Source of the DNA: Rossellomorea marisflavi
GTDB taxonomy: Bacteria > Bacillota > Bacilli > Bacillales > Bacillaceae_B
Direction: 5' to 3'
DNA: 64,000 nt
Assembly (NCBI RefSeq): GCF_022170785.1
Contig: NZ_CP081870.1
Span: 670,001-734,000 of the forward strand
How positions within the stretch are numbered: position 1 is the stretch's first letter; each line of letters begins with the position of its first letter. The notes under the pieces were generated by a model that was not told the origin of the DNA, did not search any database, and worked only from the letters and a program-made list of their open reading frames with translations. The translations under genes were made by a program, and so were the position numbers. Positions 1 to 64,000 of this stretch are shown piece by piece.

Positions 1-647
1 ATGTGGCTCCGTATGAAATCCGGTTCCAGGACTTTACGCATCGAAGCATCGACTATGAGTATAAAGATGCGGCCATTCACGCCCTGACAAGGGGAATCGA
101 AGGGTATCTGGGCAGCATCGATGACAGTGGGTGGGTAGCAGACTACTCAAAGGAGCGATTTTATATCAGGGGGATGATCCCTTTCCTCGGTAAGACAGGG
201 GAATTCGTCGAACTTGCTGCGTTGCCGGCACGATATGAAGAGCGCATCGGTTCAATCTTGGCACAGACGGACTCGATCAATGAGATTGCGGTCATCCTCG
301 AGACACTGTTCCGAGAAGATGTATTCGTCTTATACCTGGTCGACCAAGACCGCCGGGTGCTCTACAAAGGTACGGCGGAAATCGAGCTTGGCAGGGAACT
401 GAGCCGGGCGCTTGCATGGGTGACCGGTCATCTGCTCAATGGTCTTGAAGTTTGTGAAGGGACGCTGGAAGGTTCATTTAGGGCCATCCCTTTCCCCCTT
501 GAACAGAAGACTCCATCCGATATCCACGCAGAGCTGACCCGTGAGCTTTCGGACATCCCGATCACGGAATCGGCATGGATCTACCAGGGTGATGTGGAAG
601 ATGCAGGGCTATATGTAGGAAAGTTTGAAAGGGGTGACGCAGGATGA
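1..647 (+). CDS. C-terminal part of a TOMM (azole RiPP) maturation protein, 5' end outside window
   Basis: The reading frame is open at the window edge. The first possible in-frame start is a GTG at base 3, so the gene almost certainly begins upstream and about 214 C-terminal residues are seen. The fragment is soluble, with a helical patch near residues 20-35 (DAAIHALTRGIEGYLG) that resembles the end of YcaO-type or ocin-ThiF-like bacteriocin maturation proteins. Its stop overlaps the start of the YcaO gene (ATGA), so the two are translationally coupled. I place it in the azole-peptide operon by context; the family assignment is inference and only moderate. Confidence 0.55.
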   Translation, partial: VAPYEIRFQDFTHRSIDYEYKDAAIHALTRGIEGYLGSIDDSGWVADYSKERFYIRGMIPFLGKTGEFVELAALPARYEERIGSILAQTDSINEIAVILETLFREDVFVLYLVDQDRRVLYKGTAEIELGRELSRALAWVTGHLLNGLEVCEGTLEGSFRAIPFPLEQKTPSDIHAELTRELSDIPITESAWIYQGDVEDAGLYVGKFERGDAG

Positions 648-2269
648 CGGTCATGACTGAAACCGGGCTTCCCATCATGGACCGAAACAGCCATCTTTTC
701 GTAGGGCCGTGGAAAAAGGAGCGCGGACACGCCTGCTTTACCTGCTTCACCTCATACCTTACCTCAAATGGAAGTAACCTTGCTTCGATCCTTGACCAAG
801 AACTGAGAGGACCTGGTGAAAGGGATTGTGGGAACGATCTCCATGGATTGGATGTTCATTCATTCATCAATCGCGTCCTCGTCATCGATAAGCGGTCGTG
901 GTCGGTGACTTGGAAGAAATTCCGCAAGAATCCGTTCTGTCCAGAGTGTGGGGTGGAATGGGAAGAAGAGCGGAAAACGGAGCTTCATCTGACAGACGAA
1001 CCCCATTTTAGGGTGAAATCAGGAAAAGAGATCTCCCAGCTTCTGAAACGGTATGAAGATGAACTGATTGATGCCGACACAGGAGTCGGAAGAGCACTCT
1101 TCCGCGATGCAGAATCGAATATCATCCCCATGTACGCCATCGAAGCGGTCATCCATGATCGGACGTTCTATTCATATGGGCGAACGACGGGGATCGCGGA
1201 ATCAAGGAATGCGGCCATCCTTGAGCTCCTTGAACGCTATTCAAGCATGGTCCCGAGATTCAAGGCACCCATCGTTGCCTCTTATGAAGAGCTTGTTGCA
1301 AATAATAAAAAGGTGGTGCCGCCCGGGCGTTACATTCTGCGGAGCCCCCTAGATCCCGACCGCAAGCTCCACTGGACGAGCTGCCGGGAAGTAGGGACGG
1401 GAGAGGCATTCTTGATACCGGAGCAGATGATGTACTTTGATAATCAGCTTCTGAGGGGTGAAACCCGCTTCCTATACGAGACGTCCAATGGGACTGCCCT
1501 TGGCGGGAGTGTGGAAGAGGCGTTGGTGTATGCGATCCTCGAGGCGGTGGAGCGGGATTGCTTCCTCGTCCACTGGTATACGAAGCGCCTTCCACGAATC
1601 ATTGATCAGGAAAGCCTGGCGAATCCCCATGTGAAAGGGATCCTCCGTACGCTTGATCAGCTCGGATACGAGACATACTTATTCGACATCACCCTCGAGA
1701 CAGAGGTCCCAGCCGTATGGGTCCTGCTCCGTAACACCGATGCAGATGGGCAGCTTCATCTCTACAATGCCGCAGGCTCACACTTCGATCCCGAAGCAGC
1801 GATTTTCGCGGCCCTTGTGGAAGCGGGTACCTCGGTCATCGTGTATGAAGAGAAGCTCCGAGCTGAAAAGCCGGGCCTCTCCCACCTGATCGGCAGCCCG
1901 GAAAACGTCACCCACATGGAGGATCACGTGAACTACTATGCCTTCAGGGAGAACAGCGGTGCATTCGACTATCTCTTCGATCGGATGGCCGATCTTGAGC
2001 GCATCCGTGTGGAGGAGATGGCTCCGCGTTTCCCGTTCTCATTTAAAGGAATCGTCGAGAAGGTAATGGAGCACCATCCCCGGGTGTATTTCACCGACAT
2101 GGGGAATGAACTCATCGATGAGATGGGGCTTTCGGTGGTGAAAGTGTTCATCCCGACTCTGCAGCCCATGACATTCGGGAAGCAGAACGAGAGGCTGAAT
2201 ATGGAACGATTGGAAGCATGGAGTGAAGGAGAGGTGGAGGTAGGATGCGAACCCCACCCCTTCCCGTAG
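644..2269 (+). CDS. YcaO-type cyclodehydratase with N-terminal E1-like zinc-site segment
   Basis: ATP-dependent azoline-forming enzyme: YcaO phosphorylates the peptide amide while Cys/Ser/Thr side chains of the precursor cyclise. Visible YcaO hallmarks are GRTTGIAESRNAAILELLER (about 178-197), the second acidic helix EALVYAILEAVERD and the proline-rich C-terminal end PHPFP, which is typical of azoline-forming YcaOs. The first 110 residues are not YcaO: they carry two CxxC pairs (C31/C34 and C99/C102) and a segment LFVGPWKKERGHACFTCF that looks like the zinc-tetrathiolate end of an E1-like (ThiF-fold) partner. It overlaps both neighbours. A start at 653 is also possible. Confidence 0.9.
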   Translation: MTVMTETGLPIMDRNSHLFVGPWKKERGHACFTCFTSYLTSNGSNLASILDQELRGPGERDCGNDLHGLDVHSFINRVLVIDKRSWSVTWKKFRKNPFCPECGVEWEEERKTELHLTDEPHFRVKSGKEISQLLKRYEDELIDADTGVGRALFRDAESNIIPMYAIEAVIHDRTFYSYGRTTGIAESRNAAILELLERYSSMVPRFKAPIVASYEELVANNKKVVPPGRYILRSPLDPDRKLHWTSCREVGTGEAFLIPEQMMYFDNQLLRGETRFLYETSNGTALGGSVEEALVYAILEAVERDCFLVHWYTKRLPRIIDQESLANPHVKGILRTLDQLGYETYLFDITLETEVPAVWVLLRNTDADGQLHLYNAAGSHFDPEAAIFAALVEAGTSVIVYEEKLRAEKPGLSHLIGSPENVTHMEDHVNYYAFRENSGAFDYLFDRMADLERIRVEEMAPRFPFSFKGIVEKVMEHHPRVYFTDMGNELIDEMGLSVVKVFIPTLQPMTFGKQNERLNMERLEAWSEGEVEVGCEPHPFP

Positions 2270-3459
2270 TCGATCCTTTTCCTTATTTTACGGAGGAGCG
2301 ATACGAACGCAACCGGTATGCCTATTCGATGAGAAGGATGCCGCCAACCACAGTCTTGGAATATCGGGACGGGGTGAACGTACCGGCAGAAGTCGCGGAG
2401 TGGATCAGGAGGACGTTTGCTTATGCTTCTTACGACCCCCTAAGTCCATATCCTTTTAGTAAATCCGTTCCTTCTCCAAGGGGTATCCATCCGTTCGTCC
2501 CGGTTTTCTCTGCTGGTGGAAACCGTTACGTCTACGATGCAGGCCGGGACCGTTTCGCCTTCGTTGGACGTGGCGGAAGGGAGAATCGGTTCTCCCTTTG
2601 CATCGACCTGTTCAGGGTATGCGGGGTATATGGTGAGTTTGGATTCCCACTGGCCCTGATGGAGTGCGGCCACATACTTGCCGACCTATATCCATCAGTG
2701 AAAAGGGGGCGATTTACCTTCAGGAACCATAATGAAATGCATCCCCTCGCCCCGTTCCGTAAAGGAGACCTCATCGAATTCTATGAAGGGGAGTTGCCGG
2801 TTTCCATCGAATCCGGATGGGACGATATCGGTGAAGACGGGGTCGGCATCCAAGATGACTTCGTTCAAGAGCTTCATTTTCTTGGAATGGAGCGATGGAT
2901 GTCCCGAGCGGCGTCGGTCACCCCCTCCATCCCGACACTTCCCGGAACCATGGAAGGGAGGGCAAGGGGCGCCCGGACATCCTTCAACGGAAGGCTGGGT
3001 CTGTTTGCCCGCCCCTCTGTCATGGAAGGGATGACGTTTGCCAGGCTGCTCGAGATAGCCGGACGCTATGAGGCGCTGTCGATGACATTCTTTGTGCAGT
3101 CGGTTGATGGTATGGAGAAAGGGGTCTATCGAATGGAATCTGGCGGACCGAAGAGGATGGGAGGGTTCGAGAGTCTGAATGATCTTTTCTATGAAGGGAA
3201 ACGGTCGATGAACCTGGATGGTCTGCCCCTTGCCATCATCTTATCCGTCCGAAACGGTGAGTTGGCTTCATTCATCCACGCCCATGTCCTCGCCGGTATG
3301 TGCGTGCAGGAGATGTCTGCTGCCTTTTCCGGAGAAGGGCGCTTCACCCGCCCGTTCAAAAATATCAATGACGCATACTTGAAGCAAACAGGGGAGTCGA
3401 AGCTATATGGATGCCTATTCGGATCCGGAACTTCCGCTACCCGGCAATCATGGAGGTGA
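2245..3459 (+). CDS. SagB-like protein with two degenerate nitroreductase-fold halves
   Basis: A 404-residue protein that begins 25 bases inside the YcaO gene. Two stretches resemble the SagB/ThcOx nitroreductase fold. The first half has SVPSPRGIHPFVPVFSAG (the PSaGGlyP-like segment) followed by YGEFGFPLALMECGHILADL (the YGxRgyrxxLlExGH-like helix). The second half has TFFVQSVDGMEKGVYRM and NINDAYLKQTGESKLYGCLF. Classical FMN-binding arginines are not obvious, so it may be a structural or non-catalytic partner of the SagB encoded at 4307-5074. SagB enzymes oxidise azolines to azoles; a dehydrogenase role here is inference from fold and context. Confidence 0.6.
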   Translation: MRTPPLPVVDPFPYFTEERYERNRYAYSMRRMPPTTVLEYRDGVNVPAEVAEWIRRTFAYASYDPLSPYPFSKSVPSPRGIHPFVPVFSAGGNRYVYDAGRDRFAFVGRGGRENRFSLCIDLFRVCGVYGEFGFPLALMECGHILADLYPSVKRGRFTFRNHNEMHPLAPFRKGDLIEFYEGELPVSIESGWDDIGEDGVGIQDDFVQELHFLGMERWMSRAASVTPSIPTLPGTMEGRARGARTSFNGRLGLFARPSVMEGMTFARLLEIAGRYEALSMTFFVQSVDGMEKGVYRMESGGPKRMGGFESLNDLFYEGKRSMNLDGLPLAIILSVRNGELASFIHAHVLAGMCVQEMSAAFSGEGRFTRPFKNINDAYLKQTGESKLYGCLFGSGTSATRQSWR

Positions 3460-3464
3460 ATCTA

Positions 3465-4310
3465 GTGAACTGGCATTCTTATCATATCTTCATCCATGAC
3501 ATGAGTGAGCATGATCGATTCCTTCAGCAGGTGGTGCGTGGAATCGTGGATGATACGCACGTCTCTTCCTTCTTTTTCATCCGTTACTGGCAAGGTGGTC
3601 CCCATATCCGTTTCCGTTTCCAATCGGAGCATGCAAACGATGTGATCAGCGAGATGAAGCAGCGGTGCCGTGCATTTTTCCGGGACTACCAGCCCCCTTT
3701 CACACTGGAAAGGGAAGCCTTCTACAGCCGTCAACTCTTTGATGGCACGGTGCCGGATGATGCGGAGCTCTATTGGATGGAAGACGGGGCAATAAAGGAA
3801 ATCCCCTACGAACCCGAGCTTGAGCGGTATGGTGGGGAAGACGTGATGGCAGAATCGGAGGCCATCTTTCATCAAAGCAGCCTGCTGGCCCTCAAGCATT
3901 TGGAAGGCATTGCGGGTCCTGCGATACCTAAGCGGCTGCTCCTGGCATGCGACTTTTTCATCGACATGCTCAGGGCTTTGACAGAGGAAGAGGGACATGA
4001 GCTCATCCGTCGGTACAATGCCTTCTGGTCCCGATTCGATCAAGGAAGCATCGATCCAGTACAGAGGGAGCGGTTCCGCACCCTGTACTGGAAGCAGCGG
4101 GCCATGGGCGGGCAGAGTGGTTCTCTGGAGCTGGATAGGATCAGCCAGATCGTGGAGGGGATCAACGGAAAGGGAAAGCGGAATCTTCTCTCGTATTTGA
4201 TCTTCTCACACATCCACATGTATAACAATCGGATCGGCCTGCCGCCGAATCTGGAGAGCACCGTGGCGATGATCGCGGGAAGTAAGAAAGAAGGAGCGGT
4301 TGCGAAGTGA
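3465..4310 (+). CDS. Thiopeptide-type bacteriocin biosynthesis protein (stand-alone LanB C-terminal domain)
   Basis: The GTG at 3465 is chosen because GGAGGTG sits six bases upstream; this gives 281 residues. The N-terminus WHSYHIFIHD, the motif FFIRYWQGGPHIRFRF (about 40-55) and the C-terminal FSHIHMYNNRIGL are signatures of the thiopeptide-type/SpaB C-terminal family. Stand-alone members act on dehydroamino acids: glutamate elimination in split LanB dehydratases, or cycloaddition in thiopeptides. No glutamylating LanB N-terminal domain is visible in the window; it may lie upstream or be absent. Ends GTGA with the next gene. Confidence 0.85.
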   Translation: MNWHSYHIFIHDMSEHDRFLQQVVRGIVDDTHVSSFFFIRYWQGGPHIRFRFQSEHANDVISEMKQRCRAFFRDYQPPFTLEREAFYSRQLFDGTVPDDAELYWMEDGAIKEIPYEPELERYGGEDVMAESEAIFHQSSLLALKHLEGIAGPAIPKRLLLACDFFIDMLRALTEEEGHELIRRYNAFWSRFDQGSIDPVQRERFRTLYWKQRAMGGQSGSLELDRISQIVEGINGKGKRNLLSYLIFSHIHMYNNRIGLPPNLESTVAMIAGSKKEGAVAK

Positions 4311-5074
4311 AGTGGGATTTTACATTCAGTGCAGGGGATACAACACAGCGATACCGGAATTACCATCGGTCGTCAAGTCATGCTCCGCTCATGCAGATGA
4401 GGAAGGCGCCAAGGCGGGAATACGAGGTCCGGGACCTTGATTCGAAGGGAAAGTGTGTCAAATGGCATATGGACCCGGGACGATTTGATCAGGCAGGAGG
4501 AAAAACCTTTGCCGATGTGATGAAAAACAGGAGGACATCATGGAATTTCGGCGAAAGGGATGTAACAGAAGAAGAACTGAAGGAGCTCCTGCTATTCAGC
4601 TTCGGTATCAGCGAGCCTTTGGAAAAAAAGCGTACCTACCCTTCCGGCGGCCAGTTCTATTCCCTGGAAATCTACCTGCTTCCGACCATCCGTTCCGTGG
4701 CATCAGGTCTTCTCGAGGAAAAAGTGTACAAGCTCAATGTGAATGAAGGGACGCTCGTGGAAATGGAGGATCTCGATCTGGCGAAGCTTCCCCTGCTGAG
4801 CGCTTCCACGGACGTCGGATTCTTCTCATTGAAGGAAGCCCAGTGCGTCGTCGTACTGGTGGGCAATGATCGTGATCTATCGGTAAAGTACATGGATCTT
4901 TCATACAGGATCATGCTTCTCGAAGCCGGCCACATGGCACAAAATTTCCTTCTCACCTGTACCAGCCTCGGTCTCTCGTCCGTGCCGCTGGGAGGGTTCC
5001 ATGAAGGGGAAATCAAAAATATGCTGCAGCTCACGGACGACAAGATGGTGCTGTATACGCTACTAGGAGGATGA
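4307..5074 (+). CDS. SagB-type FMN-dependent azoline dehydrogenase
   Basis: GTG start with AAGGAG upstream, overlapping the previous stop. It has the expected SagB signatures: RRTSWNF at 75-81 (FMN phosphate contact), YPSGGQFYSLEIY at 111-123, and DLSYRIMLLEAGHMAQN at about 197-213, followed by GGFHEGEI. At 255 residues it is near the usual length. In TOMM pathways this enzyme oxidises azolines made by the YcaO complex to aromatic azoles. It appears to be the active member of the two nitroreductase-fold genes in the operon. Confidence 0.88.
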   Translation: MKWDFTFSAGDTTQRYRNYHRSSSHAPLMQMRKAPRREYEVRDLDSKGKCVKWHMDPGRFDQAGGKTFADVMKNRRTSWNFGERDVTEEELKELLLFSFGISEPLEKKRTYPSGGQFYSLEIYLLPTIRSVASGLLEEKVYKLNVNEGTLVEMEDLDLAKLPLLSASTDVGFFSLKEAQCVVVLVGNDRDLSVKYMDLSYRIMLLEAGHMAQNFLLTCTSLGLSSVPLGGFHEGEIKNMLQLTDDKMVLYTLLGG

Positions 5075-5076
5075 CG

Positions 5077-6027
5077 ATGGAGAATCAAGTGATCAGGTTG
5101 AAAGACGACTATATGATCCTATCCAATCCGAGGGACCGGCGTGAGGTCATCGTTCTTGATAAAAAGGAAGAAAAGATCATCCTCAAATTCAATCTCGGTC
5201 CTCAATTCGAAAAGGTCCAACTGGATTTTGAAGCGGTCCTGAGGCATTTCGTCTCCTTTCAAAGCTTGAGTGGAAGCATTGAAGGAAAGCTTGCCATGAA
5301 GCTGCTGCAGACACATCCGCGATTGTTCGACCTAGCGGGGTTCACAAATCCCGCTTTGAAAGAGGATTACATACAGTATGAGTTCGGAAGGTCAATCCGT
5401 CCGGAATCGCTTTATGAAACCTATCGGGGATCCGAAGGGAAGAAAACCTTCATCCTCTGGGGAATCAGTGAAACCAGCCTTACCCTCAGCCGGACCCTGT
5501 CATCATTGGGGATGAGTGTCTCGATCGTGGAGCCCTCGTCGAGGGAACGGGAGGATATCCAGCTTCAAAAGCTCCTGACCATGCACGGGTCCAGTTCGGT
5601 TGAAGAGCTTTACGGTGAGAGGGTCCAATGGGTCATCCCGGAGGACCAGGAGGGTGTCTGGATCATCGATAACCGGCTTCTTGAATTGAATCTGATCGAT
5701 GCAGAGAGGGCGCTGGGCCAGATCGCTTCATCGATCGCCGTGCACTACGGATGCTACACCGATGAATTCACCGTCGGACCATTGGTGCTAAAAGAAGAAA
5801 GCTATGGATACACGGATTTCAGGAAGATCCATGGTGGGACGCCTGCCCTTCCTACCGTTCCCCAGTCCATGATCCAAGCGGGTCTCATCCAGCGGATCCT
5901 TTATTTCATTCATGAAGAAACGCTCAAACACTTGGCAGAAGATGTCCAGCTTCCCATCAACGGTGCCTTTGCATTTGATAACGATAGCTTCAATTCCAAA
6001 TTAATCGACATAGAAGGTGGTTGGTAA
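5077..6027 (+). CDS. E1-like (ThiF-fold) TOMM partner protein, degenerate
   Basis: The start at 5077 fits AGGAGG seven bases upstream. The N-terminal 90 residues may form the precursor-binding (RRE-like) region. Residues 125-155 read as a Rossmann strand-helix-strand (FILWGISETSLTLSRTLSSLGMSVSIVEP). Then HYGCYTDEFTVGPLVLKEESYGYTDF resembles the E1-like segment just before the zinc cysteines, but the expected CxxC pair is missing. The YcaO protein upstream carries such a CxxC segment at its own N-terminus, so the two may together equal one canonical partner. ATP-dependent activity is unlikely. Confidence 0.6.
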   Translation: MENQVIRLKDDYMILSNPRDRREVIVLDKKEEKIILKFNLGPQFEKVQLDFEAVLRHFVSFQSLSGSIEGKLAMKLLQTHPRLFDLAGFTNPALKEDYIQYEFGRSIRPESLYETYRGSEGKKTFILWGISETSLTLSRTLSSLGMSVSIVEPSSREREDIQLQKLLTMHGSSSVEELYGERVQWVIPEDQEGVWIIDNRLLELNLIDAERALGQIASSIAVHYGCYTDEFTVGPLVLKEESYGYTDFRKIHGGTPALPTVPQSMIQAGLIQRILYFIHEETLKHLAEDVQLPINGAFAFDNDSFNSKLIDIEGGW

Positions 6028-6029
6028 CC

Positions 6030-6761
6030 ATGATCCTCAATGTGAATAACCTCAATAAAGCCTATGGTTCGAAAACGATCTTGAACAATATCTCCTTCAA
6101 GGTGGAGGAAAATAAAATCCTGGCCGTGATGGGACCGAACGGGGTGGGAAAGACGACCCTCCTCGAGATCCTCATGACCTTGAAGCCGTGGAACTCAGGA
6201 GAAGTAGAGCTCATCGGCATGGACCTGTCCAAAGCAGCGAATCTGTCCAAGATCCGCTCGAATATCGGAGTGGTCTTCCAGGAAGGCGGGATGTACGCAT
6301 ATCTCAAAATTGCCGAGATCCTCGACCTGTTTGCTTCCTTCCATAACATCAGTGAAGAGCGTGTCCGCCACGTCATCGAGATCTTCTCACTCGAATCCCA
6401 TCTGAACGTGAAGTTCGAGAAGCTGTCTGGCGGGTGGAAAAAACGGATCCTCCTCGCGTGTGCGTTCCTGAACTCACCGAAGATCCTTTTCCTGGACGAA
6501 CCGACGACGGGTCTCGATCCGGAAGCAACGAACGATTTGTGGACGAATATCTCCGTTGCCAAAGAGCAGGGAGCCACCATCATCTTGTCCACCCATTCCC
6601 TTGAAGAAGTGGATATGTACGCCGATGAAGTCATCATCCTGAACAAGGGCATGATTGCAGAACGGGGAAATCCGAGGGAGCTGAAGCATAAGCACGGCAC
6701 CCTATACTTCAAAGAAGCCTATTTCAACGTGATCAAAGAAAGGAAGGCGGCCAATGAATAA
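6030..6761 (+). CDS. ABC transporter ATP-binding protein (azole-peptide exporter or immunity)
   Basis: ATG at 6030 with AAGGTGG nine bases upstream; 243 residues. Walker A GPNGVGKTT, signature LSGGWKKR, Walker B ILFLDEPTTGLDP and switch histidine in ILSTHSLEE are intact. It overlaps the permease gene by eight bases and follows the azole biosynthesis genes without a gap, so it most likely energises export of, or self-protection against, the mature peptide. Confidence 0.93.
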   Translation: MILNVNNLNKAYGSKTILNNISFKVEENKILAVMGPNGVGKTTLLEILMTLKPWNSGEVELIGMDLSKAANLSKIRSNIGVVFQEGGMYAYLKIAEILDLFASFHNISEERVRHVIEIFSLESHLNVKFEKLSGGWKKRILLACAFLNSPKILFLDEPTTGLDPEATNDLWTNISVAKEQGATIILSTHSLEEVDMYADEVIILNKGMIAERGNPRELKHKHGTLYFKEAYFNVIKERKAANE

Positions 6762-7488
6762 ATCGCTGATCAAACTTAGTAAGTATGATTTCCTTGTCTT
6801 CTTCCGGGAGCCTTTCTTCGCCCTTCCCATCATGATATTGCCGGGCATCTTCTTTTTCGTCTTCATGAAGATCTTCAGTAATACGATCGGCGGGGCTGAG
6901 AACTTCGGACCGTATATCCCGATCTATGGATTACTCATTTCATTCCTCGTCCTATTCTTCAATATCGGTCTGCAGTATGTAACGGAGAAGGAGCGGGGGA
7001 TTCATAAGCGGCTCGTACTGTCGTCCATCAGCATCTATCAGATCATTTTCACGTACGTCATACGCGGTGTGCTGCTTTCGCTTCTCGGGTTTGCCCAAAT
7101 TCTCGCCATCGGGGTATTCGTGTTCAAGACGACCATCACGGATCATATGATCGTGTTCCTGTTGACGTTTGTGATCGTGATCGGGATTACGCTGTTGTTC
7201 AGTTTGTCGACGCATAATCTGTTCAAGAACTCGCGTCAGGTGCTTCCGTATACGATCATCATGTTCCAGTATGTGCTGTTCGGCTCGGGGTTGATGTTCC
7301 CGACGGATCAGCTTCCTGGGTATTTGAAGTTTTTTGTAGATATTAATCCGTTTTATCATATGAAGGAGATTTTGCTCGGGGTATGGCACTGGTCGGGTGT
7401 GGAGATGGTGAATGTGTTGTATCTGGTGTTTATTGTGTTCTTGTGTTTGGGATTGATTTTCGTGAAGTCGAGGTCGAAGGAGTATTGA
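6754..7488 (+). CDS. ABC-2 type permease of the azole-peptide cluster
   Basis: A 244-residue hydrophobic protein with about six membrane segments in the ABC-2 pattern: a short cytoplasmic N-terminus, helices near 20-40, 50-75, 100-125, 130-150 and 165-185, and a last one near the C-terminus ending in KSRSKEY. Partner of the ATPase just upstream (eight-base overlap). A weak hairpin and T-run follow, so this is likely the last gene of the operon. Confidence 0.9.
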   Translation: MNKSLIKLSKYDFLVFFREPFFALPIMILPGIFFFVFMKIFSNTIGGAENFGPYIPIYGLLISFLVLFFNIGLQYVTEKERGIHKRLVLSSISIYQIIFTYVIRGVLLSLLGFAQILAIGVFVFKTTITDHMIVFLLTFVIVIGITLLFSLSTHNLFKNSRQVLPYTIIMFQYVLFGSGLMFPTDQLPGYLKFFVDINPFYHMKEILLGVWHWSGVEMVNVLYLVFIVFLCLGLIFVKSRSKEY

Positions 7489-7493
7489 GGTGT

Positions 7494-7526
7494 GGTCGTC
7501 ATTCCTGATGGGTGGCGGCTTTTTTA
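7494..7526 (+). terminator. Probable rho-independent terminator of the azole operon
   Basis: Imperfect, G-U rich hairpin around ATTCCTGAT followed by TTTTTTAT, six bases after the permease stop. Confidence 0.5.
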
Positions 7527-7558
7527 TATTGTTCACCGGGGTTTATTGGTGATGGGTC

Positions 7559-7678
7559 CGTGCCTTTCCGCTGCGGCAGGTCGCTTTCCGCGGGGCGATC
7601 GGTGGAGCCTCCTCATGCCTGCGGGGTCTCCCCCGCCCGCCTAACCGCAGGAGTCGACCTGCCTTCGCTGTAGGGCAC
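7559..7678. repeat. Bacillus-type structured repeat, family A copy 1
   Basis: About 120 bp, very GC-rich compared with its flanks. It contains GCTTTCCGCGGGGCGATCGG, GCGGGGTCTCCCCCGCCCGC and the closing GCAGGAGTCGACCTGCC. Complementary ends (GTGCC..., ...GGGCAC) can fold into a long imperfect hairpin. It is nearly identical to the copy at 7789-7908. Such elements are scattered between genes in many Bacillaceae and do not encode protein. Confidence 0.85.
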
Positions 7679-7788
7679 TATGGGATGATGAAGGGAATTC
7701 GGTTCAATTCGGTTCCGATTAACTCGTCATAGGTAGGTGGATCCGCATCTCGATCTTTTTTTATGAAGGTTTAAGGGAGAATGAAGAC

Positions 7789-7908
7789 CGTGCCTTTCCG
7801 CTGCGGCGGGTCGCTTTCCGCGGGGCGATCGGTGGAGCCCCCTCATGCCTGCGGGGTCTCCCCCGCCCGCCTAACCGCAGGAGTCGACCCGCCTTCGCTG
7901 CAAGGCAC
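7789..7908. repeat. Bacillus-type structured repeat, family A copy 2
   Basis: Second copy in direct orientation, differing from the 7559-7678 copy by only a few substitutions, several of them compensating across the predicted stem (AGGTCG/CGACCT versus GGGTCG/CGACCC). This suggests the fold is conserved. About 110 bp of unrelated sequence lies between the copies. Confidence 0.85.
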
Positions 7909-8098
7909 TCTTGGATGATTAGGAGGGTGGGATGGAAGATTCACATCGCAACGTATTTGGCACGAGAGACAGCACATACCCCTGATGGAAATAGTCATCG
8001 AGGACTGACGGTTTTCATGGATTCTCTACTTAGATTTCCTTATTTAATGAAGGTACCCTGCCCACTATCCAATTTGCATGCTTCATACCACCAAAGAG

Positions 8099-8252
8099 TG
8101 CATTGAAGCGGAAGGCGCTTGACTCCGACGGGAATAGAGGAAAGGTCGAGACCCCGGAAGCGCAGCTGAGGAGGCTCGACTTCCTCCCCGCGGAAAGCAA
8201 GCGCCTGCAGCGGAAAGGAACGGTCCACGTATTTTCTCTATCTCCATTTCAA
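8099..8252. repeat. Structured repeat, family B copy 1 (inverted relative to family A)
   Basis: About 154 bp with GACTCCGACGGGAATAGAGG, GTCGAGACCCCGGAAGCGCA, TCCCCGCGGAAAGCAAGCGC and a tail TCTATCTCCATTTCAA. It shares the CGCGGAAAGC/GACTCC core with family A read on the opposite strand. It is nearly identical to 8501-8655. The short open frames across it are not credible genes. Confidence 0.8.
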
Positions 8253-8322
8253 TGAAGAATCCATGCTTTACAAGAAGGGGAATGGTGATCTTGATGAACA
8301 CTCACGCTTGTGAATACCAAAG

Positions 8323-8371
8323 AGTGCAGCGAAAAGAAACGGTCTACGTGTTTTCTCCATCTCAATACCAG
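8323..8371. repeat. Internally deleted remnant of repeat family B
   Basis: AGAGTGCAGCGAAAAGAAACGGTCTACGTGTTTTCTCCATCTCA joins the two outer ends of family B without the roughly 100-bp centre, as if deleted between short repeats. Confidence 0.55.
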
Positions 8372-8500
8372 GGGATTTCCTCCTGAATCAACACACATCG
8401 TATACACTTTAGAAAATCATATTCAAAAGAGATTTGTGCTTTATTGTTAGTTAGGATGCACGCAATGACCGACCAACGTTCACTCTTGTGAAAGCAAACA

Positions 8501-8655
8501 GTGCATTGAAGCGAAAGGGGCTCGACTCCGACAGGAATAGAGGAAAGCTCGAGACCCCGGAAGCGCAGCTGAGGAGGCTCGACTTCCTCCCTGCGGAAAG
8601 CAAGCGCCTGTAGCGGAAAGGAACGGTCCACGTATTTTTTCTATCTCCATTTCAA
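8501..8655. repeat. Structured repeat, family B copy 2
   Basis: Direct copy of 8099-8252 with scattered substitutions, keeping the same ends (GTGCATTGAAGCG at the left, CCACGTATTTT and CTATCTCCATTTCAA at the right). The stretch 8656-8856 up to the exchanger gene holds no gene that I can support. Confidence 0.8.
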
Positions 8656-8856
8656 CCAAACGACCACATGCCCAGTTTAATTTCATGAGCGCGTGGACAC
8701 AAGAGGATTGATTTTCATACCAGTAGGGAATAAAACCTTCACAAAGGGCATTGCTTGTAAGGAAGGGGAGTGGGATAATTAGCCGTTGTTTGAACAAGAT
8801 AATCTTTAATAGAATCAAGTGAAATCATATTTTTATTCGGAAAGAAGGAAACAGGT

Positions 8857-9912
8857 ATGAATAAGGTATTTGCGGGCCTGGTGTTTATCGGGGTTCCCGT
8901 TTCGGTGGCGGGGTCGCTGTTGCACTGGTCGAGTGTTCTGATGTTTGTGATCTATTGTTTGACGATCATTTCCCTGGCTGCATTCATGGGAAGGGCGACA
9001 GAGAGTTTGGCCGTGGTGTCCGGTCCACGGATCGGTGGGCTATTGAACGCGACCTTCGGGAATGCCGTAGAATTGATCATTTCGATCTTTGCCTTGAAAG
9101 CAGGTTTGATCGGGGTGGTGCTGGCGTCTTTGACGGGGTCGGTGCTTGGGAACCTGCTTCTTGTCGCAGGGCTATCGTTCTTTATCGGGGGCGTGAAGTA
9201 TAAGCGTCAGAAGTTCAATGTGTTTGATGCCCGGCATAATTCAGGGCTTTTGATGTTTGCCGTGATCGTGGCGTTTGTGATTCCAGAGATCTTCTCCATG
9301 GAGATGAACGAGTCCAAGACCATGACGCTCAGCATCGGGATCTCCATCATCCTCATCGCCCTTTATCTGTGTGCCCTGTTCTTCAAGCTGGTGACCCATC
9401 GCGGTGTGTATCAGCAGAATGAAAGTGCCAAGGCTCATGAGGAGGAAGAGGCGGAGTGGACCAAGGGGAAGGCGATCCTGATCCTTCTCTTATCCACGGT
9501 GGCAGTCGCGTATGTGTCGGAGCGCCTCGTTCATACTTTCGAGGAAGTGGGACGTACCTTCGGTTGGAGTGAGCTGTTCATCGGGGTCATCATCGTGGCC
9601 ATTGTAGGGAATGCCGCCGAGCATGCATCCGCTATCATCATGGCGTTCAAGAACAAGATGGATGTGGCGGTTGAGATCGCCGTCGGTTCCACGCTACAGG
9701 TGGCGATGTTCGTGGCACCGGTCCTGGTGCTGGTTTCACTGTTCTTCCAGACGAACATGCCTCTTGTATTCACGATACCAGAGCTCGTGGCCATGGTGTC
9801 GGCGGTCCTTGTGACCATCGTCATCTCCAATGACGGGGAGACGAACTGGTTCGAGGGGGCGACGCTCCTGGCAGCCTATGTCATCATGGGCATCGGGTTT
9901 TATCTGCTATAG
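8857..9912 (+). CDS. Calcium/proton exchanger (CaCA family, YfkE/ChaA type)
   Basis: A 351-residue integral membrane antiporter with about 11 hydrophobic segments. The two CaCA alpha-repeats are visible as FGNAVELIISIFALKAG (68-84) and VGNAAEHASAIIMAFKNKMD (about 249-268), whose GNAxE acidic residues bind the cation. An acidic linker (HEEEEAEWTKG) separates the halves. It exports Ca2+ in exchange for protons at the cell membrane. A yfkD homologue follows, as in B. subtilis yfkE-yfkD. Confidence 0.93.
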   Translation: MNKVFAGLVFIGVPVSVAGSLLHWSSVLMFVIYCLTIISLAAFMGRATESLAVVSGPRIGGLLNATFGNAVELIISIFALKAGLIGVVLASLTGSVLGNLLLVAGLSFFIGGVKYKRQKFNVFDARHNSGLLMFAVIVAFVIPEIFSMEMNESKTMTLSIGISIILIALYLCALFFKLVTHRGVYQQNESAKAHEEEEAEWTKGKAILILLLSTVAVAYVSERLVHTFEEVGRTFGWSELFIGVIIVAIVGNAAEHASAIIMAFKNKMDVAVEIAVGSTLQVAMFVAPVLVLVSLFFQTNMPLVFTIPELVAMVSAVLVTIVISNDGETNWFEGATLLAAYVIMGIGFYLL

Positions 9913-9917
9913 GGAAG

Positions 9918-9946
9918 ACCGGTCGTGGCGTTCACGGCCGGTTTTG
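9918..9946 (+). terminator. Rho-independent terminator after the exchanger gene
   Basis: ACCGGTCGTG / CACGGCCGGT stem with a five-base loop and a following TTTT, starting six bases after the stop. Confidence 0.75.
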
Positions 9947-10041
9947 TTGTTTCCAGATTCTTTCAAGATGGGAAGGTGGATAAGGTGCCAAGGGGAGGAA
10001 AAGCTAATGGCAAACAGAGAGTTGAAAGGAGTCACCACTAT

Positions 10042-10866
10042 ATGAAAGCCATTCGCATCATTACCATCATCCTTCTTTTCTTCATAACCGGGACGGCCGT
10101 CCTTCATGCAGAAAAGGAGCCGAAGAAGCAGCCGGCCCCGGCAGCGCCTTCCCGCTCCGAGGTCAAGGTGCCCAATTCCGTCCTGACCATCACGAAAGAG
10201 AATACGTATCCCAATTCCACTCAGGATCAGCCCTATCTTCAGCCGAGTGAGTGGGCACAGAAGCTGATTGAGACATCCAATGTGGATATCGAGAATCCGA
10301 ACCTCATCAAGATCCTGAATGAGTCGACGGTCAACTCGGCGCCGACGATCGGTCTCCGCGCAACGATTTATCTTGGGGAATGGCCACTTAACTATTCTTC
10401 AACTGAAACATCGCCGAACTGGGAGTTCCAGAAGATCAATACGAACTATTTCGATAATCGCGGGGGAACGGCGAATCATCAGATCCATTATGTTCAGGAG
10501 TCCCAGAAAGCCGTCAAGGGTGGTTTGACTGCAAAGGTTCCCCATGCGGAAGACGTCCAGAAGATGATGCTTATCAAAGCAACGGAAAAATCCAATCTGC
10601 CTCTTGCTTTCCAGACGATTGTCGGAGCAGGTACGAAGAAAGATCAGGTGTATAACATCTCCCCGAGGCGCATGGGGTATCTATATGCGTATGCCCCGGC
10701 CATCAATGAAAAAGGAAAGGTCACTTATGGGGAAGTTTATCTTGTCATGAAAGGTACGAAGCGTTCTATAATCGTCAAAAATGTAACCTCACAGGGAGTC
10801 GGGGCTTGGATTCCGATTCAGGATCATGTCCATTTCGGCTTCATGGCTACTGAAACACCAAGATAA
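10042..10866 (+). CDS. yfkD: YfkD-family secreted or membrane-anchored protein
   Basis: The ATG at 10042 has AAAGGAG upstream and begins with a clear signal sequence (MKAIRIITIILLFFITGTAVLHA), so longer upstream starts are rejected. The mature part, about 250 residues, begins with a Lys/Pro/Ala-rich linker and then VPNSVLTITKENTYPN, ending in a compact domain. It has the size and neighbourhood of B. subtilis YfkD, an extracytoplasmic protein of unknown function. No catalytic motif is visible. Confidence 0.8.
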   Translation: MKAIRIITIILLFFITGTAVLHAEKEPKKQPAPAAPSRSEVKVPNSVLTITKENTYPNSTQDQPYLQPSEWAQKLIETSNVDIENPNLIKILNESTVNSAPTIGLRATIYLGEWPLNYSSTETSPNWEFQKINTNYFDNRGGTANHQIHYVQESQKAVKGGLTAKVPHAEDVQKMMLIKATEKSNLPLAFQTIVGAGTKKDQVYNISPRRMGYLYAYAPAINEKGKVTYGEVYLVMKGTKRSIIVKNVTSQGVGAWIPIQDHVHFGFMATETPR

Positions 10867-10875
10867 GTTTATAGG

Positions 10876-10914
10876 AAGGGGGAATCGGGTATTAAAGAGA
10901 TTCCCCCTTTTTTT
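10876..10914 (+). terminator. Rho-independent terminator after yfkD
   Basis: AAGGGGGAATC / GATTCCCCC stem followed by TTTTTTT. Confidence 0.9.
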
Positions 10915-10971
10915 CTTTTGTCCAGTATGATACAATAATTAGAATATTCTGAAATGATGGAGGTGAGCCCG

Positions 10972-11136
10972 ATGTATCTCATGATCTTCAGCCTGGCACT
11001 CGTTGTGATCGTCAGCGCCCGTTTCTGGTATGAAGCACGCAAGGCGAGGAACTATGCAGCGCACGTTAAAAGCAAAGACTATCATCAGATCGATCCACAA
11101 CTGGAAGAACTTGTTCCAAGGGATCGACGACAATGA
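10972..11136 (+). CDS. Small single-pass membrane protein
   Basis: The ATG at 10972 has GGAGGTGA five bases upstream, a better start than the in-frame ATG at 10954. The 54-residue product has one N-terminal hydrophobic helix (about 3-18) and a basic then acidic cytoplasmic tail. It is followed directly by a strong terminator, so it is a complete single-gene unit. I do not recognise the family. Confidence 0.75.
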   Translation: MYLMIFSLALVVIVSARFWYEARKARNYAAHVKSKDYHQIDPQLEELVPRDRRQ

Positions 11137-11172
11137 AAGCACTACGGAATCCGATTCCGCAGTGCTTTTTGT
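11137..11172. terminator. Bidirectional terminator
   Basis: AAAGCACTACGGAATC / GATTCCGCAGTGCTTT is a near-perfect stem with T-runs on both sides. It separates the small + gene from the convergent cupin gene. Confidence 0.9.
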
Positions 11173-11177
11173 TTTTT

Positions 11178-11759
11178 TTACACGTAGCGGATCGGGGCAG
11201 GCTGGTAATAGGACGGGGACACCGGTCTTTCCGCCTTGCAGGCCGGGCCGATGTATGTACCCGGATGGATCGGAGCCGTGACATCTTTCCACATCTTCTC
11301 GTCGATACAATATGTTTCCGCCATCACATTCGCAGGAGTAAGGGCGAGGATATCGGAGCCAAGGATGACTTCAGGGGTCGGGGCATCAAAGATGGCCAGA
11401 AGATGCGTGTCGTCCGTAAGAGCCTCCTCATAATGCCACCAGCCTTGAGGGACATTGGCTACCATACCCGGGGTGATGACCTCATTGATCAACTGCCGGG
11501 TGAACGGATTCAGGATGGTGACCCTGGCTTCACCGGATATGCAGTACACAAGCTCGGATGCATTCTGATGATAGTGGGGCTCCACATAGAAGCCCTTGCT
11601 GAGAAAGATATCAAGTAGGGACGAGTTTTCAAGGGTGTTCAGGTGCTGAACTCCCAGTACATTGATCAGGTTTTGGCTATTGAGTTTGAAAAGCGGGCTT
11701 TTGTTCAGATCGAAGCTGAACTGAGCGGAGTCAGCAGTATAATCCATATATTTCGTCAT
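11178..11759 (-). CDS. Cupin-domain protein
   Basis: Start chosen at 11759 because AAGGTG lies six bases upstream; the product has 193 residues. The cupin metal-binding motif 1 is PHYHQNASELVYCISGEA (His-x-His ... Glu), and motif 2 lies in the WWHYEEAL segment that follows NVPQG. The fold binds a divalent metal; the substrate cannot be told from sequence (oxalate decarboxylase-like and dioxygenase-like single-domain cupins share this pattern). Monocistronic, facing a convergent terminator. Confidence 0.75.
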   Translation of the reverse strand: MTKYMDYTADSAQFSFDLNKSPLFKLNSQNLINVLGVQHLNTLENSSLLDIFLSKGFYVEPHYHQNASELVYCISGEARVTILNPFTRQLINEVITPGMVANVPQGWWHYEEALTDDTHLLAIFDAPTPEVILGSDILALTPANVMAETYCIDEKMWKDVTAPIHPGTYIGPACKAERPVSPSYYQPAPIRYV

Positions 11760-11866
11760 ACGCATCACCTTCTTTTCATGATGATATAGGATATGGGCGG
11801 GGCGTGATTTGGTGCTTGTGCACATGGTAGGCAGGTTTGGTACGATGAAGAGGAGGAGGGATGGAT

Positions 11867-12346
11867 ATGACACAGATAGAGGAAGTAGCGCTGAGTTTAT
11901 TTGAGGAAAAGCACGCCGAGTATTTGAAAGGATTTCAATTGCCGCCTGAGCAGGCGAAGTTTACCGCTCTGCCTGAACAGGTGTGGGAAGAAGCGGAAGG
12001 GCAGTATCGGGTGGTGATTCTTGCGGAAGGAACGCCGGTGGGATTCTTTCTGCTGCATTCCACAGACAGGGTGAAGGAGTACACGGACAATCCACATGCC
12101 ATGCTCCTGACCGCGCTGTCGATCGATCACAGACAGCAGGGTAAAGGATATGCAAAAAAAGCCATGCAGATCGTGAAGGAATGGGTCAGACTGGAGTTTG
12201 AATCCTGCAATGAAATCGTGTTGGCCGTGAATCATAAAAATATCCCGGCTCAAACTTTATACAGGCAGACAGGCTACCATGATACGGGGCGGAGGAAGGT
12301 AGGGAAAATCGGAGAGCAGTTCATTTTTGCACTGTCCATCAGATGA
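11867..12346 (+). CDS. GNAT family N-acetyltransferase
   Basis: The start at 11867 fits GGAGG seven bases upstream. About 159 residues. GNAT motif A is visible as ALSIDHRQQGKGYAKKAM (acetyl-CoA pyrophosphate loop QGKGYA), followed by motif B with VNHKNIPAQTLYRQTGY. The acceptor substrate cannot be inferred. Confidence 0.88.
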   Translation: MTQIEEVALSLFEEKHAEYLKGFQLPPEQAKFTALPEQVWEEAEGQYRVVILAEGTPVGFFLLHSTDRVKEYTDNPHAMLLTALSIDHRQQGKGYAKKAMQIVKEWVRLEFESCNEIVLAVNHKNIPAQTLYRQTGYHDTGRRKVGKIGEQFIFALSIR

Positions 12347-12380
12347 AAAAAAGAGAAAGGAGCCAGAAGCCCCTTTCTCA
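12346..12380. terminator. Bidirectional terminator between GNAT and yfkAB
   Basis: GAGAAAGG / CCTTTCTC stem preceded by an A-run on + and giving a T-run on the minus strand. Confidence 0.8.
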
Positions 12381-13508
12381 TTAACGTGTGATTCTTGCTT
12401 CCCTCGTCGAGAAGTCCACGTCTTTGTAGTACATAGATTTCACAAGAACATTCGGTCCCAGGCAGCGTGCTGCAGGACAATGGCAGTTCAGCTCTTTAGC
12501 AAGCGGCTGCCCTTTCCAGCGGTCGTAAACCTCGGGAAGGGTATCGGTCTTGATATTCCCAAGAGGTGGCGTATCACCGAAGTCGGTGACGATCACATCA
12601 CCAGTGAAAATATTCACATTCAGGCGTGAACGGCCGTCCGGATCATTACGCACGCTCACATTTTTGCTTTTGTACAGTGTCTGGAGAAGTTCAAGGTCTT
12701 CATCTGAAGAACTGCACGGATAAAACGGCAGTGTCCCGAAGAGCATCCATACATTCTCGTCACGGAATGAGAGGATATCGCGGATGGCATCGGCGGTTTC
12801 TTTCAGGGTCAATGATTCAAGGCTGGAGGCATAGTCTGATGGGTACATAGGATGAATCTCGTGCCTCCCGCACTTCATTTCATCCACTACTTGACGGTGG
12901 ATTTTCTCAAGATACGGCAGGGTGCTTTTGTTAAGCATCGTTTCCGCAGAGACGAGAACTCCACGTTCTGAAAGGGCGCGGCTGTTCTCGATCATACGGT
13001 CGAACAGCTTTTGGCGCTGCTCTCTGGTAGGTTTCCGTTCCATATTGGCAAACCCGACATCGATGAATTCATCAGTCGTTCCCCAGTTGTGGGAAATATG
13101 GAGCACATCTAGATACGGGGCGATCATCAAGTATCGATCCAGGTCGAGGGTAAGGTTCGAGTTGATTTGCGTCTTCACGCCTCGCTCGTGGGCGTATTTC
13201 AAGAGTGGCAGAACATAATTCTCCACGGATTTCTTGGACATCATCGGCTCCCCGCCGGTAATACTAAGGGAACGGAGTGTCTTGATTTCGTCGAGTCTTC
13301 CCAGGATCATCTCGATTGGAAGGGCGCTCGGGTCTTTTGGCGAAAGGGTATAACCGACGGCGCAGTGTGCGCATCTCATATTGCAGAGGGTCGTCGTCGT
13401 GAATTCAATGTTTGACAGGGTCATATCCCCGTGTTCATCGACGTCAAGGTAGGCTTCCCAAGGATCATGATCAATCGTCATGCCCTTTGAAGCGGTTTCT
13501 GTCTTCAT
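12381..13508 (-). CDS. yfkAB: Radical SAM / CxCxxxxC motif protein YfkAB
   Basis: The start at 13508 has AAAGGAGC upstream; 375 residues. The radical-SAM cluster motif CNMRCAHC is at about residues 42-49, followed by the SAM-binding SITGGEPM. A second cysteine motif CHCPAARC near the C-terminus (CxCxxxxC) defines the YfkAB family and probably binds an auxiliary Fe-S cluster. The substrate is unknown. B. subtilis carries its counterpart in the same yfk neighbourhood. Confidence 0.92.
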   Translation of the reverse strand: MKTETASKGMTIDHDPWEAYLDVDEHGDMTLSNIEFTTTTLCNMRCAHCAVGYTLSPKDPSALPIEMILGRLDEIKTLRSLSITGGEPMMSKKSVENYVLPLLKYAHERGVKTQINSNLTLDLDRYLMIAPYLDVLHISHNWGTTDEFIDVGFANMERKPTREQRQKLFDRMIENSRALSERGVLVSAETMLNKSTLPYLEKIHRQVVDEMKCGRHEIHPMYPSDYASSLESLTLKETADAIRDILSFRDENVWMLFGTLPFYPCSSSDEDLELLQTLYKSKNVSVRNDPDGRSRLNVNIFTGDVIVTDFGDTPPLGNIKTDTLPEVYDRWKGQPLAKELNCHCPAARCLGPNVLVKSMYYKDVDFSTREARITR

Positions 13509-13622
13509 GATTAAAAGCTCCTTTAATAAATGGGTACTCATTCATTATTGAGAAACGTTCGGCCCTTGTCAATCCGAAAGATATTCGTTACCATAGGAAG
13601 GTACTGAAAGGAGAGAATACCT

Positions 13623-13805
13623 TTGGGAAAAGCCATTCAAGACAATGAATCACAAGTAACGTATCTGAAACAGCGCCTGAACCTTTTCGTGGACGTCCTG
13701 GACTCCATCGATCCCGAGCAGGCTGACATAGACGATATCGACCGTCTCATCGAAATGATCGATGATATCGAAACGAAGGTCGAGCAATTCAAGAAAAGTG
13801 AGTGA
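13623..13805 (+). CDS. SE1561-family small protein
   Basis: TTG start with AAAGGAGAG upstream; 60 residues. It is acidic and fully helical (coiled-coil-like), with QVTYLKQRLNLFVDVLDSID typical of the SE1561 family of short Firmicute proteins of unknown function. It is divergent from yfkAB and has its own terminator. Confidence 0.8.
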   Translation: MGKAIQDNESQVTYLKQRLNLFVDVLDSIDPEQADIDDIDRLIEMIDDIETKVEQFKKSE

Positions 13806-13832
13806 GAGTCCTGGTGAGGGCTCTTTTTTTAT
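13806..13832 (+). terminator. Rho-independent terminator after the SE1561 gene
   Basis: GAGTCCT / AGGGCTC stem, GGTG loop, then TTTTTTT. Confidence 0.8.
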
Positions 13833-13877
13833 ATGCCATGCATGGTAAAATATTCATAAAACCCTGGAGGTACCGCC

Positions 13878-14351
13878 ATGGACATTTCCCGTATTACACC
13901 GGCAGAATGTGAAGAAGCAAAGACGCTAGTATTAGAAGGCTTCAGGGAACGGTTCGGATGGATCGATGATACCTTGAATCCCGATATAAAGGACATTACG
14001 AGACACTACGATGGAGTGGAAAACCATTTCTTTGTTGGTACGGATGAAAAGGGAATCGTATGCACAGGAGCGGTGAAAAAGCATGGGGCTTCAACGTACG
14101 AAATCGTCCGTATGTCGGTCCGTGCCGATATGCGTAGTAAGGGATTGGGACGCACCATGCTGCGTCATCTCGAAGACACGGCAAAAAGCCTCAAGGCGGT
14201 CAAACTGGTCCTTGAGACGAACCGGGCATGGGAGGATGCAGTCGGATTTTATAAGAGGAGCGGGTTTATCATCACCGGGGAGAACGAAAGCCGGTTCTAT
14301 TTCGAAAAAATCCTTACAGGTCCATCCCGGACTTCTTCTGTTTCTTCCTGA
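13878..14351 (+). CDS. GNAT family N-acetyltransferase
   Basis: 157 residues with CoA-binding motif A MSVRADMRSKGLGRTMLRHL and the C-terminal WEDAVGFYKRSGFI. GGAGGT precedes the ATG. Its last 38 bases overlap the end of the convergent CBO0543 gene, so the two have no terminator between them. Confidence 0.88.
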   Translation: MDISRITPAECEEAKTLVLEGFRERFGWIDDTLNPDIKDITRHYDGVENHFFVGTDEKGIVCTGAVKKHGASTYEIVRMSVRADMRSKGLGRTMLRHLEDTAKSLKAVKLVLETNRAWEDAVGFYKRSGFIITGENESRFYFEKILTGPSRTSSVSS

Positions 14352-14862
14352 TCGCATCGCACACATATTTGATGAGGAGACCGGCTGCGTATAACGTCAG
14401 GAACCCATAAAACATATTCCAGTGGATCATGTGGTACAGGTGAAACTTGATGAAGAGCGGAATGCCGATGAAGGCAACGATGGCCGAGTGGATCGTATGG
14501 GCGTACAGGTAATAGGTCCATTTGCTGAAGTATTGGTAAATAAGCGTCACCATGACAGGTAGGATCGCGAAATCGACAGTATTGAATCGATGGGTGAAGA
14601 CGAGGAGCTGATGGGGATAGGCCCACAATCCAAAGAATTTGCCGATCTCATCCAAACTCCCGATCACGAAGAAACTGATGAAGAAGACCAGCAGGATGAA
14701 CAGGAATCGCTGCCTGTCAATCAGAATGGAAAAAACCGCTAGAAATAGCAGGCTGATGATGAGGATCGCCCACCAATGGGCACTGAAAAGATCGTGATGG
14801 AGCCACTGGCTGTATTCTGCTTCGTGAGTTGATCGCACCGTATTTTCGATGGTTGAGTTCAT
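14314..14862 (-). CDS. CBO0543-family multi-pass membrane protein
   Basis: The start at 14862 has AAGAGGTGA six bases upstream. 182 residues with five hydrophobic segments (about 31-50, 55-73, 85-110, 120-140 and 145-165) and a basic C-terminal tail. Family of unknown function found mainly in Bacilli and Clostridia. The C-terminal coding end overlaps the GNAT gene on the other strand. Confidence 0.75.
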   Translation of the reverse strand: MNSTIENTVRSTHEAEYSQWLHHDLFSAHWWAILIISLLFLAVFSILIDRQRFLFILLVFFISFFVIGSLDEIGKFFGLWAYPHQLLVFTHRFNTVDFAILPVMVTLIYQYFSKWTYYLYAHTIHSAIVAFIGIPLFIKFHLYHMIHWNMFYGFLTLYAAGLLIKYVCDAIRKKQKKSGMDL

Positions 14863-14905
14863 TTGGTTCACCTCTTATAGGCATTGTGGACGAATCGGGG
14901 GAGGA

Positions 14906-15610
14906 TTATTCAATATCGGTGGGACTGACAATGTGATCATCGTATGCGTCGATAAACAGGTTCCCCTTGCTGTTGATTACAGCGAAATAGACGTCTCTTA
15001 CCTCAAGACCGCGGTTCCTGCACTGCTGCAGGATCCAATCTTTCGTATACGTGGGGTCCGTATCCTTCAGAATGATTTCGCCCTCCATGATAACCTCGAC
15101 AGGAAGGGCACTCGGGGTGGAGGATAGGGAGAGGTCGCTCTTCGTTGTCGGCTGGAAGGCTTCCTTTTTGAGGATGGACAGTTGACCGCTCACTTCAAGA
15201 ACGGCATATTCCACCTGTGTGATATCGAAAACCTCCTTTTCCCGTAGGAGCTGGTTCAGGTCATCCAGGGAGAACTTGGTTTTCTGCATATTGTGATCCA
15301 GGATTTTTCCGTTCTCGATGAACACCGTCGGCCGTCCTGATATCCATCTCCTCAGCTTTCTGCTGTTCGAAGAAAGCACCATCAACATATAATAAAGACC
15401 GATCAGAGCCCAAAATGAAATGAACATCTCAATAAAGCGAAGGTTCGTATCGAAGCCCATATTGGCGATTGAGGCACCGATGGTAACAGAAAGGGCAAAA
15501 CTATAGTGATTTTTATGAGAATTGATGTGCTTGCCGATGATAAATGTCACAACAGCAAGAATCATGAAACTGATGACGGTCCTTAACAATGTAATCAATA
15601 TGCCTTCCAT
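14906..15610 (-). CDS. DUF421 / YetF-type membrane protein
   Basis: The start at 15610 follows GAGGAGG. 234 residues: three N-terminal membrane helices (about 5-25, 35-52 and 57-80), then the conserved cytoplasmic part with GRPTVFIENGKILDHNMQK and a C-terminal domain ending in the VYFAVINSKGNLFI strand pair. In B. subtilis, proteins of this family have been linked to spore and membrane stress functions; the molecular role is unclear. Confidence 0.88.
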   Translation of the reverse strand: MEGILITLLRTVISFMILAVVTFIIGKHINSHKNHYSFALSVTIGASIANMGFDTNLRFIEMFISFWALIGLYYMLMVLSSNSRKLRRWISGRPTVFIENGKILDHNMQKTKFSLDDLNQLLREKEVFDITQVEYAVLEVSGQLSILKKEAFQPTTKSDLSLSSTPSALPVEVIMEGEIILKDTDPTYTKDWILQQCRNRGLEVRDVYFAVINSKGNLFIDAYDDHIVSPTDIE

Positions 15611-15779
15611 CTTTTTTCCTCCTCTGGTCATTACTCTTTATGACCAATAATGACCGGTTTCATTCTGGAGTACGATAGCCGGCATGGGCCTTCATCATGA
15701 AAAGGGTGATAAGCGCCCAAACACATTTCAATCGTGAAGCATAAGATGCCACTGTGAGAAACAGAGGAGGAATGCTTCT

Positions 15780-16043
15780 ATGCAATACGAACAACAACCA
15801 ACCTATATACAACACGGATTTGATGAGCGCTATCGGCCAGGTTTCGGCGGTGGGTTTGGAAGACCGGGATTCGGCTTTGGTCGTCCAGGATTTGGATTCG
15901 GACGCCCATTCTGGGGTGGACCGTTCATTGGAGGCCTGGCAGGAGGATTGCTCGGTGCATCCTTATTAGCTCCGGGTTATGGATATGGTTATGGCTACGG
16001 GTATCCACCACCGTATTACGGATATGGCCCATATTACTATTGA
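15780..16043 (+). CDS. Gly/Tyr-rich low-complexity protein, coat-like
   Basis: 87 residues with GAGGAGG upstream. Composition is extreme: repeats of GFGRPGF in the first half, a short hydrophobic hinge (GGLAGGLLGASLLAPG, about 53-68), then YGYGYGYGYPPPYYGYGPYYY. Such Gly/Tyr/Pro-rich short proteins are common among Bacillus spore-coat or surface proteins; that role is inference. It is flanked by its own strong terminator. Confidence 0.75.
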   Translation: MQYEQQPTYIQHGFDERYRPGFGGGFGRPGFGFGRPGFGFGRPFWGGPFIGGLAGGLLGASLLAPGYGYGYGYGYPPPYYGYGPYYY

Positions 16044-16050
16044 TCACTAC

Positions 16051-16101
16051 TGAAAAAGATCCGCGTTCATCCGTTATCGGGTGGAAGGGGATCTTTTTCC
16101 C
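16051..16101 (+). terminator. Long rho-independent terminator
   Basis: GAAAAAGATCC / GGATCTTTTTC outer stem with an inner TTCATCC / GGGTGGA stem. Confidence 0.85.
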
Positions 16102-16197
16102 GGTCCCCGAGTTCCTTTGTGAAATCCCTTTCAATCACTTCCTTATAGGAGTATAATAATGGTGAAAATTCTGTATCATGAGGGGGAAGGGAACACG

Positions 16198-17751
16198 ATG
16201 AATAAAGAGACACTGCAACAAAGCATGTATGATTTGATCGTAGAGACTTCAACGAACCTGCCAAAGGATGTACGGAGGGCAATCGCCTCTGCCAAAGAGC
16301 GTGAAAATGCGGGCACGCGGGCAGCGATGAGTCTTGATACGATTTCCAATAACGTGAAGATGGCTGATGACAATATATCTCCGATCTGTCAGGATACCGG
16401 TCTGCCGACATTCAAGATCAAGACGCCTGTCGGGGTCAATCAACTGGAAATCAAAGAAGCCATCTATGCCGCCATGGTGCAGGCGACGAAAGATGGGAAG
16501 CTCCGTCCTAATTCAGTGGACTCCCTTACAGGCGATAACAGCGGGGATAATCTTGGTCTAGGAACGCCTGTCATCAAATTCGATCAGTGGGAAAAGGATT
16601 ATATCGATGCGCGCCTCATCCTGAAGGGCGGTGGCTGTGAGAATAAGAACATCCAGTACAGCCTGCCATGTGAATTGGACGGACTCGGCCGTGCAGGACG
16701 TGATCTTGACGGCATCCGTAAATGCGTGATGCACTCCGTGTACCAGGCTCAGGGACAAGGCTGCAGCGCCGGGTTCATCGGTGTCGGTATCGGAGGAGAC
16801 CGTTCGTCTGGATACGATCTTGCCAAAGAACAGCTTTTCCGCGCTGTGGATGATGTGAATCCGAATGAAGATCTGCGCAAATTGGAAGACTATGTGATGG
16901 AGCACGCAAACGAACTAGGGATCGGAACGATGGGCTTCGGCGGTGAAACGACCTTGCTTGGATGCAAAGCGGGCGTCATGAACCGGATCCCTGCAAGCTT
17001 CTTCGTTTCAGTAGCCTATAACTGCTGGGCATTCCGCCGTCTCGGCGTGAGGCTCGATCCTCAGACTGGAAGCATTGACGAGTGGTTCTATCAGGAAGGT
17101 GAAAAACTGGACCTGACGCAGGGCACGGAAGCGGAGCTTGAAACCGCCGCAGCGAAGGAAGACGGACAGAGTGTCGTCGTACTCGAAGCGCCGATCACAG
17201 AAGAAAAGATCCGTGGATTGAAGGTCGGGGATGTCGTGCAGATCAACGGGCGCATGTACACGGGCCGCGATGCGATCCACAAGCATTTAAGCGACAACGA
17301 TGCACCGGTTGATCTCAATGGACAGATCATCTATCACTGCGGACCGGTCATGCTGAAGGATGAAGAAGGCAACTGGCACGTGAAGGCAGCGGGGCCGACG
17401 ACTTCGATCCGCGAAGAGCCGTACCAAGGGGATATCATGAAGCGGTTCGGCATCCGCGCCGTCATCGGAAAAGGCGGCATGGGGCCAAAAACGCTTGCGG
17501 CCCTTAAAGATCACGGCGGTGTCTATCTGAATGCCATCGGCGGTGCAGCACAGTATTATGCTGACTGTATCAAAGGCGTGGATGGAGTGGACCTCATGCA
17601 GTTCGGAATCCCAGAAGCGATGTGGCATCTGAATGTCGAAGGCTTCACGGCCGTTGTGACCATGGACTCCCATGGAAACAGCCTGCACGAAGAAGTCGAC
17701 AAATCCTCACTGGAAAAACTGGCGAAATTCAAGGAGCCGGTATTTAAATAA
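16198..17751 (+). CDS. Class I (Fe-S) fumarate hydratase
   Basis: The start at 16198 follows AGGGGGAAGG. The 517-residue single-chain enzyme has both class I halves: an N-terminal alpha part with cluster cysteines in SPICQDTGLP, GGGCENKN and TTLLGCKAG, and a C-terminal beta part from about 330 (LKVGDVVQINGRMYTGRDAIHK, then GPTTSIREEPY and IGKGGMG). It interconverts fumarate and malate and is oxygen-sensitive through its 4Fe-4S cluster. Tartrate dehydratase is a close alternative, but the length and motifs favour fumarase. Confidence 0.92.
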   Translation: MNKETLQQSMYDLIVETSTNLPKDVRRAIASAKERENAGTRAAMSLDTISNNVKMADDNISPICQDTGLPTFKIKTPVGVNQLEIKEAIYAAMVQATKDGKLRPNSVDSLTGDNSGDNLGLGTPVIKFDQWEKDYIDARLILKGGGCENKNIQYSLPCELDGLGRAGRDLDGIRKCVMHSVYQAQGQGCSAGFIGVGIGGDRSSGYDLAKEQLFRAVDDVNPNEDLRKLEDYVMEHANELGIGTMGFGGETTLLGCKAGVMNRIPASFFVSVAYNCWAFRRLGVRLDPQTGSIDEWFYQEGEKLDLTQGTEAELETAAAKEDGQSVVVLEAPITEEKIRGLKVGDVVQINGRMYTGRDAIHKHLSDNDAPVDLNGQIIYHCGPVMLKDEEGNWHVKAAGPTTSIREEPYQGDIMKRFGIRAVIGKGGMGPKTLAALKDHGGVYLNAIGGAAQYYADCIKGVDGVDLMQFGIPEAMWHLNVEGFTAVVTMDSHGNSLHEEVDKSSLEKLAKFKEPVFK

Positions 17752-17774
17752 ACCGCACCAAAGGGGTCATGATC

Positions 17775-18338
17775 ATGAAAAGCAAGATTACTCTCATCGT
17801 TTTCATCGCGGTCCTTCTCCTGGGCGCCTGTTCACAGGTGAAGCCGGAAGAGAAGATCACGACGATCGAGCATACCAATCTGAAGGAGCTAAAAGCATAC
17901 AGTGGAACCTACGTGGGGGATAATTCCGACGTAGGGGCCATCATCAGGCTGCTCCCCGGCGGTGAAACGATGGGGGAGCTTGATCTGACCGGAGAAAATC
18001 TCCATGTCACCTATGATGACAGGGCAAAATCGATTTCTGAATCTGCCTTCCAAACGTTCTGGTTCAATGGAAACAGGCTGGATCGCAAAAAGTTATATTT
18101 TAATGCCCTCTACCTCGCCCTCCTCGTCCCGAATGCAAAGGAATACCGATTCACGGTCGCTGATGAGGAATTGGCCATTCCGAGGGAACAGCTCACCGCT
18201 GCCCTTTCCAAGGAATTCAAACGCTTCCCCCAGGGTGACGCACAATGGGATGAAAAAACGGTTTCTACTTTTATCGACGATCATAAAGGGAAACTGACGG
18301 AGATGGCGACGAATTACCACACATACTTTGAAGAGTAA
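17775..18338 (+). CDS. DUF4825-type lipoprotein
   Basis: The start at 17775 fits AAGGGG upstream. It has a lipoprotein signal with lipobox LLLGACSQ (Cys about residue 19), then a soluble domain beginning LKAYSGTYVGDNSDVGAIIRLLP, the hallmark of DUF4825. 187 residues. Function unknown. It is only 23 bases after fumarase and ends at a terminator, so it may be co-transcribed with it. Confidence 0.8.
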   Translation: MKSKITLIVFIAVLLLGACSQVKPEEKITTIEHTNLKELKAYSGTYVGDNSDVGAIIRLLPGGETMGELDLTGENLHVTYDDRAKSISESAFQTFWFNGNRLDRKKLYFNALYLALLVPNAKEYRFTVADEELAIPREQLTAALSKEFKRFPQGDAQWDEKTVSTFIDDHKGKLTEMATNYHTYFEE

Positions 18339-18363
18339 GGGAGCCTCAAGGGGCTCCCTTTTT
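18337..18363 (+). terminator. Rho-independent terminator
   Basis: AAGGGAGCC / GGCTCCCTT stem followed by TTTT. Confidence 0.85.
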
Positions 18364-18442
18364 GGATAGTTTTAGTACTCATAAAGGCCCTTCATTCTCA
18401 AACACTAATAGGGATAGATATTGCTGAAAGAAGGGATTCCAC

Positions 18443-19222
18443 ATGATCCATTTCATAAAAGTATTGATGTTTGCCGTGATGCTGACCCTCGTGTTCCCGT
18501 CCGGTGCAACAGCCGTCTCCAACCAATCAATCGGTTGGGGCTTCCAGAAGAGCAAGAATGAAGTGCCTGCCGAGGCAGGGGCACAGTATGACAAACTCCT
18601 CACCGACTACGGTGCCTTCTATAAAGGCAATCCGGACGAGAAGGTCCTGTACCTGACCTTTGACAACGGCTACGAAAACGGCCATACGAAAAAGATCCTC
18701 GACGTGCTGAAACGCGAGAAAGTACCAGCGACATTCTTCGTCACCGGGCATTATCTCCTCAGCGCAGAAGACCTCGTCAAACGGATGGTCAAAGAAGGCC
18801 ATATCATCGGAAACCACTCCTGGCACCACCCTGACTTCACTCAAACGAGCGATGAAAAGATCAGGGAAGAAATGAAAAAAGTGATGGAGAAAACCGCCGA
18901 GCTAACGGGACAGAAGGAAATGAAGTATATCCGTCCTCCTCGCGGCGTATTCAGTGCCCGCACCCTGGATATCGCCAGGAAGGAAGGGTACACCCACGTA
19001 TTCTGGTCAGTGGCCTTCGTCGACTGGAAGACCGATCAGCAAAAAGGATGGCAGTACTCCTACAACAACCTGATGAACCAGGCCCATCCCGGAGCCATCA
19101 TCCTCCTTCATTCCGTATCACAGGACAATGCGGATGCCATGGAGAAATCCATTCAGGACTTGAAAAAGCGGGGATATACCTTCAAAAGTCTCGACGAGCA
19201 CCCCATGATGAAGAAGCAATAA
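18443..19222 (+). CDS. pdaA: Polysaccharide deacetylase PdaA (cortex muramic-delta-lactam synthesis)
   Basis: 259 residues with a signal peptide (MIHFIKVLMFAVMLTLVFPSG). The NodB deacetylase domain shows YLTFDNGYENG (metal-binding Asp), NHSWHHPDFT (HxxxH), RPPRGVFS and LLHSVS. The FDNGYE form instead of FDDG is typical of PdaA, which removes the acetyl group from MurNAc in spore cortex. Its presence implies a spore-former. It has its own promoter region and a strong terminator. Confidence 0.9.
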   Translation: MIHFIKVLMFAVMLTLVFPSGATAVSNQSIGWGFQKSKNEVPAEAGAQYDKLLTDYGAFYKGNPDEKVLYLTFDNGYENGHTKKILDVLKREKVPATFFVTGHYLLSAEDLVKRMVKEGHIIGNHSWHHPDFTQTSDEKIREEMKKVMEKTAELTGQKEMKYIRPPRGVFSARTLDIARKEGYTHVFWSVAFVDWKTDQQKGWQYSYNNLMNQAHPGAIILLHSVSQDNADAMEKSIQDLKKRGYTFKSLDEHPMMKKQ

Positions 19223-19223
19223 G

Positions 19224-19258
19224 AAAAAAGCGAAGGACCAGACGGGTCCTTCGCTTTT
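19224..19258 (+). terminator. Rho-independent terminator after pdaA
   Basis: AAAAAAGCGAAGGACC / GGGTCCTTCGCTTTT near-perfect stem. Confidence 0.92.
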
Positions 19259-19260
19259 CG

Positions 19261-19324
19261 GCGCATGGTGACGGTTCCGATACGTCAATTTTTTGGTGCC
19301 CAGGAACCGTCCCTATGCACCACG
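19261..19324. repeat. GACGGTTCC palindromic (REP-like) element, copy 1
   Basis: GCGCATGGTGACGGTTCC and GGAACCGTCCCTATGCACC are inverted arms around an AT-rich centre with TTTTTT. The same element occurs at 20397-20458. The pair brackets two unrelated genes. Bacillaceae carry this kind of short palindrome in many copies. Confidence 0.7.
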
Positions 19325-19531
19325 TCGATCAAAGGCATAGCGGAACGCGAATGCCGAGATGATGAAGGATGCGATGATCATAAAGGGAAGTACAATAAAA
19401 AAGGTGATAACATCCCACTCTGGTGTCAATGGAACCCAAACATCATATGTATATTGAAAGATGTACAAGAGCACACGGAAAATAAAAAATGTGAAGACAA
19501 GGTAGATCAGTCGCTCCACCCACTTGCGCAT
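19313..19531 (-). CDS. Small two-pass membrane protein
   Basis: 72 residues, start at 19531 with CAGGAGGAG eight bases upstream. Two hydrophobic helices (about 8-28 and 42-63) flank PEWDVITF; the C-terminus is basic (FRYAFDRRGA). It is divergent from the methyltransferase gene. I do not recognise the family. Its 3' end runs into the palindromic element at 19261-19324. Confidence 0.65.
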   Translation of the reverse strand: MRKWVERLIYLVFTFFIFRVLLYIFQYTYDVWVPLTPEWDVITFFIVLPFMIIASFIISAFAFRYAFDRRGA

Positions 19532-19612
19532 AAGATGCTCCTCCTGACGTTGTATGTTACGTATATGGTAAAATATTCTTTATGGACACACAAGATGAAA
19601 AGGAGAAAAAGC

Positions 19613-20395
19613 ATGCCGACATACGGAAACAATTTATTTAAGGGAGCAGCGGGCTATTATGCAGCATACCGCCCGGTGTACCCGTCGACGCTGATCCGCA
19701 CCCTCGTCGACGAATTTTCACTTGACGGGGAAGGGAACATCCTTGACCTTGGCTGCGGACCAGGGACGATGACCGTGAGACTCGCCGACTGGGCGGAGAG
19801 GACCGTTGGGATTGATACAGAGCCTGAGATGATACAGGAAGCGGAGCGCATCCATTCAATGATCCGGAATGGGCAAGTGGAATGGTTCGCGGGCACTTTT
19901 GCCGAGTATAAGATGACAAACCCTCATCGATTCAAACTGGTCACCATCGCAAAAGCCTTCCACTGGATGGACCGTGATTCAATTTTGGAGGACCTGTATG
20001 ACCGTGTAGAAGCGGAAGGGGGTATCGCCATCATCGACAACTATGAACCTGATCGGAAGCTCGAGCCGTGGCAGGAGGTGCTGGACGCAATCATCCGGAA
20101 ATGGTACGGACAGGAGCGGAGAGCAGGAGATTCAACGTACACCCATCCCGTCGAGCGTCATGAAACCATCATCCGGCGTTCCCGCTTCACCTATGAAGAA
20201 ATCACCCTCCCACCCTATACGATCCACTGGACGATCGAGTCGATCCTCGGGAACCTGTACTCCACTTCCTACGGAGCGAAACGCTTCCTCGGCGACAACA
20301 TCATCCCATTCGAGCAAGAAGTCAAACTCGCCCTCGAAGGTCTCGCTCCCTTCACGGAACCCGCGACCCTCAGCATGAAAATAGCAAGGAAGTGA
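19613..20395 (+). CDS. Class I SAM-dependent methyltransferase
   Basis: The start at 19613 follows AAGGAG. The open frame extends far upstream, but that part overlaps the divergent membrane gene and is not coding. 260 residues. N-terminal GAAGYYAAYRPVYP, then SAM motif I ILDLGCGPGTMTVRLA (about 42-57), acidic D after motif I (VGIDTEPEM) and AFHWMDRD, which is typical of the Methyltransf_11/25-like group. Substrate unknown. Confidence 0.85.
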   Translation: MPTYGNNLFKGAAGYYAAYRPVYPSTLIRTLVDEFSLDGEGNILDLGCGPGTMTVRLADWAERTVGIDTEPEMIQEAERIHSMIRNGQVEWFAGTFAEYKMTNPHRFKLVTIAKAFHWMDRDSILEDLYDRVEAEGGIAIIDNYEPDRKLEPWQEVLDAIIRKWYGQERRAGDSTYTHPVERHETIIRRSRFTYEEITLPPYTIHWTIESILGNLYSTSYGAKRFLGDNIIPFEQEVKLALEGLAPFTEPATLSMKIARK

Positions 20396-20396
20396 C

Positions 20397-20458
20397 GCGT
20401 GTGAGGACGGTTCCGGTGCGCCACTTTTTTGACGCATGAGAACCGTCCCCATGCGCCC
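20397..20458. repeat. GACGGTTCC palindromic (REP-like) element, copy 2
   Basis: Arms GCGTGTGAGGACGGTTCC and GAGAACCGTCCCCATGCGCC with a TTTTTT centre, matching the copy at 19261. It sits directly after the methyltransferase stop and may double as its terminator. Confidence 0.7.
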
Positions 20459-20483
20459 CCCCATTTTCTTTGGACATTTTTCG

Positions 20484-20511
20484 TTGACATACATACCCTA
20501 TTGGGTATAAG
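20484..20511 (+). promoter_or_regulatory. Promoter with CsoR/CstR-type operator for the sulfane-sulfur operon
   Basis: TTGACA (20484-20489) and TATAAG (20506-20511) are spaced by 16 bases. The perfect dyad ATACCC-TATT-GGGTAT at 20493-20508 fills the spacer. ATACCC...GGGTAT is the known operator pattern of CsoR-family repressors, including the persulfide sensor CstR. Repression released by sulfide or polysulfide is the expected behaviour (inference). No csoR/cstR gene lies nearby. Confidence 0.8.
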
Positions 20512-20613
20512 ATGTAACTAGTAAGGTTAAAACAGCGGCGAAAGAGATGAGCTGTCATCGTCTTTTTACGCCTTTAAATATACCCCCATAAGTATTTTAG
20601 AGGAGGAATTTGA

Positions 20614-21093
20614 ATGTCAGAGAGAAAAAAGACAACAATTGTGCTTTTCAGCGGTGATTACGATAAAGCCATGGCGGCTTATATCATTGCCAATGGAGCA
20701 GCAGCATACGACCATGAGGTGACGATCTTCCATACGTTCTGGGGATTGAACGCCCTTCGGAAGGATTCAGATATCCATGTGAAAAAAGGATTCCTTGAGA
20801 AGATGTTCGGGAAGATGATGCCGAAGGGTGCCGACCGCATGGGACTATCCAAGATGAATTTCGGTGGGGCAGGTAAGAAGATGATCCAACATGTCATCAA
20901 AAAGCATAATGCCATGCCGCTGCCTGATCTGATCGATATGGCTCAGGAGCAGGATGTGAAATTGGTCGCCTGCACGATGACCATGGACCTCTTGGGGCTG
21001 CAAAAAGAAGAATTGATGGATCACATCGAATATGCCGGTGTGGCCGCGTATCTCGGAGATGCTGAAGAAGGAAACGTCAATCTATTCATTTAA
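20614..21093 (+). CDS. DsrE/DsrF/DrsH-like sulfur carrier protein
   Basis: 159 residues after GAGGAGG. It opens with KTTIVLFSGDYDKAMAAYIIANGAAAYDHEV, the DsrE-fold strand and helix. C-terminal VKLVACTMTMDLLGLQKEEL carries a conserved cysteine (about 128) that can hold a persulfide. First gene of a five-gene operon of rhodanese and TusA proteins, so it probably relays sulfane sulfur to or from the TusA-like partners. Confidence 0.88.
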   Translation: MSERKKTTIVLFSGDYDKAMAAYIIANGAAAYDHEVTIFHTFWGLNALRKDSDIHVKKGFLEKMFGKMMPKGADRMGLSKMNFGGAGKKMIQHVIKKHNAMPLPDLIDMAQEQDVKLVACTMTMDLLGLQKEELMDHIEYAGVAAYLGDAEEGNVNLFI

Positions 21094-21110
21094 ACTGGGA
21101 GGGAACCAAC

Positions 21111-21401
21111 ATGAAAGAGATCATACCGAAAGAACTTGAAGCGAAACTGAACGAAGATGTCCATATCATCGACGTCAGGGAAGTCGACGAAGTGAAGGAA
21201 GGGAAGATCCCGGGAGCGATCCACATTCCCCTTGGATTATTGGAGTTCCGCATGCATGAGCTCGACCGTTCAAAAGAGTACTACATGGTGTGCCGCTCAG
21301 GCGGACGAAGCGGCCGCGCATGTCAGCTCCTTGATAGTCACGGATACAGCGTGGTGAACATGACAGGCGGTATGATGGCCTGGGAAGGAAAGACAGAATA
21401 A
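21111..21401 (+). CDS. Single-domain rhodanese
   Basis: 96 residues following GGGAGG. Rhodanese marks are IIDVREVDEVKEGKIPGAIHIPLG and the active-site loop VCRSGGRSGRA with catalytic Cys at about residue 63. It transfers sulfane sulfur in the cytoplasm as part of the operon. Confidence 0.93.
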   Translation: MKEIIPKELEAKLNEDVHIIDVREVDEVKEGKIPGAIHIPLGLLEFRMHELDRSKEYYMVCRSGGRSGRACQLLDSHGYSVVNMTGGMMAWEGKTE

Positions 21402-21419
21402 ATTTTTTTGAAATGTACT

Positions 21420-21435
21420 ATACCCATACAGGTAA
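21420..21435 (+). promoter_or_regulatory. Possible second, weaker CsoR-family half-site
   Basis: ATACCC-ATAC-AGGTAA resembles the operator at 20493 but has only four of six matching bases in the right arm. It lies just ahead of the TusA-rhodanese gene. Confidence 0.3.
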
Positions 21436-21449
21436 AAGGAGGATTCATC

Positions 21450-22013
21450 ATGAAAACCGATCAATTGCTTGATGCAAAGGGCCTCGCGTGTCCGATGCCG
21501 ATCGTCAAAACGAAAAAGGTCATGAAGGATATGAGCGCCGGTGAAGTGCTGGAGGTCCAGGCTACGGACAAAGGATCGAAGGCTGACCTTGAAGCGTGGG
21601 CAAAAAGTACAGGGCATCAATATCTTGGTCTGATTGAAGAAGGCGATGTACTGAAGCATTATCTGCGAAAATCATCCGACCAGGATGCAGTGGAGCGCTC
21701 ATACGAGACCGTTGCGAGCAACGAGGATCTTCAGGCTAAGATCGATGCCTCAGAAAATATGACCATCCTTGATGTGCGTGAAGCGGCAGAGTATGCCTTC
21801 AATCATATCCAGGGTGCCGTATCCATCCCGATGGGGGAACTTGAATCGCGCCTTCAGGAACTACAGAAAGAATCAGCCATATACGTGGTATGCCGCACAG
21901 GGAACCGCAGCGACATGGCCGCCCAAACACTTGTGGCCAATGGCTTCACCAACGTCACCAATATCGTACCGGGCATGAGTGAGTGGAAGGGAAATACGGA
22001 ATCGAACCACTAA
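21450..22013 (+). CDS. TusA-rhodanese fusion (CstA-like)
   Basis: The start at 21450 follows AAAGGAGG. 187 residues: an N-terminal TusA domain with LLDAKGLACPMPIVKTKK (catalytic Cys near residue 14), then a rhodanese domain from about 85 with ILDVREAAEYAFNHIQGA and active loop VCRTGNRSDMA. It is shorter than staphylococcal CstA, which has an additional rhodanese unit. Likely accepts sulfur from persulfides and passes it between the carriers of the operon. Confidence 0.88.
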   Translation: MKTDQLLDAKGLACPMPIVKTKKVMKDMSAGEVLEVQATDKGSKADLEAWAKSTGHQYLGLIEEGDVLKHYLRKSSDQDAVERSYETVASNEDLQAKIDASENMTILDVREAAEYAFNHIQGAVSIPMGELESRLQELQKESAIYVVCRTGNRSDMAAQTLVANGFTNVTNIVPGMSEWKGNTESNH

Positions 22014-22058
22014 GATAGCAGGAAGTCTAAGAAGGATACCAAACAGGAGGGAATCAAC

Positions 22059-23186
22059 GTGTCAGTCAATGCAATGAGCAGCAAAGAAGTCGCACAGAAA
22101 GTCATGGATCAGGAAACACTTTTCATCCTCGACGTCCGGAACGAAGACGCCTTTCAGGACTGGAAAGTGGAAGGGAAGAATTTCACCTATCTGAACGTCC
22201 CTTATTTTGACCTGCTGGACGGTGTGGGAGATATCATGGACCAGCTTCCGAAGGATCAGGACATCCTTGTCGTCTGCGCCAAGGAAGGATCCTCGATCAT
22301 GGTGGCTGAGATGCTCTCAGAAGAAGGTCTTGACGTGTCGTATCTCAGCGGGGGCATGAAGGCATGGAGTGAGCATCTCGAACCGGTGAAAGTCGGTGAC
22401 CTTGCAGACGGAGGAGAGCTTTATCAATTCGTCCGTCTCGGCAAAGGCTGCCTGTCCTACATGGTTCTGTCCGGAGGTGAAGCTGCGGTCATCGATGCCA
22501 CGCGCATGACCTCCGCCTACACGGCATTTGCCGGGGAAAAAGGAGTGGAGATCAAGCATGTCTTCGATACGCATCTTCATGCAGACCATATTTCAGGAGG
22601 AAGGCTCCTAGCCGAACGAGCTGGAGGTTCTTACTGGCTGCCACCCAAGGACGCAACGGAGGTCAACTTCGACTACAACAAACTCGAAGACGGAAACTCG
22701 GTGACGATCGGAACGTCCACCATCGATATCCAGGCCCTATACACACCAGGTCACACGATCGGCTCCACCTCGTTCATCGTCGATGGTCACTATCTCCTAT
22801 CCGGGGATATCCTGTTCATCGACTCCATCGGACGCCCGGATCTTGCCGGGATGGCCGAAGACTGGGTCGGGGATCTGAGGGAAAGCCTCTACACACGCTA
22901 CCGTGGACTGCAGGATGATCTGATTGTGCTTCCGGCTCACTTCATGGTGATCGAGGAGCTGAACGCAGATGGAACCGTTGCACGCAGCCTCGGAGATCTG
23001 TTGAAAGAAAACCACGGTCTCAACATTGAAGACGAGGGGGAATTCAGAAAGCTCGTGACCGAGAATCTGCCTCCGCAACCGAATGCGTATCAGGAAATCC
23101 GTGAAACCAATATGGGGAAAATCTCCCCCGATGAAGAAACCCAACGAGAAATGGAAATCGGACCAAACCGCTGTGCGGTCCGCTAA
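22059..23186 (+). CDS. Rhodanese-persulfide dioxygenase fusion (MBL fold)
   Basis: 375 residues with AGGAGGG upstream. Residues 1-115 form a rhodanese domain with active loop VVCAKEGSS. Residues 125-375 form a metallo-beta-lactamase domain with [10 protein letters not shown] (HxHxDH) and [13 protein letters not shown], typical of ETHE1-like persulfide dioxygenases that oxidise persulfide to sulfite. The rhodanese is N-terminal, the reverse of the usual MBL-rhodanese order in CstB and PRF proteins. Core detoxification enzyme of the operon. Confidence 0.88.
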
Positions 23187-23204
23187 ACCAAGGAGGAATA
23201 GAGA

Positions 23205-23432
23205 ATGGAATCAGTAAAAGTATTGGATGCAAAAGGATTGGCATGCCCGATGCCGATCGTCAGGACAAAAAAAGAAATGAACACGATCGAGTCAGGAGAA
23301 GTCCTTGAAATCCATGCAACGGATAAAGGAGCTAAAAGTGACCTCACCGCATGGGCCAAATCTGGCGGTCATGAACTTGTGAAGCATGAAGAAGACGGAG
23401 ACGTATTGAAGTTCTGGATCAAAAAAGGATAA
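23205..23432 (+). CDS. TusA-family sulfur carrier
   Basis: 75 residues after AAGGAGG. VLDAKGLACPMPIVRTKKEM holds the catalytic Cys (about 13). It is very similar to the TusA half of the fusion at 21450, so the two arose by duplication. Last gene of the operon. Confidence 0.92.
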   Translation: MESVKVLDAKGLACPMPIVRTKKEMNTIESGEVLEIHATDKGAKSDLTAWAKSGGHELVKHEEDGDVLKFWIKKG

Positions 23433-23440
23433 TGAATGCT

Positions 23441-23470
23441 GAAGGAAGGGGAATATCCCTTCCTTTTCTT
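23441..23470 (+). terminator. Terminator of the sulfur operon
   Basis: GGAAGGG / CCCTTCC stem with GAATAT loop and TTTTC tail. Confidence 0.8.
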
Positions 23471-23498
23471 ATTATGTAAAACCGTGAAGCCAAATTTT

Positions 23499-23632
23499 GT
23501 ACAGGGGCGTTCCGTTCCGCTGCGGCTGACCGCTTTCCTCGGGGCGTGCGGTGAGCCGCTTCGGCTACGCCTCCAGGGTCTCACCTGCCCGCTATTCCCG
23601 AAGGAGTCGGTCAGCCTCCGCTGCACTTCACT
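23499..23632. repeat. Bacillus-type structured repeat, diverged family A copy
   Basis: GGCGTTCCGTTCCGCTGCGG, CTCGGGGCGTGCGGTGAGCC, GGGTCTCACCTGCCCGC and AAGGAGTCGGTCAGCCTCCG keep the order of elements seen at 7559-7678, with many changes. It lies between the sulfur operon terminator and the T-box leader. Confidence 0.75.
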
Positions 23633-23726
23633 CTCTTTATCATTTTAATCCACACATTCAAAAAAAGATTGACGCCACCAGACAATATCCTTACACTATT
23701 AGAAAACTTTAACATTTGTAAACGCC

Positions 23727-23939
23727 ATGAACAGGAGTAATAAGGATCAGGGTCTGCCAAGAGAGCTGTCGTCCGCTGCAAGACAGCCATTCCCGTCCCC
23801 AACTCGCCTGGGAGCGGATGGAAGGGAATGTCTATCCGGCCGACCACCGTCATCTGGTCCAGAGCGGTTTCCTGTTCGGGAGACCAATAAGAGTGGTACC
23901 ACGGCCCCGTCGTCTCTTTCCGAGAGGACGGGGCTTTTT
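23727..23939 (+). ncRNA. T-box leader (uncharged-tRNA riboswitch) with terminator
   Basis: The 14-nt T-box AGAGTGGTACCACG is at 23890-23903, and the terminator CCCCGTCGTCTC / GAGAGGACGGGG with T-run at 23905-23939. Upstream, GAGTA (stem I S-turn), AGAGAGCTGTCG...GCTGCAAGACAGC (stem I distal AG-bulge and loop) and CTCGCCTGGGAGC (stem II region) appear in T-box order. TGGT in the T-box would pair with a tRNA ending ACCA (A73). I could not assign the specifier codon safely; it should lie near 23790-23803, a C-rich stretch. The gene behind it is a HIT hydrolase, not an aminoacyl-tRNA synthetase. Confidence 0.85.
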
Positions 23940-23964
23940 GCTATCCAAAAAGGGGGAGAAGGCC

Positions 23965-24408
23965 GTGTCGTGTTTCATCTGTGATAAACATAGAAGCATC
24001 ATCAAGACCGCCGGAACGACGATTTATGAGAATGAATGGGTGTATGTCGGTCACATCGATCGCAAGGGAAAACCGAACTATGCGGGACATGTGATGATTG
24101 ACTTGAAACGGCATGTGCCGGGCATGGCGGATATGACGGGCGAGGAAGCCGCTGCATTCGGCATCGCCATGTCCCGGGTGAGCCGGGCGCTGACGGAGAG
24201 TGAAGGAGCGGAGCATGTCTATGCTCTTGTGTCCGGGAATTCGGTCCCCCATCTTCATATGCATCTTGTGGCCAGATACCCAGGGACCCCGGAGGAACAT
24301 TGGGGCGCCATGGACGTATACGATTGGGAGAAGGCGCCCATGGTCGGGGAAGAAGAAATCGTGGCCCTGTGCATGAGGTTGAAAGAAAGGATGGAATCCT
24401 ATGAGTGA
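23965..24408 (+). CDS. HIT-family hydrolase (Hint-like) downstream of the T-box
   Basis: The GTG at 23965 follows AGGGGGAGAAGG; longer upstream frames would run through the T-box and are rejected. 147 residues. An N-terminal CFIC pair may bind zinc, and the catalytic HIT triad is in NSVPHLHMHLVARYPGTP (HxHxH). HIT enzymes of the Hint branch hydrolyse nucleoside phosphoramidates and aminoacyl-AMP formed by synthetases, which makes control by a tRNA sensor biochemically sensible, though unproven. Overlaps the next gene by eight bases. Confidence 0.85.
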   Translation: MSCFICDKHRSIIKTAGTTIYENEWVYVGHIDRKGKPNYAGHVMIDLKRHVPGMADMTGEEAAAFGIAMSRVSRALTESEGAEHVYALVSGNSVPHLHMHLVARYPGTPEEHWGAMDVYDWEKAPMVGEEEIVALCMRLKERMESYE

Positions 24409-25207
24409 ATGGAACTGGGTTGGAAGCGATGATACAAAGGTAGATGAGAAGGATGTCCTCACTTTTCCAAATGGGATAGTGGTGGGACGCTTCGGAGGGA
24501 ATTCCGGGGCAGGTGCAAACAAGAATGAGGACGCCGCTCTCTTATGGGTCGAAGAGGGGGAGTGGGAATTTGCCGCTATCCTTGATGCCCATCAGACGGC
24601 TGAGAGCGCATCCCTGGTCGTCGAGACGCTTGAAGGGGAGAAAGAGCGGATTCAATCCATCCTGAAGCGGCCGTTTGGCGAGGTGTTCAATCCGTTGCAG
24701 GCCTGCATTCTGGATATATTCAGGGAACCTGGATTCCTTGCCCGCTGTCAGGAAGTGCAGGGGGAGACCGCTATCTTATTGGTATGCAGGAAAGAAAACG
24801 TCCTATGGTGGTTCTCGATCGGGGACTGTGTGGCCATGCTCTATCATCCCGAACTCGCCGCCCACGGGCAGTACAATCTGAATCAGCGCCATTTTTACGA
24901 ATGGATCGGCAAGGCAAGCTCGTTCCATGGGGAAATCCCATGCTACGGCACAGGCGTGAGGGAGCTCAGGGAAGGGACGAATACCATCTTCATGACGACG
25001 GATGGACTGTTGGAATGTCCGGGAGATCCGTACCCCGGAGGTAAAGAGATCTTTGCTGCGTTGGATGAAAAGTCGGTGGAGGAAGGAGTGGCGGATCTTC
25101 TCCACAAAATCGAAGAAAACGGCGTGCGGGATAGCACGACGATTGTGGCATGGAGGATTGATAACCGTTGTGAAGCCACGTGGCCGGGGAATTTGAGAAA
25201 GCCATGA
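24401..25207 (+). CDS. PP2C-like protein phosphatase domain protein
   Basis: 268 residues. NKNEDAALLWVEEGEWEFAAILDAHQTAES resembles the PP2C strand pair that carries the metal-binding Asp/Gly (usually DGHG, here DAHQ). Later FSIGDCVAMLYH and FMTTDGLLE match PP2C motifs (metal-binding Asp in TTDG). Part of the first metal site is altered, so activity or metal use may differ. Translationally coupled to the HIT gene. Confidence 0.75.
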   Translation: MSEWNWVGSDDTKVDEKDVLTFPNGIVVGRFGGNSGAGANKNEDAALLWVEEGEWEFAAILDAHQTAESASLVVETLEGEKERIQSILKRPFGEVFNPLQACILDIFREPGFLARCQEVQGETAILLVCRKENVLWWFSIGDCVAMLYHPELAAHGQYNLNQRHFYEWIGKASSFHGEIPCYGTGVRELREGTNTIFMTTDGLLECPGDPYPGGKEIFAALDEKSVEEGVADLLHKIEENGVRDSTTIVAWRIDNRCEATWPGNLRKP

Positions 25208-25273
25208 TGTCCCCCAATTCGCCCCTATGATACAATAATATGGGAATTTACAACAGATAAGAAAGAGGAAGTC

Positions 25274-25552
25274 ATGCTTTATTTACGGTATGTGTTTTAT
25301 CAGAGTCTGCTGTTTACCGTCATCGTCATCATGAACTATTATCTTGATCCTTACTTGACCCCACCGTTCACGATGGTGGATGCGACCGCCATCTTGGTTT
25401 CTCTCTTGGTTCTGTTCGTTGTCATGACGGTGGTGGTGAAGCTGTATCGTCCTTTTAAAGGCGTCCGTTACCGAACGAAGTTTTTCCTTTCGGTGCCGGC
25501 GTTTTTACTGGCGATTGCTTACTTTGTACTAGGAGCTTGGCTGTTTTTTTAG
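25274..25552 (+). CDS. Small three-pass membrane protein
   Basis: 92 residues, with AAGAGG upstream of the ATG. Hydrophobic helices at about 8-24, 38-60 and 70-91 are separated by short loops containing YRPFKGVRYRTK. Family not recognised. It ends twelve bases before the next gene, so they are probably one transcript. Confidence 0.7.
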   Translation: MLYLRYVFYQSLLFTVIVIMNYYLDPYLTPPFTMVDATAILVSLLVLFVVMTVVVKLYRPFKGVRYRTKFFLSVPAFLLAIAYFVLGAWLFF

Positions 25553-25564
25553 GAGGTGCACGGT

Positions 25565-26092
25565 ATGAAGAAGGTAGTGTTGATCGGTTCGGGTGGGTCG
25601 GGAAAATCGACGCTGGCGACCCGTCTTGGGGAAGCAATTGATTTACCTGTCTGGCATTTGGACCAGCTCCTGTGGAAGCCGGGCTGGGTTCCGGTCGAAC
25701 GGGAAGAAGTCAGGGAAATCCAACGGAAGCTTGTGACCAAGGAGAAATGGATCATCGACGGAAACTACGGCTCAACGATGGAGTTCCGCATGGATGCGGC
25801 GGATACGATTATCTTCCTGGATCTATCGAGATGGCGTTGCAGCTACCGAGCCATGAAGCGCATGTTCCGCTATCACGGGAAGTCCCGGCCCGATATGCGG
25901 GAAGGCTGCGAGGAGCGATTGGACCTGACCTTCCTCAAGTGGATCTGGCAGTACCCGAAGGAGAAGCGGCCGGGCATCCTTCAAAAGCTTGCAGCCTACA
26001 GTGAGGAGAAAACCATCATTCATCTGAAGAACCCACGGGAAGTCCGGAACTTCCTGAAGAATGCAAATCGTATAAGGGGGGCATCAGCATGA
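25565..26092 (+). CDS. P-loop kinase-like ATPase (DNA topology modulation / FlaR-like)
   Basis: The ATG at 25565 has AGGAGGTG six bases upstream. 175 residues. N-terminal Walker A VVLIGSGGSGKSTLATRLG, then LDQLLWKPGWV and IIDGNYGSTM, the pattern of the adenylate-kinase-like family annotated as DNA topology modulation proteins, then a Trp/Arg-rich lid (SRWRCSYRAMKR). Real substrate unknown; a small-molecule kinase is more likely than a topology role. Confidence 0.82.
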   Translation: MKKVVLIGSGGSGKSTLATRLGEAIDLPVWHLDQLLWKPGWVPVEREEVREIQRKLVTKEKWIIDGNYGSTMEFRMDAADTIIFLDLSRWRCSYRAMKRMFRYHGKSRPDMREGCEERLDLTFLKWIWQYPKEKRPGILQKLAAYSEEKTIIHLKNPREVRNFLKNANRIRGASA

Positions 26093-26283
26093 AAAATCAA
26101 AAACTGACGTTCGTCGGTTACTTCCTGGTCATCCCCCTCATCTTTTTTGTCAGTGCGCTTCTGTGGAGATGGGGAATCAAACGCACAGATATCGGGGTAG
26201 TGCTTACCGATGGTCTTGCCATCTTAGGGATTTATTACCTGCTGATCAGTGTGATCGGTTCAGCAAGAGTCGCTCGATCTTAG
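26089..26283 (+). CDS. Small two-pass membrane protein
   Basis: 64 residues, overlapping the previous stop (ATGA), with GGGGG upstream. Hydrophobic helices at about 9-26 and 35-57. Translationally coupled to the P-loop kinase. Family not recognised. Confidence 0.65.
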   Translation: MKNQKLTFVGYFLVIPLIFFVSALLWRWGIKRTDIGVVLTDGLAILGIYYLLISVIGSARVARS

Positions 26284-26407
26284 AACTTGTTCTTGTATTT
26301 TAAGGGTCTCATCATACATAACATTTCCCTAGGTTTGTGGGGTGCGTTTAGTGTTTCTTTCGATCGAATCATTACTGGATTAACAAACGCAAAGAGTAGG
26401 AGACATC

Positions 26408-27721
26408 ATGTATATTCTTGTTAGTACCATCCAGCTTATTAGTTTCTTTGTAATCTTTACTGCTGTGTCCCGTTATTCGTTCAGTAAATGGGAGTACACA
26501 GGCTACTCTTTAGCTGTCGTCGTGATGGGACAGCTTTTTTCCTATTTTGTTGGGGTATGGGGAGCTCTGTCGGTATTCGGGCTGCTGATTTGGATATCCT
26601 TCCGTAAAGAAGACAGATTGACTGCATTAGGCATTTTTTATGCGGCATATGCCCTCGTGATGAACTCCTTCCTAGGCTTTTTATTCGCAGATCTCATAGA
26701 GTGGATAATTGGGTTCGGCTTCCAGGTGTCGACGGCGAATCTGGATTATCTGGTGTATCTGTTGACTGCGCTTTCGCCTCCGCTTCTAAATGCAGGGATC
26801 TTACTTCTTATGGGTGGATACATGGATAAAGTAAGAAAGGAGGAAGTGGAACGTTTCAGCTCAGTGATGCTGCTTCCTGTGACGGTATTATTGCTTCTAG
26901 TGGTCGTGGTGATCTATGTAATCCTAACTCTGGTACAAGGCGAAAGCAGTGGCAATCTCCTATTGGAAAAGCTTCTTTATGGAATGGGCATGCTGATACT
27001 CGTGGCTTTCGGCTATTTCGTCTTTCAATACCGGCATATCCAGCGAAAGCAGTTGAAGAAGGCAAAGGAAGAACAGCTGAATCAACTTCAGGATTATACC
27101 TCGCAGCTTGAGTTGCTCTACGACGAAATCAGAGGATTCCGTCATGACTACGTGAATATTCTCCTGACACTTGAATCCGGTATACGAGCGGGTGATATGG
27201 ATCAGGTCCGGCTGGTTTTCGATCAAACGGTTAAGCCGACCGGGGACCGGATGCAAGGAAACGAGCACAGCCTTGTTAAGTTGAAGAACCTTCATGTTCC
27301 TGAAATTAAGAGTATCCTCGCATCAAAACTACTGATTGCTCAGCGTCAAGGAATCGATGTCAGGCTTGAGATTCTGTTACCGATCAGATGTTTAAGAATG
27401 GACCTCATTCCGTTCACCAGGATTCTTTCTATCCTGATTGACAATGCTGTGGAGGCAGCAATGGAGACTCATGAACAATCACTGACTGTGGCAATCATTC
27501 AAGGGGAGCGGGATCAGGTATGGGTGATAGAAAATTCACTAGAAGGGGACGTCGATCTTTCATCCATCTTCAATAAGGACGTATCATCAAAAGGGTCAGG
27601 TAGGGGCACGGGGCTTTACACCGTGCGACAGATTCTACAAGACATCACATATGCGACGTTGGATACTAGGGTTAACGGCTCTACCTTTGTTCAGTCCCTG
27701 TCCATAAGAGAAGAGGGGTAA
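26408..27721 (+). CDS. AgrC-like (HPK10) sensor histidine kinase
   Basis: 437 residues: about six N-terminal membrane helices to residue 210, a coiled linker rich in Lys/Gln, then the phosphorylation site GFRHDYVNILLTLESGI (His about 246) typical of peptide-sensing HPK10 kinases. The GHKL ATPase part has ILIDNAVEAAME (N box) and GRGTGLYTVRQIL. It should sense a peptide or membrane signal and phosphorylate the regulator encoded five bases downstream. No agrD/agrB-like peptide or processing gene is nearby. Confidence 0.9.
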   Translation: MYILVSTIQLISFFVIFTAVSRYSFSKWEYTGYSLAVVVMGQLFSYFVGVWGALSVFGLLIWISFRKEDRLTALGIFYAAYALVMNSFLGFLFADLIEWIIGFGFQVSTANLDYLVYLLTALSPPLLNAGILLLMGGYMDKVRKEEVERFSSVMLLPVTVLLLLVVVVIYVILTLVQGESSGNLLLEKLLYGMGMLILVAFGYFVFQYRHIQRKQLKKAKEEQLNQLQDYTSQLELLYDEIRGFRHDYVNILLTLESGIRAGDMDQVRLVFDQTVKPTGDRMQGNEHSLVKLKNLHVPEIKSILASKLLIAQRQGIDVRLEILLPIRCLRMDLIPFTRILSILIDNAVEAAMETHEQSLTVAIIQGERDQVWVIENSLEGDVDLSSIFNKDVSSKGSGRGTGLYTVRQILQDITYATLDTRVNGSTFVQSLSIREEG

Positions 27722-27726
27722 TGTAG

Positions 27727-28458
27727 ATGAATATTTATTTACTGGAAGATGATATCATTCAGCAACAGCGGTTGTCGGGGATGATCAAGGATATCTGCGA
27801 GATAGAAGGCATTACCTATCTTAATTTTCATGCGACTTCCAGACCGGTGGATGTATTATCAAGCCTAAAGAATGCGTCGCTTCATAACCTCTATTTCCTT
27901 GATCTTGAGATTGATGATGAGGAGCAGAAGGGGTTTGCGGTCGCCAAAGAAATCCGCAAATCGGATCCCCTAGGAACCATTGTGTTTGTTACGACCCATT
28001 CAGAACTTGCGATGAAAACATTCGAGTACCATATCGGTGCAGTGGACTTCATCGATAAAAGTCTGGGACATGAAGCGTTCCGTCAACGTGTGCAGGATTG
28101 TTTGCTTCTTGCTTCATCGAGGGCAGGGGTAGCCCTCCCAACCGATACTTTCCGCTATGAAAGTGGGCAAAGCAACTTTCAGGTGCCTTTCAGAGAACTT
28201 CTTTACATTGAAACTACGGGCACACCACATAAACTCCGTCTAGTTTCGACCACGCGGGTGATGGAATTCTATGGCGACTTGAAAGAGATAGAGTCCCTGG
28301 ATCATCGTCTGATCCGGACTCACCGTGCGTATGTGGTGAATGTAAAAGCCATTCAAGAGATTGACCGGAAAGAAAAAAAGGTGATCCTAGCTGACGGCTC
28401 TGAGTGTCTTGTATCGCGAAGGTTATTAAAGACATTGCTAGAAAAGTGGAAAGAGTAA
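27727..28458 (+). CDS. AgrA-like LytTR response regulator
   Basis: 243 residues. Receiver domain with MNIYLLEDD acidic pair, phospho-acceptor Asp in LYFLDLEID (about 56) and Lys in VDFIDKS. C-terminal LytTR DNA-binding domain from about 140 (FQVPFRELLYIETTGTPHKL, THRAYVVNVKAI). Cognate partner of the kinase upstream. The ABC transporter that follows is a likely target by position. Confidence 0.92.
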   Translation: MNIYLLEDDIIQQQRLSGMIKDICEIEGITYLNFHATSRPVDVLSSLKNASLHNLYFLDLEIDDEEQKGFAVAKEIRKSDPLGTIVFVTTHSELAMKTFEYHIGAVDFIDKSLGHEAFRQRVQDCLLLASSRAGVALPTDTFRYESGQSNFQVPFRELLYIETTGTPHKLRLVSTTRVMEFYGDLKEIESLDHRLIRTHRAYVVNVKAIQEIDRKEKKVILADGSECLVSRRLLKTLLEKWKE

Positions 28459-28464
28459 ATGGAA

Positions 28465-28492
28465 AGCATCGGACCGGTCTGATGCTTTTTTT
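28465..28492 (+). terminator. Terminator after the two-component genes
   Basis: Continuous dyad AGCATCGGACC / GGTCTGATGCT followed by TTTTTTT. Confidence 0.85.
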
Positions 28493-28592
28493 GACCGTTC
28501 GTGCACTCCAGAGAACCATTCATGAAAGGAAGCTGTCAATTCCTCTTTCAGCCCTTAAGGTAGAAGTATAGATGAGGCTTGGAGGGAATGGC

Positions 28593-29501
28593 ATGACACT
28601 AGCAATTGAAGTGAACGCTGTATCAAAGACGATCAAAAAAAGAGAGATCATCTCAAATGTCAGCATGAAAGTCCGTGCAGGAGAGATTTACGGGTTCTTG
28701 GGACCGAACGGGGCAGGGAAAACAACGATCATGAGGATGATGCTCAATCTTGTGAAGCCTACGGCAGGTACGATCAGCATGAACGGGGAAGTGGTGGACG
28801 GTAAATCTGCGTACTTAAAGGAAATCGGGAGTATCATAGAATACCCTGTATTCTATGAGCGTTTGACTGTGGAGGAGAACCTGGTGCTGCACTGCCGGTA
28901 CATGGGAATCGAAATGAAGGACGGCGTGGATCGGATGTTGGAAAAGGTCGGATTGAAAGGAGCAAAAGATCAGCTCATTTCCGAGCTGTCCCTGGGGATG
29001 AAGCAACGCCTTGGCATTGCCAGGGCCATCATCCATCAACCGCGGATCCTGATCCTTGATGAGCCGATCAATGGATTGGATCCCATCGGCATAAGGGAGG
29101 TACGAGAACTGCTCCTTATGCTTAAGGAACAGGGTATGACGATCCTTATCTCAAGTCATATTGTATCGGAAATTGAATCCATTGCCGATACAATAGGAGT
29201 CATTCAAGAGGGGCGCCTGATCAGTGAGGTGAGAATGGAGGAATTGAAGGAGGGAAGTAGGAGCGGCTACATCATAGGAGTAAAGGATGCCGGCACTGGC
29301 AGTCAGATCCTGAGTGAAGTGGGAAGGGTCGAGCGAGTGGACGATCGGACCATCATCGTGTTCAACAGTGTCCTGTCCCGTCATGAGCTGAACCGACTTC
29401 TCGTAGTTGGCGGGGTTGAGGTAGAGAGGATCGAGAGGAAGGAAAGCAATCTCGAAGACTACTTCATCAACCTGCTTAAGGAGGGAAAACGCCATGCTTA
29501 A
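28593..29501 (+). CDS. ABC transporter ATP-binding protein (BcrA-like)
   Basis: The ATG at 28593 has TTGGAGGGA upstream. 302 residues: Walker A GPNGAGKTT, signature LSLGMKQR, Walker B ILILDEPINGLDP and SSHIVSE. The LSLGMKQRLG and DEPINGLDP forms are usual in bacitracin/lantibiotic-resistance type exporters. C-terminal extension of about 80 residues. Eight-base overlap with the permease gene. Confidence 0.9.
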   Translation: MTLAIEVNAVSKTIKKREIISNVSMKVRAGEIYGFLGPNGAGKTTIMRMMLNLVKPTAGTISMNGEVVDGKSAYLKEIGSIIEYPVFYERLTVEENLVLHCRYMGIEMKDGVDRMLEKVGLKGAKDQLISELSLGMKQRLGIARAIIHQPRILILDEPINGLDPIGIREVRELLLMLKEQGMTILISSHIVSEIESIADTIGVIQEGRLISEVRMEELKEGSRSGYIIGVKDAGTGSQILSEVGRVERVDDRTIIVFNSVLSRHELNRLLVVGGVEVERIERKESNLEDYFINLLKEGKRHA

Positions 29502-30195
29502 CCTGATGAAACTGGAATGGACGAAGAACCGGCTTTCTCAGTACTGGAAAGGGGTGCTCGTCAGCATCATCCTCATCTTTGCCGCGATGGCCCTCATGGG
29601 AATCGGGTCAAACGGGGAAAAAGAGGCGATGTTCCCCGATTATGAGGCATATGAATCCTTAGCAGGCATCTTCGTCCGGATTGTGTTCATGATCTATACG
29701 AGCGTTGTCCTGTCCAGAGTGATGATTGAAGAATTCAGGAATAAGACGATTCAGCTCCTCTTTACGTATCCCACCGAGCGAAAGAAAATCCTGAGGGCCA
29801 AGCTCCTCGTCGTATTTGGGTTCTGCTTTGTCACCACGGCGACCGCCAGCATCGTCATTGCCCTCCTGACAGTCGGACTGAATCCGATGTTGGAGATCTT
29901 CCCAGATGAAGTGACGTTACGAGACATAGCGGGTGATATCCCCGGCATGCTCCTCATGGCGTTCATGATGGGAGGGGTTTCTCTTATTCCTTTATTCTTC
30001 GGAATGAGGAAAAAGTCGACTGCCACCACCATCACGAGTGCGGTTCTGATCGGCTTCCTGATCAATGCCACCGTGTCTGATGGAAGCAACCAGACGAGCT
30101 TGTTCCAATTCATCGGTGTTCCTGTCGGCATGTGCCTCATCGGTTTTGGCATCGCCTTTCTTTCGTACCGTCGGATTGAAAAAGCAGATCTATAG
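29494..30195 (+). CDS. ABC-2 type permease
   Basis: 233 residues with six hydrophobic segments in ABC-2 order: WKGVLVSIILIFAAMALMGIG near the N-terminus, then VFMIYTSVVLSRVM, FGFCFVTTATASIVIALL, MLLMAFMMGG, TSAVLIGFLINA and FIGVPVGMCLIGFGIAFL. GTYPTERK-like loop (FTYPTERKKILRAK) after helix 2 is typical of peptide-resistance exporters. Partner of the ATPase upstream. Confidence 0.88.
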   Translation: MLNLMKLEWTKNRLSQYWKGVLVSIILIFAAMALMGIGSNGEKEAMFPDYEAYESLAGIFVRIVFMIYTSVVLSRVMIEEFRNKTIQLLFTYPTERKKILRAKLLVVFGFCFVTTATASIVIALLTVGLNPMLEIFPDEVTLRDIAGDIPGMLLMAFMMGGVSLIPLFFGMRKKSTATTITSAVLIGFLINATVSDGSNQTSLFQFIGVPVGMCLIGFGIAFLSYRRIEKADL

Positions 30196-30198
30196 AAA

Positions 30199-30232
30199 AG
30201 AAGGGCCCGGGGATCCGGGTCCTTCTTCACTG
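30199..30232. terminator. Bidirectional terminator
   Basis: GAAGGGCCCGG / CCGGGTCCTTC stem with GAT loop between the convergent permease and DUF4190-like genes. Confidence 0.85.
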
Positions 30233-30490
30233 TGGTGAATTGAAAAAGCTGATGACTCCGATAAACAGAAAAAGAATCATCTGAAAGAAAGGACTGCCTG
30301 CTCCACAGACGATTCCAGCAATGGCAATTCCCTTGCCTTTTTCACTGCGGACCTTGAGCTGGTTCAGGGACTTTATCCCAATGATCAGGGCTGCAATCCC
30401 GATGAGAATCCCGATGAGCGGGATGATGATGGCAATGATGCCAAGGACCAGGCTGGTGATGGCCAATGCGTTGGTTTTGTTTGACTCCAT
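30227..30490 (-). CDS. DUF4190-like small membrane protein
   Basis: The start at 30490 follows CGGAGGTT; a longer upstream frame is not credible. 87 residues: MESNKTNALAITSLVLGIIAI, a second helix ending in LIIGIKSLNQ, the conserved GKGIAIAGIVCG, then a last helix. This is the DUF4190 pattern. Function unknown. Confidence 0.75.
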   Translation of the reverse strand: MESNKTNALAITSLVLGIIAIIIPLIGILIGIAALIIGIKSLNQLKVRSEKGKGIAIAGIVCGAGSPFFQMILFLFIGVISFFNSPQ

Positions 30491-30689
30491 GATAACCTCC
30501 GAAAACAGTTGAATATTTTGCAGGTTAGGGACGTTTTTTTGGCTTGTATAATGCCCGCATCCTGCATTTGAAGGCAACAAAACGAAAAGATCCAACCCTC
30601 CTGCACTGCTTCTTTCAGTATAAAATAGTGGGAGACTAAGATACAAATAATTACTGTATAAATGTGGTAAAATGGTAGACCGGGAGATG

Positions 30690-31484
30690 ATGAGAGTAAC
30701 AGATATCAAAATAATTTTCTTCGATATTGACGGGACGTTGACCCATCATGAGGATGGAAGTATTCCTTCGAGCACGAGGGATGCGATAGGGGAGCTTTTG
30801 GACCGTGGCATCAGGGTGGTGGCGGCTACGGGCAGACCCCTTTCCATGTGCGGGGAGATCCGGGATCTGGGGATCGAGACGTTCATTACGGCAAACGGAG
30901 GGTATGGTATCCATGGCGAAGAGGTGATCTTTCAATCCGTCCTTTCACCTGCGACGGTAGAGGCTGTCTCTTCGTTCGCCATGGAGATTGGGCACGGTCT
31001 GTCCTTCTATACAGATTCACTCAGTATGAACGGAATCGAGGAACGGAGGACCATGCCTGCACTCTTTGAAACATTGGGGTTGAAGGACTATCCGCCGGTT
31101 GTGGAGAAAATGGAAGAAGAGGTGTATCTCATGTGCTTGTTTGCGGATGATGAATCTATCGGCCGCTATCATAACAGATTTCCCGAATTGACCTTCAGGC
31201 GCTGGCATCCCTTCATCTTGAATGTGTTGGAAACGGACGTATCGAAATCCATTGCCATGAAGAAGGTGCTCCATCATTTTGGACTCCATCCTTCGGAGGC
31301 CATGGCATTTGGAGATGGAGGCAACGACATCGACATGCTTCAGCTGGCCGGAATGGGTGTCGCCATGGGGAATGCAGGGGCCGAGTTGAAGAGTGTGGCC
31401 GACTTTGTCACCAAGCCTTCCGGGGAAGATGGTGTCGCTTTTGCCCTTCGGGAGCTTGGGTTGATTGGTCTCGGCTATTGCTGA
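30690..31484 (+). CDS. Cof-type HAD-superfamily hydrolase
   Basis: 264-270 residues depending on start; GGGAG precedes ATGATG at 30687/30690. HAD motifs: FFDIDGTLTHH (nucleophile Asp), AATGRPLSM, then AMAFGDGGNDIDMLQLAG with the terminal acidic pair, followed by GVAMGNA. Cap type IIB size. Typically a sugar- or cofactor-phosphate phosphatase. Confidence 0.88.
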   Translation: MRVTDIKIIFFDIDGTLTHHEDGSIPSSTRDAIGELLDRGIRVVAATGRPLSMCGEIRDLGIETFITANGGYGIHGEEVIFQSVLSPATVEAVSSFAMEIGHGLSFYTDSLSMNGIEERRTMPALFETLGLKDYPPVVEKMEEEVYLMCLFADDESIGRYHNRFPELTFRRWHPFILNVLETDVSKSIAMKKVLHHFGLHPSEAMAFGDGGNDIDMLQLAGMGVAMGNAGAELKSVADFVTKPSGEDGVAFALRELGLIGLGYC

Positions 31485-31515
31485 TAGACAATGAAGAAAC
31501 GGCAGGTGGAAGAGC

Positions 31516-32367
31516 ATGAACGCTCATCAGTGGTTGGATAAAGTCAATCTTAAAGCTGCTTCCGTGAAGGAAGTACCGGAGTCATTCAGTTCAACGGTGT
31601 ATAATGTGAAGCTCGTGACGGGGGAAAAGGTGTTCTTGAAAATACCCCGTTCCGTCCAGAAGCTGAGTTTGGAGAGGGAGATGCTGGAGCGGTTCAAGGG
31701 ACACTTACCCGTACCGGAAGTCGTCGCCTTCCATGAGGACGGGTTCCTGGTGCTCGAGGCACTGGATGGTGTCCCGGCGACTGGCATGGTGAGTGAGAAA
31801 CTGGCGTGGGAGATCGGGGAGCTGCTCGCCAGGCTGCATACCATCCGGGTAGGTCCCGAAGACTACGGAGGTGCCGTGCGGGATGAATTCAGCCGGTGGA
31901 CAGAGTTCCTTCCTGCGCAGTTCTACTCGTTTGCCGAAGATGCGAAAAAGGTGCTAGACCCTGAATTGTTCGACCTGGCCCTTGTTCGATTCGAGGAGAT
32001 GAGGAAGGAGCTGCCGCCTCCCGACGGTCCGTCGTTCATCCATATGGATTTCCGCCCCGGGAACATCCTCGTACGTGATGATCACGTGACGGGTCTAATT
32101 GATTTTGAGAGCGTACGGATCGGTTCGACGGAGCTGGATTTTACGAAGATCGAGCGGGATGTATGTCAGCGGTTCCCTGGGACACGGGAAGCATTTGAAG
32201 ACGGATACCGCTCGGTGAGGCCCCTCATCGACCTTGACCGGGTGCTCCCTTTTTACCGGATGACCGACGCCTTCAATTCTACCGGCTGGTGTCAGCGGAT
32301 GGGTCTAGAGAAGAATAGGGACTTTTTTGAACGGAACGTGAAGATCCTGAAGGAGGGTCTTGCGTGA
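31516..32367 (+). CDS. Aminoglycoside phosphotransferase-family kinase
   Basis: 283 residues. Nucleotide lobe with KVFLKIPR and LSLEREMLERF; catalytic loop FIHMDFRPGNILV (HxDxxxxN) and metal-binding LIDFESVRIGSTELD. Such APH-fold proteins phosphorylate small molecules; drug resistance cannot be claimed from sequence alone. The end overlaps the next frame slightly, so they may be coupled. Confidence 0.85.
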   Translation: MNAHQWLDKVNLKAASVKEVPESFSSTVYNVKLVTGEKVFLKIPRSVQKLSLEREMLERFKGHLPVPEVVAFHEDGFLVLEALDGVPATGMVSEKLAWEIGELLARLHTIRVGPEDYGGAVRDEFSRWTEFLPAQFYSFAEDAKKVLDPELFDLALVRFEEMRKELPPPDGPSFIHMDFRPGNILVRDDHVTGLIDFESVRIGSTELDFTKIERDVCQRFPGTREAFEDGYRSVRPLIDLDRVLPFYRMTDAFNSTGWCQRMGLEKNRDFFERNVKILKEGLA

Positions 32368-32389
32368 GGACTGCAGAAAAGGGATGTGG

Positions 32390-32908
32390 ATGGAAATGAA
32401 GGACGTATCGGCATCAAAGGATGTGATCATGGCTGCGCTAGAAGTGGCCGATCTTCCACATAGGAATGGGTTCGAGATGGAAGATCAGAACCTGGAATAT
32501 GAAGGCTTCGTTTTGACTCTGGATGATCGGACCTACAGGAGCAGGCGCGCCAGGAAAACACCCAACAAAAAGGGTTATTTCACTGTCTTTTGGAGAAAGG
32601 GAGACGATGACCGGAACCGTCCATATACGTTGGAGGAATGTACGGATCGTCTCATCATCACCGTCCTGGACCAAGGAAAGAAAGGGCAGTTCGTTTTCCC
32701 GAAAGAGGTGATGGCGTCGAAAGGGATCGTTACGACCGGCAGCTCAAAAGGGAAAATGGCCATGCGTGTCTACCCCGATTGGGTGACCGGATTGAACCCG
32801 ACGGCGAGGAAGACCCAGGCGTGGCAATCGGAGTACTTCATTGATTTGTCCGGAGAGGTCGATGGGAGCCTGATTCGCTCCCATTACCTAGGGAAAGATT
32901 ATACATAG
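32390..32908 (+). CDS. MepB-family protein
   Basis: 172 residues if the ATG at 32390 (AAAGGG upstream) is used. EYEGFVLTLDDRTYRSRRARKTPNKKGYFTVFWRKG is the MepB family core, with YPDWVTGLNPTARKTQAWQ later. MepB is encoded beside the MepA efflux pump in Staphylococcus; its function is unknown. Here it follows an APH-type kinase instead. Confidence 0.85.
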   Translation: MEMKDVSASKDVIMAALEVADLPHRNGFEMEDQNLEYEGFVLTLDDRTYRSRRARKTPNKKGYFTVFWRKGDDDRNRPYTLEECTDRLIITVLDQGKKGQFVFPKEVMASKGIVTTGSSKGKMAMRVYPDWVTGLNPTARKTQAWQSEYFIDLSGEVDGSLIRSHYLGKDYT

Positions 32909-32941
32909 AAAAGGGAGCCGGTTGTGACGGCTCCCTTTTCT
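32908..32941. terminator. Bidirectional terminator
   Basis: AAAAGGGAGCC / GGCTCCCTTTT stem between the convergent MepB and permease genes. Confidence 0.9.
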
Positions 32942-32946
32942 TATGC

Positions 32947-34317
32947 TCATCGATTCAATTTACTGTGGCGGTAACCGTAGCTGAAGTAGAAGATCAGCCC
33001 CAGTACGAGCCAGACGGCGAAGCCCTTCCACGTGAATGCCGACAGCTGGAGCATGAGGTACACGCAGAAGATGACCGCGAGCGCCGGGATGACCGGTACC
33101 CATGGTGTTTTGAAGCCACGCTTGATCTCCGGACGCGTCTTCCTGAGGACGGCGACACCTAGTGACACCGTGGCAAACGCGAACAGGGTCCCGATGCTCG
33201 TCAGTTCCGCAAGCTTATCCAGAGGGACAAGACCGGCGAACAGGGCAACGAGGATCCCGGTCGTCCATGTACTCGGAAGGGGAACCTTCGTTTTCGGGCT
33301 GACGCTCGAAAGCTTCTGGGGAAGCAGACCGTCACGGCTCATGGCATAGAACAGTCGGGTCTGTCCGAACATCATGACGATGAGGACGGTGGTGATCCCG
33401 ACGATGGCGCCAAGGGAAATGAATCCGGCTGCCCAGTCCTGGTGGATGAACTGCAGGGCGAAGGCGACGGGGTCTTTCACATTCAGCATGCTGTAAGGCA
33501 CGATCCCTGTCAGGATGAGCGATACAACGATATAGATGACGGTGCAGATGACAAGGGCCGAGATGATGCCGATCGGCAGGTTCCGCTGGGGGTTCTTCAC
33601 TTCCTCGGCGGCAGTGGATACCGCATCGAAACCGAAGTAGGCGAAGACGACGACCGCAGCGCCCGAAACGACACCCGAGAAGCCGAATGGCATGAACGGC
33701 TGCCAGTTGGAAGGCTCCACGTACCACACGCCAACGGCGATGAATAGCAGGACGACGGCCACCTTCACGATGACCATGATGGCATTGAACTTGGCCGACT
33801 CCTTTACACCCCGTGATAGTAGAAGGGTGACGAGAAGGACGATGATGACGGCCGATAGATCAAGATACGTACCGTTGCCGGGATCGAATGCCGACGTCAG
33901 GGCGTGAGGGAGATGGATCCCGAAACCGGACAGGAGGCTCTGGAAGTAGCCCGACCAGCCGCTTGCCACAGCGGAGGAAGCAAGGCCGTATTCAAGGACG
34001 AGGTCCCAGCCGAGAATCCAAGCGAAGATTTCCCCGAAGGCGACATAGCTGTACGTATAGGCGCTCCCTGATTGCGGGATCATGGAGGCAAACTCTGAAT
34101 AGCAGAGGGCGGCGAATACACAGGCAAGGCCTGCAATGATAAACGATAGGATGAGTGCTGGACCTGCGTATTTCGCTGATGCCACGCCCGTGAGGACGAA
34201 GACTCCGGTCCCGATGATGGCCCCGACTCCGAGCATGGTCAGATCGACTGCTCCTAGTACGCGATTGAGGGAACCGGTATTGCTTTCTGTGATGAGTTTC
34301 TTTCTGAATAAGCTCAT
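32947..34317 (-). CDS. APC-family amino acid permease (YfnA/CAT-like)
   Basis: The start at 34317 has GGAGGT upstream. 456 residues with 12 or more hydrophobic helices. The first helix has the APC glycine motif MLGVGAIIGTGVFVLTG, and the segment CYSEFASMIPQSGSAYTYSY is conserved in cationic amino-acid transporter-like APC proteins. Proton-coupled amino acid uptake at the cell membrane is expected; exact substrate unknown. Confidence 0.9.
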   Translation of the reverse strand: MSLFRKKLITESNTGSLNRVLGAVDLTMLGVGAIIGTGVFVLTGVASAKYAGPALILSFIIAGLACVFAALCYSEFASMIPQSGSAYTYSYVAFGEIFAWILGWDLVLEYGLASSAVASGWSGYFQSLLSGFGIHLPHALTSAFDPGNGTYLDLSAVIIVLLVTLLLSRGVKESAKFNAIMVIVKVAVVLLFIAVGVWYVEPSNWQPFMPFGFSGVVSGAAVVVFAYFGFDAVSTAAEEVKNPQRNLPIGIISALVICTVIYIVVSLILTGIVPYSMLNVKDPVAFALQFIHQDWAAGFISLGAIVGITTVLIVMMFGQTRLFYAMSRDGLLPQKLSSVSPKTKVPLPSTWTTGILVALFAGLVPLDKLAELTSIGTLFAFATVSLGVAVLRKTRPEIKRGFKTPWVPVIPALAVIFCVYLMLQLSAFTWKGFAVWLVLGLIFYFSYGYRHSKLNR

Positions 34318-34460
34318 GCCCAACCTCCAAAAACCGAATTATTAAACAATTCAATAAATTACTTTTCATAGTGTATAGTCAACTGTCTTGAAAGTAAATA
34401 TATAAATATTACTATTACCTATAGTTGTTTTCCAATTCAGTAAGTGGATTGGCATAAAAA

Positions 34461-34490
34461 AAGAGACAAGCAGATCGCTTGTCTCGATTG
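34461..34490 (-). terminator. Terminator after the FabH-FabZ pair
   Basis: GAGACAAGC / GCTTGTCTC stem; on the minus strand it is followed by TTTTTTT. Confidence 0.88.
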
Positions 34491-34898
34491 TTACGTGATG
34501 GATTGGAAGGCGAACAGGAGGTCGGCTTCACAGACGATCCTGCTGTCGATGGCCGCCGTACCTCTCCCTTTCACGATCCTTCCTTTATTCCGTGTGATGT
34601 CGATTGTAAGAGTCAGCCGGTCACCGGCAAAGACGTCCTGGTAAAACCGGCAGTTATCGATGCCGGCAAGCATGCCAAGGCCGTTGCTCCGGCTCTCGGA
34701 ATGGAGCGCGGCTCCGCTCATCTGGGCCATGGCCTCAAGGATGAACCCGCGGGGGAAGGCGCCGTCCGGTGACCCTTCACAATCATGTTGTGAAATGAGT
34801 TTCACGCCCACCGCCCGTTTTCCTTCTTCCACTTCCGTGATCTTATCAATCAGGAGGAAGGGGAACCGGTGAGGCAGGATGCTCCGGACGTCCCTCAT
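34491..34898 (-). CDS. FabZ-like 3-hydroxyacyl-ACP dehydratase
   Basis: 135 residues, hot-dog fold. Catalytic His in ILPHRFPFLLID and catalytic Glu in FPRGFILEAMAQMSG, as in FabZ. Paired with a FabH gene (four-base overlap). It is unlikely to be the only FabZ of the cell, and its pairing with FabH suggests a dedicated role in starting or shaping branched or secondary acyl chains. Confidence 0.85.
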   Translation of the reverse strand: MRDVRSILPHRFPFLLIDKITEVEEGKRAVGVKLISQHDCEGSPDGAFPRGFILEAMAQMSGAALHSESRSNGLGMLAGIDNCRFYQDVFAGDRLTLTIDITRNKGRIVKGRGTAAIDSRIVCEADLLFAFQSIT

Positions 34899-35893
34899 GC
34901 CTTTGGACTGTCGGGACTCCAGTTCAATACGAGTCCGAGATGGGTAAGTCCGCCACCGAATCCGTACAGAAGCATCGTGTCGCCATCGTTCACTTTTCCT
35001 TCTTTGATCCCTTTATGGATGGCAAGGGGGATCGAAGCAGAAGAAGTGTTGCCGAAGTACTGCATGCTTGTCAGGGTATTGTCGACATTGATCCCGGCTT
35101 TGTCACAGATCGACTCCACCATGCGGAGGTTTGCGCTGTGAGGGATGAACCAGTCAAGCTTGTCCCGCTCGATGCCGGATTTCGTCAGAAGCTCTTCTAC
35201 GCCGCCTGGGATCGTGCGCGTTGCCCACTTATAGACTTCGCGTCCGTTCTGTACCATCTTCCCGGATGGATCAAGCTCCTGTCCGTGAAGAGTAGGAGCG
35301 AATGTACGGCGGTATACGTGGGCTCCGCCGGCTCCGTTTGCGCCCATGTGGCTCGCGAGGAAGCTTGGGTTCTCTTCATCATATTCGACGAGCATGGCAG
35401 CAGCAGCGTCTCCGAAAAGTATGCAGGTCGAGCGGTCTGTATAGTCCGTCACCTTCGTCAGCGTTTCAGACGCGACAACGAGGATTTTTTTATGGATCCC
35501 GCTTGATACCATGTTGTTGGCCACATGCAGGGAATAGGTGAAGCCGGCACAGGTGGCATTCAGATCGAAGGCACCGGTTGCAGGTATGTCGAAGTGATTC
35601 TGGATCAGGCAGGCAACACTCGGGAAGGCATGATCCGGCGTGGTCGTCGCCACGATGATGCAGTCGACGTCGCTCAGATCTTTTCCGTACCCGTCAATCA
35701 GGTTCTGGACGGCCCCGAAGGCAAGATGGGAAGCGAATTGATCATCGGCTGCAACGCGGCGTTCATGCATGCCGGTGCGCTGGACGATCCATTCATCAGT
35801 CGTGTCCACCATTTTCTCAAGGTCTGCGTTTGTCAGTTTTTTCTCAGGCACATACGTTCCGATTGCCGTGATACGTGCGCGTGATTGGTTCAA
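34895..35893 (-). CDS. 3-oxoacyl-ACP synthase III (FabH type)
   Basis: The TTG at 35893 (AAGGTGG eight bases upstream) gives MNQSRARITAIGTYVPEKKLTN, the usual FabH beginning; the ATG at 35914 would add seven odd residues. About 332 residues. Catalytic Cys in DLNATCAGFTYSL, His in IPHSANLRM, Asn in YFGNTSSASIP. It condenses acyl-CoA with malonyl-ACP to start fatty acid synthesis; in Bacillus, FabH paralogues prefer branched primers. Confidence 0.9.
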   Translation of the reverse strand: MNQSRARITAIGTYVPEKKLTNADLEKMVDTTDEWIVQRTGMHERRVAADDQFASHLAFGAVQNLIDGYGKDLSDVDCIIVATTTPDHAFPSVACLIQNHFDIPATGAFDLNATCAGFTYSLHVANNMVSSGIHKKILVVASETLTKVTDYTDRSTCILFGDAAAAMLVEYDEENPSFLASHMGANGAGGAHVYRRTFAPTLHGQELDPSGKMVQNGREVYKWATRTIPGGVEELLTKSGIERDKLDWFIPHSANLRMVESICDKAGINVDNTLTSMQYFGNTSSASIPLAIHKGIKEGKVNDGDTMLLYGFGGGLTHLGLVLNWSPDSPKA

Positions 35894-36229
35894 AAGAAGG
35901 ACCACCTTTTTCATGAATTGTGTTTACACCATATATTATGACCAGGTACTAAATCCTCTCCATTATACGCCTTTTTACCGAATTCTTCAATCACCCGGAT
36001 TTCGGGGATTGAAAAAAAGGTCGAATTCCTGCCTTCTACTTGTCTTTGAGCTCTTGTGAAAGCACCACGGAGAGATTAAGATAAGAAGAGAAGGAGAAAT
36101 ATAACTGAATGAGGCCTGAACCAGGAGTCACGCATGAGGCGCGAACTTCTATTTGCCATGCTGAAGCATGCGCATGGACAAATCGGGTCCAACAGCAGTA
36201 TATTTAACCTTGCATGAAAGGATGATTAG
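35894..36229. other. Intergenic region between divergent FabH and MenA genes
   Basis: About 335 bp without a credible gene. It must hold both promoters. The only clear structure is the perfect dyad CATGCT-GA-AGCATG at 36157-36170, about 60 bp before menA. Confidence 0.5.
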
Positions 36230-37156
36230 ATGAAACAATCGCACCAAACGATAGAGACGCCCAGCAAAGCCAGCATCCTTTGGCAGCTGACCCGTCCCCA
36301 CACCCTGACTGCATCCTTCGTCCCGGTATTCATCGGAACGGTTTCCGCCATGTACGAGACGAACATCAGCGTCTGGATGTTCCTAGCGATGCTTTTCGCG
36401 TGTCTGTGCCTGCAGATTGCCACGAACTTATTCAATGAATATTACGATTTCAAACGTGGGCTCGACACGGAAGACTCGGTCGGAATCGGGGGCGCCATCG
36501 TCCGCCACGGCATGAAGCCGAGGACGGTCCTTCAGATGGCCCTTACCTGCTATACGCTGGCTGTCCTTGCCGGAATCTATATCTGCGCCAACAGCAGCTG
36601 GTGGCTTGCCGCCATCGGAATCGGCGGGATGCTCATCGGCTACCTATATACAGGAGGCCCGCTGCCGATTGCCTACACGCCATTCGGTGAGCTGTTCTCA
36701 GGCGTCAGCATGGGAGCAGCCTTCGTCCTGATCGCATTCTTCATCCAGACAGGAACCGTCGATCAGACGACGATCCTGATCTCGATCCCGATCGCGATCC
36801 TGGTCGGAGCCATCAACCTGTCCAACAATATCCGGGATATTGAAGAAGACACGATCGGTGGACGGAAGACGCTTGCGATCCTCATGGGTCACAAAAAAGC
36901 CGTCTATTTCCTCGGCTTCTCGTTCTTCGTCTCCTATGCGTGGCTGATCGGCCTCATCATCGCCGGCACCGTCAGCCCGTGGGTCCTGCTCGTCTTCCTG
37001 AGCATCCCGAAACCGGTCCAAGCCATTAAATCCTTCCTCGGAAAAGGCGGACCTGCCCATTCGGGACTTGCCATGAAAGCGACCGCCCAGACGAACACAT
37101 TCTTCGGATTGCTGCTGTCAGTGGCACTCTTCATCAATTACTTCATCGTCCGATGA
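36230..37156 (+). CDS. menA: 1,4-dihydroxy-2-naphthoate polyprenyltransferase (MenA)
   Basis: 308 residues, UbiA superfamily, eight to nine membrane helices. The two Asp-rich motifs are NEYYDFKRGLDTED (about 71-84) and NNIRDIEEDTIGGRKTL (about 200-216), where Mg2+-diphosphate of the prenyl donor binds. It joins the polyprenyl chain to DHNA in menaquinone synthesis. The N-terminal WQLTRPHTLTASFVPV is typical of MenA. Confidence 0.9.
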   Translation: MKQSHQTIETPSKASILWQLTRPHTLTASFVPVFIGTVSAMYETNISVWMFLAMLFACLCLQIATNLFNEYYDFKRGLDTEDSVGIGGAIVRHGMKPRTVLQMALTCYTLAVLAGIYICANSSWWLAAIGIGGMLIGYLYTGGPLPIAYTPFGELFSGVSMGAAFVLIAFFIQTGTVDQTTILISIPIAILVGAINLSNNIRDIEEDTIGGRKTLAILMGHKKAVYFLGFSFFVSYAWLIGLIIAGTVSPWVLLVFLSIPKPVQAIKSFLGKGGPAHSGLAMKATAQTNTFFGLLLSVALFINYFIVR

Positions 37157-37157
37157 A

Positions 37158-37194
37158 CAAAAAGACGACTCCAATGTGGGGTCGTCTTTTTGGT
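37158..37194. terminator. Bidirectional terminator after menA
   Basis: AAAAAGACGAC / GTCGTCTTTTT stem. Confidence 0.9.
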
Positions 37195-38112
37195 TTATCG
37201 TTTTCTGCCGGGGCGGATTGCCCTTTTATTCCCGAAACGGCTCAGGAAGAAAGCGCCGTTATGAAAGACCGCGAAGATCAGGAGGGTCGTCCATATACTG
37301 GAATAGTGCGCTGCCGTGATGGGGGTGTACAGATTCGCCGTCGTCAGTCCTCCAAATAAGGCCACCCCGACCATCACCGTATCAAGGAGCGATTGAACAG
37401 GCTTCCAGGCATTGTGCAGATAGGTCGGGAATAAAAGGACCAGGATGCCAAGCACAAGAAACATGGAATTCACGTCCTCATCAAGTCGCCAGTGAGGAAG
37501 CCAGATCAGAGCCGTCAGGAATGTACCGATGAAGACGATAAGGCGGACTTTCTTCATCCTGTCCATGGATCGCTCTTCCTCCCGCTCCTTTCGTTTGTAA
37601 AAAGAATCGGGTTTCCATTGAGGCGGTGCGAATTCTTCATTTTTCATATCAACCCGTTCGGGGAAATCAAGGCCAGCCTCATGAAGGGGTTGCCGGATAA
37701 TCGATTCATAATGAAAGTCGAAATCCTCCCGTTTCGCATCATGCAGGTCAAGATCGGTCACATAAGCTGGAATAGCGTGAGTATGTATACGTTGGATCCA
37801 GGAGTCAACGTCTTTTTTGGTTTCCGACAGAAAGGAAAGGTAGGTAATATCCCCGTTGCTTTCCACTCTGAATACCAGTCGAAGTCCTTGCCTGTACAGA
37901 TTTTTTTTCTTTCCCGAACTATCCCTTGATCTCGCGTGCATCCTGATCCAGGCTGGCCCAATCAGGACTTCTTTTATATCACTGAAGGGAACCAGACGCT
38001 CAATTTTTTCATTGGTTTCACGATCCAAGCCGCTTTGCACATATCCTTCATCGGTCCACCACGACTTATGGAATATAAAAACGGGATCATGTTCATATTT
38101 TTGCAGGTCCAT
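37195..38112 (-). CDS. Conserved hypothetical protein with C-terminal membrane domain
   Basis: The start at 38112 follows AGAGGTG. 305 residues. The first 190 are soluble and polar, with a PH-like feel (FIFHKSWWTDEGYVQSG, FSDIKEVLIGPAW, SWIQRIHTHA). The last 100 hold three membrane helices (about 210-225, 228-250 and 265-290). A membrane-anchored cytoplasmic domain is likely; I do not recognise the family. Confidence 0.7.
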   Translation of the reverse strand: MDLQKYEHDPVFIFHKSWWTDEGYVQSGLDRETNEKIERLVPFSDIKEVLIGPAWIRMHARSRDSSGKKKNLYRQGLRLVFRVESNGDITYLSFLSETKKDVDSWIQRIHTHAIPAYVTDLDLHDAKREDFDFHYESIIRQPLHEAGLDFPERVDMKNEEFAPPQWKPDSFYKRKEREEERSMDRMKKVRLIVFIGTFLTALIWLPHWRLDEDVNSMFLVLGILVLLFPTYLHNAWKPVQSLLDTVMVGVALFGGLTTANLYTPITAAHYSSIWTTLLIFAVFHNGAFFLSRFGNKRAIRPGRKR

Positions 38113-38234
38113 GCTAAACACCTCTCGTAATCGATACGGGTGAACATACACGCTGGTTTCACCTGAGTACAAATCTATCCTAGAGTCTTATTCCACTCAT
38201 ATGGTAAAATAAACCTAAAAAGGAGTGAACGACC

Positions 38235-38669
38235 ATGAATTGTATAGGCTGCAGATTGGCCAAGAAACAAGAGAACGTCCATGTGGTGTACGAAACAGCC
38301 ACCCTTACATGCATCCTTGACTATATGTCGTTCAATCCGGGTCATGTCATGATCCTTCCAAAGCAGCACGCGGCAGAGGTGGAGGAGCTTGATCCGAAGA
38401 TGGCCATCGAAATCATGGAAGCGTCGCGCTTCCTTTCTAAAGCTGTAAAGGCGGCGTTCAATCCTGATGGCATCACGATCATCCAAAACGGCGGGGGATT
38501 CAACGACCTCGACCATTATCATATGCATGTGATCCCTCGTTTTGAAGGACAGGATTTTGCCGAGTTCTTCTCTGAGGAGGGAGAGCCGGCGCAAGAAGAG
38601 GATCTTGCTCAGGCTGCCCAGAAGCTGATCCGTGTCATCAAAGAGATGGAGCAGCATGCTCGAGTTTGA
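38235..38669 (+). CDS. HIT-family hydrolase
   Basis: 144 residues after AAGGAGTG. Zinc-type N-terminus CIGCRLA, then PGHVMILPKQHAAE and the catalytic HIT motif HYHMHVIPR. A second HIT protein besides the T-box-linked one at 23965. Nucleotide phosphoramidase or nucleotidyl hydrolase. Confidence 0.92.
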   Translation: MNCIGCRLAKKQENVHVVYETATLTCILDYMSFNPGHVMILPKQHAAEVEELDPKMAIEIMEASRFLSKAVKAAFNPDGITIIQNGGGFNDLDHYHMHVIPRFEGQDFAEFFSEEGEPAQEEDLAQAAQKLIRVIKEMEQHARV

Positions 38670-39129
38670 GCCGAACAGTCGGATGCGGAAGAAGATGAAG
38701 GCCGAGGTGGAGATCATGAATTCCAATCCCGCCTTCAATTTTCTGGCCAGGGACCGGGAAACAATCGGGTTTGATGAAGTGGAATCAGAGTTCCAGGAAT
38801 GCGAACGCCGGGGAGTGAGGCGCCTTCTGGTGAAAAAAGACCGCCGATACGTGGCGGTCATTGATTATTGCCTCCAGAATCCGTCCGATTCAGAGGCTTG
38901 GATCAGCCTCTTCGTCGTCCACCGTGCCCATCAGGGGACGGGGGTCGCCCATGAAGCGTACGGGGAATTGGAAGCGCTTGTCGGGAGAAGCGGCAGGAGC
39001 CGCCTCCGTTTGGCCGTCCACGCTTCGAACGAGGCGGGACTGGCATTTTGGATGAAGAAGGGCTTTCACTCCTTTAAGGAAGTGGACATTGGAGGGAAGC
39101 CCCACTATTGTCTGGAAAAAGAGCTCTAA
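38656..39129 (+). CDS. GNAT family N-acetyltransferase
   Basis: The ATG at 38656 lies inside the HIT gene end (14-base overlap). 157 residues. Motif A is FVVHRAHQGTGVAHEAYGEL, followed by VHASNEAGLAFWMKKGF. Its last 56 bases overlap the convergent isochorismatase gene, so the gene ends interlock. Confidence 0.85.
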   Translation: MLEFEPNSRMRKKMKAEVEIMNSNPAFNFLARDRETIGFDEVESEFQECERRGVRRLLVKKDRRYVAVIDYCLQNPSDSEAWISLFVVHRAHQGTGVAHEAYGELEALVGRSGRSRLRLAVHASNEAGLAFWMKKGFHSFKEVDIGGKPHYCLEKEL

Positions 39130-39799
39130 CATAATCGGTTGTCTTTACTACGGTGGCAAACTCACCGTGAAGGGTGGCGAGGGATACGTCGTGAACGAGT
39201 GTAGCATCCAGGGTGCGGCCCTCGGGATCGACAAGATCGAAGGCAGCCGTTGCATCGGATAGCACGAAGGTCGTGAATCCGAGATTGCCGCTCATCCTTG
39301 CCGACGTGGAGATGCAGTGTGGTGTCGTCAAGCCGGCGATCACCACTTCTGTGATTCCGAGGTGACTAAGGTGTTCCTCAAGTCCCGTTCCGATGAAGGC
39401 ACTGTTCACACCTTTCTCGAGCACGGTCTCACCGGGGATCGGGTCGAAGCCTTCTTTAAAGCGGAAGCCTTCCTTCGAAGAATGGAAAATGGACTCCGGA
39501 TGAAGCGACCGGTGCCGGATGTGGATGACCTCCCAGCCGAGGCGCCTCCATTCATTCAAAACAAACAGCATCTCTTCCTCCGCATGGGGGTTATTCCGCG
39601 GTCCCCACTGCGGGTGGAGGAACGCCTGCTGCACATCGATAAGGAGCAGGGCACGCTTCACCTTCGGCACCAGCGTTCCACCGCAGTTCGGACAGACGCT
39701 TTTGAAGCTCTCCGTACATTCACTGCAAAAGGTGCAGTCATGAGAGCAATGGTAAGCTCCCTCATCCATCTTCTTTTCACACGCTAAACAATGTTCCAT
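39074..39799 (-). CDS. Zinc-ribbon (DUF1272) / isochorismatase-like hydrolase fusion
   Basis: 241 residues from the ATG at 39799. Residues 1-50 form a DUF1272-like zinc ribbon (CLACEKKM ... CSHDCTFCSEC ... CPNCGG). Residues 52-240 form an isochorismatase-like hydrolase: ALLLIDVQQAF (catalytic Asp), KGVNSAF (catalytic Lys), and GLTTPHCISTSAR with the nucleophile Cys. Cysteine hydrolases of this fold act on amides (nicotinamidase-like). The added zinc ribbon hints at nucleic-acid or protein binding. Confidence 0.85.
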   Translation of the reverse strand: MEHCLACEKKMDEGAYHCSHDCTFCSECTESFKSVCPNCGGTLVPKVKRALLLIDVQQAFLHPQWGPRNNPHAEEEMLFVLNEWRRLGWEVIHIRHRSLHPESIFHSSKEGFRFKEGFDPIPGETVLEKGVNSAFIGTGLEEHLSHLGITEVVIAGLTTPHCISTSARMSGNLGFTTFVLSDATAAFDLVDPEGRTLDATLVHDVSLATLHGEFATVVKTTDYVRALFPDNSGASLQCPLP

Positions 39800-39950
39800 G
39801 TCCAATCACTCCTATTCTTTCATTCTAGTATTCAGTTTATTGGAAAAAGATAGGCGGGACTATGCTATCATGAAGGAAAATACGTCGGAACGCCGTAAAA
39901 ACAACGGAAGAAATGGCGATCGGACTTAAAAGATAAGGTGGGAGCGAATC

Positions 39951-40385
39951 ATGGACGAAATCAATCGTCAGATCATGGAAGAACTACAGCAGGACGGGCG
40001 GCTGTCGATGACCGAACTCGGGAGGCGGGTGTCGCTGTCGGTACCGGCGGTGAAGGAGAGGGTGATGCGCCTTGAGGAGCAGGGAGTCATCACGGGATAT
40101 CATGCAAAGGTCGATCCTGACCGGGTAGGCAAGACCGTCAAGGCGTTCATCCTTATGAAGACGCATCGCTGCAAAGCATTCCGCTCCTTCTGCAGGGAGC
40201 ACGCCGATGTGATGGAATGCCACCGGCTTACAGGGGAATACAGTTACCTCGTGAAGCTGGTCACGGGAACCAATGCAGAACTCGAAGATTTCATCGACGC
40301 TGCCATGGAATACGGCGAGCCCTATACGATGATGAATCTGTCATCCCCAGTTCCCGGGAAGCCGCTTACGGTCGGTGAAGCGTGA
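39951..40385 (+). CDS. Lrp/AsnC-family transcriptional regulator
   Basis: 144 residues. N-terminal winged helix NRQIMEELQQDGRLSMTELGRRVSLSVPAVKERVMRLEEQGVI, then the RAM effector domain (KTVKAFILMKTHRCK ... GEYSYLVKLV). Binds DNA and amino acids. The next small gene starts in its stop codon. Confidence 0.92.
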   Translation: MDEINRQIMEELQQDGRLSMTELGRRVSLSVPAVKERVMRLEEQGVITGYHAKVDPDRVGKTVKAFILMKTHRCKAFRSFCREHADVMECHRLTGEYSYLVKLVTGTNAELEDFIDAAMEYGEPYTMMNLSSPVPGKPLTVGEA

Positions 40386-40531
40386 TGGCATTTCTACTCG
40401 GATTTGTCATTTGTTTTGCCATAAGTGGGACGTTGAATATGCTGCTCAACATGCGACGGGGAGTGGACTGGGGCGTGTCGGTGTTTGTGAGCCTGCTGGC
40501 TGCAACGGCTATAGGGGTTTTTCTGGGGTAG
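40385..40531 (+). CDS. Very small membrane protein coupled to the Lrp regulator
   Basis: 48 residues, MAFLLGFVICFAISGTLNML then a short LNMRRGVDWG loop and a second hydrophobic helix VFVSLLAATAIGVFLG. The ATG overlaps the regulator's TGA by one base, and the stop runs into the ribosome site of the next gene, so the gene is tightly packed and likely real. Family not recognised. Confidence 0.6.
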   Translation: MAFLLGFVICFAISGTLNMLLNMRRGVDWGVSVFVSLLAATAIGVFLG

Positions 40532-40542
40532 GAGGAGAGAAA

Positions 40543-40935
40543 ATGAATGTAATCCTGTTTTTTTTAGCATTTTTCTTTGTTTATCATATAGGATCTTTCA
40601 TTTTAGGAAGGATCCTGAAAAGGAAGCTGCATCTCGGTAAGAAGAAGAACCATCACTATAACGAAACCCACAGGCAATGGAATAAGCGAGTCAGAAGGAT
40701 AATTCTGGTGATTGTGATGGTTGTATTAGGTGTTTCCTATTACTATGATCTCAACCCTGCATACGTATGTATTCTGGTCTTGATCGGACTCATTCTCCAA
40801 GAGTTGTTCGAGGCGTATATGGATTGGAAGTATTCAGAGGAGCGCAACGAATACATACGATCGCTTATCGAAACAGGATACATGGCATTCGGCCTGACCC
40901 TTTTCATTGCGATTCTATCTACAAGCATACTGTAA
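40543..40935 (+). CDS. DUF4181-like membrane protein, paralogue 1
   Basis: 130 residues, TAGGAGGAGA upstream. Helix at the N-terminus (VILFFLAFFFVYHIGSF), basic loop LKRKLHLGKKKNHHYNETHRQWNKRVRR, two central helices, EAYMDWKYSEERNEYIRSL and a last helix. The same layout recurs in the next three genes. I recognise the DUF4181-type layout with moderate certainty. Function unknown. Confidence 0.8.
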   Translation: MNVILFFLAFFFVYHIGSFILGRILKRKLHLGKKKNHHYNETHRQWNKRVRRIILVIVMVVLGVSYYYDLNPAYVCILVLIGLILQELFEAYMDWKYSEERNEYIRSLIETGYMAFGLTLFIAILSTSIL

Positions 40936-40947
40936 GGAGTGTTACAA

Positions 40948-41343
40948 ATGGAAAACGGTACAAGGATGCTCATTGTCCTTGGCGTGTTCATAGCAACTTA
41001 TATCCTTTTGGAATGGGCGCTGGGTAAATGGCTTAAGATTGAAAAAAAGAAGAAGGGGTATCACAACGAACAGCATAAGGATTTGGAAGTCAAAACAAGT
41101 GGTGTGTTGATGTTCATCATTCTGATCAGTTTTATGATGTCTGTGGACGGTGGGGTGATGCGAGATATGCTGCCTTACGTCTTCATCGTCTGTATCATCC
41201 TTCAGAACGCACTACGGGTGTACTGGGAATGGAAATATTCTGATGGGAGTAAAGAGTATATCCGTATGATCATTACCATGAGCTACATGGTTGTATTCTT
41301 TATCACGGCATTCGCTACGAACTTTTATTGGGCGGTTCGCTAG
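40948..41343 (+). CDS. DUF4181-like membrane protein, paralogue 2
   Basis: 131 residues from the ATG at 40948 (AAGGAG upstream). It has EWALGKWLKIEKKKKGYHNEQHKDLEV and VYWEWKYSDGSKEYIRMI. It is the most diverged of the four in the NETH motif (NEQH) and in the central helices. Confidence 0.8.
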   Translation: MENGTRMLIVLGVFIATYILLEWALGKWLKIEKKKKGYHNEQHKDLEVKTSGVLMFIILISFMMSVDGGVMRDMLPYVFIVCIILQNALRVYWEWKYSDGSKEYIRMIITMSYMVVFFITAFATNFYWAVR

Positions 41344-41383
41344 ATCGTGATGAACGATCAACCAAAGGGAGAAGGGGAATTAT

Positions 41384-41791
41384 ATGGATACATGGATCTG
41401 GCTTATCGTCATATTGGGAGTGTTTTTGGGAGTGTATTATCTTCTGCAATGGGCGTTGGGGAAATGGCTCCATCTTGGGAAGAGGAGGCATTACCGGACG
41501 TTTCACAATGAAACGCATAAAAAATGGGACCTTAGGGTGCGTTTAGTATCTGCGTTGATCATTGCAGTGGGATGTATGTGGGGCATCAGTCGAGGAGTCG
41601 ATGAATCATTTTGGAAGGTTATCCTGGTTTCGAACTTTGCGGGAGTGTTCTTTCAAGAGCTATGCACTGCCTACATGGAATGGAAGTACTCAGAGCAGCG
41701 AAGGGAATATATTCGGGTGCTGGCATCAGCAGGGTATGTACTGGTATTTCTGTTGACAATTTACGTCACCAACCTCTTCGGGCTGGTATGA
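41384..41791 (+). CDS. DUF4181-like membrane protein, paralogue 3
   Basis: 135 residues after AGAAGGGG. It has LQWALGKWLHLGKRRHYRTFHNETHKKWDLRVR and AYMEWKYSEQRREYIRVL. Closest to paralogue 4 (same LQWALGKWLHL and AYMEWKYSEQR blocks), pointing to the most recent duplication. Confidence 0.82.
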   Translation: MDTWIWLIVILGVFLGVYYLLQWALGKWLHLGKRRHYRTFHNETHKKWDLRVRLVSALIIAVGCMWGISRGVDESFWKVILVSNFAGVFFQELCTAYMEWKYSEQRREYIRVLASAGYVLVFLLTIYVTNLFGLV

Positions 41792-41993
41792 AGGCCGAGG
41801 AAGCTGTCGGACATGTACTCTTTTTCAATACGGTTCATCAACCTTGAGCCATAACGGGTCTCTGCTAATTTGACGGGTGCCGTGGCGAGGCAAGGGGCAG
41901 GCGAATATACATGGATGGAGTTTCACCTCTCATCCATTTTGGTAGGATGCTTGTTGGTTGAGCTCATCATGTGTTGATCAAGGAGGCTGTTCG

Positions 41994-42404
41994 ATGGCGA
42001 GTATGGCTTTGGTACTGCTCGTGTTGTTCGTATTTGCGGCGCTGTACATGGTGTTGCAGTGGGCGCTGGGGAAATGGCTCCATCTCGAGAGTCGGAGGAA
42101 GTTTCCCACTTTTTACAACGAGACGCACTGGAAATGGCATAAGATAATGTGCTGGGTCAGTTTGGGTATTCTCATGTCCTCGTTCATATGGGTGATGATC
42201 CTTCAGGGCGGTGATGAGTCGTTATGGTTCGTGCTGCTGTTTGCGATGTTCGCGAGCATAACGATTCCTGAGTTGTGTCGCGCGTATATGGAGTGGAAGT
42301 ATTCCGAGCAACGAAAGGAATATATCCGCGTACTGCTGAGCGTAGCGTATTTGCTATCTTTCATGATGATCCTGTACGTCACGGATTTTTTCTGGATTTC
42401 CTGA
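41994..42404 (+). CDS. DUF4181-like membrane protein, paralogue 4
   Basis: 136 residues from the ATG at 41994 (AAGGAGG upstream). It has LQWALGKWLHLESRRKFPTFYNETHWKWHK and AYMEWKYSEQRKEYIRVL. A 200-base gap without a gene separates it from paralogue 3, so it may have its own promoter. Followed by a bidirectional terminator. Confidence 0.82.
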   Translation: MASMALVLLVLFVFAALYMVLQWALGKWLHLESRRKFPTFYNETHWKWHKIMCWVSLGILMSSFIWVMILQGGDESLWFVLLFAMFASITIPELCRAYMEWKYSEQRKEYIRVLLSVAYLLSFMMILYVTDFFWIS

Positions 42405-42440
42405 CAAAAAGCCCTGTCCACACGCGGACAGGGCTTTCGT
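42405..42440. terminator. Bidirectional terminator
   Basis: AAAGCCCTGTCC / GGACAGGGCTTT stem with ACACGC loop. Confidence 0.93.
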
Positions 42441-42444
42441 TGTT

Positions 42445-43620
42445 TTATAGGGAAGCCTTCAGGATGGAAAGGATGTCTTCTTTTCCGAGTTTCTTGAAGT
42501 TACCGAAGCCTCCGTATTCCATTTCGCGGGCGGCGATGCCGGCGATTTCGTCGAGGCGGTCTTCGCCGATGTTGTAGTCGGCGAGTCTGGATGGCGCTCC
42601 GAGACTGGTCCAGAACGCGCTCAGTTTCTCGACACCTTCAAGGGCGATATCTTTGTCGCTGCGTCCTTCCGTCTCGATATCGAACATGCTGAGCATGAGG
42701 CGCTTCATGCGGACCGGATCATGGTCGATGACGTGGCGCATCCAGTTCGGGAACAGGATCGCCAGTCCGCCGGCATGGGGGATATCGTATACGGCCGACA
42801 CGGCGTGTTCGATCGTATGGGACGCCCAGTCGCCGAAGTAGCCCATTTGAAGAGTACCGTTCAGGGCGATGGTACCTGAGTACAGGATCGTTTCGCGGTT
42901 CTCGTAGCTCTCGAGGTCGTCAAGGAGTTTCGGCGCTGTTTCGATCACAGTCTGAAGGACCGAATAGCATAAATTGTCCTGGAGCGGCGTGTTTGCTACA
43001 TTGTGGAAGTACTGTTCGAACACGTGGCTCATCATGTCCACCATGCCGTAGATCGTCTGGTCGCGTGGAACCGACATCGTATTGACCGGATCAAGGATGG
43101 AGAAGGCAGGGTGAGTCACGCCTGGGCTACCCCATACATACTTCTCGTTCGTCTCCCAGTTGGTGATGACAGAGTCCGGGTTCATTTCAGATCCGGTTGC
43201 GGCAAGGGTCAGCACGGTCCCGAACGGAAGGGCATCCTGAGCGATGACCTGCTTATTGATGATGTCCCAGACGTCGCCGTCATACTTTGCACCAGCAGCG
43301 ATGGCTTTCGTGCAGTCGATCACGCTTCCTCCACCGACGGCGAGCATGAAGTCGATGTTCTCCTCACGGCAGATGTCGATTCCTTTCCGGACCGTGGATA
43401 GACGCGGGTTCGGTTCGACCCCTGCAAGCTCGGATACGTTCACGTCAAGGTTCTTCAGGATGTCCAGCACCTGATCATACAGGCCGTTGCGCTTGATGCT
43501 TCCGCCTCCGTATACAAGCAGGACGTTCTTTCCGTACTGGGGGATCAAGTCCGTCAATGCATTGACCTGATTTTTTCCGAAAATCAGTTTCGTTGGATTA
43601 TGATACGTAAAGTTTTCCAT
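42445..43620 (-). CDS. Iron-containing alcohol dehydrogenase (NADH/NADPH butanol dehydrogenase type)
   Basis: The start at 43620 has GAGGAGG upstream. 391 residues. Nucleotide-binding [17 protein letters not shown] and the iron-binding region with [12 protein letters not shown] and [24 protein letters not shown] are typical of group III alcohol dehydrogenases (YugJ/YugK/BdhA). It reduces aldehydes to alcohols or detoxifies aldehydes, depending on physiology. Confidence 0.92.
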
Positions 43621-43829
43621 CTTGTCAGCCTCCTCTGAGTTGTCGTTAAGAATCAAAGGTGCAAGTATAACGCGGGTCGGAAGGTTTAGCAAGTGAAGGG
43701 GTCTGTCGATTCTGCACCCATCATGAGACATTATGACTGATATTGGCAAAAGTTTTATTTTTGTTGTACAAAGGTTGAAAATTTGAAATAATAAGAATTG
43801 AATAGTTGTTCATAAGGGGGCGTTCAGGC

Positions 43830-44288
43830 ATGCTGGTGGTAAGCGCATGTCTTGCAGGCATGAAGGTACGATACAATGGGACGGATTGCCTCGAAGACGT
43901 GATCGGAGAGATGGTCAGTTCGGGTAAGGCCGTCACGGTCTGCCCTGAGATTCTGGGTGGATTCCAAACCCCGCGTGAGCCTGCCGAGATCCAGGGCGGT
44001 ACGGGTGAGGATGTGCTCGACGGTACGGCTCGCGTGCTGGACCGTTCAGGAGCGGATGTGACGGATCAATATGTAGCCGGTGCTGCTGAGACCCTCGCCA
44101 TTTGCCGGAAGATGGGGGCGACGGAGATCGTCTTGAAGGAAAACAGTCCTTCCTGCGGCAGCTCCATGATCTACAATGGGGATTTTTCCGGAGAGAAGAT
44201 TCCCGGGGAAGGTGTGACAACCGCACTCTTGAGAAGACATGGAATCAAGGTTTGGTCGGAAGAGGATGCTGTGAATGAATTTGTGTAA
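43830..44288 (+). CDS. DUF523 protein
   Basis: The ATG at 43830 (AGGGGG upstream) gives MLVVSACLAGMKVRYNG, the DUF523 beginning. 152 residues. Conserved cysteines occur in SACLAG, CPEILGG and KENSPSCGS. The cysteine pattern suggests metal or Fe-S binding; function unknown. Related sequences also form the N-terminal part of DUF523-DUF1722 proteins. Confidence 0.88.
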   Translation: MLVVSACLAGMKVRYNGTDCLEDVIGEMVSSGKAVTVCPEILGGFQTPREPAEIQGGTGEDVLDGTARVLDRSGADVTDQYVAGAAETLAICRKMGATEIVLKENSPSCGSSMIYNGDFSGEKIPGEGVTTALLRRHGIKVWSEEDAVNEFV

Positions 44289-44464
44289 ATTTACCATCGT
44301 TCTGCTAAACACCTGTGCTGATTAGCCGATGAATAATAGTAATGGCACATACAGACGCGGAACAGTTTCAACGGAACATGTCCTGGGTATTGTATGGAAA
44401 GAAAAGTAGAGATAGAGAACAGTCCTTCGACTGCAATACGATCACAAAGGGGCAAGAGAATCGA

Positions 44465-45304
44465 ATGAGCGATGTAACAGGTCAAACCTTCTTACCTGAA
44501 GCAGAATTAAAGTCACTTCTGCAGCAAGGGGATGTCGAAGAAGGGAAACAACTGGACGTACTCCTGGCCATGGTGGAGCATATCGGGACGCCGGATCCCG
44601 TTCTCCGAGACAAATTGATTTACACCACCTTTTACCGATTGATCATTGAGGAAGACAGACTCCATACCGAAGTCCTGAAGGATCTCCTCGACCTTTCCAT
44701 GGATCATCTTCTTATGAAGGGGATCGGTGAGGAAGGGACGGATTCCGTCTTCACGCGCGCCTTCACGACCCTCCTCATGGCACTCGTCCTTGGACGGGAC
44801 AAAGAGGCCGATTTCTTATCAGAGGATAAGATCCAGGAAGCAGCCGATATCACGGTGGAATACCTGGAGCAGGAACAGGACGTGCGCGGCTTCGTCGAGG
44901 AAAAGGGATGGGCCCACAGTGTCGCCCACGCAGCAGACATGGTGGATGAGCTCGTGCTGAACCCAAAAGTCGATCAGGATATGTTCCCGGTCCTGCTGAA
45001 GGCACTATGGGAAAAGGTGTTGGTGTCACACCATGCCTATATCCATGATGAAGATGAGCGGCTCCTCGTCCCGATCCTTCAGATGATCTGGCAGGGGATG
45101 GATGAGGGGGAAGTCATAACGCTGGTGGAAAAACTTCCTGAGATGCTAGAGAAGCAGAAAGCCGAACTTGAGGAAGAGGCCTACTGGACTCTGTTTTTCA
45201 ATGTGAAGACCTTCTCAAAAACCTTCTATATGAAACTGGAAGACTACCCGACCCTTTCAAAGCTGAGGGATGCGATCGACCGGGTCCTGAAAGAACTCAA
45301 CTGA
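44465..45304 (+). CDS. DUF2785 protein
   Basis: 279 residues from the ATG at 44465. All helical. The block EEKGWAHSVAHAADMVDELVLNP identifies DUF2785, a HEAT-like repeat family, with LLVPILQMI and YWTLFFNVKTF later. Function unknown. The S-box riboswitch begins twelve bases after its stop. Confidence 0.85.
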   Translation: MSDVTGQTFLPEAELKSLLQQGDVEEGKQLDVLLAMVEHIGTPDPVLRDKLIYTTFYRLIIEEDRLHTEVLKDLLDLSMDHLLMKGIGEEGTDSVFTRAFTTLLMALVLGRDKEADFLSEDKIQEAADITVEYLEQEQDVRGFVEEKGWAHSVAHAADMVDELVLNPKVDQDMFPVLLKALWEKVLVSHHAYIHDEDERLLVPILQMIWQGMDEGEVITLVEKLPEMLEKQKAELEEEAYWTLFFNVKTFSKTFYMKLEDYPTLSKLRDAIDRVLKELN

Positions 45305-45315
45305 ATAGTGCAATG

Positions 45316-45448
45316 CTCTTATGAAGAGAGGCGGAGGGACTGGCCCCATGAAGCCTCGGCAACCGGATCCACGGTGCCAAATCCAGCAGACAGTGCGTCT
45401 GAACGATAAGAGGCTGATGAAAGAGGCCTCTTGGAGAGGTCTTTTTTT
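45316..45448 (+). ncRNA. SAM-I riboswitch (S-box) with transcription terminator
   Basis: The conserved core reads CTCTTATGAAGAGAGGCGGA, GGGACTGGCCCCATGAAGCC, CGGCAACC, GGTGCCAA and closes with GATAAGAG (45316-45412). The expression platform is the hairpin AGGCCTCT / AGAGGTCT (45424-45442) with TTTTTTT. High SAM should terminate transcription and switch off the amidohydrolase gene that follows, linking it to sulfur amino-acid supply. Confidence 0.95.
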
Positions 45449-45469
45449 ATGAAGAGAAGGAGGAAGAGC

Positions 45470-46636
45470 ATGACGAGACAAGAGATGTATACAGAACTTG
45501 AAGGAAACTTTGAAGAAACACGAAGCTGGAGGCGGCATCTCCACGAGAATCCCGAGCTATCCTTCCAGGAAACCGAAACCGCTCGCTTCATCGAAAGAAA
45601 TCTGCGTGAGTTCGGGCTTGAGGTGAAGACCGGAATCGGCGGCAACGGCATCACCGGCACGCTCCGCGGGGCGAAGCCGGGCAAGACGATCGCCTTCCGG
45701 GCCGACTTCGATGCCTTGCCGATCACGGATGAAAAAGACGCACCGTACAAATCCAAGAATCCCGGCGTGATGCACGCATGTGGCCATGACGGGCATACGT
45801 CCGCCCTGTTGTCTGTTGCCAAGGTGCTGAGTCAATATGGACAAGACATCAACGGCACACTCATCTTCCTCTTCCAGCCGGCAGAAGAAACACCGCCGGG
45901 CGGAGCCAAATTCATGATCGAAGAAGGCGTGCTTGAAGGAGTGGACCATGTATTCGGAGCCCATCTTGCATCGGATTTGCCACTTGGGTCTTACGGCGTC
46001 GGAGAAGGCTTCCGCATGGCAGCCGTCGATAAATTCGCCATCCACATCAATGGCCTCGGCGGTCACGGCGCAAGGCCGCACACGACGATCGATCCACTCG
46101 TGATCGGCACGACCGTCGTCAACGCCCTCCAGCAGATCGTGAGCAGGAAGGTCGATCCCCTGAAATCCGCCGTCGTCACCATCGGCATTTTCAAAGCCGG
46201 AACCGCCTTCAACGTGATCCCCGACAACGTCACCATCGAAGGCACAGTGCGTACATTCGAAGGCGAAGTGCGCGACCAGGTCCAGGAAGAGATCCATTCG
46301 ATTGTCGCCGGCATCACATCCGGATTCAAGGCGACGCACAGCATCGACTATCTGCGTGGCTACCCGGCCCTCTATAACCATCCGGAGGAAACGGAAATTG
46401 CCCGTCGCCTCTTCGCTGATCTTGGACCTGTGGCCGAGTCAGAGCCGACCATGGGCGCTGAAGACTTCGCCTATTACCTTCAGGAAAAGCCCGGTACCTT
46501 CTTCCGAGTCGGATCCCGGACGGATGACCTGGCAACCCAGTACTCCCATCACCACCCGCGCTTCGACATCGACGAACGCGCACTCGTTCACACGGGCAAA
46601 GCCTTCATCAAACTGGCCGAGCACTACGTTTTTTAA
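45470..46636 (+). CDS. M20-family amidohydrolase under SAM-riboswitch control
   Basis: The ATG at 45470 follows AAGGAGG; earlier starts fall inside the riboswitch terminator. 388 residues. Metal-site motifs are HACGHDGHTSALL (HxCGHDxH), FQPAEETPPGGAKFMIEEG (catalytic Glu), and HLASDLP. The lid domain is about 180-290 and C-terminal MGAEDFAYYL is present. It cleaves N-acyl amino acids. With an S-box upstream, a likely role is salvage of acylated sulfur amino acids (inference). Confidence 0.92.
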   Translation: MTRQEMYTELEGNFEETRSWRRHLHENPELSFQETETARFIERNLREFGLEVKTGIGGNGITGTLRGAKPGKTIAFRADFDALPITDEKDAPYKSKNPGVMHACGHDGHTSALLSVAKVLSQYGQDINGTLIFLFQPAEETPPGGAKFMIEEGVLEGVDHVFGAHLASDLPLGSYGVGEGFRMAAVDKFAIHINGLGGHGARPHTTIDPLVIGTTVVNALQQIVSRKVDPLKSAVVTIGIFKAGTAFNVIPDNVTIEGTVRTFEGEVRDQVQEEIHSIVAGITSGFKATHSIDYLRGYPALYNHPEETEIARRLFADLGPVAESEPTMGAEDFAYYLQEKPGTFFRVGSRTDDLATQYSHHHPRFDIDERALVHTGKAFIKLAEHYVF

Positions 46637-46663
46637 CTTAACAGAAGAATAGGAGATACATAG

Positions 46664-47080
46664 ATGACAACCTACAAAATCACGATGATGGACGCCTACG
46701 CCATCGAATCCCTCCGCGAAAAAGGCATCACCAATGAGATACTGCTTGAGGCCGCAGCAAGTGGAGATACAACGCGACTGTTGGAGGCAGATCCAGAAGG
46801 GAACTTCGATGCTTTGCTGAAACTCGCCGAGGATCGGCACGCGCTGGAGAGCATCCTGAATGATGGCTACCAGATCAAATTCGTTACCTACAACGGCCTT
46901 CGTAACCTTCTTCGCATGAAATTCCGCAAGCCGTTTACCGACTTGGACAACGGGATTGAAGGACTGCACCTCAGCGTGGAAGAGCTGATCCAGTTGAAGA
47001 AGCTGCTCTCAAGCAACTGGGTGTTGAAGGCAGAGGAAGCGAATGATGGGTATGTGGCCAGCGTGACGTATATCGAATAG
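46664..47080 (+). CDS. Conserved hypothetical protein
   Basis: 138 residues. Cytoplasmic, mostly helical and acidic at the N-terminus (MDAYAIESLREKGITNEILLEAAASGD), then FVTYNGLRNLLRMKF and a short C-terminal strand VASVTYIE. It follows the amidohydrolase by 27 bases, probably in the same SAM-controlled transcript. Family not recognised. Confidence 0.7.
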   Translation: MTTYKITMMDAYAIESLREKGITNEILLEAAASGDTTRLLEADPEGNFDALLKLAEDRHALESILNDGYQIKFVTYNGLRNLLRMKFRKPFTDLDNGIEGLHLSVEELIQLKKLLSSNWVLKAEEANDGYVASVTYIE

Positions 47081-47088
47081 GTGCATTG

Positions 47089-47136
47089 GACGGTCCCGGA
47101 GCTTCATTTTTTTATGAAGCGGTCGGGGCTTTTTTT
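47089..47136 (+). terminator. Terminator of the amidohydrolase operon
   Basis: Hairpin around AGCTTCAT / ATGAAGC with outer GTCCCGG / TCGGGGC pairing and TTTTTTT. Confidence 0.82.
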
Positions 47137-47183
47137 GTTTGGGGGAGTGATGGATTGGAAGATTTGGAGTCTTAGGTGGGCGG

Positions 47184-47352
47184 AAGTTGGTAATATACGT
47201 GTGAAGTTGGAAGTACCGTTCCCGAGTTGACAGTAACCTCGAAGAGTTGAAAATAAAAAAGCCTGCCCGAAAAAAGTTGGAAGTAAAATCTCGAAAGTTG
47301 ATAATAAATTTCCCAAAGTTGATAGAAAAAGTTTAAAAGTCGGTAGAAAATG
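47184..47352. repeat. Phased array of eight AGTTG-type degenerate repeats
   Basis: The motif (A/G)AGTTG(A/G)nA(A/G)TA starts at about 47184, 47204, 47224, 47244, 47274, 47294, 47315 and 47336, i.e. a spacing of 20, 20, 20, 30, 20, 21 and 21 bases. Sequence between motifs is not conserved. The spacing equals two helical turns. The minus-strand open frame across the array is a by-product of the repeats. No other gene lies in 47137-47489. Confidence 0.7.
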
Positions 47353-47489
47353 GAGGTGGAATGATATAATTGGATATATAAGGAATTTAAAAATGAAGAA
47401 AGTATGCCATTTCATCCTGTTTTCCCGAAAATGTGACCAAACAAGACCCGTCCAGAATCAAAACCACCTAACATGAAGGGATTTTGACC

Positions 47490-48280
47490 ATGAAACCACT
47501 ACAAAACACCATCGCCCTCGTCACCGGTGCATCCCGCGGAGCAGGCAGGGGAATTGCCTACGAGCTAGGCGAAGCTGGGGCAACTGTCTATGTGACAGGA
47601 CGAAGCATTCAGGGATCTACAACCGACAACCGACCGGAAACAATCGAAGAAACGGCCGCAGGAGTCACGGCACGCGGGGGGAAGGGGATCGCCGTTCGCT
47701 GTGATCATACCGACTCAACCGATGTCCGCCGTTTATTCGATGGTATCAAAGACGAACATGGCCGCATCGATCTTCTCGTCAACAGCGTGTTCGGCGGTTC
47801 GGAAAGCTCGCTTCCCCGTGCAGGAGGCAGGCGCTTCTGGGAGCGCCGGAGGAACACTGGGATGCGATGATGGGTGCGGGTGCCCATGCCTACGTTCTCA
47901 CTGCCCGGGATGCCGTTCTCCTCATGATCCCGCAGCAAAAAGGGCTGATCGTCAACATCACCGCCCAGCTCGGTGATACGATTTCAGCTAACTTGTACTA
48001 TGATCTTGCCATGAATGCCGTCAACCGGATGACCTTGGTGATGGCAAAGGAACTGAAGGAATACAATGTGTCGGCAGTGGCGCTGTGCCCCGGTTGGATG
48101 AGGACGGAAAGGGTCGTCGATGCTGGATTCGGCCCAGAGGACGGGGCGACGGAAACCACCGCCTATGTTGGGCGCGCAGTGGTCGCATTGGCTATGGATG
48201 CCCATGTTGCATCTCTATCCGGACGGGCCATTGAGGTCACTGAGTTGGCACGTGCATATGGATTTACCGATGTTGACTGA
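47490..48280 (+). pseudogene. SDR-family oxidoreductase interrupted by a frameshift
   Basis: The N-terminal frame (47490 to about 47850) has ALVTGASRGAGRGIA (NAD(P) motif TGxxxGxG) and LLVNSVFGG. The rest (from about 47850 to 48280) continues in another frame with the catalytic YYDLAMNAVNRM and CPGWMRTE. Reading PEEHWDAMMGAG in the second frame right where the first frame breaks at the CGCCGG near 47846-47853 indicates one missing C. Either a recent pseudogene or a sequencing error. Predicted intact length is about 263 residues. Confidence 0.8.
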
Positions 48281-48394
48281 ACCCGCTCCTCTACCCATTG
48301 AAATAACCGATGATTCTGAAAATCACCTTGTTGTTTTTGTTAAATGATGGAATAATAGTCAAATAGATAATGGATTCCATTAAGGGGGAAACCA

Positions 48395-48586
48395 ATGATT
48401 GTCTTCCTCTATACCGGTATGTACCTGACACCGATCCTCAGTATCATATTCTGTTTGAATCTCGTCACGATCATGAAAAAGATCAAGAGGGATGAAAAAA
48501 CGGCCATCAACACGTTCTGGTTGACACTTTCTTTCACTTTGATCGCATGGACACTCGTGATGATCACATTTCTTGGCTTAGAATGA
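48395..48586 (+). CDS. Small two-pass membrane protein
   Basis: 63 residues with AAGGGGGAAACC before the ATG. Helices at about 5-26 and 42-62 separated by MKKIKRDEKTAINT. Family not recognised. Confidence 0.65.
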   Translation: MIVFLYTGMYLTPILSIIFCLNLVTIMKKIKRDEKTAINTFWLTLSFTLIAWTLVMITFLGLE

Positions 48587-48611
48587 CGATAATCAAAAAG
48601 GAGGAAAACCC

Positions 48612-49190
48612 ATGACCACCATCCAATCCATCTACAGCAACCCGCCCATCTTCGAAACGGAGCGACTGCTCCTCAGGAAGATCGCAGCGACCGATCTTGA
48701 CGACATGTTCCGGTATGCATCTGACCCCGAGGTGACGAAGTACGTGCTGTGGGATACCCATCAGACCCTTGAGGATACGAGGCAGTTCCTTGATTATGCG
48801 CTGGAGGCGTACCGGAATGAGGAAGTGTCCCCTTGGGGGATCGAGTGCAAAGAGAACGGGAAATTCATCGGGACGATTGATTTTGTGTCATGGAGTGAGC
48901 GGCATCGGACAGCGGAGATCGGCTATACCATCGGACGCCCCTATTGGGGGAAAGGGTATATGACGGAAGCGGCCCGGCAACTCTTGACGTTCGGATTCGA
49001 GCATATGGACCTCCTCCGCATCCAGGCTAGATGCTTCCCGGAAAACATCGGGTCGGAGCGGGTGATGCAGAAGCTCGGGATGACGTATGAAGGGACGCTG
49101 CGGCAGGCGATGAATCTGAGGGGGACGCAGATGGATCTGAAGCAGTATTCGATTTTGAGGGAAGAGTTCTTCTCAAACGAAGGACATTAA
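48612..49190 (+). CDS. RimJ/RimL-type GNAT N-acetyltransferase
   Basis: 192 residues after AAAGGAGGAAAA. ETERLLLRKI start, IGYTIGRPYWGKGYMTEAARQLL (motif A) and CFPENIGSERVMQKLGMTYEG, the standard pattern of the Acetyltransf_3 group that acetylates protein N-termini or small amines. Confidence 0.92.
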   Translation: MTTIQSIYSNPPIFETERLLLRKIAATDLDDMFRYASDPEVTKYVLWDTHQTLEDTRQFLDYALEAYRNEEVSPWGIECKENGKFIGTIDFVSWSERHRTAEIGYTIGRPYWGKGYMTEAARQLLTFGFEHMDLLRIQARCFPENIGSERVMQKLGMTYEGTLRQAMNLRGTQMDLKQYSILREEFFSNEGH

Positions 49191-49222
49191 ACAACTATCA
49201 ACGAATAAAGGAGCAATACACC

Positions 49223-49627
49223 ATGACAATCGAACAACAACTATACGAAGCAGCCATCGACCTCATCAACACCCGCTACCCGACCGGATGGGGCGGGGCA
49301 GCGGCGATGATGACGAAGGGCGGGCGCTTGTTGACGAGCGTGGCTCCTGAGGTGATCAATGCGTCGACGGAGCTCTGCATGGAGACGGGGGCGATCCTAG
49401 AAGCGCATAAGTCTGCTGATGAAGTGACGCATACGATCTGTGTGGCCCGAGAGGATGAGCATGCATCATATCAGATTTTGACTCCATGCGGGGTGTGCCA
49501 GGAGCGTCTGTTTTACTGGGGACCCCAGGTGAAGGCCGGGATCTATACGGAAGACGGGCATGTAGAGTTCAAGAGGCTGGATGAGATCCAGCCGTTTCAT
49601 TGGTATCAGGCGTATCGCGGGGAGTGA
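49223..49627 (+). CDS. Cytidine/blasticidin deaminase-like protein
   Basis: 134 residues. Zinc site: Cys in STELCMETGAI (C-x-E as in blasticidin-S deaminases rather than HAE) and PCGVCQE (PCxxC). The catalytic Glu is present. Substrate unknown; a nucleoside or modified nucleoside is likely. Confidence 0.85.
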   Translation: MTIEQQLYEAAIDLINTRYPTGWGGAAAMMTKGGRLLTSVAPEVINASTELCMETGAILEAHKSADEVTHTICVAREDEHASYQILTPCGVCQERLFYWGPQVKAGIYTEDGHVEFKRLDEIQPFHWYQAYRGE

Positions 49628-50569
49628 TCAGCTTCCCCATCGAAGGGCGACGGCCCCCCATCCGAGTCCAGCTCCGTAGCCGACGAGGATGACGAGGTCG
49701 CCGTCTTTTATTTTGCCTTCAGTGACTTCCTTGTGAAGTCCGATGGGAATCGTGGGTGCGGATGAATTGCCGTAGTAGCGGATCGTGTGAGTGTGGACTT
49801 GTTCCATCGGATAGCCGAGGGACGCGATGCTCGTTTCGATGATGCGGAGATTGGACTGGTGCGGGATGATGAAGTGGACGTCGTCTAGGGTGTGGCCAGT
49901 CTGGGCAAGGATTTCGTTTACGGCTTCCGGGAACTTTTCGACGGCGAAATCGAAGACGGCCCGGCCGTTCATTTTGATATGTTTGTTCTCGTCGAGATGG
50001 AGGTGGTGACCGCCGCTTCCGTCCATCTGCATGGTGATGCCGAGGATCCCTCTGCCTTCCGGGACTTCTCCCACGATGACCGCGGCCGCGCCGTCCCCGA
50101 AGATAAGGGAGGTTTTATAATCATCGGGGTTGAGGAGGGAGGAGCACTTGTCCACGGCGACGACGAGTGATTTCTTATACATGCCGGTCTTCACGAACTG
50201 AACGGCGGTGGCGAGTCCTGTGATGAAGCTTGAACATCCCGAGTGAAGGTCGAGTCCGGCGCATTTCCTGGCACCAATCCGGTCCTGGACGAGGGCTGCG
50301 GTGATGTGGGTGTCGTGGGTGTTCGTGGCGATGATGACAAGGTCGATCTCTTCTGCATTGACGCCGGCGTTCTCAATGGCCCGCTTTCCGGCCCGCTCGC
50401 ACAGCTCTGTGAGCGTTTCTTCCTTGCTGAGGTAGCGGCGCTCGATGATGCCGGTCTTCCGTTCGATGTCAGAGGCTTTCATGCCAAAGCGGGCACCGAG
50501 TTCTTCATTATTCACCACGCGGTCGGGAATATCGACACCGATCCCTAAGATTCCCGTGTTGACCATCAT
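49628..50569 (-). CDS. FabH-like 3-oxoacyl-ACP synthase III, second paralogue
   Basis: About 313 residues from the ATG at 50569 (GGGGAA upstream). Catalytic Cys in DLHSGCSSFITGL, His in IPHQSNLRI, Asn in YYGNSSAPTIP. It differs clearly from the FabH at 34895-35893 (shorter, different primer-pocket sequence) and stands alone, so it may feed a special acyl starter or act as a non-elongating acyl transferase. Confidence 0.88.
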   Translation of the reverse strand: MMVNTGILGIGVDIPDRVVNNEELGARFGMKASDIERKTGIIERRYLSKEETLTELCERAGKRAIENAGVNAEEIDLVIIATNTHDTHITAALVQDRIGARKCAGLDLHSGCSSFITGLATAVQFVKTGMYKKSLVVAVDKCSSLLNPDDYKTSLIFGDGAAAVIVGEVPEGRGILGITMQMDGSGGHHLHLDENKHIKMNGRAVFDFAVEKFPEAVNEILAQTGHTLDDVHFIIPHQSNLRIIETSIASLGYPMEQVHTHTIRYYGNSSAPTIPIGLHKEVTEGKIKDGDLVILVGYGAGLGWGAVALRWGS

Positions 50570-50694
50570 ACACATTCCCCATTTCATGAGTTTTTCCTAC
50601 ATATTCATCCTAGCATAATTACAGGGATAAAAAGGAATTTAAAAGAATAATATGGAATTAGTATAAGTAGAAAGAATGAAAAGGGGGGCGTGTC

Positions 50695-51192
50695 ATGACA
50701 TATGTCACATGGGGCGGTGCAAGGATCAAGCTGTCGTGGACAGAATCGGATTCCCTACCGGATCCCTCGCGCATCACAAGTGCCCATGGGTTCTGCTTTT
50801 ACGAAGGGAAGCTGCTTCTCGTTAATCTCCATTCAAGAGGGTGGGATATTCCCGGAGGTCATCTGGAAGCCGAGGAGACGCCGGAAGAATGCTTCAGGCG
50901 TGAAGCCATGGAGGAAGGATATGTAGAAGGCGACTGCACGATGCTCGGTCACATCACGGTGGATCATAGTGAGAACGACTCATGGACTGAAGACGGACCG
51001 TATCCAAAGGTCGGGTATCAGGTGTATTTCGTCATGGAAGTCACGAAGATCCATCCGTTTGAGGGGGAGCATGAGTCAGGGGCACGGCTTTTCATGGAAC
51101 CTGCGAAGGCACCGGATCATTATAAAGGATGGATGGCACTGCATCAGGATATATTGGATCTAGCATGGAGAAAAATAGAAAAGGGGAGATGA
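50695..51192 (+). CDS. Nudix hydrolase
   Basis: 165 residues. The Nudix box is GGHLEAEETPEECFRREAMEEGYV (about 54-77), with the REAMEEG core intact. Hydrolyses a nucleoside diphosphate linked to X. The two small membrane genes downstream start at its stop, so all three are probably co-transcribed. Confidence 0.9.
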   Translation: MTYVTWGGARIKLSWTESDSLPDPSRITSAHGFCFYEGKLLLVNLHSRGWDIPGGHLEAEETPEECFRREAMEEGYVEGDCTMLGHITVDHSENDSWTEDGPYPKVGYQVYFVMEVTKIHPFEGEHESGARLFMEPAKAPDHYKGWMALHQDILDLAWRKIEKGR

Positions 51193-51194
51193 AA

Positions 51195-51500
51195 ATGGAG
51201 AAAGATGTTCGGGTAGAACTTGAGGAAAAGGTACTCCAAGACGAAAACGAGGGGGCAATGATCCGCTTAAAGCCGTATCGCTTTTCCATCTGGAGCGCCC
51301 TGATTGGAATTATCCTCTTGATCATCAGCATAAACGGAGTTGAAATAGCGAATTTCCTGTTCACCTCACCATTACCGGGAGCGGGCTTCCTGTTGACCAA
51401 TACATACATCCCATCGGTCCTTGGCTTAGCTTGTATCCTGCTTGCCATATCGACCTGCACCGTCCAGTATGCCCATCAGCTGAAAAAAGGAAATAACTAG
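51195..51500 (+). CDS. Small membrane protein, tandem paralogue 1
   Basis: 101 residues, AAAGGGGAG upstream. It has RLKPYRFSIWSALIGIILLI, VEIANFLF and C-terminal YAHQLKKGNN, with two membrane helices. The pattern KPYxxSIW...VEIAxF...YAHQLKK is shared with the next gene. Function unknown. Confidence 0.75.
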   Translation: MEKDVRVELEEKVLQDENEGAMIRLKPYRFSIWSALIGIILLIISINGVEIANFLFTSPLPGAGFLLTNTYIPSVLGLACILLAISTCTVQYAHQLKKGNN

Positions 51501-51833
51501 ATGAGTGGAAAGAAAGACGGCACCACTTATCCACCAGGGGAAAAGATCTTGTCAGAGAAGGTCAACGACGGTGCTTCACGGTTCATGAAAACAATCAAGC
51601 CGTATGCCCTGTCAATTTGGTCGGGGTTCGCCGTTGTCGCACTCATGACAGCCGGTATGTACAACGTTGAGATTGCGAGCTTCTTCATGCCGCAGGGCGA
51701 AACGTATTTCATGCCGGAAAGCCTTATCCGCACGCTGACCTATGCTCCGGTCGGGTTGGCCATCGTTGCGTGGATCATCGCAATCGTCAGCTTTTCCTTG
51801 AAATATGCCCATCAACTGAAAAAATCCTCCTAA
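51501..51833 (+). CDS. Small membrane protein, tandem paralogue 2
   Basis: 110 residues. Its ATG directly follows the TAG of paralogue 1. It has KTIKPYALSIWSGFAVVALM, VEIASFFM and LKYAHQLKKSS, with two membrane helices. A clear duplicate of the preceding gene. Function unknown. Confidence 0.75.
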   Translation: MSGKKDGTTYPPGEKILSEKVNDGASRFMKTIKPYALSIWSGFAVVALMTAGMYNVEIASFFMPQGETYFMPESLIRTLTYAPVGLAIVAWIIAIVSFSLKYAHQLKKSS

Positions 51834-51835
51834 CA

Positions 51836-51872
51836 AAAGGATCGCCCCGTCCATGGAGCGATCCTTTTACTG
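51836..51872. terminator. Bidirectional terminator
   Basis: AAAAGGATCGC / GCGATCCTTTT stem between convergent genes. Confidence 0.9.
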
Positions 51873-52064
51873 TTCACATGACACCGAGCTAAGGGAGAAG
51901 ATGGAGCCTTCATAGAGAAGAACGGTACCGCCTCCGTCTACGCATTCGGCTGCTTTTTTCTGATTTTGTTTGGAGTTTTCTTTGATCTGGTAGATTCGGA
52001 AAGATCCTGACAGGATGATGAGGGCGCTGATTCCGACAGCGAGGATCCAAGTTGATTTCTTCAC
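51867..52064 (-). CDS. Small membrane-anchored or secreted protein
   Basis: GTG start with AAGGAGG upstream; 65 residues. N-terminal hydrophobic helix (about 5-22) then a Lys/Gln-rich linker and a short C-terminal part with two cysteines (AECVDGGGTVL ... SVSCEQ) that could form a disulfide outside the cell. Family not recognised. Confidence 0.6.
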   Translation of the reverse strand: MKKSTWILAVGISALIILSGSFRIYQIKENSKQNQKKAAECVDGGGTVLLYEGSIFSLSSVSCEQ

Positions 52065-52200
52065 GCTTTGACCTCCTTGCTAGATTCCTATGTTTGACAG
52101 TATAACATGAATTTGGGTGGGGTTTGAGAGGTATTTCACAGAGCAGGCGAGGGGATACTGGTGTGTGCTATAATACGCATATGTAGAAAGGGGGAGGCAA

Positions 52201-53061
52201 ATGAGCGAAACAAGGATCGAGATACCGGGGCCGTATGACTTCGACCGTGTGCTCGAGCGGCTGTCCATCGACCCGCTCCATGCTGTGGATCGAGAGGCGA
52301 GACTTGTAAAGGTCCCGTATTATCCGACAGGGGAAGTCATCACTGTAAAAGGTGTCGGGACAAAGGATGAGCCGGCGTTCGTCCTATCATTCGAGCGAGA
52401 CGACAAATCGGAAGAAAAACAGGTCCATATCGCCCGCATCTTCCAGTGGCACACGGGACTTCATGAGATCCAAGCCCACTTTCTCGCAACGGATCTGAAG
52501 CCGATCTTCGAGGAGCATGTCGGTACGCCGATCGTCCTTGATTTCAATCCATTTGCCACCATCGTGAAGAGCATCATCCATCAGCAGCTCAACCTGAAGT
52601 TCGCCTTCACCCTGACCCACCGTTTCGTCACCCGCTACGGGACCGAGAAGGACGGCGTCTGGTTCTATCCGTCACCGGAGAAAATCGCGACCCTCACCGT
52701 GGACGAACTGCGGGAGCTGCAATTTTCCCAGCGGAAGGCGGAGTATGTGATCGGCGTCGGAGAGAAGGTGGCAAGCGGAGAGCTCAACCTCGAAGAACTT
52801 GCCCGTGAGTCCGATGAAGTCATCATCAAGGAGCTTACGAAGATCCGCGGCATCGGACCGTGGACGGCCCAGAGCTTCCTCCTCTTCGGACTCGGGCGGC
52901 CGAATCTGTTCCCCATGGCGGATATCGGCATCCAGAACGCCATCAAGAAGCTGTTCGGGATGGAACAGAAGCCGACGCGCGAGGAAATGGAGCGCTTGAG
53001 CGCCGCATGGGACCCTTACCTGAGCTATGCCTCCCTGTATCTGTGGAGAAGTATTGAGTAG
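52201..53061 (+). CDS. yfjP: DNA-3-methyladenine glycosylase, AlkA type (YfjP)
   Basis: 286 residues. The helix-hairpin-helix GPD motif is LTKIRGIGPWTAQSFLLFGLG with the catalytic Asp in FPMADIGIQ. An N-terminal AlkA_N-like part precedes it. Removes alkylated bases from DNA. The order glycosylase then RlmCD-type methyltransferase matches B. subtilis yfjP-yfjO. Confidence 0.9.
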   Translation: MSETRIEIPGPYDFDRVLERLSIDPLHAVDREARLVKVPYYPTGEVITVKGVGTKDEPAFVLSFERDDKSEEKQVHIARIFQWHTGLHEIQAHFLATDLKPIFEEHVGTPIVLDFNPFATIVKSIIHQQLNLKFAFTLTHRFVTRYGTEKDGVWFYPSPEKIATLTVDELRELQFSQRKAEYVIGVGEKVASGELNLEELARESDEVIIKELTKIRGIGPWTAQSFLLFGLGRPNLFPMADIGIQNAIKKLFGMEQKPTREEMERLSAAWDPYLSYASLYLWRSIE

Positions 53062-53076
53062 AACGGACGTGAATAG

Positions 53077-54462
53077 ATGAATAAACAACAGTCAAACCAA
53101 GTACGCATCGAGTTGAAACAGCAGTTTCCTCTGACCATAAAACGAATCGGGATCAACGGGGAAGGAGTCGGCTTCTTTAAACGGAAGATCGTCTTCGTAC
53201 CAGGAGCCCTGCCAGGCGAAGAAGTCGTCGTGGAAGTCACCAAGGTCCATCCGAAATTCACCGAAGCCCGCGTGAAAAAGATCCGCAAAGCGTCACCCCA
53301 GCGCACGAAAGCACCGTGCCCAGTATACGAACAGTGCGGTGGATGCCAGCTTCAGCATCTTGAATATCAAGGACAGTTGGACGCTAAACGCGATATCCTG
53401 ATCCAGTCCCTCGAGCGCCACACGAAGCTCAATCTCGATGAGCTCGATATCCGCCCGACAATCGGGATGGATAATCCGTGGCACTACCGCAACAAAAGCC
53501 AGTTCCAGGTCGGGACCCAAGACGGTAAAGCCATCGCCGGCCTCTACAGCATGAACTCCAACAAGCTCATCGACATCGACGAGTGCATCGTCCAGCATCC
53601 GCTGACGAACAAGGTCACAACGGAAATCATCCGCATCATCAATGATTTCAAGATCCCGGTCTATGACGAAAAGCAGAAGCGCCAGATCATCAAGACGATC
53701 GTCACACGCGTAGGATTCGAAACGGGACAGGTCCAGGTCGTACTTGTCACAACAGAAAAGAAGGTCCCGCAAAAGGATCTCCTCGTCCAAGAAATCAGCA
53801 AGCGCCTGCCGGAAGTCGTCTCCATCGTCCAAAATATCAATCCGAAGAAGACGTCCCTGATCTTCGGTGATCAGACGATTAACCTTCAAGGTAAGGATAG
53901 CATCAAAGAACGCCTGGACGAGTTCACGTATGAACTCTCAGCCCGCGCCTTCTTCCAGCTCAACCCGATCCAGACGAGCAAGCTTTACGGCGAAGCCAAG
54001 AAAGCCGCCGCCCTCACCGGCAACGAAAAAGTCGTCGACGCGTACTGCGGCGTCGGCACCATCGGCCTCTGGCTCGCAGACGGCGCCAAAGAAATCCGTG
54101 GAATGGACGTCATCAAAGAAGGAATCGACGACGCCAAAAAGAACGCCAAAGCATCCGGCGTCAACCACGCCGACTACTACGTCGGCAGCGCTGAAGACCT
54201 CATGCCCAAATGGAAACAAGAAGGCTGGCGCCCCGACGTCGTCGTCGTCGACCCCCCAAGGGTCGGCTGCGACCGCAAATTCCTCGATACCATCAAGGAA
54301 GTCAAACCGAAGCGTTTTGTGTATGTGTCGTGTAATCCGTCCACGCTTGCGAAGGACATCGACTATTTGAAGCGTGACTATCGCGTTGAGTATTTGCAGC
54401 CGGTTGATATGTTTCCGCAGACGGCACATGTTGAGGTAGTAGCAAAACTAACATTAAAATAA
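53077..54462 (+). CDS. yfjO: 23S rRNA uracil-C5 methyltransferase (RlmCD/RumA type, YfjO)
   Basis: 461 residues. TRAM domain at about 16-75, Fe-S cysteines [14 protein letters not shown] (about 79-92) plus a later Cys (DIDECIVQH), SAM motif [26 protein letters not shown], and the catalytic [14 protein letters not shown]. Methylates U747 or U1939 type positions of 23S rRNA. The AGATG context shows only a weak ribosome site, so it is probably coupled to yfjP. Confidence 0.92.
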
Positions 54463-54472
54463 CTTTTTTTAA

Positions 54473-54511
54473 TAACAAGAACCCAAAACGGTTCTTGTTA
54501 TTTTTTTACTC
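54473..54511 (+). terminator. Terminator after yfjO
   Basis: AACAAGAACC / GGTTCTTGTT stem with TTTTTT. Confidence 0.92.
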
Positions 54512-54611
54512 CAAATCACCCGTAAATGATATCGTATAAATAAAAACTTCCACAACCTGAAACCTTCCTCCCCCAACCAACCCACTAATAAGTATAAAGG
54601 GGGCAAACCAG

Positions 54612-55151
54612 ATGGATGCAAAAGACCAGCGGCTGGTCAAGAAGGCGATCAAGGGCAATAAGGCGGCCTTTGAGAGGCTGCTTCAGCAGCATTATGAACG
54701 GATTTACCGGACGGCGTTTTTGTATGTGAATAATGAAGAGGATGCGCTGGATGCAGTGCAGGAGGCGTCATTCAAGGCGTTTACATCGATCCATTCCTTG
54801 AAGCAGCCGGAGTATTTCCTCACCTGGTTCACGAGGATCGTCATTCGGTGTGCGGGTGATCTGTATCGTCGGAAGAATAAAGTGGTTCCGTTGAGTGATG
54901 AGATTCTATCCAATCTGCCGGGTCACGCAGACCCAGATCTGGAAGAGTCCGAGCAGCTTCTTGATGCGATCGGTCATTTACGAGAGGGTTATCGAACAGC
55001 TATCATTCTTTTCTATTATCATGATTACCCGATCAAGCTGATCAGCGAGATGATGGACATTCCGGAGAATACGGTGAAGACGAATCTGAGCAGGGGCCGA
55101 GCAGAACTGAAGAAGCTCTATCAGGATGAGGAGGACAAGTGCCATGGATAA
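54612..55151 (+). CDS. ECF-type RNA polymerase sigma factor
   Basis: 179 residues after AAAGGGGG. Region 2 is FERLLQQHYERIYRTAFLYVNNEEDALDAVQEASFKAFTS; region 4 is YRTAIILFYYHDYPIKLISEMMDIPENTVKTNLSRGRAELKK. It overlaps the DUF4179 gene by eight bases, the usual sigma/anti-sigma arrangement. Probably responds to cell-envelope stress. Confidence 0.93.
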   Translation: MDAKDQRLVKKAIKGNKAAFERLLQQHYERIYRTAFLYVNNEEDALDAVQEASFKAFTSIHSLKQPEYFLTWFTRIVIRCAGDLYRRKNKVVPLSDEILSNLPGHADPDLEESEQLLDAIGHLREGYRTAIILFYYHDYPIKLISEMMDIPENTVKTNLSRGRAELKKLYQDEEDKCHG

Positions 55152-56541
55152 CAAGAAGGTGAAAGCAGCGGTGGAGCAGATTCCGGTGCCGAAGGAGAAA
55201 GTGTTCAACGCCATTTCAGAAGGGTTGAACCAAGCCCGGCCAAAGAAGAAGCGAAAGGTAGCCACCGGGTTGACGGCTGCAGTTGCTCTTGTGGGGATTA
55301 CACTCGGAACGGGTTTTGTGAATCCGACGATGAACAGCGTGTTGGCCAGTGCGCCGCTCATCGGGGGGATCTTCCAGCAGTTCAATGATAAAACCGGAAT
55401 GGAACTTGCTCATCAGCAGGCGGTGACGGAGCTTGATCAGTCCATGACGAAGAACGGGGTAACGGTGAAACTGACCAGCGCCTATTTTGACGGTGTAGCG
55501 GTGTCGATTACGGGATTTGTGGATGATGGCGTGGAGAAGGGGCAGAATGAGCCCGGGGAAGTGAGCTTTGATGTCAACTACGGTGACGGGCAGGGGGATC
55601 GTGATTCGTGGTTGAGCGATCGTTCCAGTACCGTCAAGAAAGTGAAGGGCGGGTATGACTTCCAGTGGAAGATGAACTATCCGTACGAAACCATCGACGA
55701 GAATGAGATTCTTCCCGTCACGATCCATTCCATCAATGGCGTCAAAGGAGAGTGGACGTTCGACGTGCCTCTTCAGCAGGAGGAGATCATGCGGACGGCA
55801 CTTGACCAGAGTCATGAGTACAAACAGGATGGCGTCACCTTCCATCTGAAAGAAATCCTGACGGGCAAGGCGAGTTCGTTCCTTGTATATGAAACGGTTC
55901 AGAAATATAAAGACGATGATATACGGATTAAAAAGGCAAGGGATGAAGACGGCAAGGTATACGGTTTCGGCAATCCGACCGTACTGAGCGAGTCCCAGGA
56001 AGAAGACGGGTACCACCGGACGCTTCGCGTGGAGATGACGAAACCGGCTTCGGCCATCGATTCCCTTACGTTCTATCCTCAGGTGGATGTAGCCGATCCG
56101 AAGGTGGAGCAGCTGCTGGATCAAGACGGCTTCACACTCAAGAGTGAACGGCTTGGACTGAAGGTGCAGGTGAACGAAATAACAGAGCGCGGTGATCAGG
56201 TGGTCTTGGATTATCAGCTGCTCGGTCTTCCTGCAGACTTGAGCTCGGACCGACTTGAACTGCTGGAAAACAATCTTCAATATGAGCTGATGTTGGTGGA
56301 TCAGGATTATCTTGATAAGATTGATCCTGACAATCCTGTCCCGCCTAAACATCACGGTATCCGCAAAAACACAGTGAAAACGATCGAAGGGAAGACCGCT
56401 CACTTCCAATCCACATTTGAGTTGGATGGAGAAGAGCCGTTCAAGAATTTTACACTGGAGAATACGGTACTTCAGTTTGATTTCTCCAATTTTGTTTCGG
56501 CTAAAGAGTTGAAGCCTTTTGAAATCAATTTAAACAACTAA
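55144..56541 (+). CDS. DUF4179 protein, likely membrane anti-sigma partner
   Basis: 465 residues. Short cytoplasmic N-terminus with EQIPVPKEKVFNAISEGL, one membrane helix (about 43-60, TGLTAAVALVGITLGTGFV), then a large extracytoplasmic part beginning with MNSVLASAPLIGGIFQQFND, the DUF4179 hallmark. Such proteins follow ECF sigma factors in Bacilli and likely hold them inactive; the outer domain would be the sensor (inference). Confidence 0.88.
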   Translation: MDNKKVKAAVEQIPVPKEKVFNAISEGLNQARPKKKRKVATGLTAAVALVGITLGTGFVNPTMNSVLASAPLIGGIFQQFNDKTGMELAHQQAVTELDQSMTKNGVTVKLTSAYFDGVAVSITGFVDDGVEKGQNEPGEVSFDVNYGDGQGDRDSWLSDRSSTVKKVKGGYDFQWKMNYPYETIDENEILPVTIHSINGVKGEWTFDVPLQQEEIMRTALDQSHEYKQDGVTFHLKEILTGKASSFLVYETVQKYKDDDIRIKKARDEDGKVYGFGNPTVLSESQEEDGYHRTLRVEMTKPASAIDSLTFYPQVDVADPKVEQLLDQDGFTLKSERLGLKVQVNEITERGDQVVLDYQLLGLPADLSSDRLELLENNLQYELMLVDQDYLDKIDPDNPVPPKHHGIRKNTVKTIEGKTAHFQSTFELDGEEPFKNFTLENTVLQFDFSNFVSAKELKPFEINLNN

Positions 56542-56545
56542 ATTC

Positions 56546-56580
56546 CAGGGGTGTGCCATTCAAATCGGCACACCCTTTTT
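56546..56580 (+). terminator. Terminator of the ECF operon
   Basis: GGGTGTGCC / GGCACACCC stem followed by TTTTT. Confidence 0.92.
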
Positions 56581-56660
56581 CTGTTTATTTGATTTATAGA
56601 TTTGATTGAAATTTCTGATCCTAATGGTAAAATGGATTAAAATCCCAATGGAGTAATTCA

Positions 56661-56903
56661 AATGTGGTGGATAAAAAACATCTTCAGCTATTCTTGGAGA
56701 GTCAAACTTATCCATCATCGTCTCCTGGGGTCTGCTTGAATGGGCTTTTTTGGCTTTCTGGGAGAACAGAAGTGTGAGTGTTCTACTCCTAGTCTGTTTG
56801 ATTGGAAGTTTCATCTGTTTCCTGATTGGCAGGAAGTACGTGCGGGAAGAATTGATGACCCTCACCCTCCCGGACAACATAATAGTAAGGATGTGCAGTA
56901 GAT
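56661..56903 (+). pseudogene. Possible remnant of a small membrane-protein gene
   Basis: An ATG at 56661 opens a short frame (MWWIKNIF) that stops near 56740. A second + frame without a good start, from about 56675, encodes a hydrophobic stretch WGLLEWAFLAFWENRSVSVL then VCLIGSFICFLIGRKYVREEL, ending at 56903. The two would join by a frameshift. Low certainty; the opposite-strand frame here looks worse. Confidence 0.3.
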
Positions 56904-56904
56904 A

Positions 56905-57402
56905 ATGAGTGAAACAACGGAACTTCCTATACGCCGCAGCGGGATTGCGGCTGTTTTAGTAAAGAAAGTGGATGGAGAGGATCGCGTGCTCCTTCTGAAG
57001 CGGGCATCCCGGACCTTGAATGGAGCGTGGTGCTACATCGGCGGCGGAATCGAGCCGGGTGAAAAGGCATGGCAGGCGGCCAAGCGCGAAATCTGGGAAG
57101 AGACGGGGATCGACATCCGGACGTTGTATACAGGGAACACATTCGATCAGTTCTACTCCCCTGCAACGAATGACATTTACATGGCGCCGGTGTTCGTCGG
57201 GTTTGTGGAGGACGATCAGGACGTGATGCTGAACAGGGAGCATAGTGAGTATGAGTGGCTCCGTTTCCACGATGCTATGGAGCGGGCGACGCTGCCCGGG
57301 AATGATGTGGTGCTCGCGTTTGTAGAGAAGCACTTTGTGAAGAAGGCACCTGTGGAGTGGTTGAGAATGGAGTTGGCCGGGCAGGTGATGGGAAATTACT
57401 AG
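56905..57402 (+). CDS. Nudix hydrolase
   Basis: 165 residues. Nudix box GGGIEPGEKAWQAAKREIWEETGI (about 47-70). N-terminal SGIAAVLVKKVDGEDRVLLLKRA is usual for MutT-like proteins. Confidence 0.9.
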   Translation: MSETTELPIRRSGIAAVLVKKVDGEDRVLLLKRASRTLNGAWCYIGGGIEPGEKAWQAAKREIWEETGIDIRTLYTGNTFDQFYSPATNDIYMAPVFVGFVEDDQDVMLNREHSEYEWLRFHDAMERATLPGNDVVLAFVEKHFVKKAPVEWLRMELAGQVMGNY

Positions 57403-57412
57403 CAAGAAGACA

Positions 57413-58258
57413 GTGATGATCACAGCTAGTGTTCTTATCGTTCTCATCGCTGGACTGATGATCTATTGGTTCTATTTTAAAGAAGATCGGTTCACCTTCC
57501 GGGTCGGACAGGTGGAGTTTGCCGTAGAGAACCATTCGACTGCCAGCCGGAGTTCCATCAAAGACGAGGTGACCCATGCCTATGAAGCGATCATGGGGGA
57601 AGTGAAGGGGGACTACAATCCTGCCTCGCCGATTTCCTTAGAATTTCACAATAAAAAAGATATCTCATTCTCTACACGGGACGAGGTGGTACTGTTCAAG
57701 GATCAGGGCCATTTCCTGACGGTCCATGAGCTCTCCCATGCGCTTCTGTGGGGTAAGGAAGAGCAGGATGACCGGGGTTACTGGGCACTTGAGGGGCTTG
57801 CCATCCATCTTCAAACGGAATACGGTGACCCCGTGTATCCGAATTATGACGTTTCCCCCCACGCGATTATGAATGTGGTGAAAGAAGAAGGGATGATGAT
57901 TCCCCTGACGAAACTTTGCGGAACGTCCATGAGCCGGATGCTGTTTCAACCCTCCTTGGAAAGTGGGGGAGCATCTCGGTCCCTGCAGTGGATCTCCTAT
58001 ATCGAGTCGGCTTCCTTTGTTTCATATCTCATCGATGAGTTCGGAATGGAAGAGTTCGAGAAGGTCTTTAATGAAAAAGACTCGCTACAGCAGATGAAAG
58101 AGGTCTATGGGAAGGACGCGGCAGAGCTTGAGGAAGAGTGGCTTGCTTATATTGATCAGGAATCCTATAAGCTGAGCGAGCGGGAACAGAAGAAGGTACC
58201 TGGATTGGAGAAGCGAAGATCGTATTTTGGAGAGATTGATGAGCGTTACATACATTGA
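57413..58258 (+). CDS. Membrane-anchored zinc metalloprotease-like (HExxH) protein
   Basis: About 281 residues; GTG at 57413 or ATG at 57416, with no strong ribosome site. N-terminal helix (VLIVLIAGLMIYWFYF) then an extracytoplasmic domain with HFLTVHELSHALLWG (HExxH zinc motif) and GYWALEGLAIHLQ with the downstream Glu, the arrangement of gluzincins of the MA-like group. No signal cleavage site is obvious, so it is probably anchored. Target unknown. Confidence 0.75.
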   Translation: MMITASVLIVLIAGLMIYWFYFKEDRFTFRVGQVEFAVENHSTASRSSIKDEVTHAYEAIMGEVKGDYNPASPISLEFHNKKDISFSTRDEVVLFKDQGHFLTVHELSHALLWGKEEQDDRGYWALEGLAIHLQTEYGDPVYPNYDVSPHAIMNVVKEEGMMIPLTKLCGTSMSRMLFQPSLESGGASRSLQWISYIESASFVSYLIDEFGMEEFEKVFNEKDSLQQMKEVYGKDAAELEEEWLAYIDQESYKLSEREQKKVPGLEKRRSYFGEIDERYIH

Positions 58259-58361
58259 GTAGGGGGATGGGTGCTATAAAAATGGTAAGATCACTCATGG
58301 AAAATAGTAAATCTCATATCATAGAAAACTTCAGGGAAAGGACCTTGATGAGGGTGATAGC

Positions 58362-58649
58362 ATGTATTTTGTATTGATTTCGTCCTTTCTATTATTCTCT
58401 CTTTTAACCGGATATACAGGCTACCAAGGGGAATGGGTGTACTGTGCGATATTCGGGGTATTCTCCATCATCATCCTGGGGGCGACGGTCCGGCGTTATC
58501 ACTCAAACTCTAAGAGAACATCCAAAAAGGATTCTACTTATTGGGACTGCGTGGATTGTGCGTATCTTGGTGACTGTGTGCCGGTACCAAGGGGAGTAGG
58601 GAAGCATGTGGGTGGAGGCGATTGCTGTGGATTTGACTGCACACCTTAA
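58362..58649 (+). CDS. Small membrane protein with Cys-rich tail
   Basis: 95 residues. Two N-terminal helices (about 3-20 and 26-43), a basic linker, then a cysteine cluster CVDCAYLGDC ... GGGDCCGFDCTP. It overlaps the DUF2085 gene by 44 bases. The Cys-rich tail could bind metal. Family not recognised. Confidence 0.65.
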   Translation: MYFVLISSFLLFSLLTGYTGYQGEWVYCAIFGVFSIIILGATVRRYHSNSKRTSKKDSTYWDCVDCAYLGDCVPVPRGVGKHVGGGDCCGFDCTP

Positions 58650-58980
58650 ATCCACGCTCTACGGGTTCTTCCGCACGGTGCCCTGTCATCGGAGGGAAGA
58701 GCGATGTTTTCATATCGGAGGGGAAGCCATGCCGATCTGTTCCAGATGCCTGTTCATCCTGATCGGCATGCTGTTTCTCCCCCTTTTCCTGATTTACCCC
58801 CTGCCCATCTACATCGGGTTTGTCCTGCAGGTGCCCATGGTGCTGGATGGGTGGACTCAGCTCAAACGGTGGAGAACCAGTACCAATGCCCTTAGGAGTG
58901 CAACGGGTTTGATGAGTGGGTTGGGGCTCTCCATGGGGATAGCAGGACTTTTTTGGTCCATCATTGCGTGGTTGCCGTAA
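58606..58980 (+). CDS. DUF2085 membrane protein
   Basis: 124 residues. CHRREERCFHIGGEAMPICSRCLFILIG is the DUF2085 signature (C-H-R ... C-x-R-C), followed by two to three helices and LDGWTQLKRWRTSTNALRSATG. Cysteine-histidine pattern suggests metal binding at the membrane. Function unknown. Confidence 0.85.
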   Translation: MWVEAIAVDLTAHLKSTLYGFFRTVPCHRREERCFHIGGEAMPICSRCLFILIGMLFLPLFLIYPLPIYIGFVLQVPMVLDGWTQLKRWRTSTNALRSATGLMSGLGLSMGIAGLFWSIIAWLP

Positions 58981-59008
58981 TACAACTAAAGAGAATCCGA
59001 GGTGCACG

Positions 59009-59596
59009 ATGAATACCATCATCTATTTGATCAGACATGGCGATTCCCCGAAGACGGGAGAAGTCGAACGCCTCAGGGGGCTGAGCGAAAAAGGACAGGC
59101 AGACGCCGAACGGGTGACGGAGCTCCTGAAGGACGAGGGGATCGATGTATTCGTCTCCAGTCCGTATAAGCGGGCCGTCCTGACGATCAAGGAGCTGGCT
59201 ACCCTGTCTGGAAAGGACGTACTGCTCTATGAGGAATTGAAAGAAAGGATGTTTTCTTCCGGGGTGAACCGGATGGCTGATGCGGAGCTGTATCCCCTTC
59301 TTGAGAAGTCGTTCAAGAATCCTCATTACTCCCTGCCTGGTGCAGAATCGAATGCCGGTTGTCAGGTGCGGGCCGTTGAAATTATCAGAGAGCTATTGCT
59401 CCTTCATCAGGGCGGCAAAATCGCCGTCGGTACCCACGGGGCAGTGATGACGCTCATGATGCAGCACTTCGACGAGAGGGTTGGACTGGACTTCCTGCTG
59501 GGGACATCGAAGCCTGATATTTACAAACTGACCTTTGACGGGGAAGAGCTGATTGAGGTAGAGAGGTTGTGGGATCCCGTCCCACGTACAAGCTGA
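59009..59596 (+). CDS. Histidine phosphatase (phosphoglycerate mutase-like)
   Basis: The ATG at 59009 has GAGGTG upstream. 195 residues. Catalytic LIRHGDSP (RHG), FVSSPYKRAVLT and GTHGAVMTLMM (second His). Small-molecule phosphatase. Confidence 0.9.
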   Translation: MNTIIYLIRHGDSPKTGEVERLRGLSEKGQADAERVTELLKDEGIDVFVSSPYKRAVLTIKELATLSGKDVLLYEELKERMFSSGVNRMADAELYPLLEKSFKNPHYSLPGAESNAGCQVRAVEIIRELLLLHQGGKIAVGTHGAVMTLMMQHFDERVGLDFLLGTSKPDIYKLTFDGEELIEVERLWDPVPRTS

Positions 59597-59622
59597 GGTG
59601 GAGGACGCCTCGGTTTTTTTGT
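59590..59622 (+). terminator. Terminator after the phosphatase gene
   Basis: GCTGAGG / CCTCGG stem followed by TTTTTTT. Confidence 0.75.
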
Positions 59623-59709
59623 TTTTTCAGAGAGCCGGCGGCATTTCATCTGGATGAATTATGATACAATTTTCCATATGAAGAACGGTAGCGAAAGGGA
59701 GGATCCATC

Positions 59710-61785
59710 ATGAAATCATTGGAGCTTATCGACAAAGCGAGGTCGGGGGACCGGACTGTCCTGAGGGAGCATAGGTGGCTGCAGTACCTTTACCTGACGA
59801 GAGAGCAGCACATCAATCTGGAGCAGATCACCTCCCTTGAGAGGATGCCGGTGAACCCAGTCCTTCCTTATGTGGAACGTACCTTGCTCGTGCTGAATGA
59901 AATGGATCTGCCGGAGAAGGAGAAGGGAATCATCGAGGAAGTGCTGGTGTGGTCGGAAGTGGCCAAGGGCGGTACGAAGCATCAGCGGAACGTCTGGGGG
60001 AAGAAGGGCTTCCAGCTCGATATCCACAATATAGGATCAGCACAGATTTATGCGGCGGAGCAGATGAGTCTTCCTCTTCACCTGCGGGATCTGGAGCGGG
60101 AGGAGCTCCTCTACACCCTGATCCTGACCCATGGGCTGATCGGTCAATTTATCCGAGGAGAGGTGCGCTACAAGCAGCTGCACCCCCTCATTCAGTGGAT
60201 GGATGAGCACAATGGAATCGGTGTGGATATGGAAGTGGTCCTGAAGAAACTCAATCAGTGCATCATCCAGGGAGTGTCGAATGAGATTTGGGAAGTGGTG
60301 AAGGACGAAGCAGATCAGATTGTTTCTTTCCTGATCGACGGAGAACGTTCAGTGGAAATGACGCTGAAAGCAAGGATTGAGCGACTTCGCCGGTCTTCGA
60401 TTGAAAATGGCGAGAATGTCGACCGTGAGTATGACCGATATATGGCGGATGCCAGGTTGAACGGGTATGTGGAAAGCTTCTTCAAGAAGACCGATCTGTG
60501 GTACGTCGAATCCGCCCTGAAGGAATTTACATTGGAAGAGTTCCTGAAGATCTTCCTCTTGATCTATCAAAAGGTGAATCCCCTCTCCGTACAGCATGTG
60601 AGCTTCGAGGCGTTCATGAAAGACATCTACTATGATTACAAAGGCCGGAAAACCATCAATCTGTATAAAAAGAGGATCATAGAATCGTATCTCAAAGAAT
60701 TCTCCCTTGAAGATCTCCTTCATGGGGAGAAGCCGGTCAATGAGCATGTGGAGCTAGAGGCTGAGCCCATGGACCTCTTGGGTCAGATCATCGGGGTCCG
60801 ATTCCGATATTCGGCAGCAGGGGAGAAGCTGATCGAATTCTGTCAGGAAGCAGAAAAGTCCCCTCACTATGAGCGGGCGACGATCCTCCTGTATGATTTC
60901 TTCGGCTTCAGGAAGGATGCCTTCGATCGCCTGCAGAACGAACACACCTATCTGTCCGACATGAATAGCGGGCAGGATCATAAGCGCATTATTTCAGACT
61001 TTGCCACGGGAACGCTGATGCTCGACATCGGCGCGGGTGGTGGTGTCATGCTTGATGTGTTGTCGGATGATCACCCGGAAGCCAATGTGGTCGGAATCGA
61101 CGTCTCCACCAACGTCATCGAAGAACTGACGAGGAGGAAAAACCGAGAGAACAAGCGATGGACCGTGCAACAGGCCGATGCCCTCGAGCTGAGGGCCCAT
61201 TACGAGCCGGGGTCCGTCGACACCATCGTCTTCTCCTCGATCCTCCATGAAATGTTCTCGTATATCCCGTACGAGGGGAAGAAGTTCAATCATGACGTGA
61301 TCATCCAGGCGCTGAGAAGTTCGTTCGAAGTGCTCGGCGAAGGCGGCCGGATCATCATCAGGGACGGGATCATGACGGAGCCGAAGGATGCTTACCGCAC
61401 AATCGAATTCAAGGACGAAAACGGGCACGCATTCTTCAAGCGGTACGCCCATGATTTCAAGGGGAGGAAGCTGGATTACGAATTCCTCCAAGACGGAAGG
61501 ATCAAGCTCCCGGTCAATGATGCCATGGAATTCCTCTACACGTATACGTGGGGCGAAGAAGCCTATCCCCATGAAGTGCAGGAGCAATTCGGCTACTACA
61601 CGCCATCCGAGTTCAAGGGGGCCATCAAGGAAGCCTTGGGAGATGAGGCGAAAATCGTTGCGTTCAAGCATTATCTCCAGGACGGGTATGAGGAGTTCCT
61701 CGCTCCCAAGGTGACGGTGCGGGATGAGGCGGGGGTCGAGGAGCTGCCGGATAGTACGTGCTTCATAGTAGTTGAAAAGCATTAA
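59710..61785 (+). CDS. Large protein with helical N-terminal domain and C-terminal SAM methyltransferase
   Basis: 691 residues, GGGAGG upstream. Residues 1-430 are all helical with no motif I recognise. Residues 430-691 form a class I methyltransferase: GTLMLDIGAGGGVMLDVLS (motif I), VVGIDVSTNVIEEL, VQQADALEL, IVFSSILHEMFSYIP and LGEGGRIIIRDGIM. The long N-terminal part probably recognises the substrate. Last gene before the AT-rich block. Confidence 0.78.
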   Translation: MKSLELIDKARSGDRTVLREHRWLQYLYLTREQHINLEQITSLERMPVNPVLPYVERTLLVLNEMDLPEKEKGIIEEVLVWSEVAKGGTKHQRNVWGKKGFQLDIHNIGSAQIYAAEQMSLPLHLRDLEREELLYTLILTHGLIGQFIRGEVRYKQLHPLIQWMDEHNGIGVDMEVVLKKLNQCIIQGVSNEIWEVVKDEADQIVSFLIDGERSVEMTLKARIERLRRSSIENGENVDREYDRYMADARLNGYVESFFKKTDLWYVESALKEFTLEEFLKIFLLIYQKVNPLSVQHVSFEAFMKDIYYDYKGRKTINLYKKRIIESYLKEFSLEDLLHGEKPVNEHVELEAEPMDLLGQIIGVRFRYSAAGEKLIEFCQEAEKSPHYERATILLYDFFGFRKDAFDRLQNEHTYLSDMNSGQDHKRIISDFATGTLMLDIGAGGGVMLDVLSDDHPEANVVGIDVSTNVIEELTRRKNRENKRWTVQQADALELRAHYEPGSVDTIVFSSILHEMFSYIPYEGKKFNHDVIIQALRSSFEVLGEGGRIIIRDGIMTEPKDAYRTIEFKDENGHAFFKRYAHDFKGRKLDYEFLQDGRIKLPVNDAMEFLYTYTWGEEAYPHEVQEQFGYYTPSEFKGAIKEALGDEAKIVAFKHYLQDGYEEFLAPKVTVRDEAGVEELPDSTCFIVVEKH

Positions 61786-61829
61786 GCATCAAACATCAAC
61801 TCAAGCTAAAACCTTCCCTTAGGGGGACG

Positions 61830-61866
61830 TGGAGCTGTTGTCCTTAACTGGATAACAGCTTTTTTA
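61830..61866 (+). terminator. Terminator after the large methyltransferase
   Basis: AGCTGTTGTCC / GGATAACAGCT stem followed by TTTTTT. Marks the end of the normal-composition chromosome before the AT-rich cluster. Confidence 0.88.
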
Positions 61867-62010
61867 TTGAATTTTAATATTATATCCTTTGATGCATTAC
61901 TTTATTTCTCACTAGATAAAAAGTCTCTTGTTTCGGTAAAAATGGTCTATTTGAATTTTGAGTATATATTACTAATTTTTACATAAATAGGATTTTGTCC
62001 ATTTTTTAGA

Positions 62011-62038
62011 TTGATTTAGGATGATTATGTCTGATAAA
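62011..62038 (+). promoter_or_regulatory. Candidate promoter of the AT-rich peptide cluster
   Basis: TTGATT (62011-62016) and GATAAA (62033-62038) with 16 bases between; four of six matches in the -10. About 70 bp before the peptide gene. The rest of 61867-62061 is AT-rich with no gene. Confidence 0.4.
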
Positions 62039-62061
62039 GTTGTCAAAAGAGTAAGAAAATT

Positions 62062-62087
62062 AAATTTACTTGATAGACCCTGTTGAA
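62062..62087 (+). repeat. Left arm of an inverted repeat flanking the peptide gene
   Basis: 26 bases, 24 of which are complementary to 62316-62341; the 15-base core ATAGACCCTGTTGAA is perfect. The arm sits just ahead of the ribosome site of the peptide gene. Confidence 0.88.
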
Positions 62088-62109
62088 AAATAGAAGAGGA
62101 GAGATTGTG

Positions 62110-62268
62110 ATGAGTATGAAAGAATTAGAACAAAAATTGAGTGCGCTAAAAATAAATGAGAATATCGATATTGAAAATGGTACAACCCCATCGTTTGAGA
62201 AAAAAGGTGGAAACGGCATTAATCTTGATTTAACACTTCTTGGTGGTTCTAGACCACGTTTGAGTTAA
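62110..62268 (+). CDS. Candidate RiPP precursor peptide, 52 residues
   Basis: The ATG at 62110 has AGAGGAGAG six bases upstream. The N-terminal half is a charged amphipathic helix (MSMKELEQKLSALKINENID), leader-like. Then a Gly/Ser/Pro/Thr hinge (GTTPSFEKKGGNG), and a C-terminal candidate core INLDLTLLGGSRPRLS with two arginines and Gly-Gly. It has no cysteine. It is followed by a fold-III PLP enzyme and an arginase-family protein with an added N-terminal domain, so arginine-to-ornithine conversion in the core is a plausible modification. Function is inferred from size and context only. Confidence 0.6.
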   Translation: MSMKELEQKLSALKINENIDIENGTTPSFEKKGGNGINLDLTLLGGSRPRLS

Positions 62269-62315
62269 CGTCTACCCTAATACTATTGCCTTGAAAAAAA
62301 AATAAAAAATACTTA

Positions 62316-62341
62316 TTCAACAGGGTCTATGAGGTAAATTT
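62316..62341 (-). repeat. Right arm of the inverted repeat flanking the peptide gene
   Basis: Inverted partner of 62062-62087 (core TTCAACAGGGTCTAT). It ends 22 bases before the ATG of the PLP enzyme. Together the arms enclose a 280-bp unit with only the peptide gene inside. No target duplication is obvious outside. Confidence 0.88.
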
Positions 62342-62363
62342 TATGTAACGGGGAGGCCATATT

Positions 62364-63569
62364 ATGGTGATAAACGGTAGAAATGCGATTGAGCCTTTAT
62401 ATTCTCAGCCGCCTAAAAGCCTTTTTACATTATCAAGATCCATTGGCACACCAGCTATCATATATGATCAGGTTGGTATGAAGGATGTAGTCAATCGCAT
62501 GCAGGAAGACTTCAGTCTATTATCTAACGCTAAATTAAATCTAGCGGTTAAGGCTATCCACACCCCAGAGTTGCTTCGCCTTTATGCAGAGTGGGGGTTG
62601 GGGTGTGATGTGGCTAGTATAGGGGAATATGAATTAGCAAAAAAGGCAGGATTTTCAGAAATTACAACTACAAATCCAGCATACAGTGAGAAAGATATGG
62701 GCTTTTTTCATGACGAAGACGTAGTGCTAGATCTTGATTCTCAATCACAAGTGAAGAGTTATGGAAGCTTGTATCCCGGAACAGAGATTGGATTGCGTAT
62801 CAGGATCCCTCTCCCTCCAGAACTCGAATCGAACGCCACTTTTGGAAATGACAGTAGATTTGGAATTGACATTTTACAGCCGGGACTAAATGAAATACTC
62901 GAGAAATACAATCTTTCAGTTACACGTTTACATGTACATACAGGTCAGATGACTCCGGAGTCCCTACTATTTAAAGCAGATTACTTACTTGCAATTGCGG
63001 AAGTTTTTGAGGATGTCCATACAATCGACTTCGGTGGAGGGCTTTTCCATTTTTATATAAGTAGAGAAAAGGCAAGGAAGTCACTGACGATGGTAAATGG
63101 AAAAATAAAAGAGTGGGTGAGAAAAAACAAGCGTACCCTAATGACAAGATTCGAACCAGGGGGAGCTCTTCTTGCTGGATGCGGTTACCTAGTATCAACT
63201 ATTGTAGCGAACGAATTTCATTCCCATTTCAACTCAAGAATCGTGACAGTTGATGCATCTGCATGGAACTTGGCTCCTTGGCATAAGCCCGAAGTCATGA
63301 TTCTAGGAGATAACAATGATAAAAGAATTCAGGAGAATAAAGCTCTTATTGCTGGTAATACGCTCTATGAAGGTGATTTTTTTGGGAAGCAAGGGAATGG
63401 CCAGTTGACGTATTTTGATCTAGATGACCCACACATCGGTGAAAAGATATTGTTCACAGCTTCCGGAGCATATACGATGACTAATTCTCGACGCTTCAAT
63501 CGCCTACCATTACCAAAGGAATACCTCTTAAATGATGATGATTTAAAACAGGTGGGGGTACTGCAATGA
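62364..63569 (+). CDS. Divergent fold-III PLP enzyme, DAP/ornithine decarboxylase-like
   Basis: 401 residues after GGGGAGG. Alanine-racemase/decarboxylase fold: PLP-lysine in LNLAVKAIHTPELL, WGLGCDVASIGEYELAKKAG, VHTGQ, TIDFGGGLFHFY and the C-terminal GAYTMTNSRRFNRLPLP with a conserved Tyr. Two changes from the usual decarboxylases: EPGR is EPGG, and the GPxCESGD segment with the catalytic Cys reads GNTLYEGD. The reaction may therefore differ (epimerisation, or decarboxylation of an unusual or peptide-bound substrate). AT-rich codon use; ATGA overlap with the next gene. Confidence 0.8.
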   Translation: MVINGRNAIEPLYSQPPKSLFTLSRSIGTPAIIYDQVGMKDVVNRMQEDFSLLSNAKLNLAVKAIHTPELLRLYAEWGLGCDVASIGEYELAKKAGFSEITTTNPAYSEKDMGFFHDEDVVLDLDSQSQVKSYGSLYPGTEIGLRIRIPLPPELESNATFGNDSRFGIDILQPGLNEILEKYNLSVTRLHVHTGQMTPESLLFKADYLLAIAEVFEDVHTIDFGGGLFHFYISREKARKSLTMVNGKIKEWVRKNKRTLMTRFEPGGALLAGCGYLVSTIVANEFHSHFNSRIVTVDASAWNLAPWHKPEVMILGDNNDKRIQENKALIAGNTLYEGDFFGKQGNGQLTYFDLDDPHIGEKILFTASGAYTMTNSRRFNRLPLPKEYLLNDDDLKQVGVLQ

Positions 63570-64000
63570 AAGAGCTATATAAAATAAAGGACTCGTTAGT
63601 ACTATTCGATGAACAGTCTTCCTTAACTCTTTGGGATCCAAAGGAGGGATGGGAGTTAAAGCTGGAAGCCCATATGATTGATTTCCTAAAGGCGTTTGCC
63701 ATTCCTGCCACGAAGGAAGCGGCCTATCGGTCTATAGCTACGTCCTATAATGTTAACGAGCAGTTTTTTGAGGATATCGTAGCGTCTTTCCTCTCCCAAA
63801 AATTAATTGAACCTGTTTCTGGAGCAGGGAAAACAAATAAACCAAATCTGCAAATCGGGATGTTTAGGACCCCCATTATATCACTTAAAGAATGTTTAAT
63901 GGGTGAAGGAACAAACATCGCTTTTTTAGGTATGCCATATGATTTGAATGTTACTTATCGACCAGGAGCTCGATTTGCACCAAGTTATCTTAGGAAGGTA
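63566..64000 (+). CDS. Arginase/agmatinase-family protein with extra N-terminal domain (cut by window end)
   Basis: 145 residues are visible. Residues 1-90 form a small mixed strand/helix unit (LYKIKDSLVLFDEQSSLTLW ... FFEDIVASFLSQKLIE) like the winged-helix PqqD/RRE or effector domains found in RiPP enzymes. From about 120, FLGMPYDLNVTYRPGARFAPSYLRK is the ureohydrolase opening (GxPxDxxxtYRPGaRFgP). The metal-binding His/Asp motifs lie beyond the window. Likely releases urea from an arginine side chain, possibly in the peptide at 62110. Confidence 0.8.
   Translation, partial: MKELYKIKDSLVLFDEQSSLTLWDPKEGWELKLEAHMIDFLKAFAIPATKEAAYRSIATSYNVNEQFFEDIVASFLSQKLIEPVSGAGKTNKPNLQIGMFRTPIISLKECLMGEGTNIAFLGMPYDLNVTYRPGARFAPSYLRKV

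Follow-up and report, generated by a model that had tools for sequence, protein, structure and literature searches.

A probable RiPP operon of Rossellomorea marisflavi with an arginase and three PLP enzymes

Operon and precursor peptide

An eight-gene operon begins close to the end of the window, the 64-kb stretch of Rossellomorea marisflavi DNA that was analysed, which cuts it after gene 3. Positions beyond it are given on the locus sequence L002 (window position = L002 + 61500). First comes the precursor peptide, then PLP1, a PLP-dependent enzyme resembling diaminopimelate decarboxylase, and an arginase whose N-terminus holds a PqqD/RRE-like unit. A second decarboxylase (PLP2) follows, then a divergent PLP enzyme resembling cystathionine gamma-synthase (CGS-like), the two genes of an ABC exporter and finally a GNAT acetyltransferase. 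The three linked genes of the original prediction are all present, and the AT-rich block that it described was confirmed by a drop in GC content in 500-base windows, from 46–56% at 59,000–61,749 to 31–42% from ~61,750, with 36–41% in the operon part up to ~L002:8500. What lies downstream is not a polyamine or arginine-degradation pathway, but a second decarboxylase, the CGS-like enzyme, the ABC ATPase (L002:5879-6838) and permease (L002:6744-7598), and the GNAT enzyme (L002:7611-8486). Of the gene types that had been suggested for the sequence past position 64000, an exporter and further modifying enzymes (PLP2, CGS-like, GNAT) are there. No leader peptidase was recognised among the proteins of the window operon, and a domain scan found no peptidase domain in its ABC ATPase. 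A search of five proteins with PADLOC gave no match, leaving a defence-system reading without support.

The precursor gene (62110..62268, + strand) has a GGAG ribosome site and encodes 52 aa if translated from the first ATG (62110); starting at the ATG of 62116, where the Bacillus sp. RO3 relative also begins in the alignment, it would give 50 aa. Its leader carries NLDLTLLGG and is followed by SRPRLS. Homologues exist in 9/9 loci that bear an arginase, each with LDLxx(L/M)GG-Ser-Arg in a short precursor upstream of PLP1; GGSRPR is found in 8/9, and in the locus G473 the first Arg alone of SRPR is kept in place. By this motif there are 18 precursor copies across the 9 loci, including one truncated at the end of a contig. 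Tandem arrays of 3, 4 and 4 copies occur in G176, G313 and G795, which are near-copy loci, and Lysinibacillus sphaericus has 2 copies, including the truncated one. Such tandem copies fit the expectation for a product gene.

An imperfect inverted repeat (left arm 62062..62087, right arm 62316..62341, + strand) encloses the precursor gene, its right arm lying between the precursor and PLP1. Its score of 22 was matched by 0/100 shuffles, which are its support. Repeats of similar geometry, of different but complementary sequence, are found in RO3 and G848, and M. sciuri has, weakly, a repeat of another sequence in a similar position. Since these repeats differ in sequence but not in place, and no further copy of the window repeat occurs in its own genome, a mobile-element origin was set aside as not the first choice. 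An Rfam search of 61786-62420 returned no match up to E 1.

Related loci with and without an arginase

Related loci were retrieved with the CGS-like gene and not with the peptide (M. sciuri also via PLP1). Nine distinct arginase-bearing loci, including the window, each contain PLP1, arginase, PLP2, CGS-like enzyme and precursor, in an order common to all except G473. A GNAT gene was not found in G848, and G473 has none resembling that of the window. As G176, G313 and G795 are near-copies, the nine amount to about seven independent loci. The recurrence of these genes with a recognisable precursor in eight other loci places the observation above chance, and the small gene is present at every distinct arginase-bearing locus. 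Weak, partial matches to the CGS profile (E 6e-6 to 9e-4, confined to profile positions 85-246) were attributed to common Cys/Met enzymes and set aside in 6/9 matching genomes of one search and 11/16 of another; one weak match (G461) was left outside the locus set. A second, partial CGS match in G795 (L060) has no arginase or decarboxylase match nearby. No relative was found in the viral contigs searched.

These data bear on the plainest explanation, namely that an arginase and an ornithine decarboxylase simply break down arginine or polyamines, the small ORF being there by chance. The same enzyme families are found in such pathways. However, the precursor is present in 9/9 loci picked by other genes, in tandem in some; the decarboxylases and the arginase reach the cut-off of none of the NCBIfam models they match; and a CGS-like enzyme, an exporter and a GNAT enzyme share the operon. 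We therefore consider catabolism extremely improbable. The operon is very probably a RiPP system. The proposal that the first three genes form a peptide pathway is likewise supported: the downstream genes are not catabolic, the small gene is conserved and the arginase N-terminus bears a moderate resemblance to RREs (see below).

The short peptide could instead act chiefly as a pheromone, sensed by an Rgg/RRNPP-type regulator encoded nearby, with the modified SRPR fragment as ligand. HTH-TPR or Rgg_C regulators lie immediately upstream in three of the nine loci (RO3, G473, G848), the core is very short, and the missing peptidase domain of the window ABC ATPase points the same way. By eye, however, there is no such regulator beside the window copy or in the available flanks of the other loci (the upstream side being cut off in L. 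sphaericus), and tandem precursors and a GNAT enzyme are equally compatible with a secreted product. A signalling role seems very unlikely to be the main one, and would not exclude the side-chain chemistry proposed below.

Six further CGS-like loci lack an arginase in the stretches examined, and a GGSR precursor was not found in any of them. The pairing of a CGS-like enzyme with a decarboxylase is also seen where there is no arginase, next to peptides that have a Lys close to their C-terminal end: three of the six loci encode small peptides ending VDKVY, VDKVY and PDKVC, with Lys in place of Arg. A primary amine may therefore be the common substrate. Two of the six (L014, L015) contain ThiF enzymes; the peptides of these ThiF loci have Arg, not Lys, near the C-terminus, yet there is no arginase.

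Arginase and PLP enzymes

The arginase (63566..64792, + strand, crossing the window end at 64000; L002:2066-3292, 408 aa) matches PF00491 with E 1.5e-54. All seven arginases scanned match this family, and the metal motifs GGDHS, DAHxD and DxD are intact in 7/7 of those aligned. None of the seven matched PF12640 (OspR type) significantly, one member reaching E 0.11. The N-terminus, predicted to be a leader-binding unit, was compared with PqqD (PF05402) by profile-to-profile alignment in hhalign, using six arginase sequences (the G473 row, hard to align, was left out) and 23 of 27 PF05402 matches. The alignment scored 70.2% over 64 columns, against 0.1–3.1% for 20 column shuffles and 0.2–0.9% for four unrelated profiles. 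The N-termini of two ThiF sequences, intended as a positive control, gave no match, with 2.7% against PqqD and 0.4% against the arginase N-terminus. Pfam recorded no PqqD match in the arginases, and PF05402 matches are absent from the organism's own genome and from G024. The profile resemblance to PqqD is moderate, and the RRE-like unit is a putative one. An AlphaFold model of the arginase from a two-row alignment was poor (mean pLDDT 49), and a single arginase sequence retrieved no relative from the genome contigs.

PLP1 (62364..63569, + strand) is a diaminopimelate-decarboxylase-like enzyme of the alanine-racemase fold (fold III; PF02784, E 1.9e-17), and PLP2 (L002:3255-4442) matches the same family. 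The nearest solved sequences of both are diaminopimelate decarboxylases, with BtrK also listed. PLP1 keeps the Schiff-base Lys (VKAIHTP) and has Leu for the usual Cys (GNTLYEGD). At this catalytic position Leu is found in PLP1 of 9/9 loci and Cys in PLP2 of 9/9, bearing out the description of the first enzyme as altered; a PLP1 without Cys could catalyse another reaction, which would count against the best explanation given below. The fold-III enzyme that had been predicted is real, but the pathway contains three PLP enzymes and not one. The PLP1 and PLP2 pair occurs in 9/9 arginase loci, whereas arginase-less loci have at most one decarboxylase. In a tree, PLP2 clusters with four single decarboxylases of arginase-less loci (88/96) and PLP1 is separate. 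That explanation does not sit easily with the single decarboxylases found in the ThiF loci: that of E. faecalis has its Cys shifted by one (GNTSCPGD), and that of Lactococcus is split, has no Cys at the motif by eye and is nearer PLP1 than PLP2.

The CGS-like enzyme (L002:4372-5865) belongs to a family whose members are very divergent in sequence. The PLP Lys is kept in 10/10; with the E cut-off at 10, PF01053 is matched by 4/10, the best at 2.9e-6. For the window member itself, searches of Pfam and NCBIfam up to E 0.1 and of PHROGs gave no match. Against the PDB, a 3-row profile found no match; a 10-row profile gave as best match a chain named L-alanine/L-glutamate racemase (E 4.6e-6), followed by cystathionine and methionine gamma-lyases (E 5.4e-5 to 0.049), the final two rows (E 0.6-0.75) being counted as chance. 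As the window member is without a Pfam match and the best profile match is named a racemase, gamma-replacement is a putative, family-level assignment. A poor AlphaFold model (two-row alignment, mean pLDDT 46) was searched with Foldseek, where O-acetylhomoserine sulfhydrylase and methionine gamma-lyases came top and Fub7 ranked 8, at TM 0.2-0.3; this may lend weak support to a CGS-type identity.

Foldseek matches of the same model include Orn aminotransferases, and this touches on a second possibility, namely that Arg is converted to Orn and the PLP enzymes then transaminate, oxidatively deaminate or cyclise the Orn delta-amine itself, with no aminoalkyl group added. The loss of the decarboxylase Cys from every PLP1 would suit such a non-standard reaction, and the restriction of the decarboxylase pair to arginase loci also favours it. 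However, PLP2 retains the decarboxylase motif, and the profile and fold matches of the CGS-like enzyme are mainly to Cys/Met gamma-enzymes. Moreover, alanine-racemase-fold decarboxylases act on an alpha-amino-acid group, which the side chain of a peptidyl Orn does not offer. Direct chemistry on Orn is in our judgement unlikely.

PLP1 and PLP2 are close to enzymes whose substrates, diaminopimelate and ornithine, are free amino acids. This would also agree with the PLP enzymes making a free diamine or amino-acid building block, attached to the peptide or accompanying it, and with the arginase alone acting on the peptide. However, no ligase or ATP-grasp domain that could attach it was recognised in the window operon, and the combination of CGS-like enzyme and decarboxylase is found again next to precursors of three very different kinds, which suggests action on peptides. 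We think a building-block route quite unlikely.

Proposed pathway and known systems

The conserved operon and precursor, the catalytic motifs, and the association of arginase with Arg and of its absence with Lys are read from the sequences; from them we infer every chemical step below, the sequence of these steps, that cleavage falls at GG, and what PLP1 does. The arginase probably binds the LDLxxLGG strand of the precursor through its RRE-like unit, and would hydrolyse the Arg side chains of the core (SRPR) to ornithine. Next, the CGS-like enzyme would transfer, by gamma-replacement, a 3-amino-3-carboxypropyl group from O-acyl-homoserine or SAM onto the side-chain amine. Loss of CO2 through PLP2, acting by itself or in a heterodimer with the Cys-less PLP1, would leave N-delta-(3-aminopropyl)ornithine. 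The peptide would then carry a polyamine side chain that resembles a short deoxyhypusine. GG would be the cleavage site, the ABC exporter would secrete the product, and the GNAT enzyme may acetylate an amine, for self-protection or as a final step. Conversion of precursor Arg to Orn is probable, whilst aminopropylation of the side chain has roughly an even chance. The pathway as a whole, from Orn through CGS-type transfer and decarboxylation to an aminopropyl side chain, is our best explanation and is evenly poised between right and wrong. The presence of two decarboxylases where one should suffice counts against it.

We found no description of such an arginine/PLP peptide modification in open-access papers, and known systems resemble it in part. 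According to PMC12703449, OspR-type enzymes (PF12640; landornamide, FlmR, OhkR, PbsE) are arginase-superfamily enzymes of RiPP operons that are expected to make Orn from core Arg. The window operon shares an arginase-superfamily enzyme and the expected conversion of core Arg to Orn; it differs in the family (PF00491), the extra RRE-like N-terminus, the precursor type and the surrounding PLP enzymes. KgrD of the enteropeptin pathway is a PF00491 arginase, as here, and is described as needing thiomorpholine (PMC12703449). Enteropeptin has a thiomorpholine-forming step and an N-methyltransferase, neither domain of which was recognised in the window operon.

In microcin C, MccB belongs to the ThiF family and the C-terminal domain of MccE is a GNAT. 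Its biosynthesis is described as a 3-amino-3-carboxypropyl transfer, after which MccE, of the alanine-racemase fold, acts as decarboxylase (PMC7857480, PMC12250964), and MccD is placed among SAM-using class I methyltransferase-type enzymes (PMC12250964, PMC7857480). Our operon likewise has an alanine-racemase-fold decarboxylase and a GNAT enzyme, the likeness to MccE being one of fold, and ThiF enzymes adjoin the CGS-like enzyme in the distant relatives L014 and L015. However, the window operon lacks a ThiF gene, and here transfer would fall to a CGS-like PLP enzyme with a side-chain amine, not a phosphate, as target. A sequence of CGS-like gamma-substitution and decarboxylation has also been proposed for the lolines, where LolD is an ODC-like decarboxylase acting after LolC, but that pathway is fungal and uses free proline, with no peptide. 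LolC, a proposed precedent, is believed in the passages concerned to be a gamma-substitution PLP enzyme with proline as nucleophile (PMC10367076, PMC4274035).

Taken together, the Lys- and Arg-type loci suggest that the PLP module they have in common works on the primary amine of a side chain, either that of Lys directly or that of Orn made from Arg. Aminoalkyl chains on side-chain amines of ribosomal proteins occur in the deoxyhypusine of eIF5A and the polyamine-lysines of diatom silaffins, made by enzymes that differ from those of the window operon; in hypusine the aminobutyl group comes from spermidine and the proteins are eukaryotic or archaeal. A bolder form of the idea, to which we give somewhat less than an even chance, is that a PLP-only module, made up of the CGS-like gamma-synthase and an alanine-racemase-fold decarboxylase, writes polyamine side chains on ribosomal peptides (on Lys, or on Orn via the RRE-fused arginase), possibly in repeated rounds, with the Cys-less PLP1 as partner subunit of a composite active site. 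It would be a bacterial counterpart of deoxyhypusine and the silaffin lysines.

Arginase loci with Arg cores and arginase-less loci with Lys cores offer a natural comparison by which the hypothesis can be tested directly, with few enzymes and with very short precursors of 25–27 aa, such as those of the G176 and M. sciuri types. An arginase that truly has a leader-binding unit of its own would also be useful for editing peptides. If the best explanation is right, the operon represents a RiPP class with three PLP enzymes, of decarboxylase and gamma-synthase types that, to our knowledge, do not act on other RiPP side chains, and it would show how bacteria attach to peptides the polyamine-like chains that we otherwise know from eIF5A and diatom silaffins.

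The operon across the window end and its counterparts

The operon starts at position 62110 and extends beyond the window end. In L002, a stretch spanning that end (coordinates are those of the window minus 61500), eight genes are all encoded on the + strand: a short precursor peptide (610-768), a diaminopimelate-decarboxylase-like PLP enzyme without the usual Cys (PLP1, 864-2069), an arginase with an N-terminal PqqD/RRE-like unit (2066-3292), a second decarboxylase-like enzyme with that Cys (PLP2, 3255-4442), a divergent cystathionine-gamma-synthase-like (CGS-like) PLP enzyme (4372-5865), an ABC ATPase (5879-6838), an ABC permease (6744-7598) and a GNAT protein (7611-8486). From PLP1 onward the genes overlap or are almost contiguous. 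The GC content of the block is 36-41% and that of its flanks is higher, a pattern as for acquired DNA.

PLP1, arginase, PLP2 and the CGS-like gene are common to nine distinct loci: the window, Bacillus sp. RO3 (L016/L024), Lysinibacillus sphaericus SDF0037 (L025/L055), genome G848 (L056), Mammaliicoccus sciuri plasmid pWHA07 (L013), and genomes G176 (L020), G313 (L021), G795 (L059) and G473 (L026). The loci of G176, G313 and G795 are almost copies of one another (their arginases share 93% identity, and PLP2 is identical in G313 and G795), and the set therefore amounts to about seven independent loci. The gene order differs in G473, where the CGS-like gene lies 5′ of PLP2. An ABC ATPase and permease resembling those of the window were found in 5/9 loci; G176, G313, G795 and G473 instead have an apparent one-piece ABC protein of 538-561 aa, judged by eye. 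By tblastn, the window-type GNAT occurs in seven of the nine and was not found in G848 or G473, the latter having a shorter GNAT-like ORF by eye. Regulators of HTH-TPR or Rgg_C type, a class that senses short peptides, lie immediately 5′ of three operons, namely RO3 (L016:12684-13916, +), G473 (L026:3941-5233, -) and G848 (L056:1830-2705, +).

Searches with the CGS-like protein or a 3-row profile of it matched 2/36 genomes of the genus (its own and RO3), 3/397 in a draw from the order (its own, G176, G313) and 3/398 in a draw from the class (its own, G473, G593). A 7-row profile matched 9/41 genomes in the family of G176 (3 full-length) and 16/261 in that of G473 (5 strong), the remaining matches in both being weak and partial. 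Among plasmids, 3 of 72,556 records matched in the CGS-like search, and the 3-row profile found two loci on genome contigs (RO3 and L. sphaericus). For the arginase-less kind, a 2-row profile matched 4/398 genomes of the class draw, with no new full-length member.

Precursor peptides

A short precursor ORF lies 5′ of PLP1 in all nine loci. This is not by construction, the loci having been picked via other genes, whereas the motif LDLxx[LM]GGSR is present in each of the 18 copies (one truncated at a contig end) because copies were chosen with it. There are four copies each in G313 and G795, three in G176, two in L. sphaericus, and one each in the window, RO3, G848, M. sciuri and G473. GGSRPR is found in 17/18, the G473 copy reading GGSRIDKDRL. 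The residues after SRPR are variable (none, R, VH, VN, LS, LK, HTAN or GDLQQF). In G176, G313 and G795, three or four nearly identical genes for peptides of 25-27 aa lie in tandem (L020:3711-4053, L021:13458-13930 and L059:12473-12948). One array variant has SRPR as its exact C-terminus, which suggests that the tail may be dispensable.

Across 11 codons and seven loci (all except G313 and G795), differing codons mostly keep the amino acid in 17/21 locus pairs, a result favoured by the fixed motif letters; kept versus changed codons were 9 versus 1 for window-RO3 and 9 versus 0 for RO3-G848. The four exceptions were L. sphaericus-M. sciuri (2 versus 4), L. sphaericus-G473 (3 versus 3), G848-M. 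sciuri and M. sciuri-G473 (both 3 versus 4).

An imperfect inverted repeat, with arms at 62062-62087 and 62316-62341 of the window, flanks the precursor gene on both sides. In a survey of eight of the nine arginase loci (all but G795), repeats of 25-29 bp surround the precursor in the window, RO3 (L016) and G848 (L056) (0/100 shuffles each), with a weaker one in M. sciuri (1/100). Their spacing is alike among loci, and their sequences are different yet complementary. The repeat was not significant in L025, L020, L021 or L026 (20 shuffles each), nor in the shuffle comparison of five arginase-less loci. Perhaps it forms an mRNA stem isolating the precursor message, or represents operator sites.

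Enzymes and proposed chemistry

PLP1 and PLP2 are homologues of alanine-racemase-fold decarboxylases. PLP2 retains the C-x-x-x-D motif (GNTCYEKD), and PLP1 has Leu at the Cys position (GNTLYEGD) in 9/9 loci. In a tree including the genome's LysA, where supports are moderate and several branches long, PLP1 forms a single group (86/88) and PLP2 another with four single decarboxylases from arginase-less loci (88/96). The arginases, members of PF00491, retain GGDHS, DAHxD and DxD in 7/7. Their residues 1-92 (six sequences) matched PqqD over 64 columns (70.2%; E 4e-5, applying to that single comparison), and the controls scored far below this. An intended positive control, the N-termini of ThiF enzymes, failed. 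The Schiff-base Lys is retained in 10/10 CGS-like proteins, of which four match PF01053. Among solved chains, their profile is closest to one with the name L-alanine/L-glutamate racemase and to several cystathionine/methionine gamma-lyases, and a poor structure model indicates that same fold family.

Alanine-racemase-fold decarboxylases require the head group of an alpha-amino acid. Residues inside a peptide lack such a head, and Arg has no free amine. We propose that the arginase supplies a side-chain amine from the core Arg, that a CGS-type gamma-replacement on this amine would create the head, and that its decarboxylation would leave an aminopropyl group. In this fold the Cys is contributed by the partner subunit, as in ornithine decarboxylase, and PLP1 may therefore complete an active site shared with a partner. 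In relatives with ThiF enzymes the acceptor may be phosphate, as in microcin C.

The same logic of a head created and then decarboxylated is described for MccD/MccE of microcin C (PMC7857480, PMC12250964) and, as proposed, for LolC (PMC10367076, PMC4274035). Peptide arginases supply a free amine from Arg in other RiPPs, according to PMC12703449, whose main text has no mention of PLP, pyridoxal, decarboxylase, RRE or cystathionine. Among open-access full texts, none was found combining RiPP recognition element, arginase and pyridoxal, or Lysinibacillus, RiPP and arginase; RiPP, aminopropyl, ornithine and pyridoxal returned plant papers only, and the strings GGSRPR, SRPRLS and LGGSRPR were absent from those searched.

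Relatives lacking the arginase

By tblastn of the stretches examined, six loci have a CGS-like gene and no arginase (L014, L015, L027, L057, L058, L060); L027 and L058 are situated close to contig ends. The GGSR precursor was not found in any of the six. L060, a second and partial CGS-like match in G795, has neither an arginase nor a decarboxylase match nearby.

L014 (Lactococcus lactis plasmid, 5376-11229) and L015 (Enterococcus faecalis plasmid, 4303-12544) combine ThiF enzymes, a CGS-like gene and a fold-III decarboxylase in which the Cys motif is not cleanly retained; that of L014 is nearer PLP1 and split into two ORFs. Their short ORFs end MRVRT and SVERT respectively; Arg is present in both, and an arginase in neither locus. 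It is possible that both encode RiPPs resembling microcin C that PLP enzymes modify. Part of this gene combination has already been published: in the neighbourhood of ThiF-like genes from Enterococcus and Streptococcus, a review records decarboxylases, N-acetyltransferases and PLP-dependent enzymes (PMC12250964).

A second, related kind of cluster comprises L027 (6532-11319), L058 (532-5413) and L057 (5328-10202, its CGS-like gene split into two ORFs), each with a decarboxylase nearer PLP2 than PLP1 and, by eye, an MFS-kind transporter. Their small ORFs end LEVVDKVY, INLVDKVY and MLIPDKVC; these C-termini have Lys and no Arg, a contrast resting on three loci and analyst-selected ORFs. FAD/NAD oxidoreductases occur in L027 and L058. 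Near the L057 peptide, with its terminal Cys, lies a PF02441 flavoprotein, of the EpiD family, together hinting at C-terminal Cys decarboxylation.

From the comparison of arginase-bearing with arginase-less loci, we infer that the CGS-like enzyme and one decarboxylase form a module, and that loci whose peptide presents GGSRPR have an arginase and another decarboxylase in addition.
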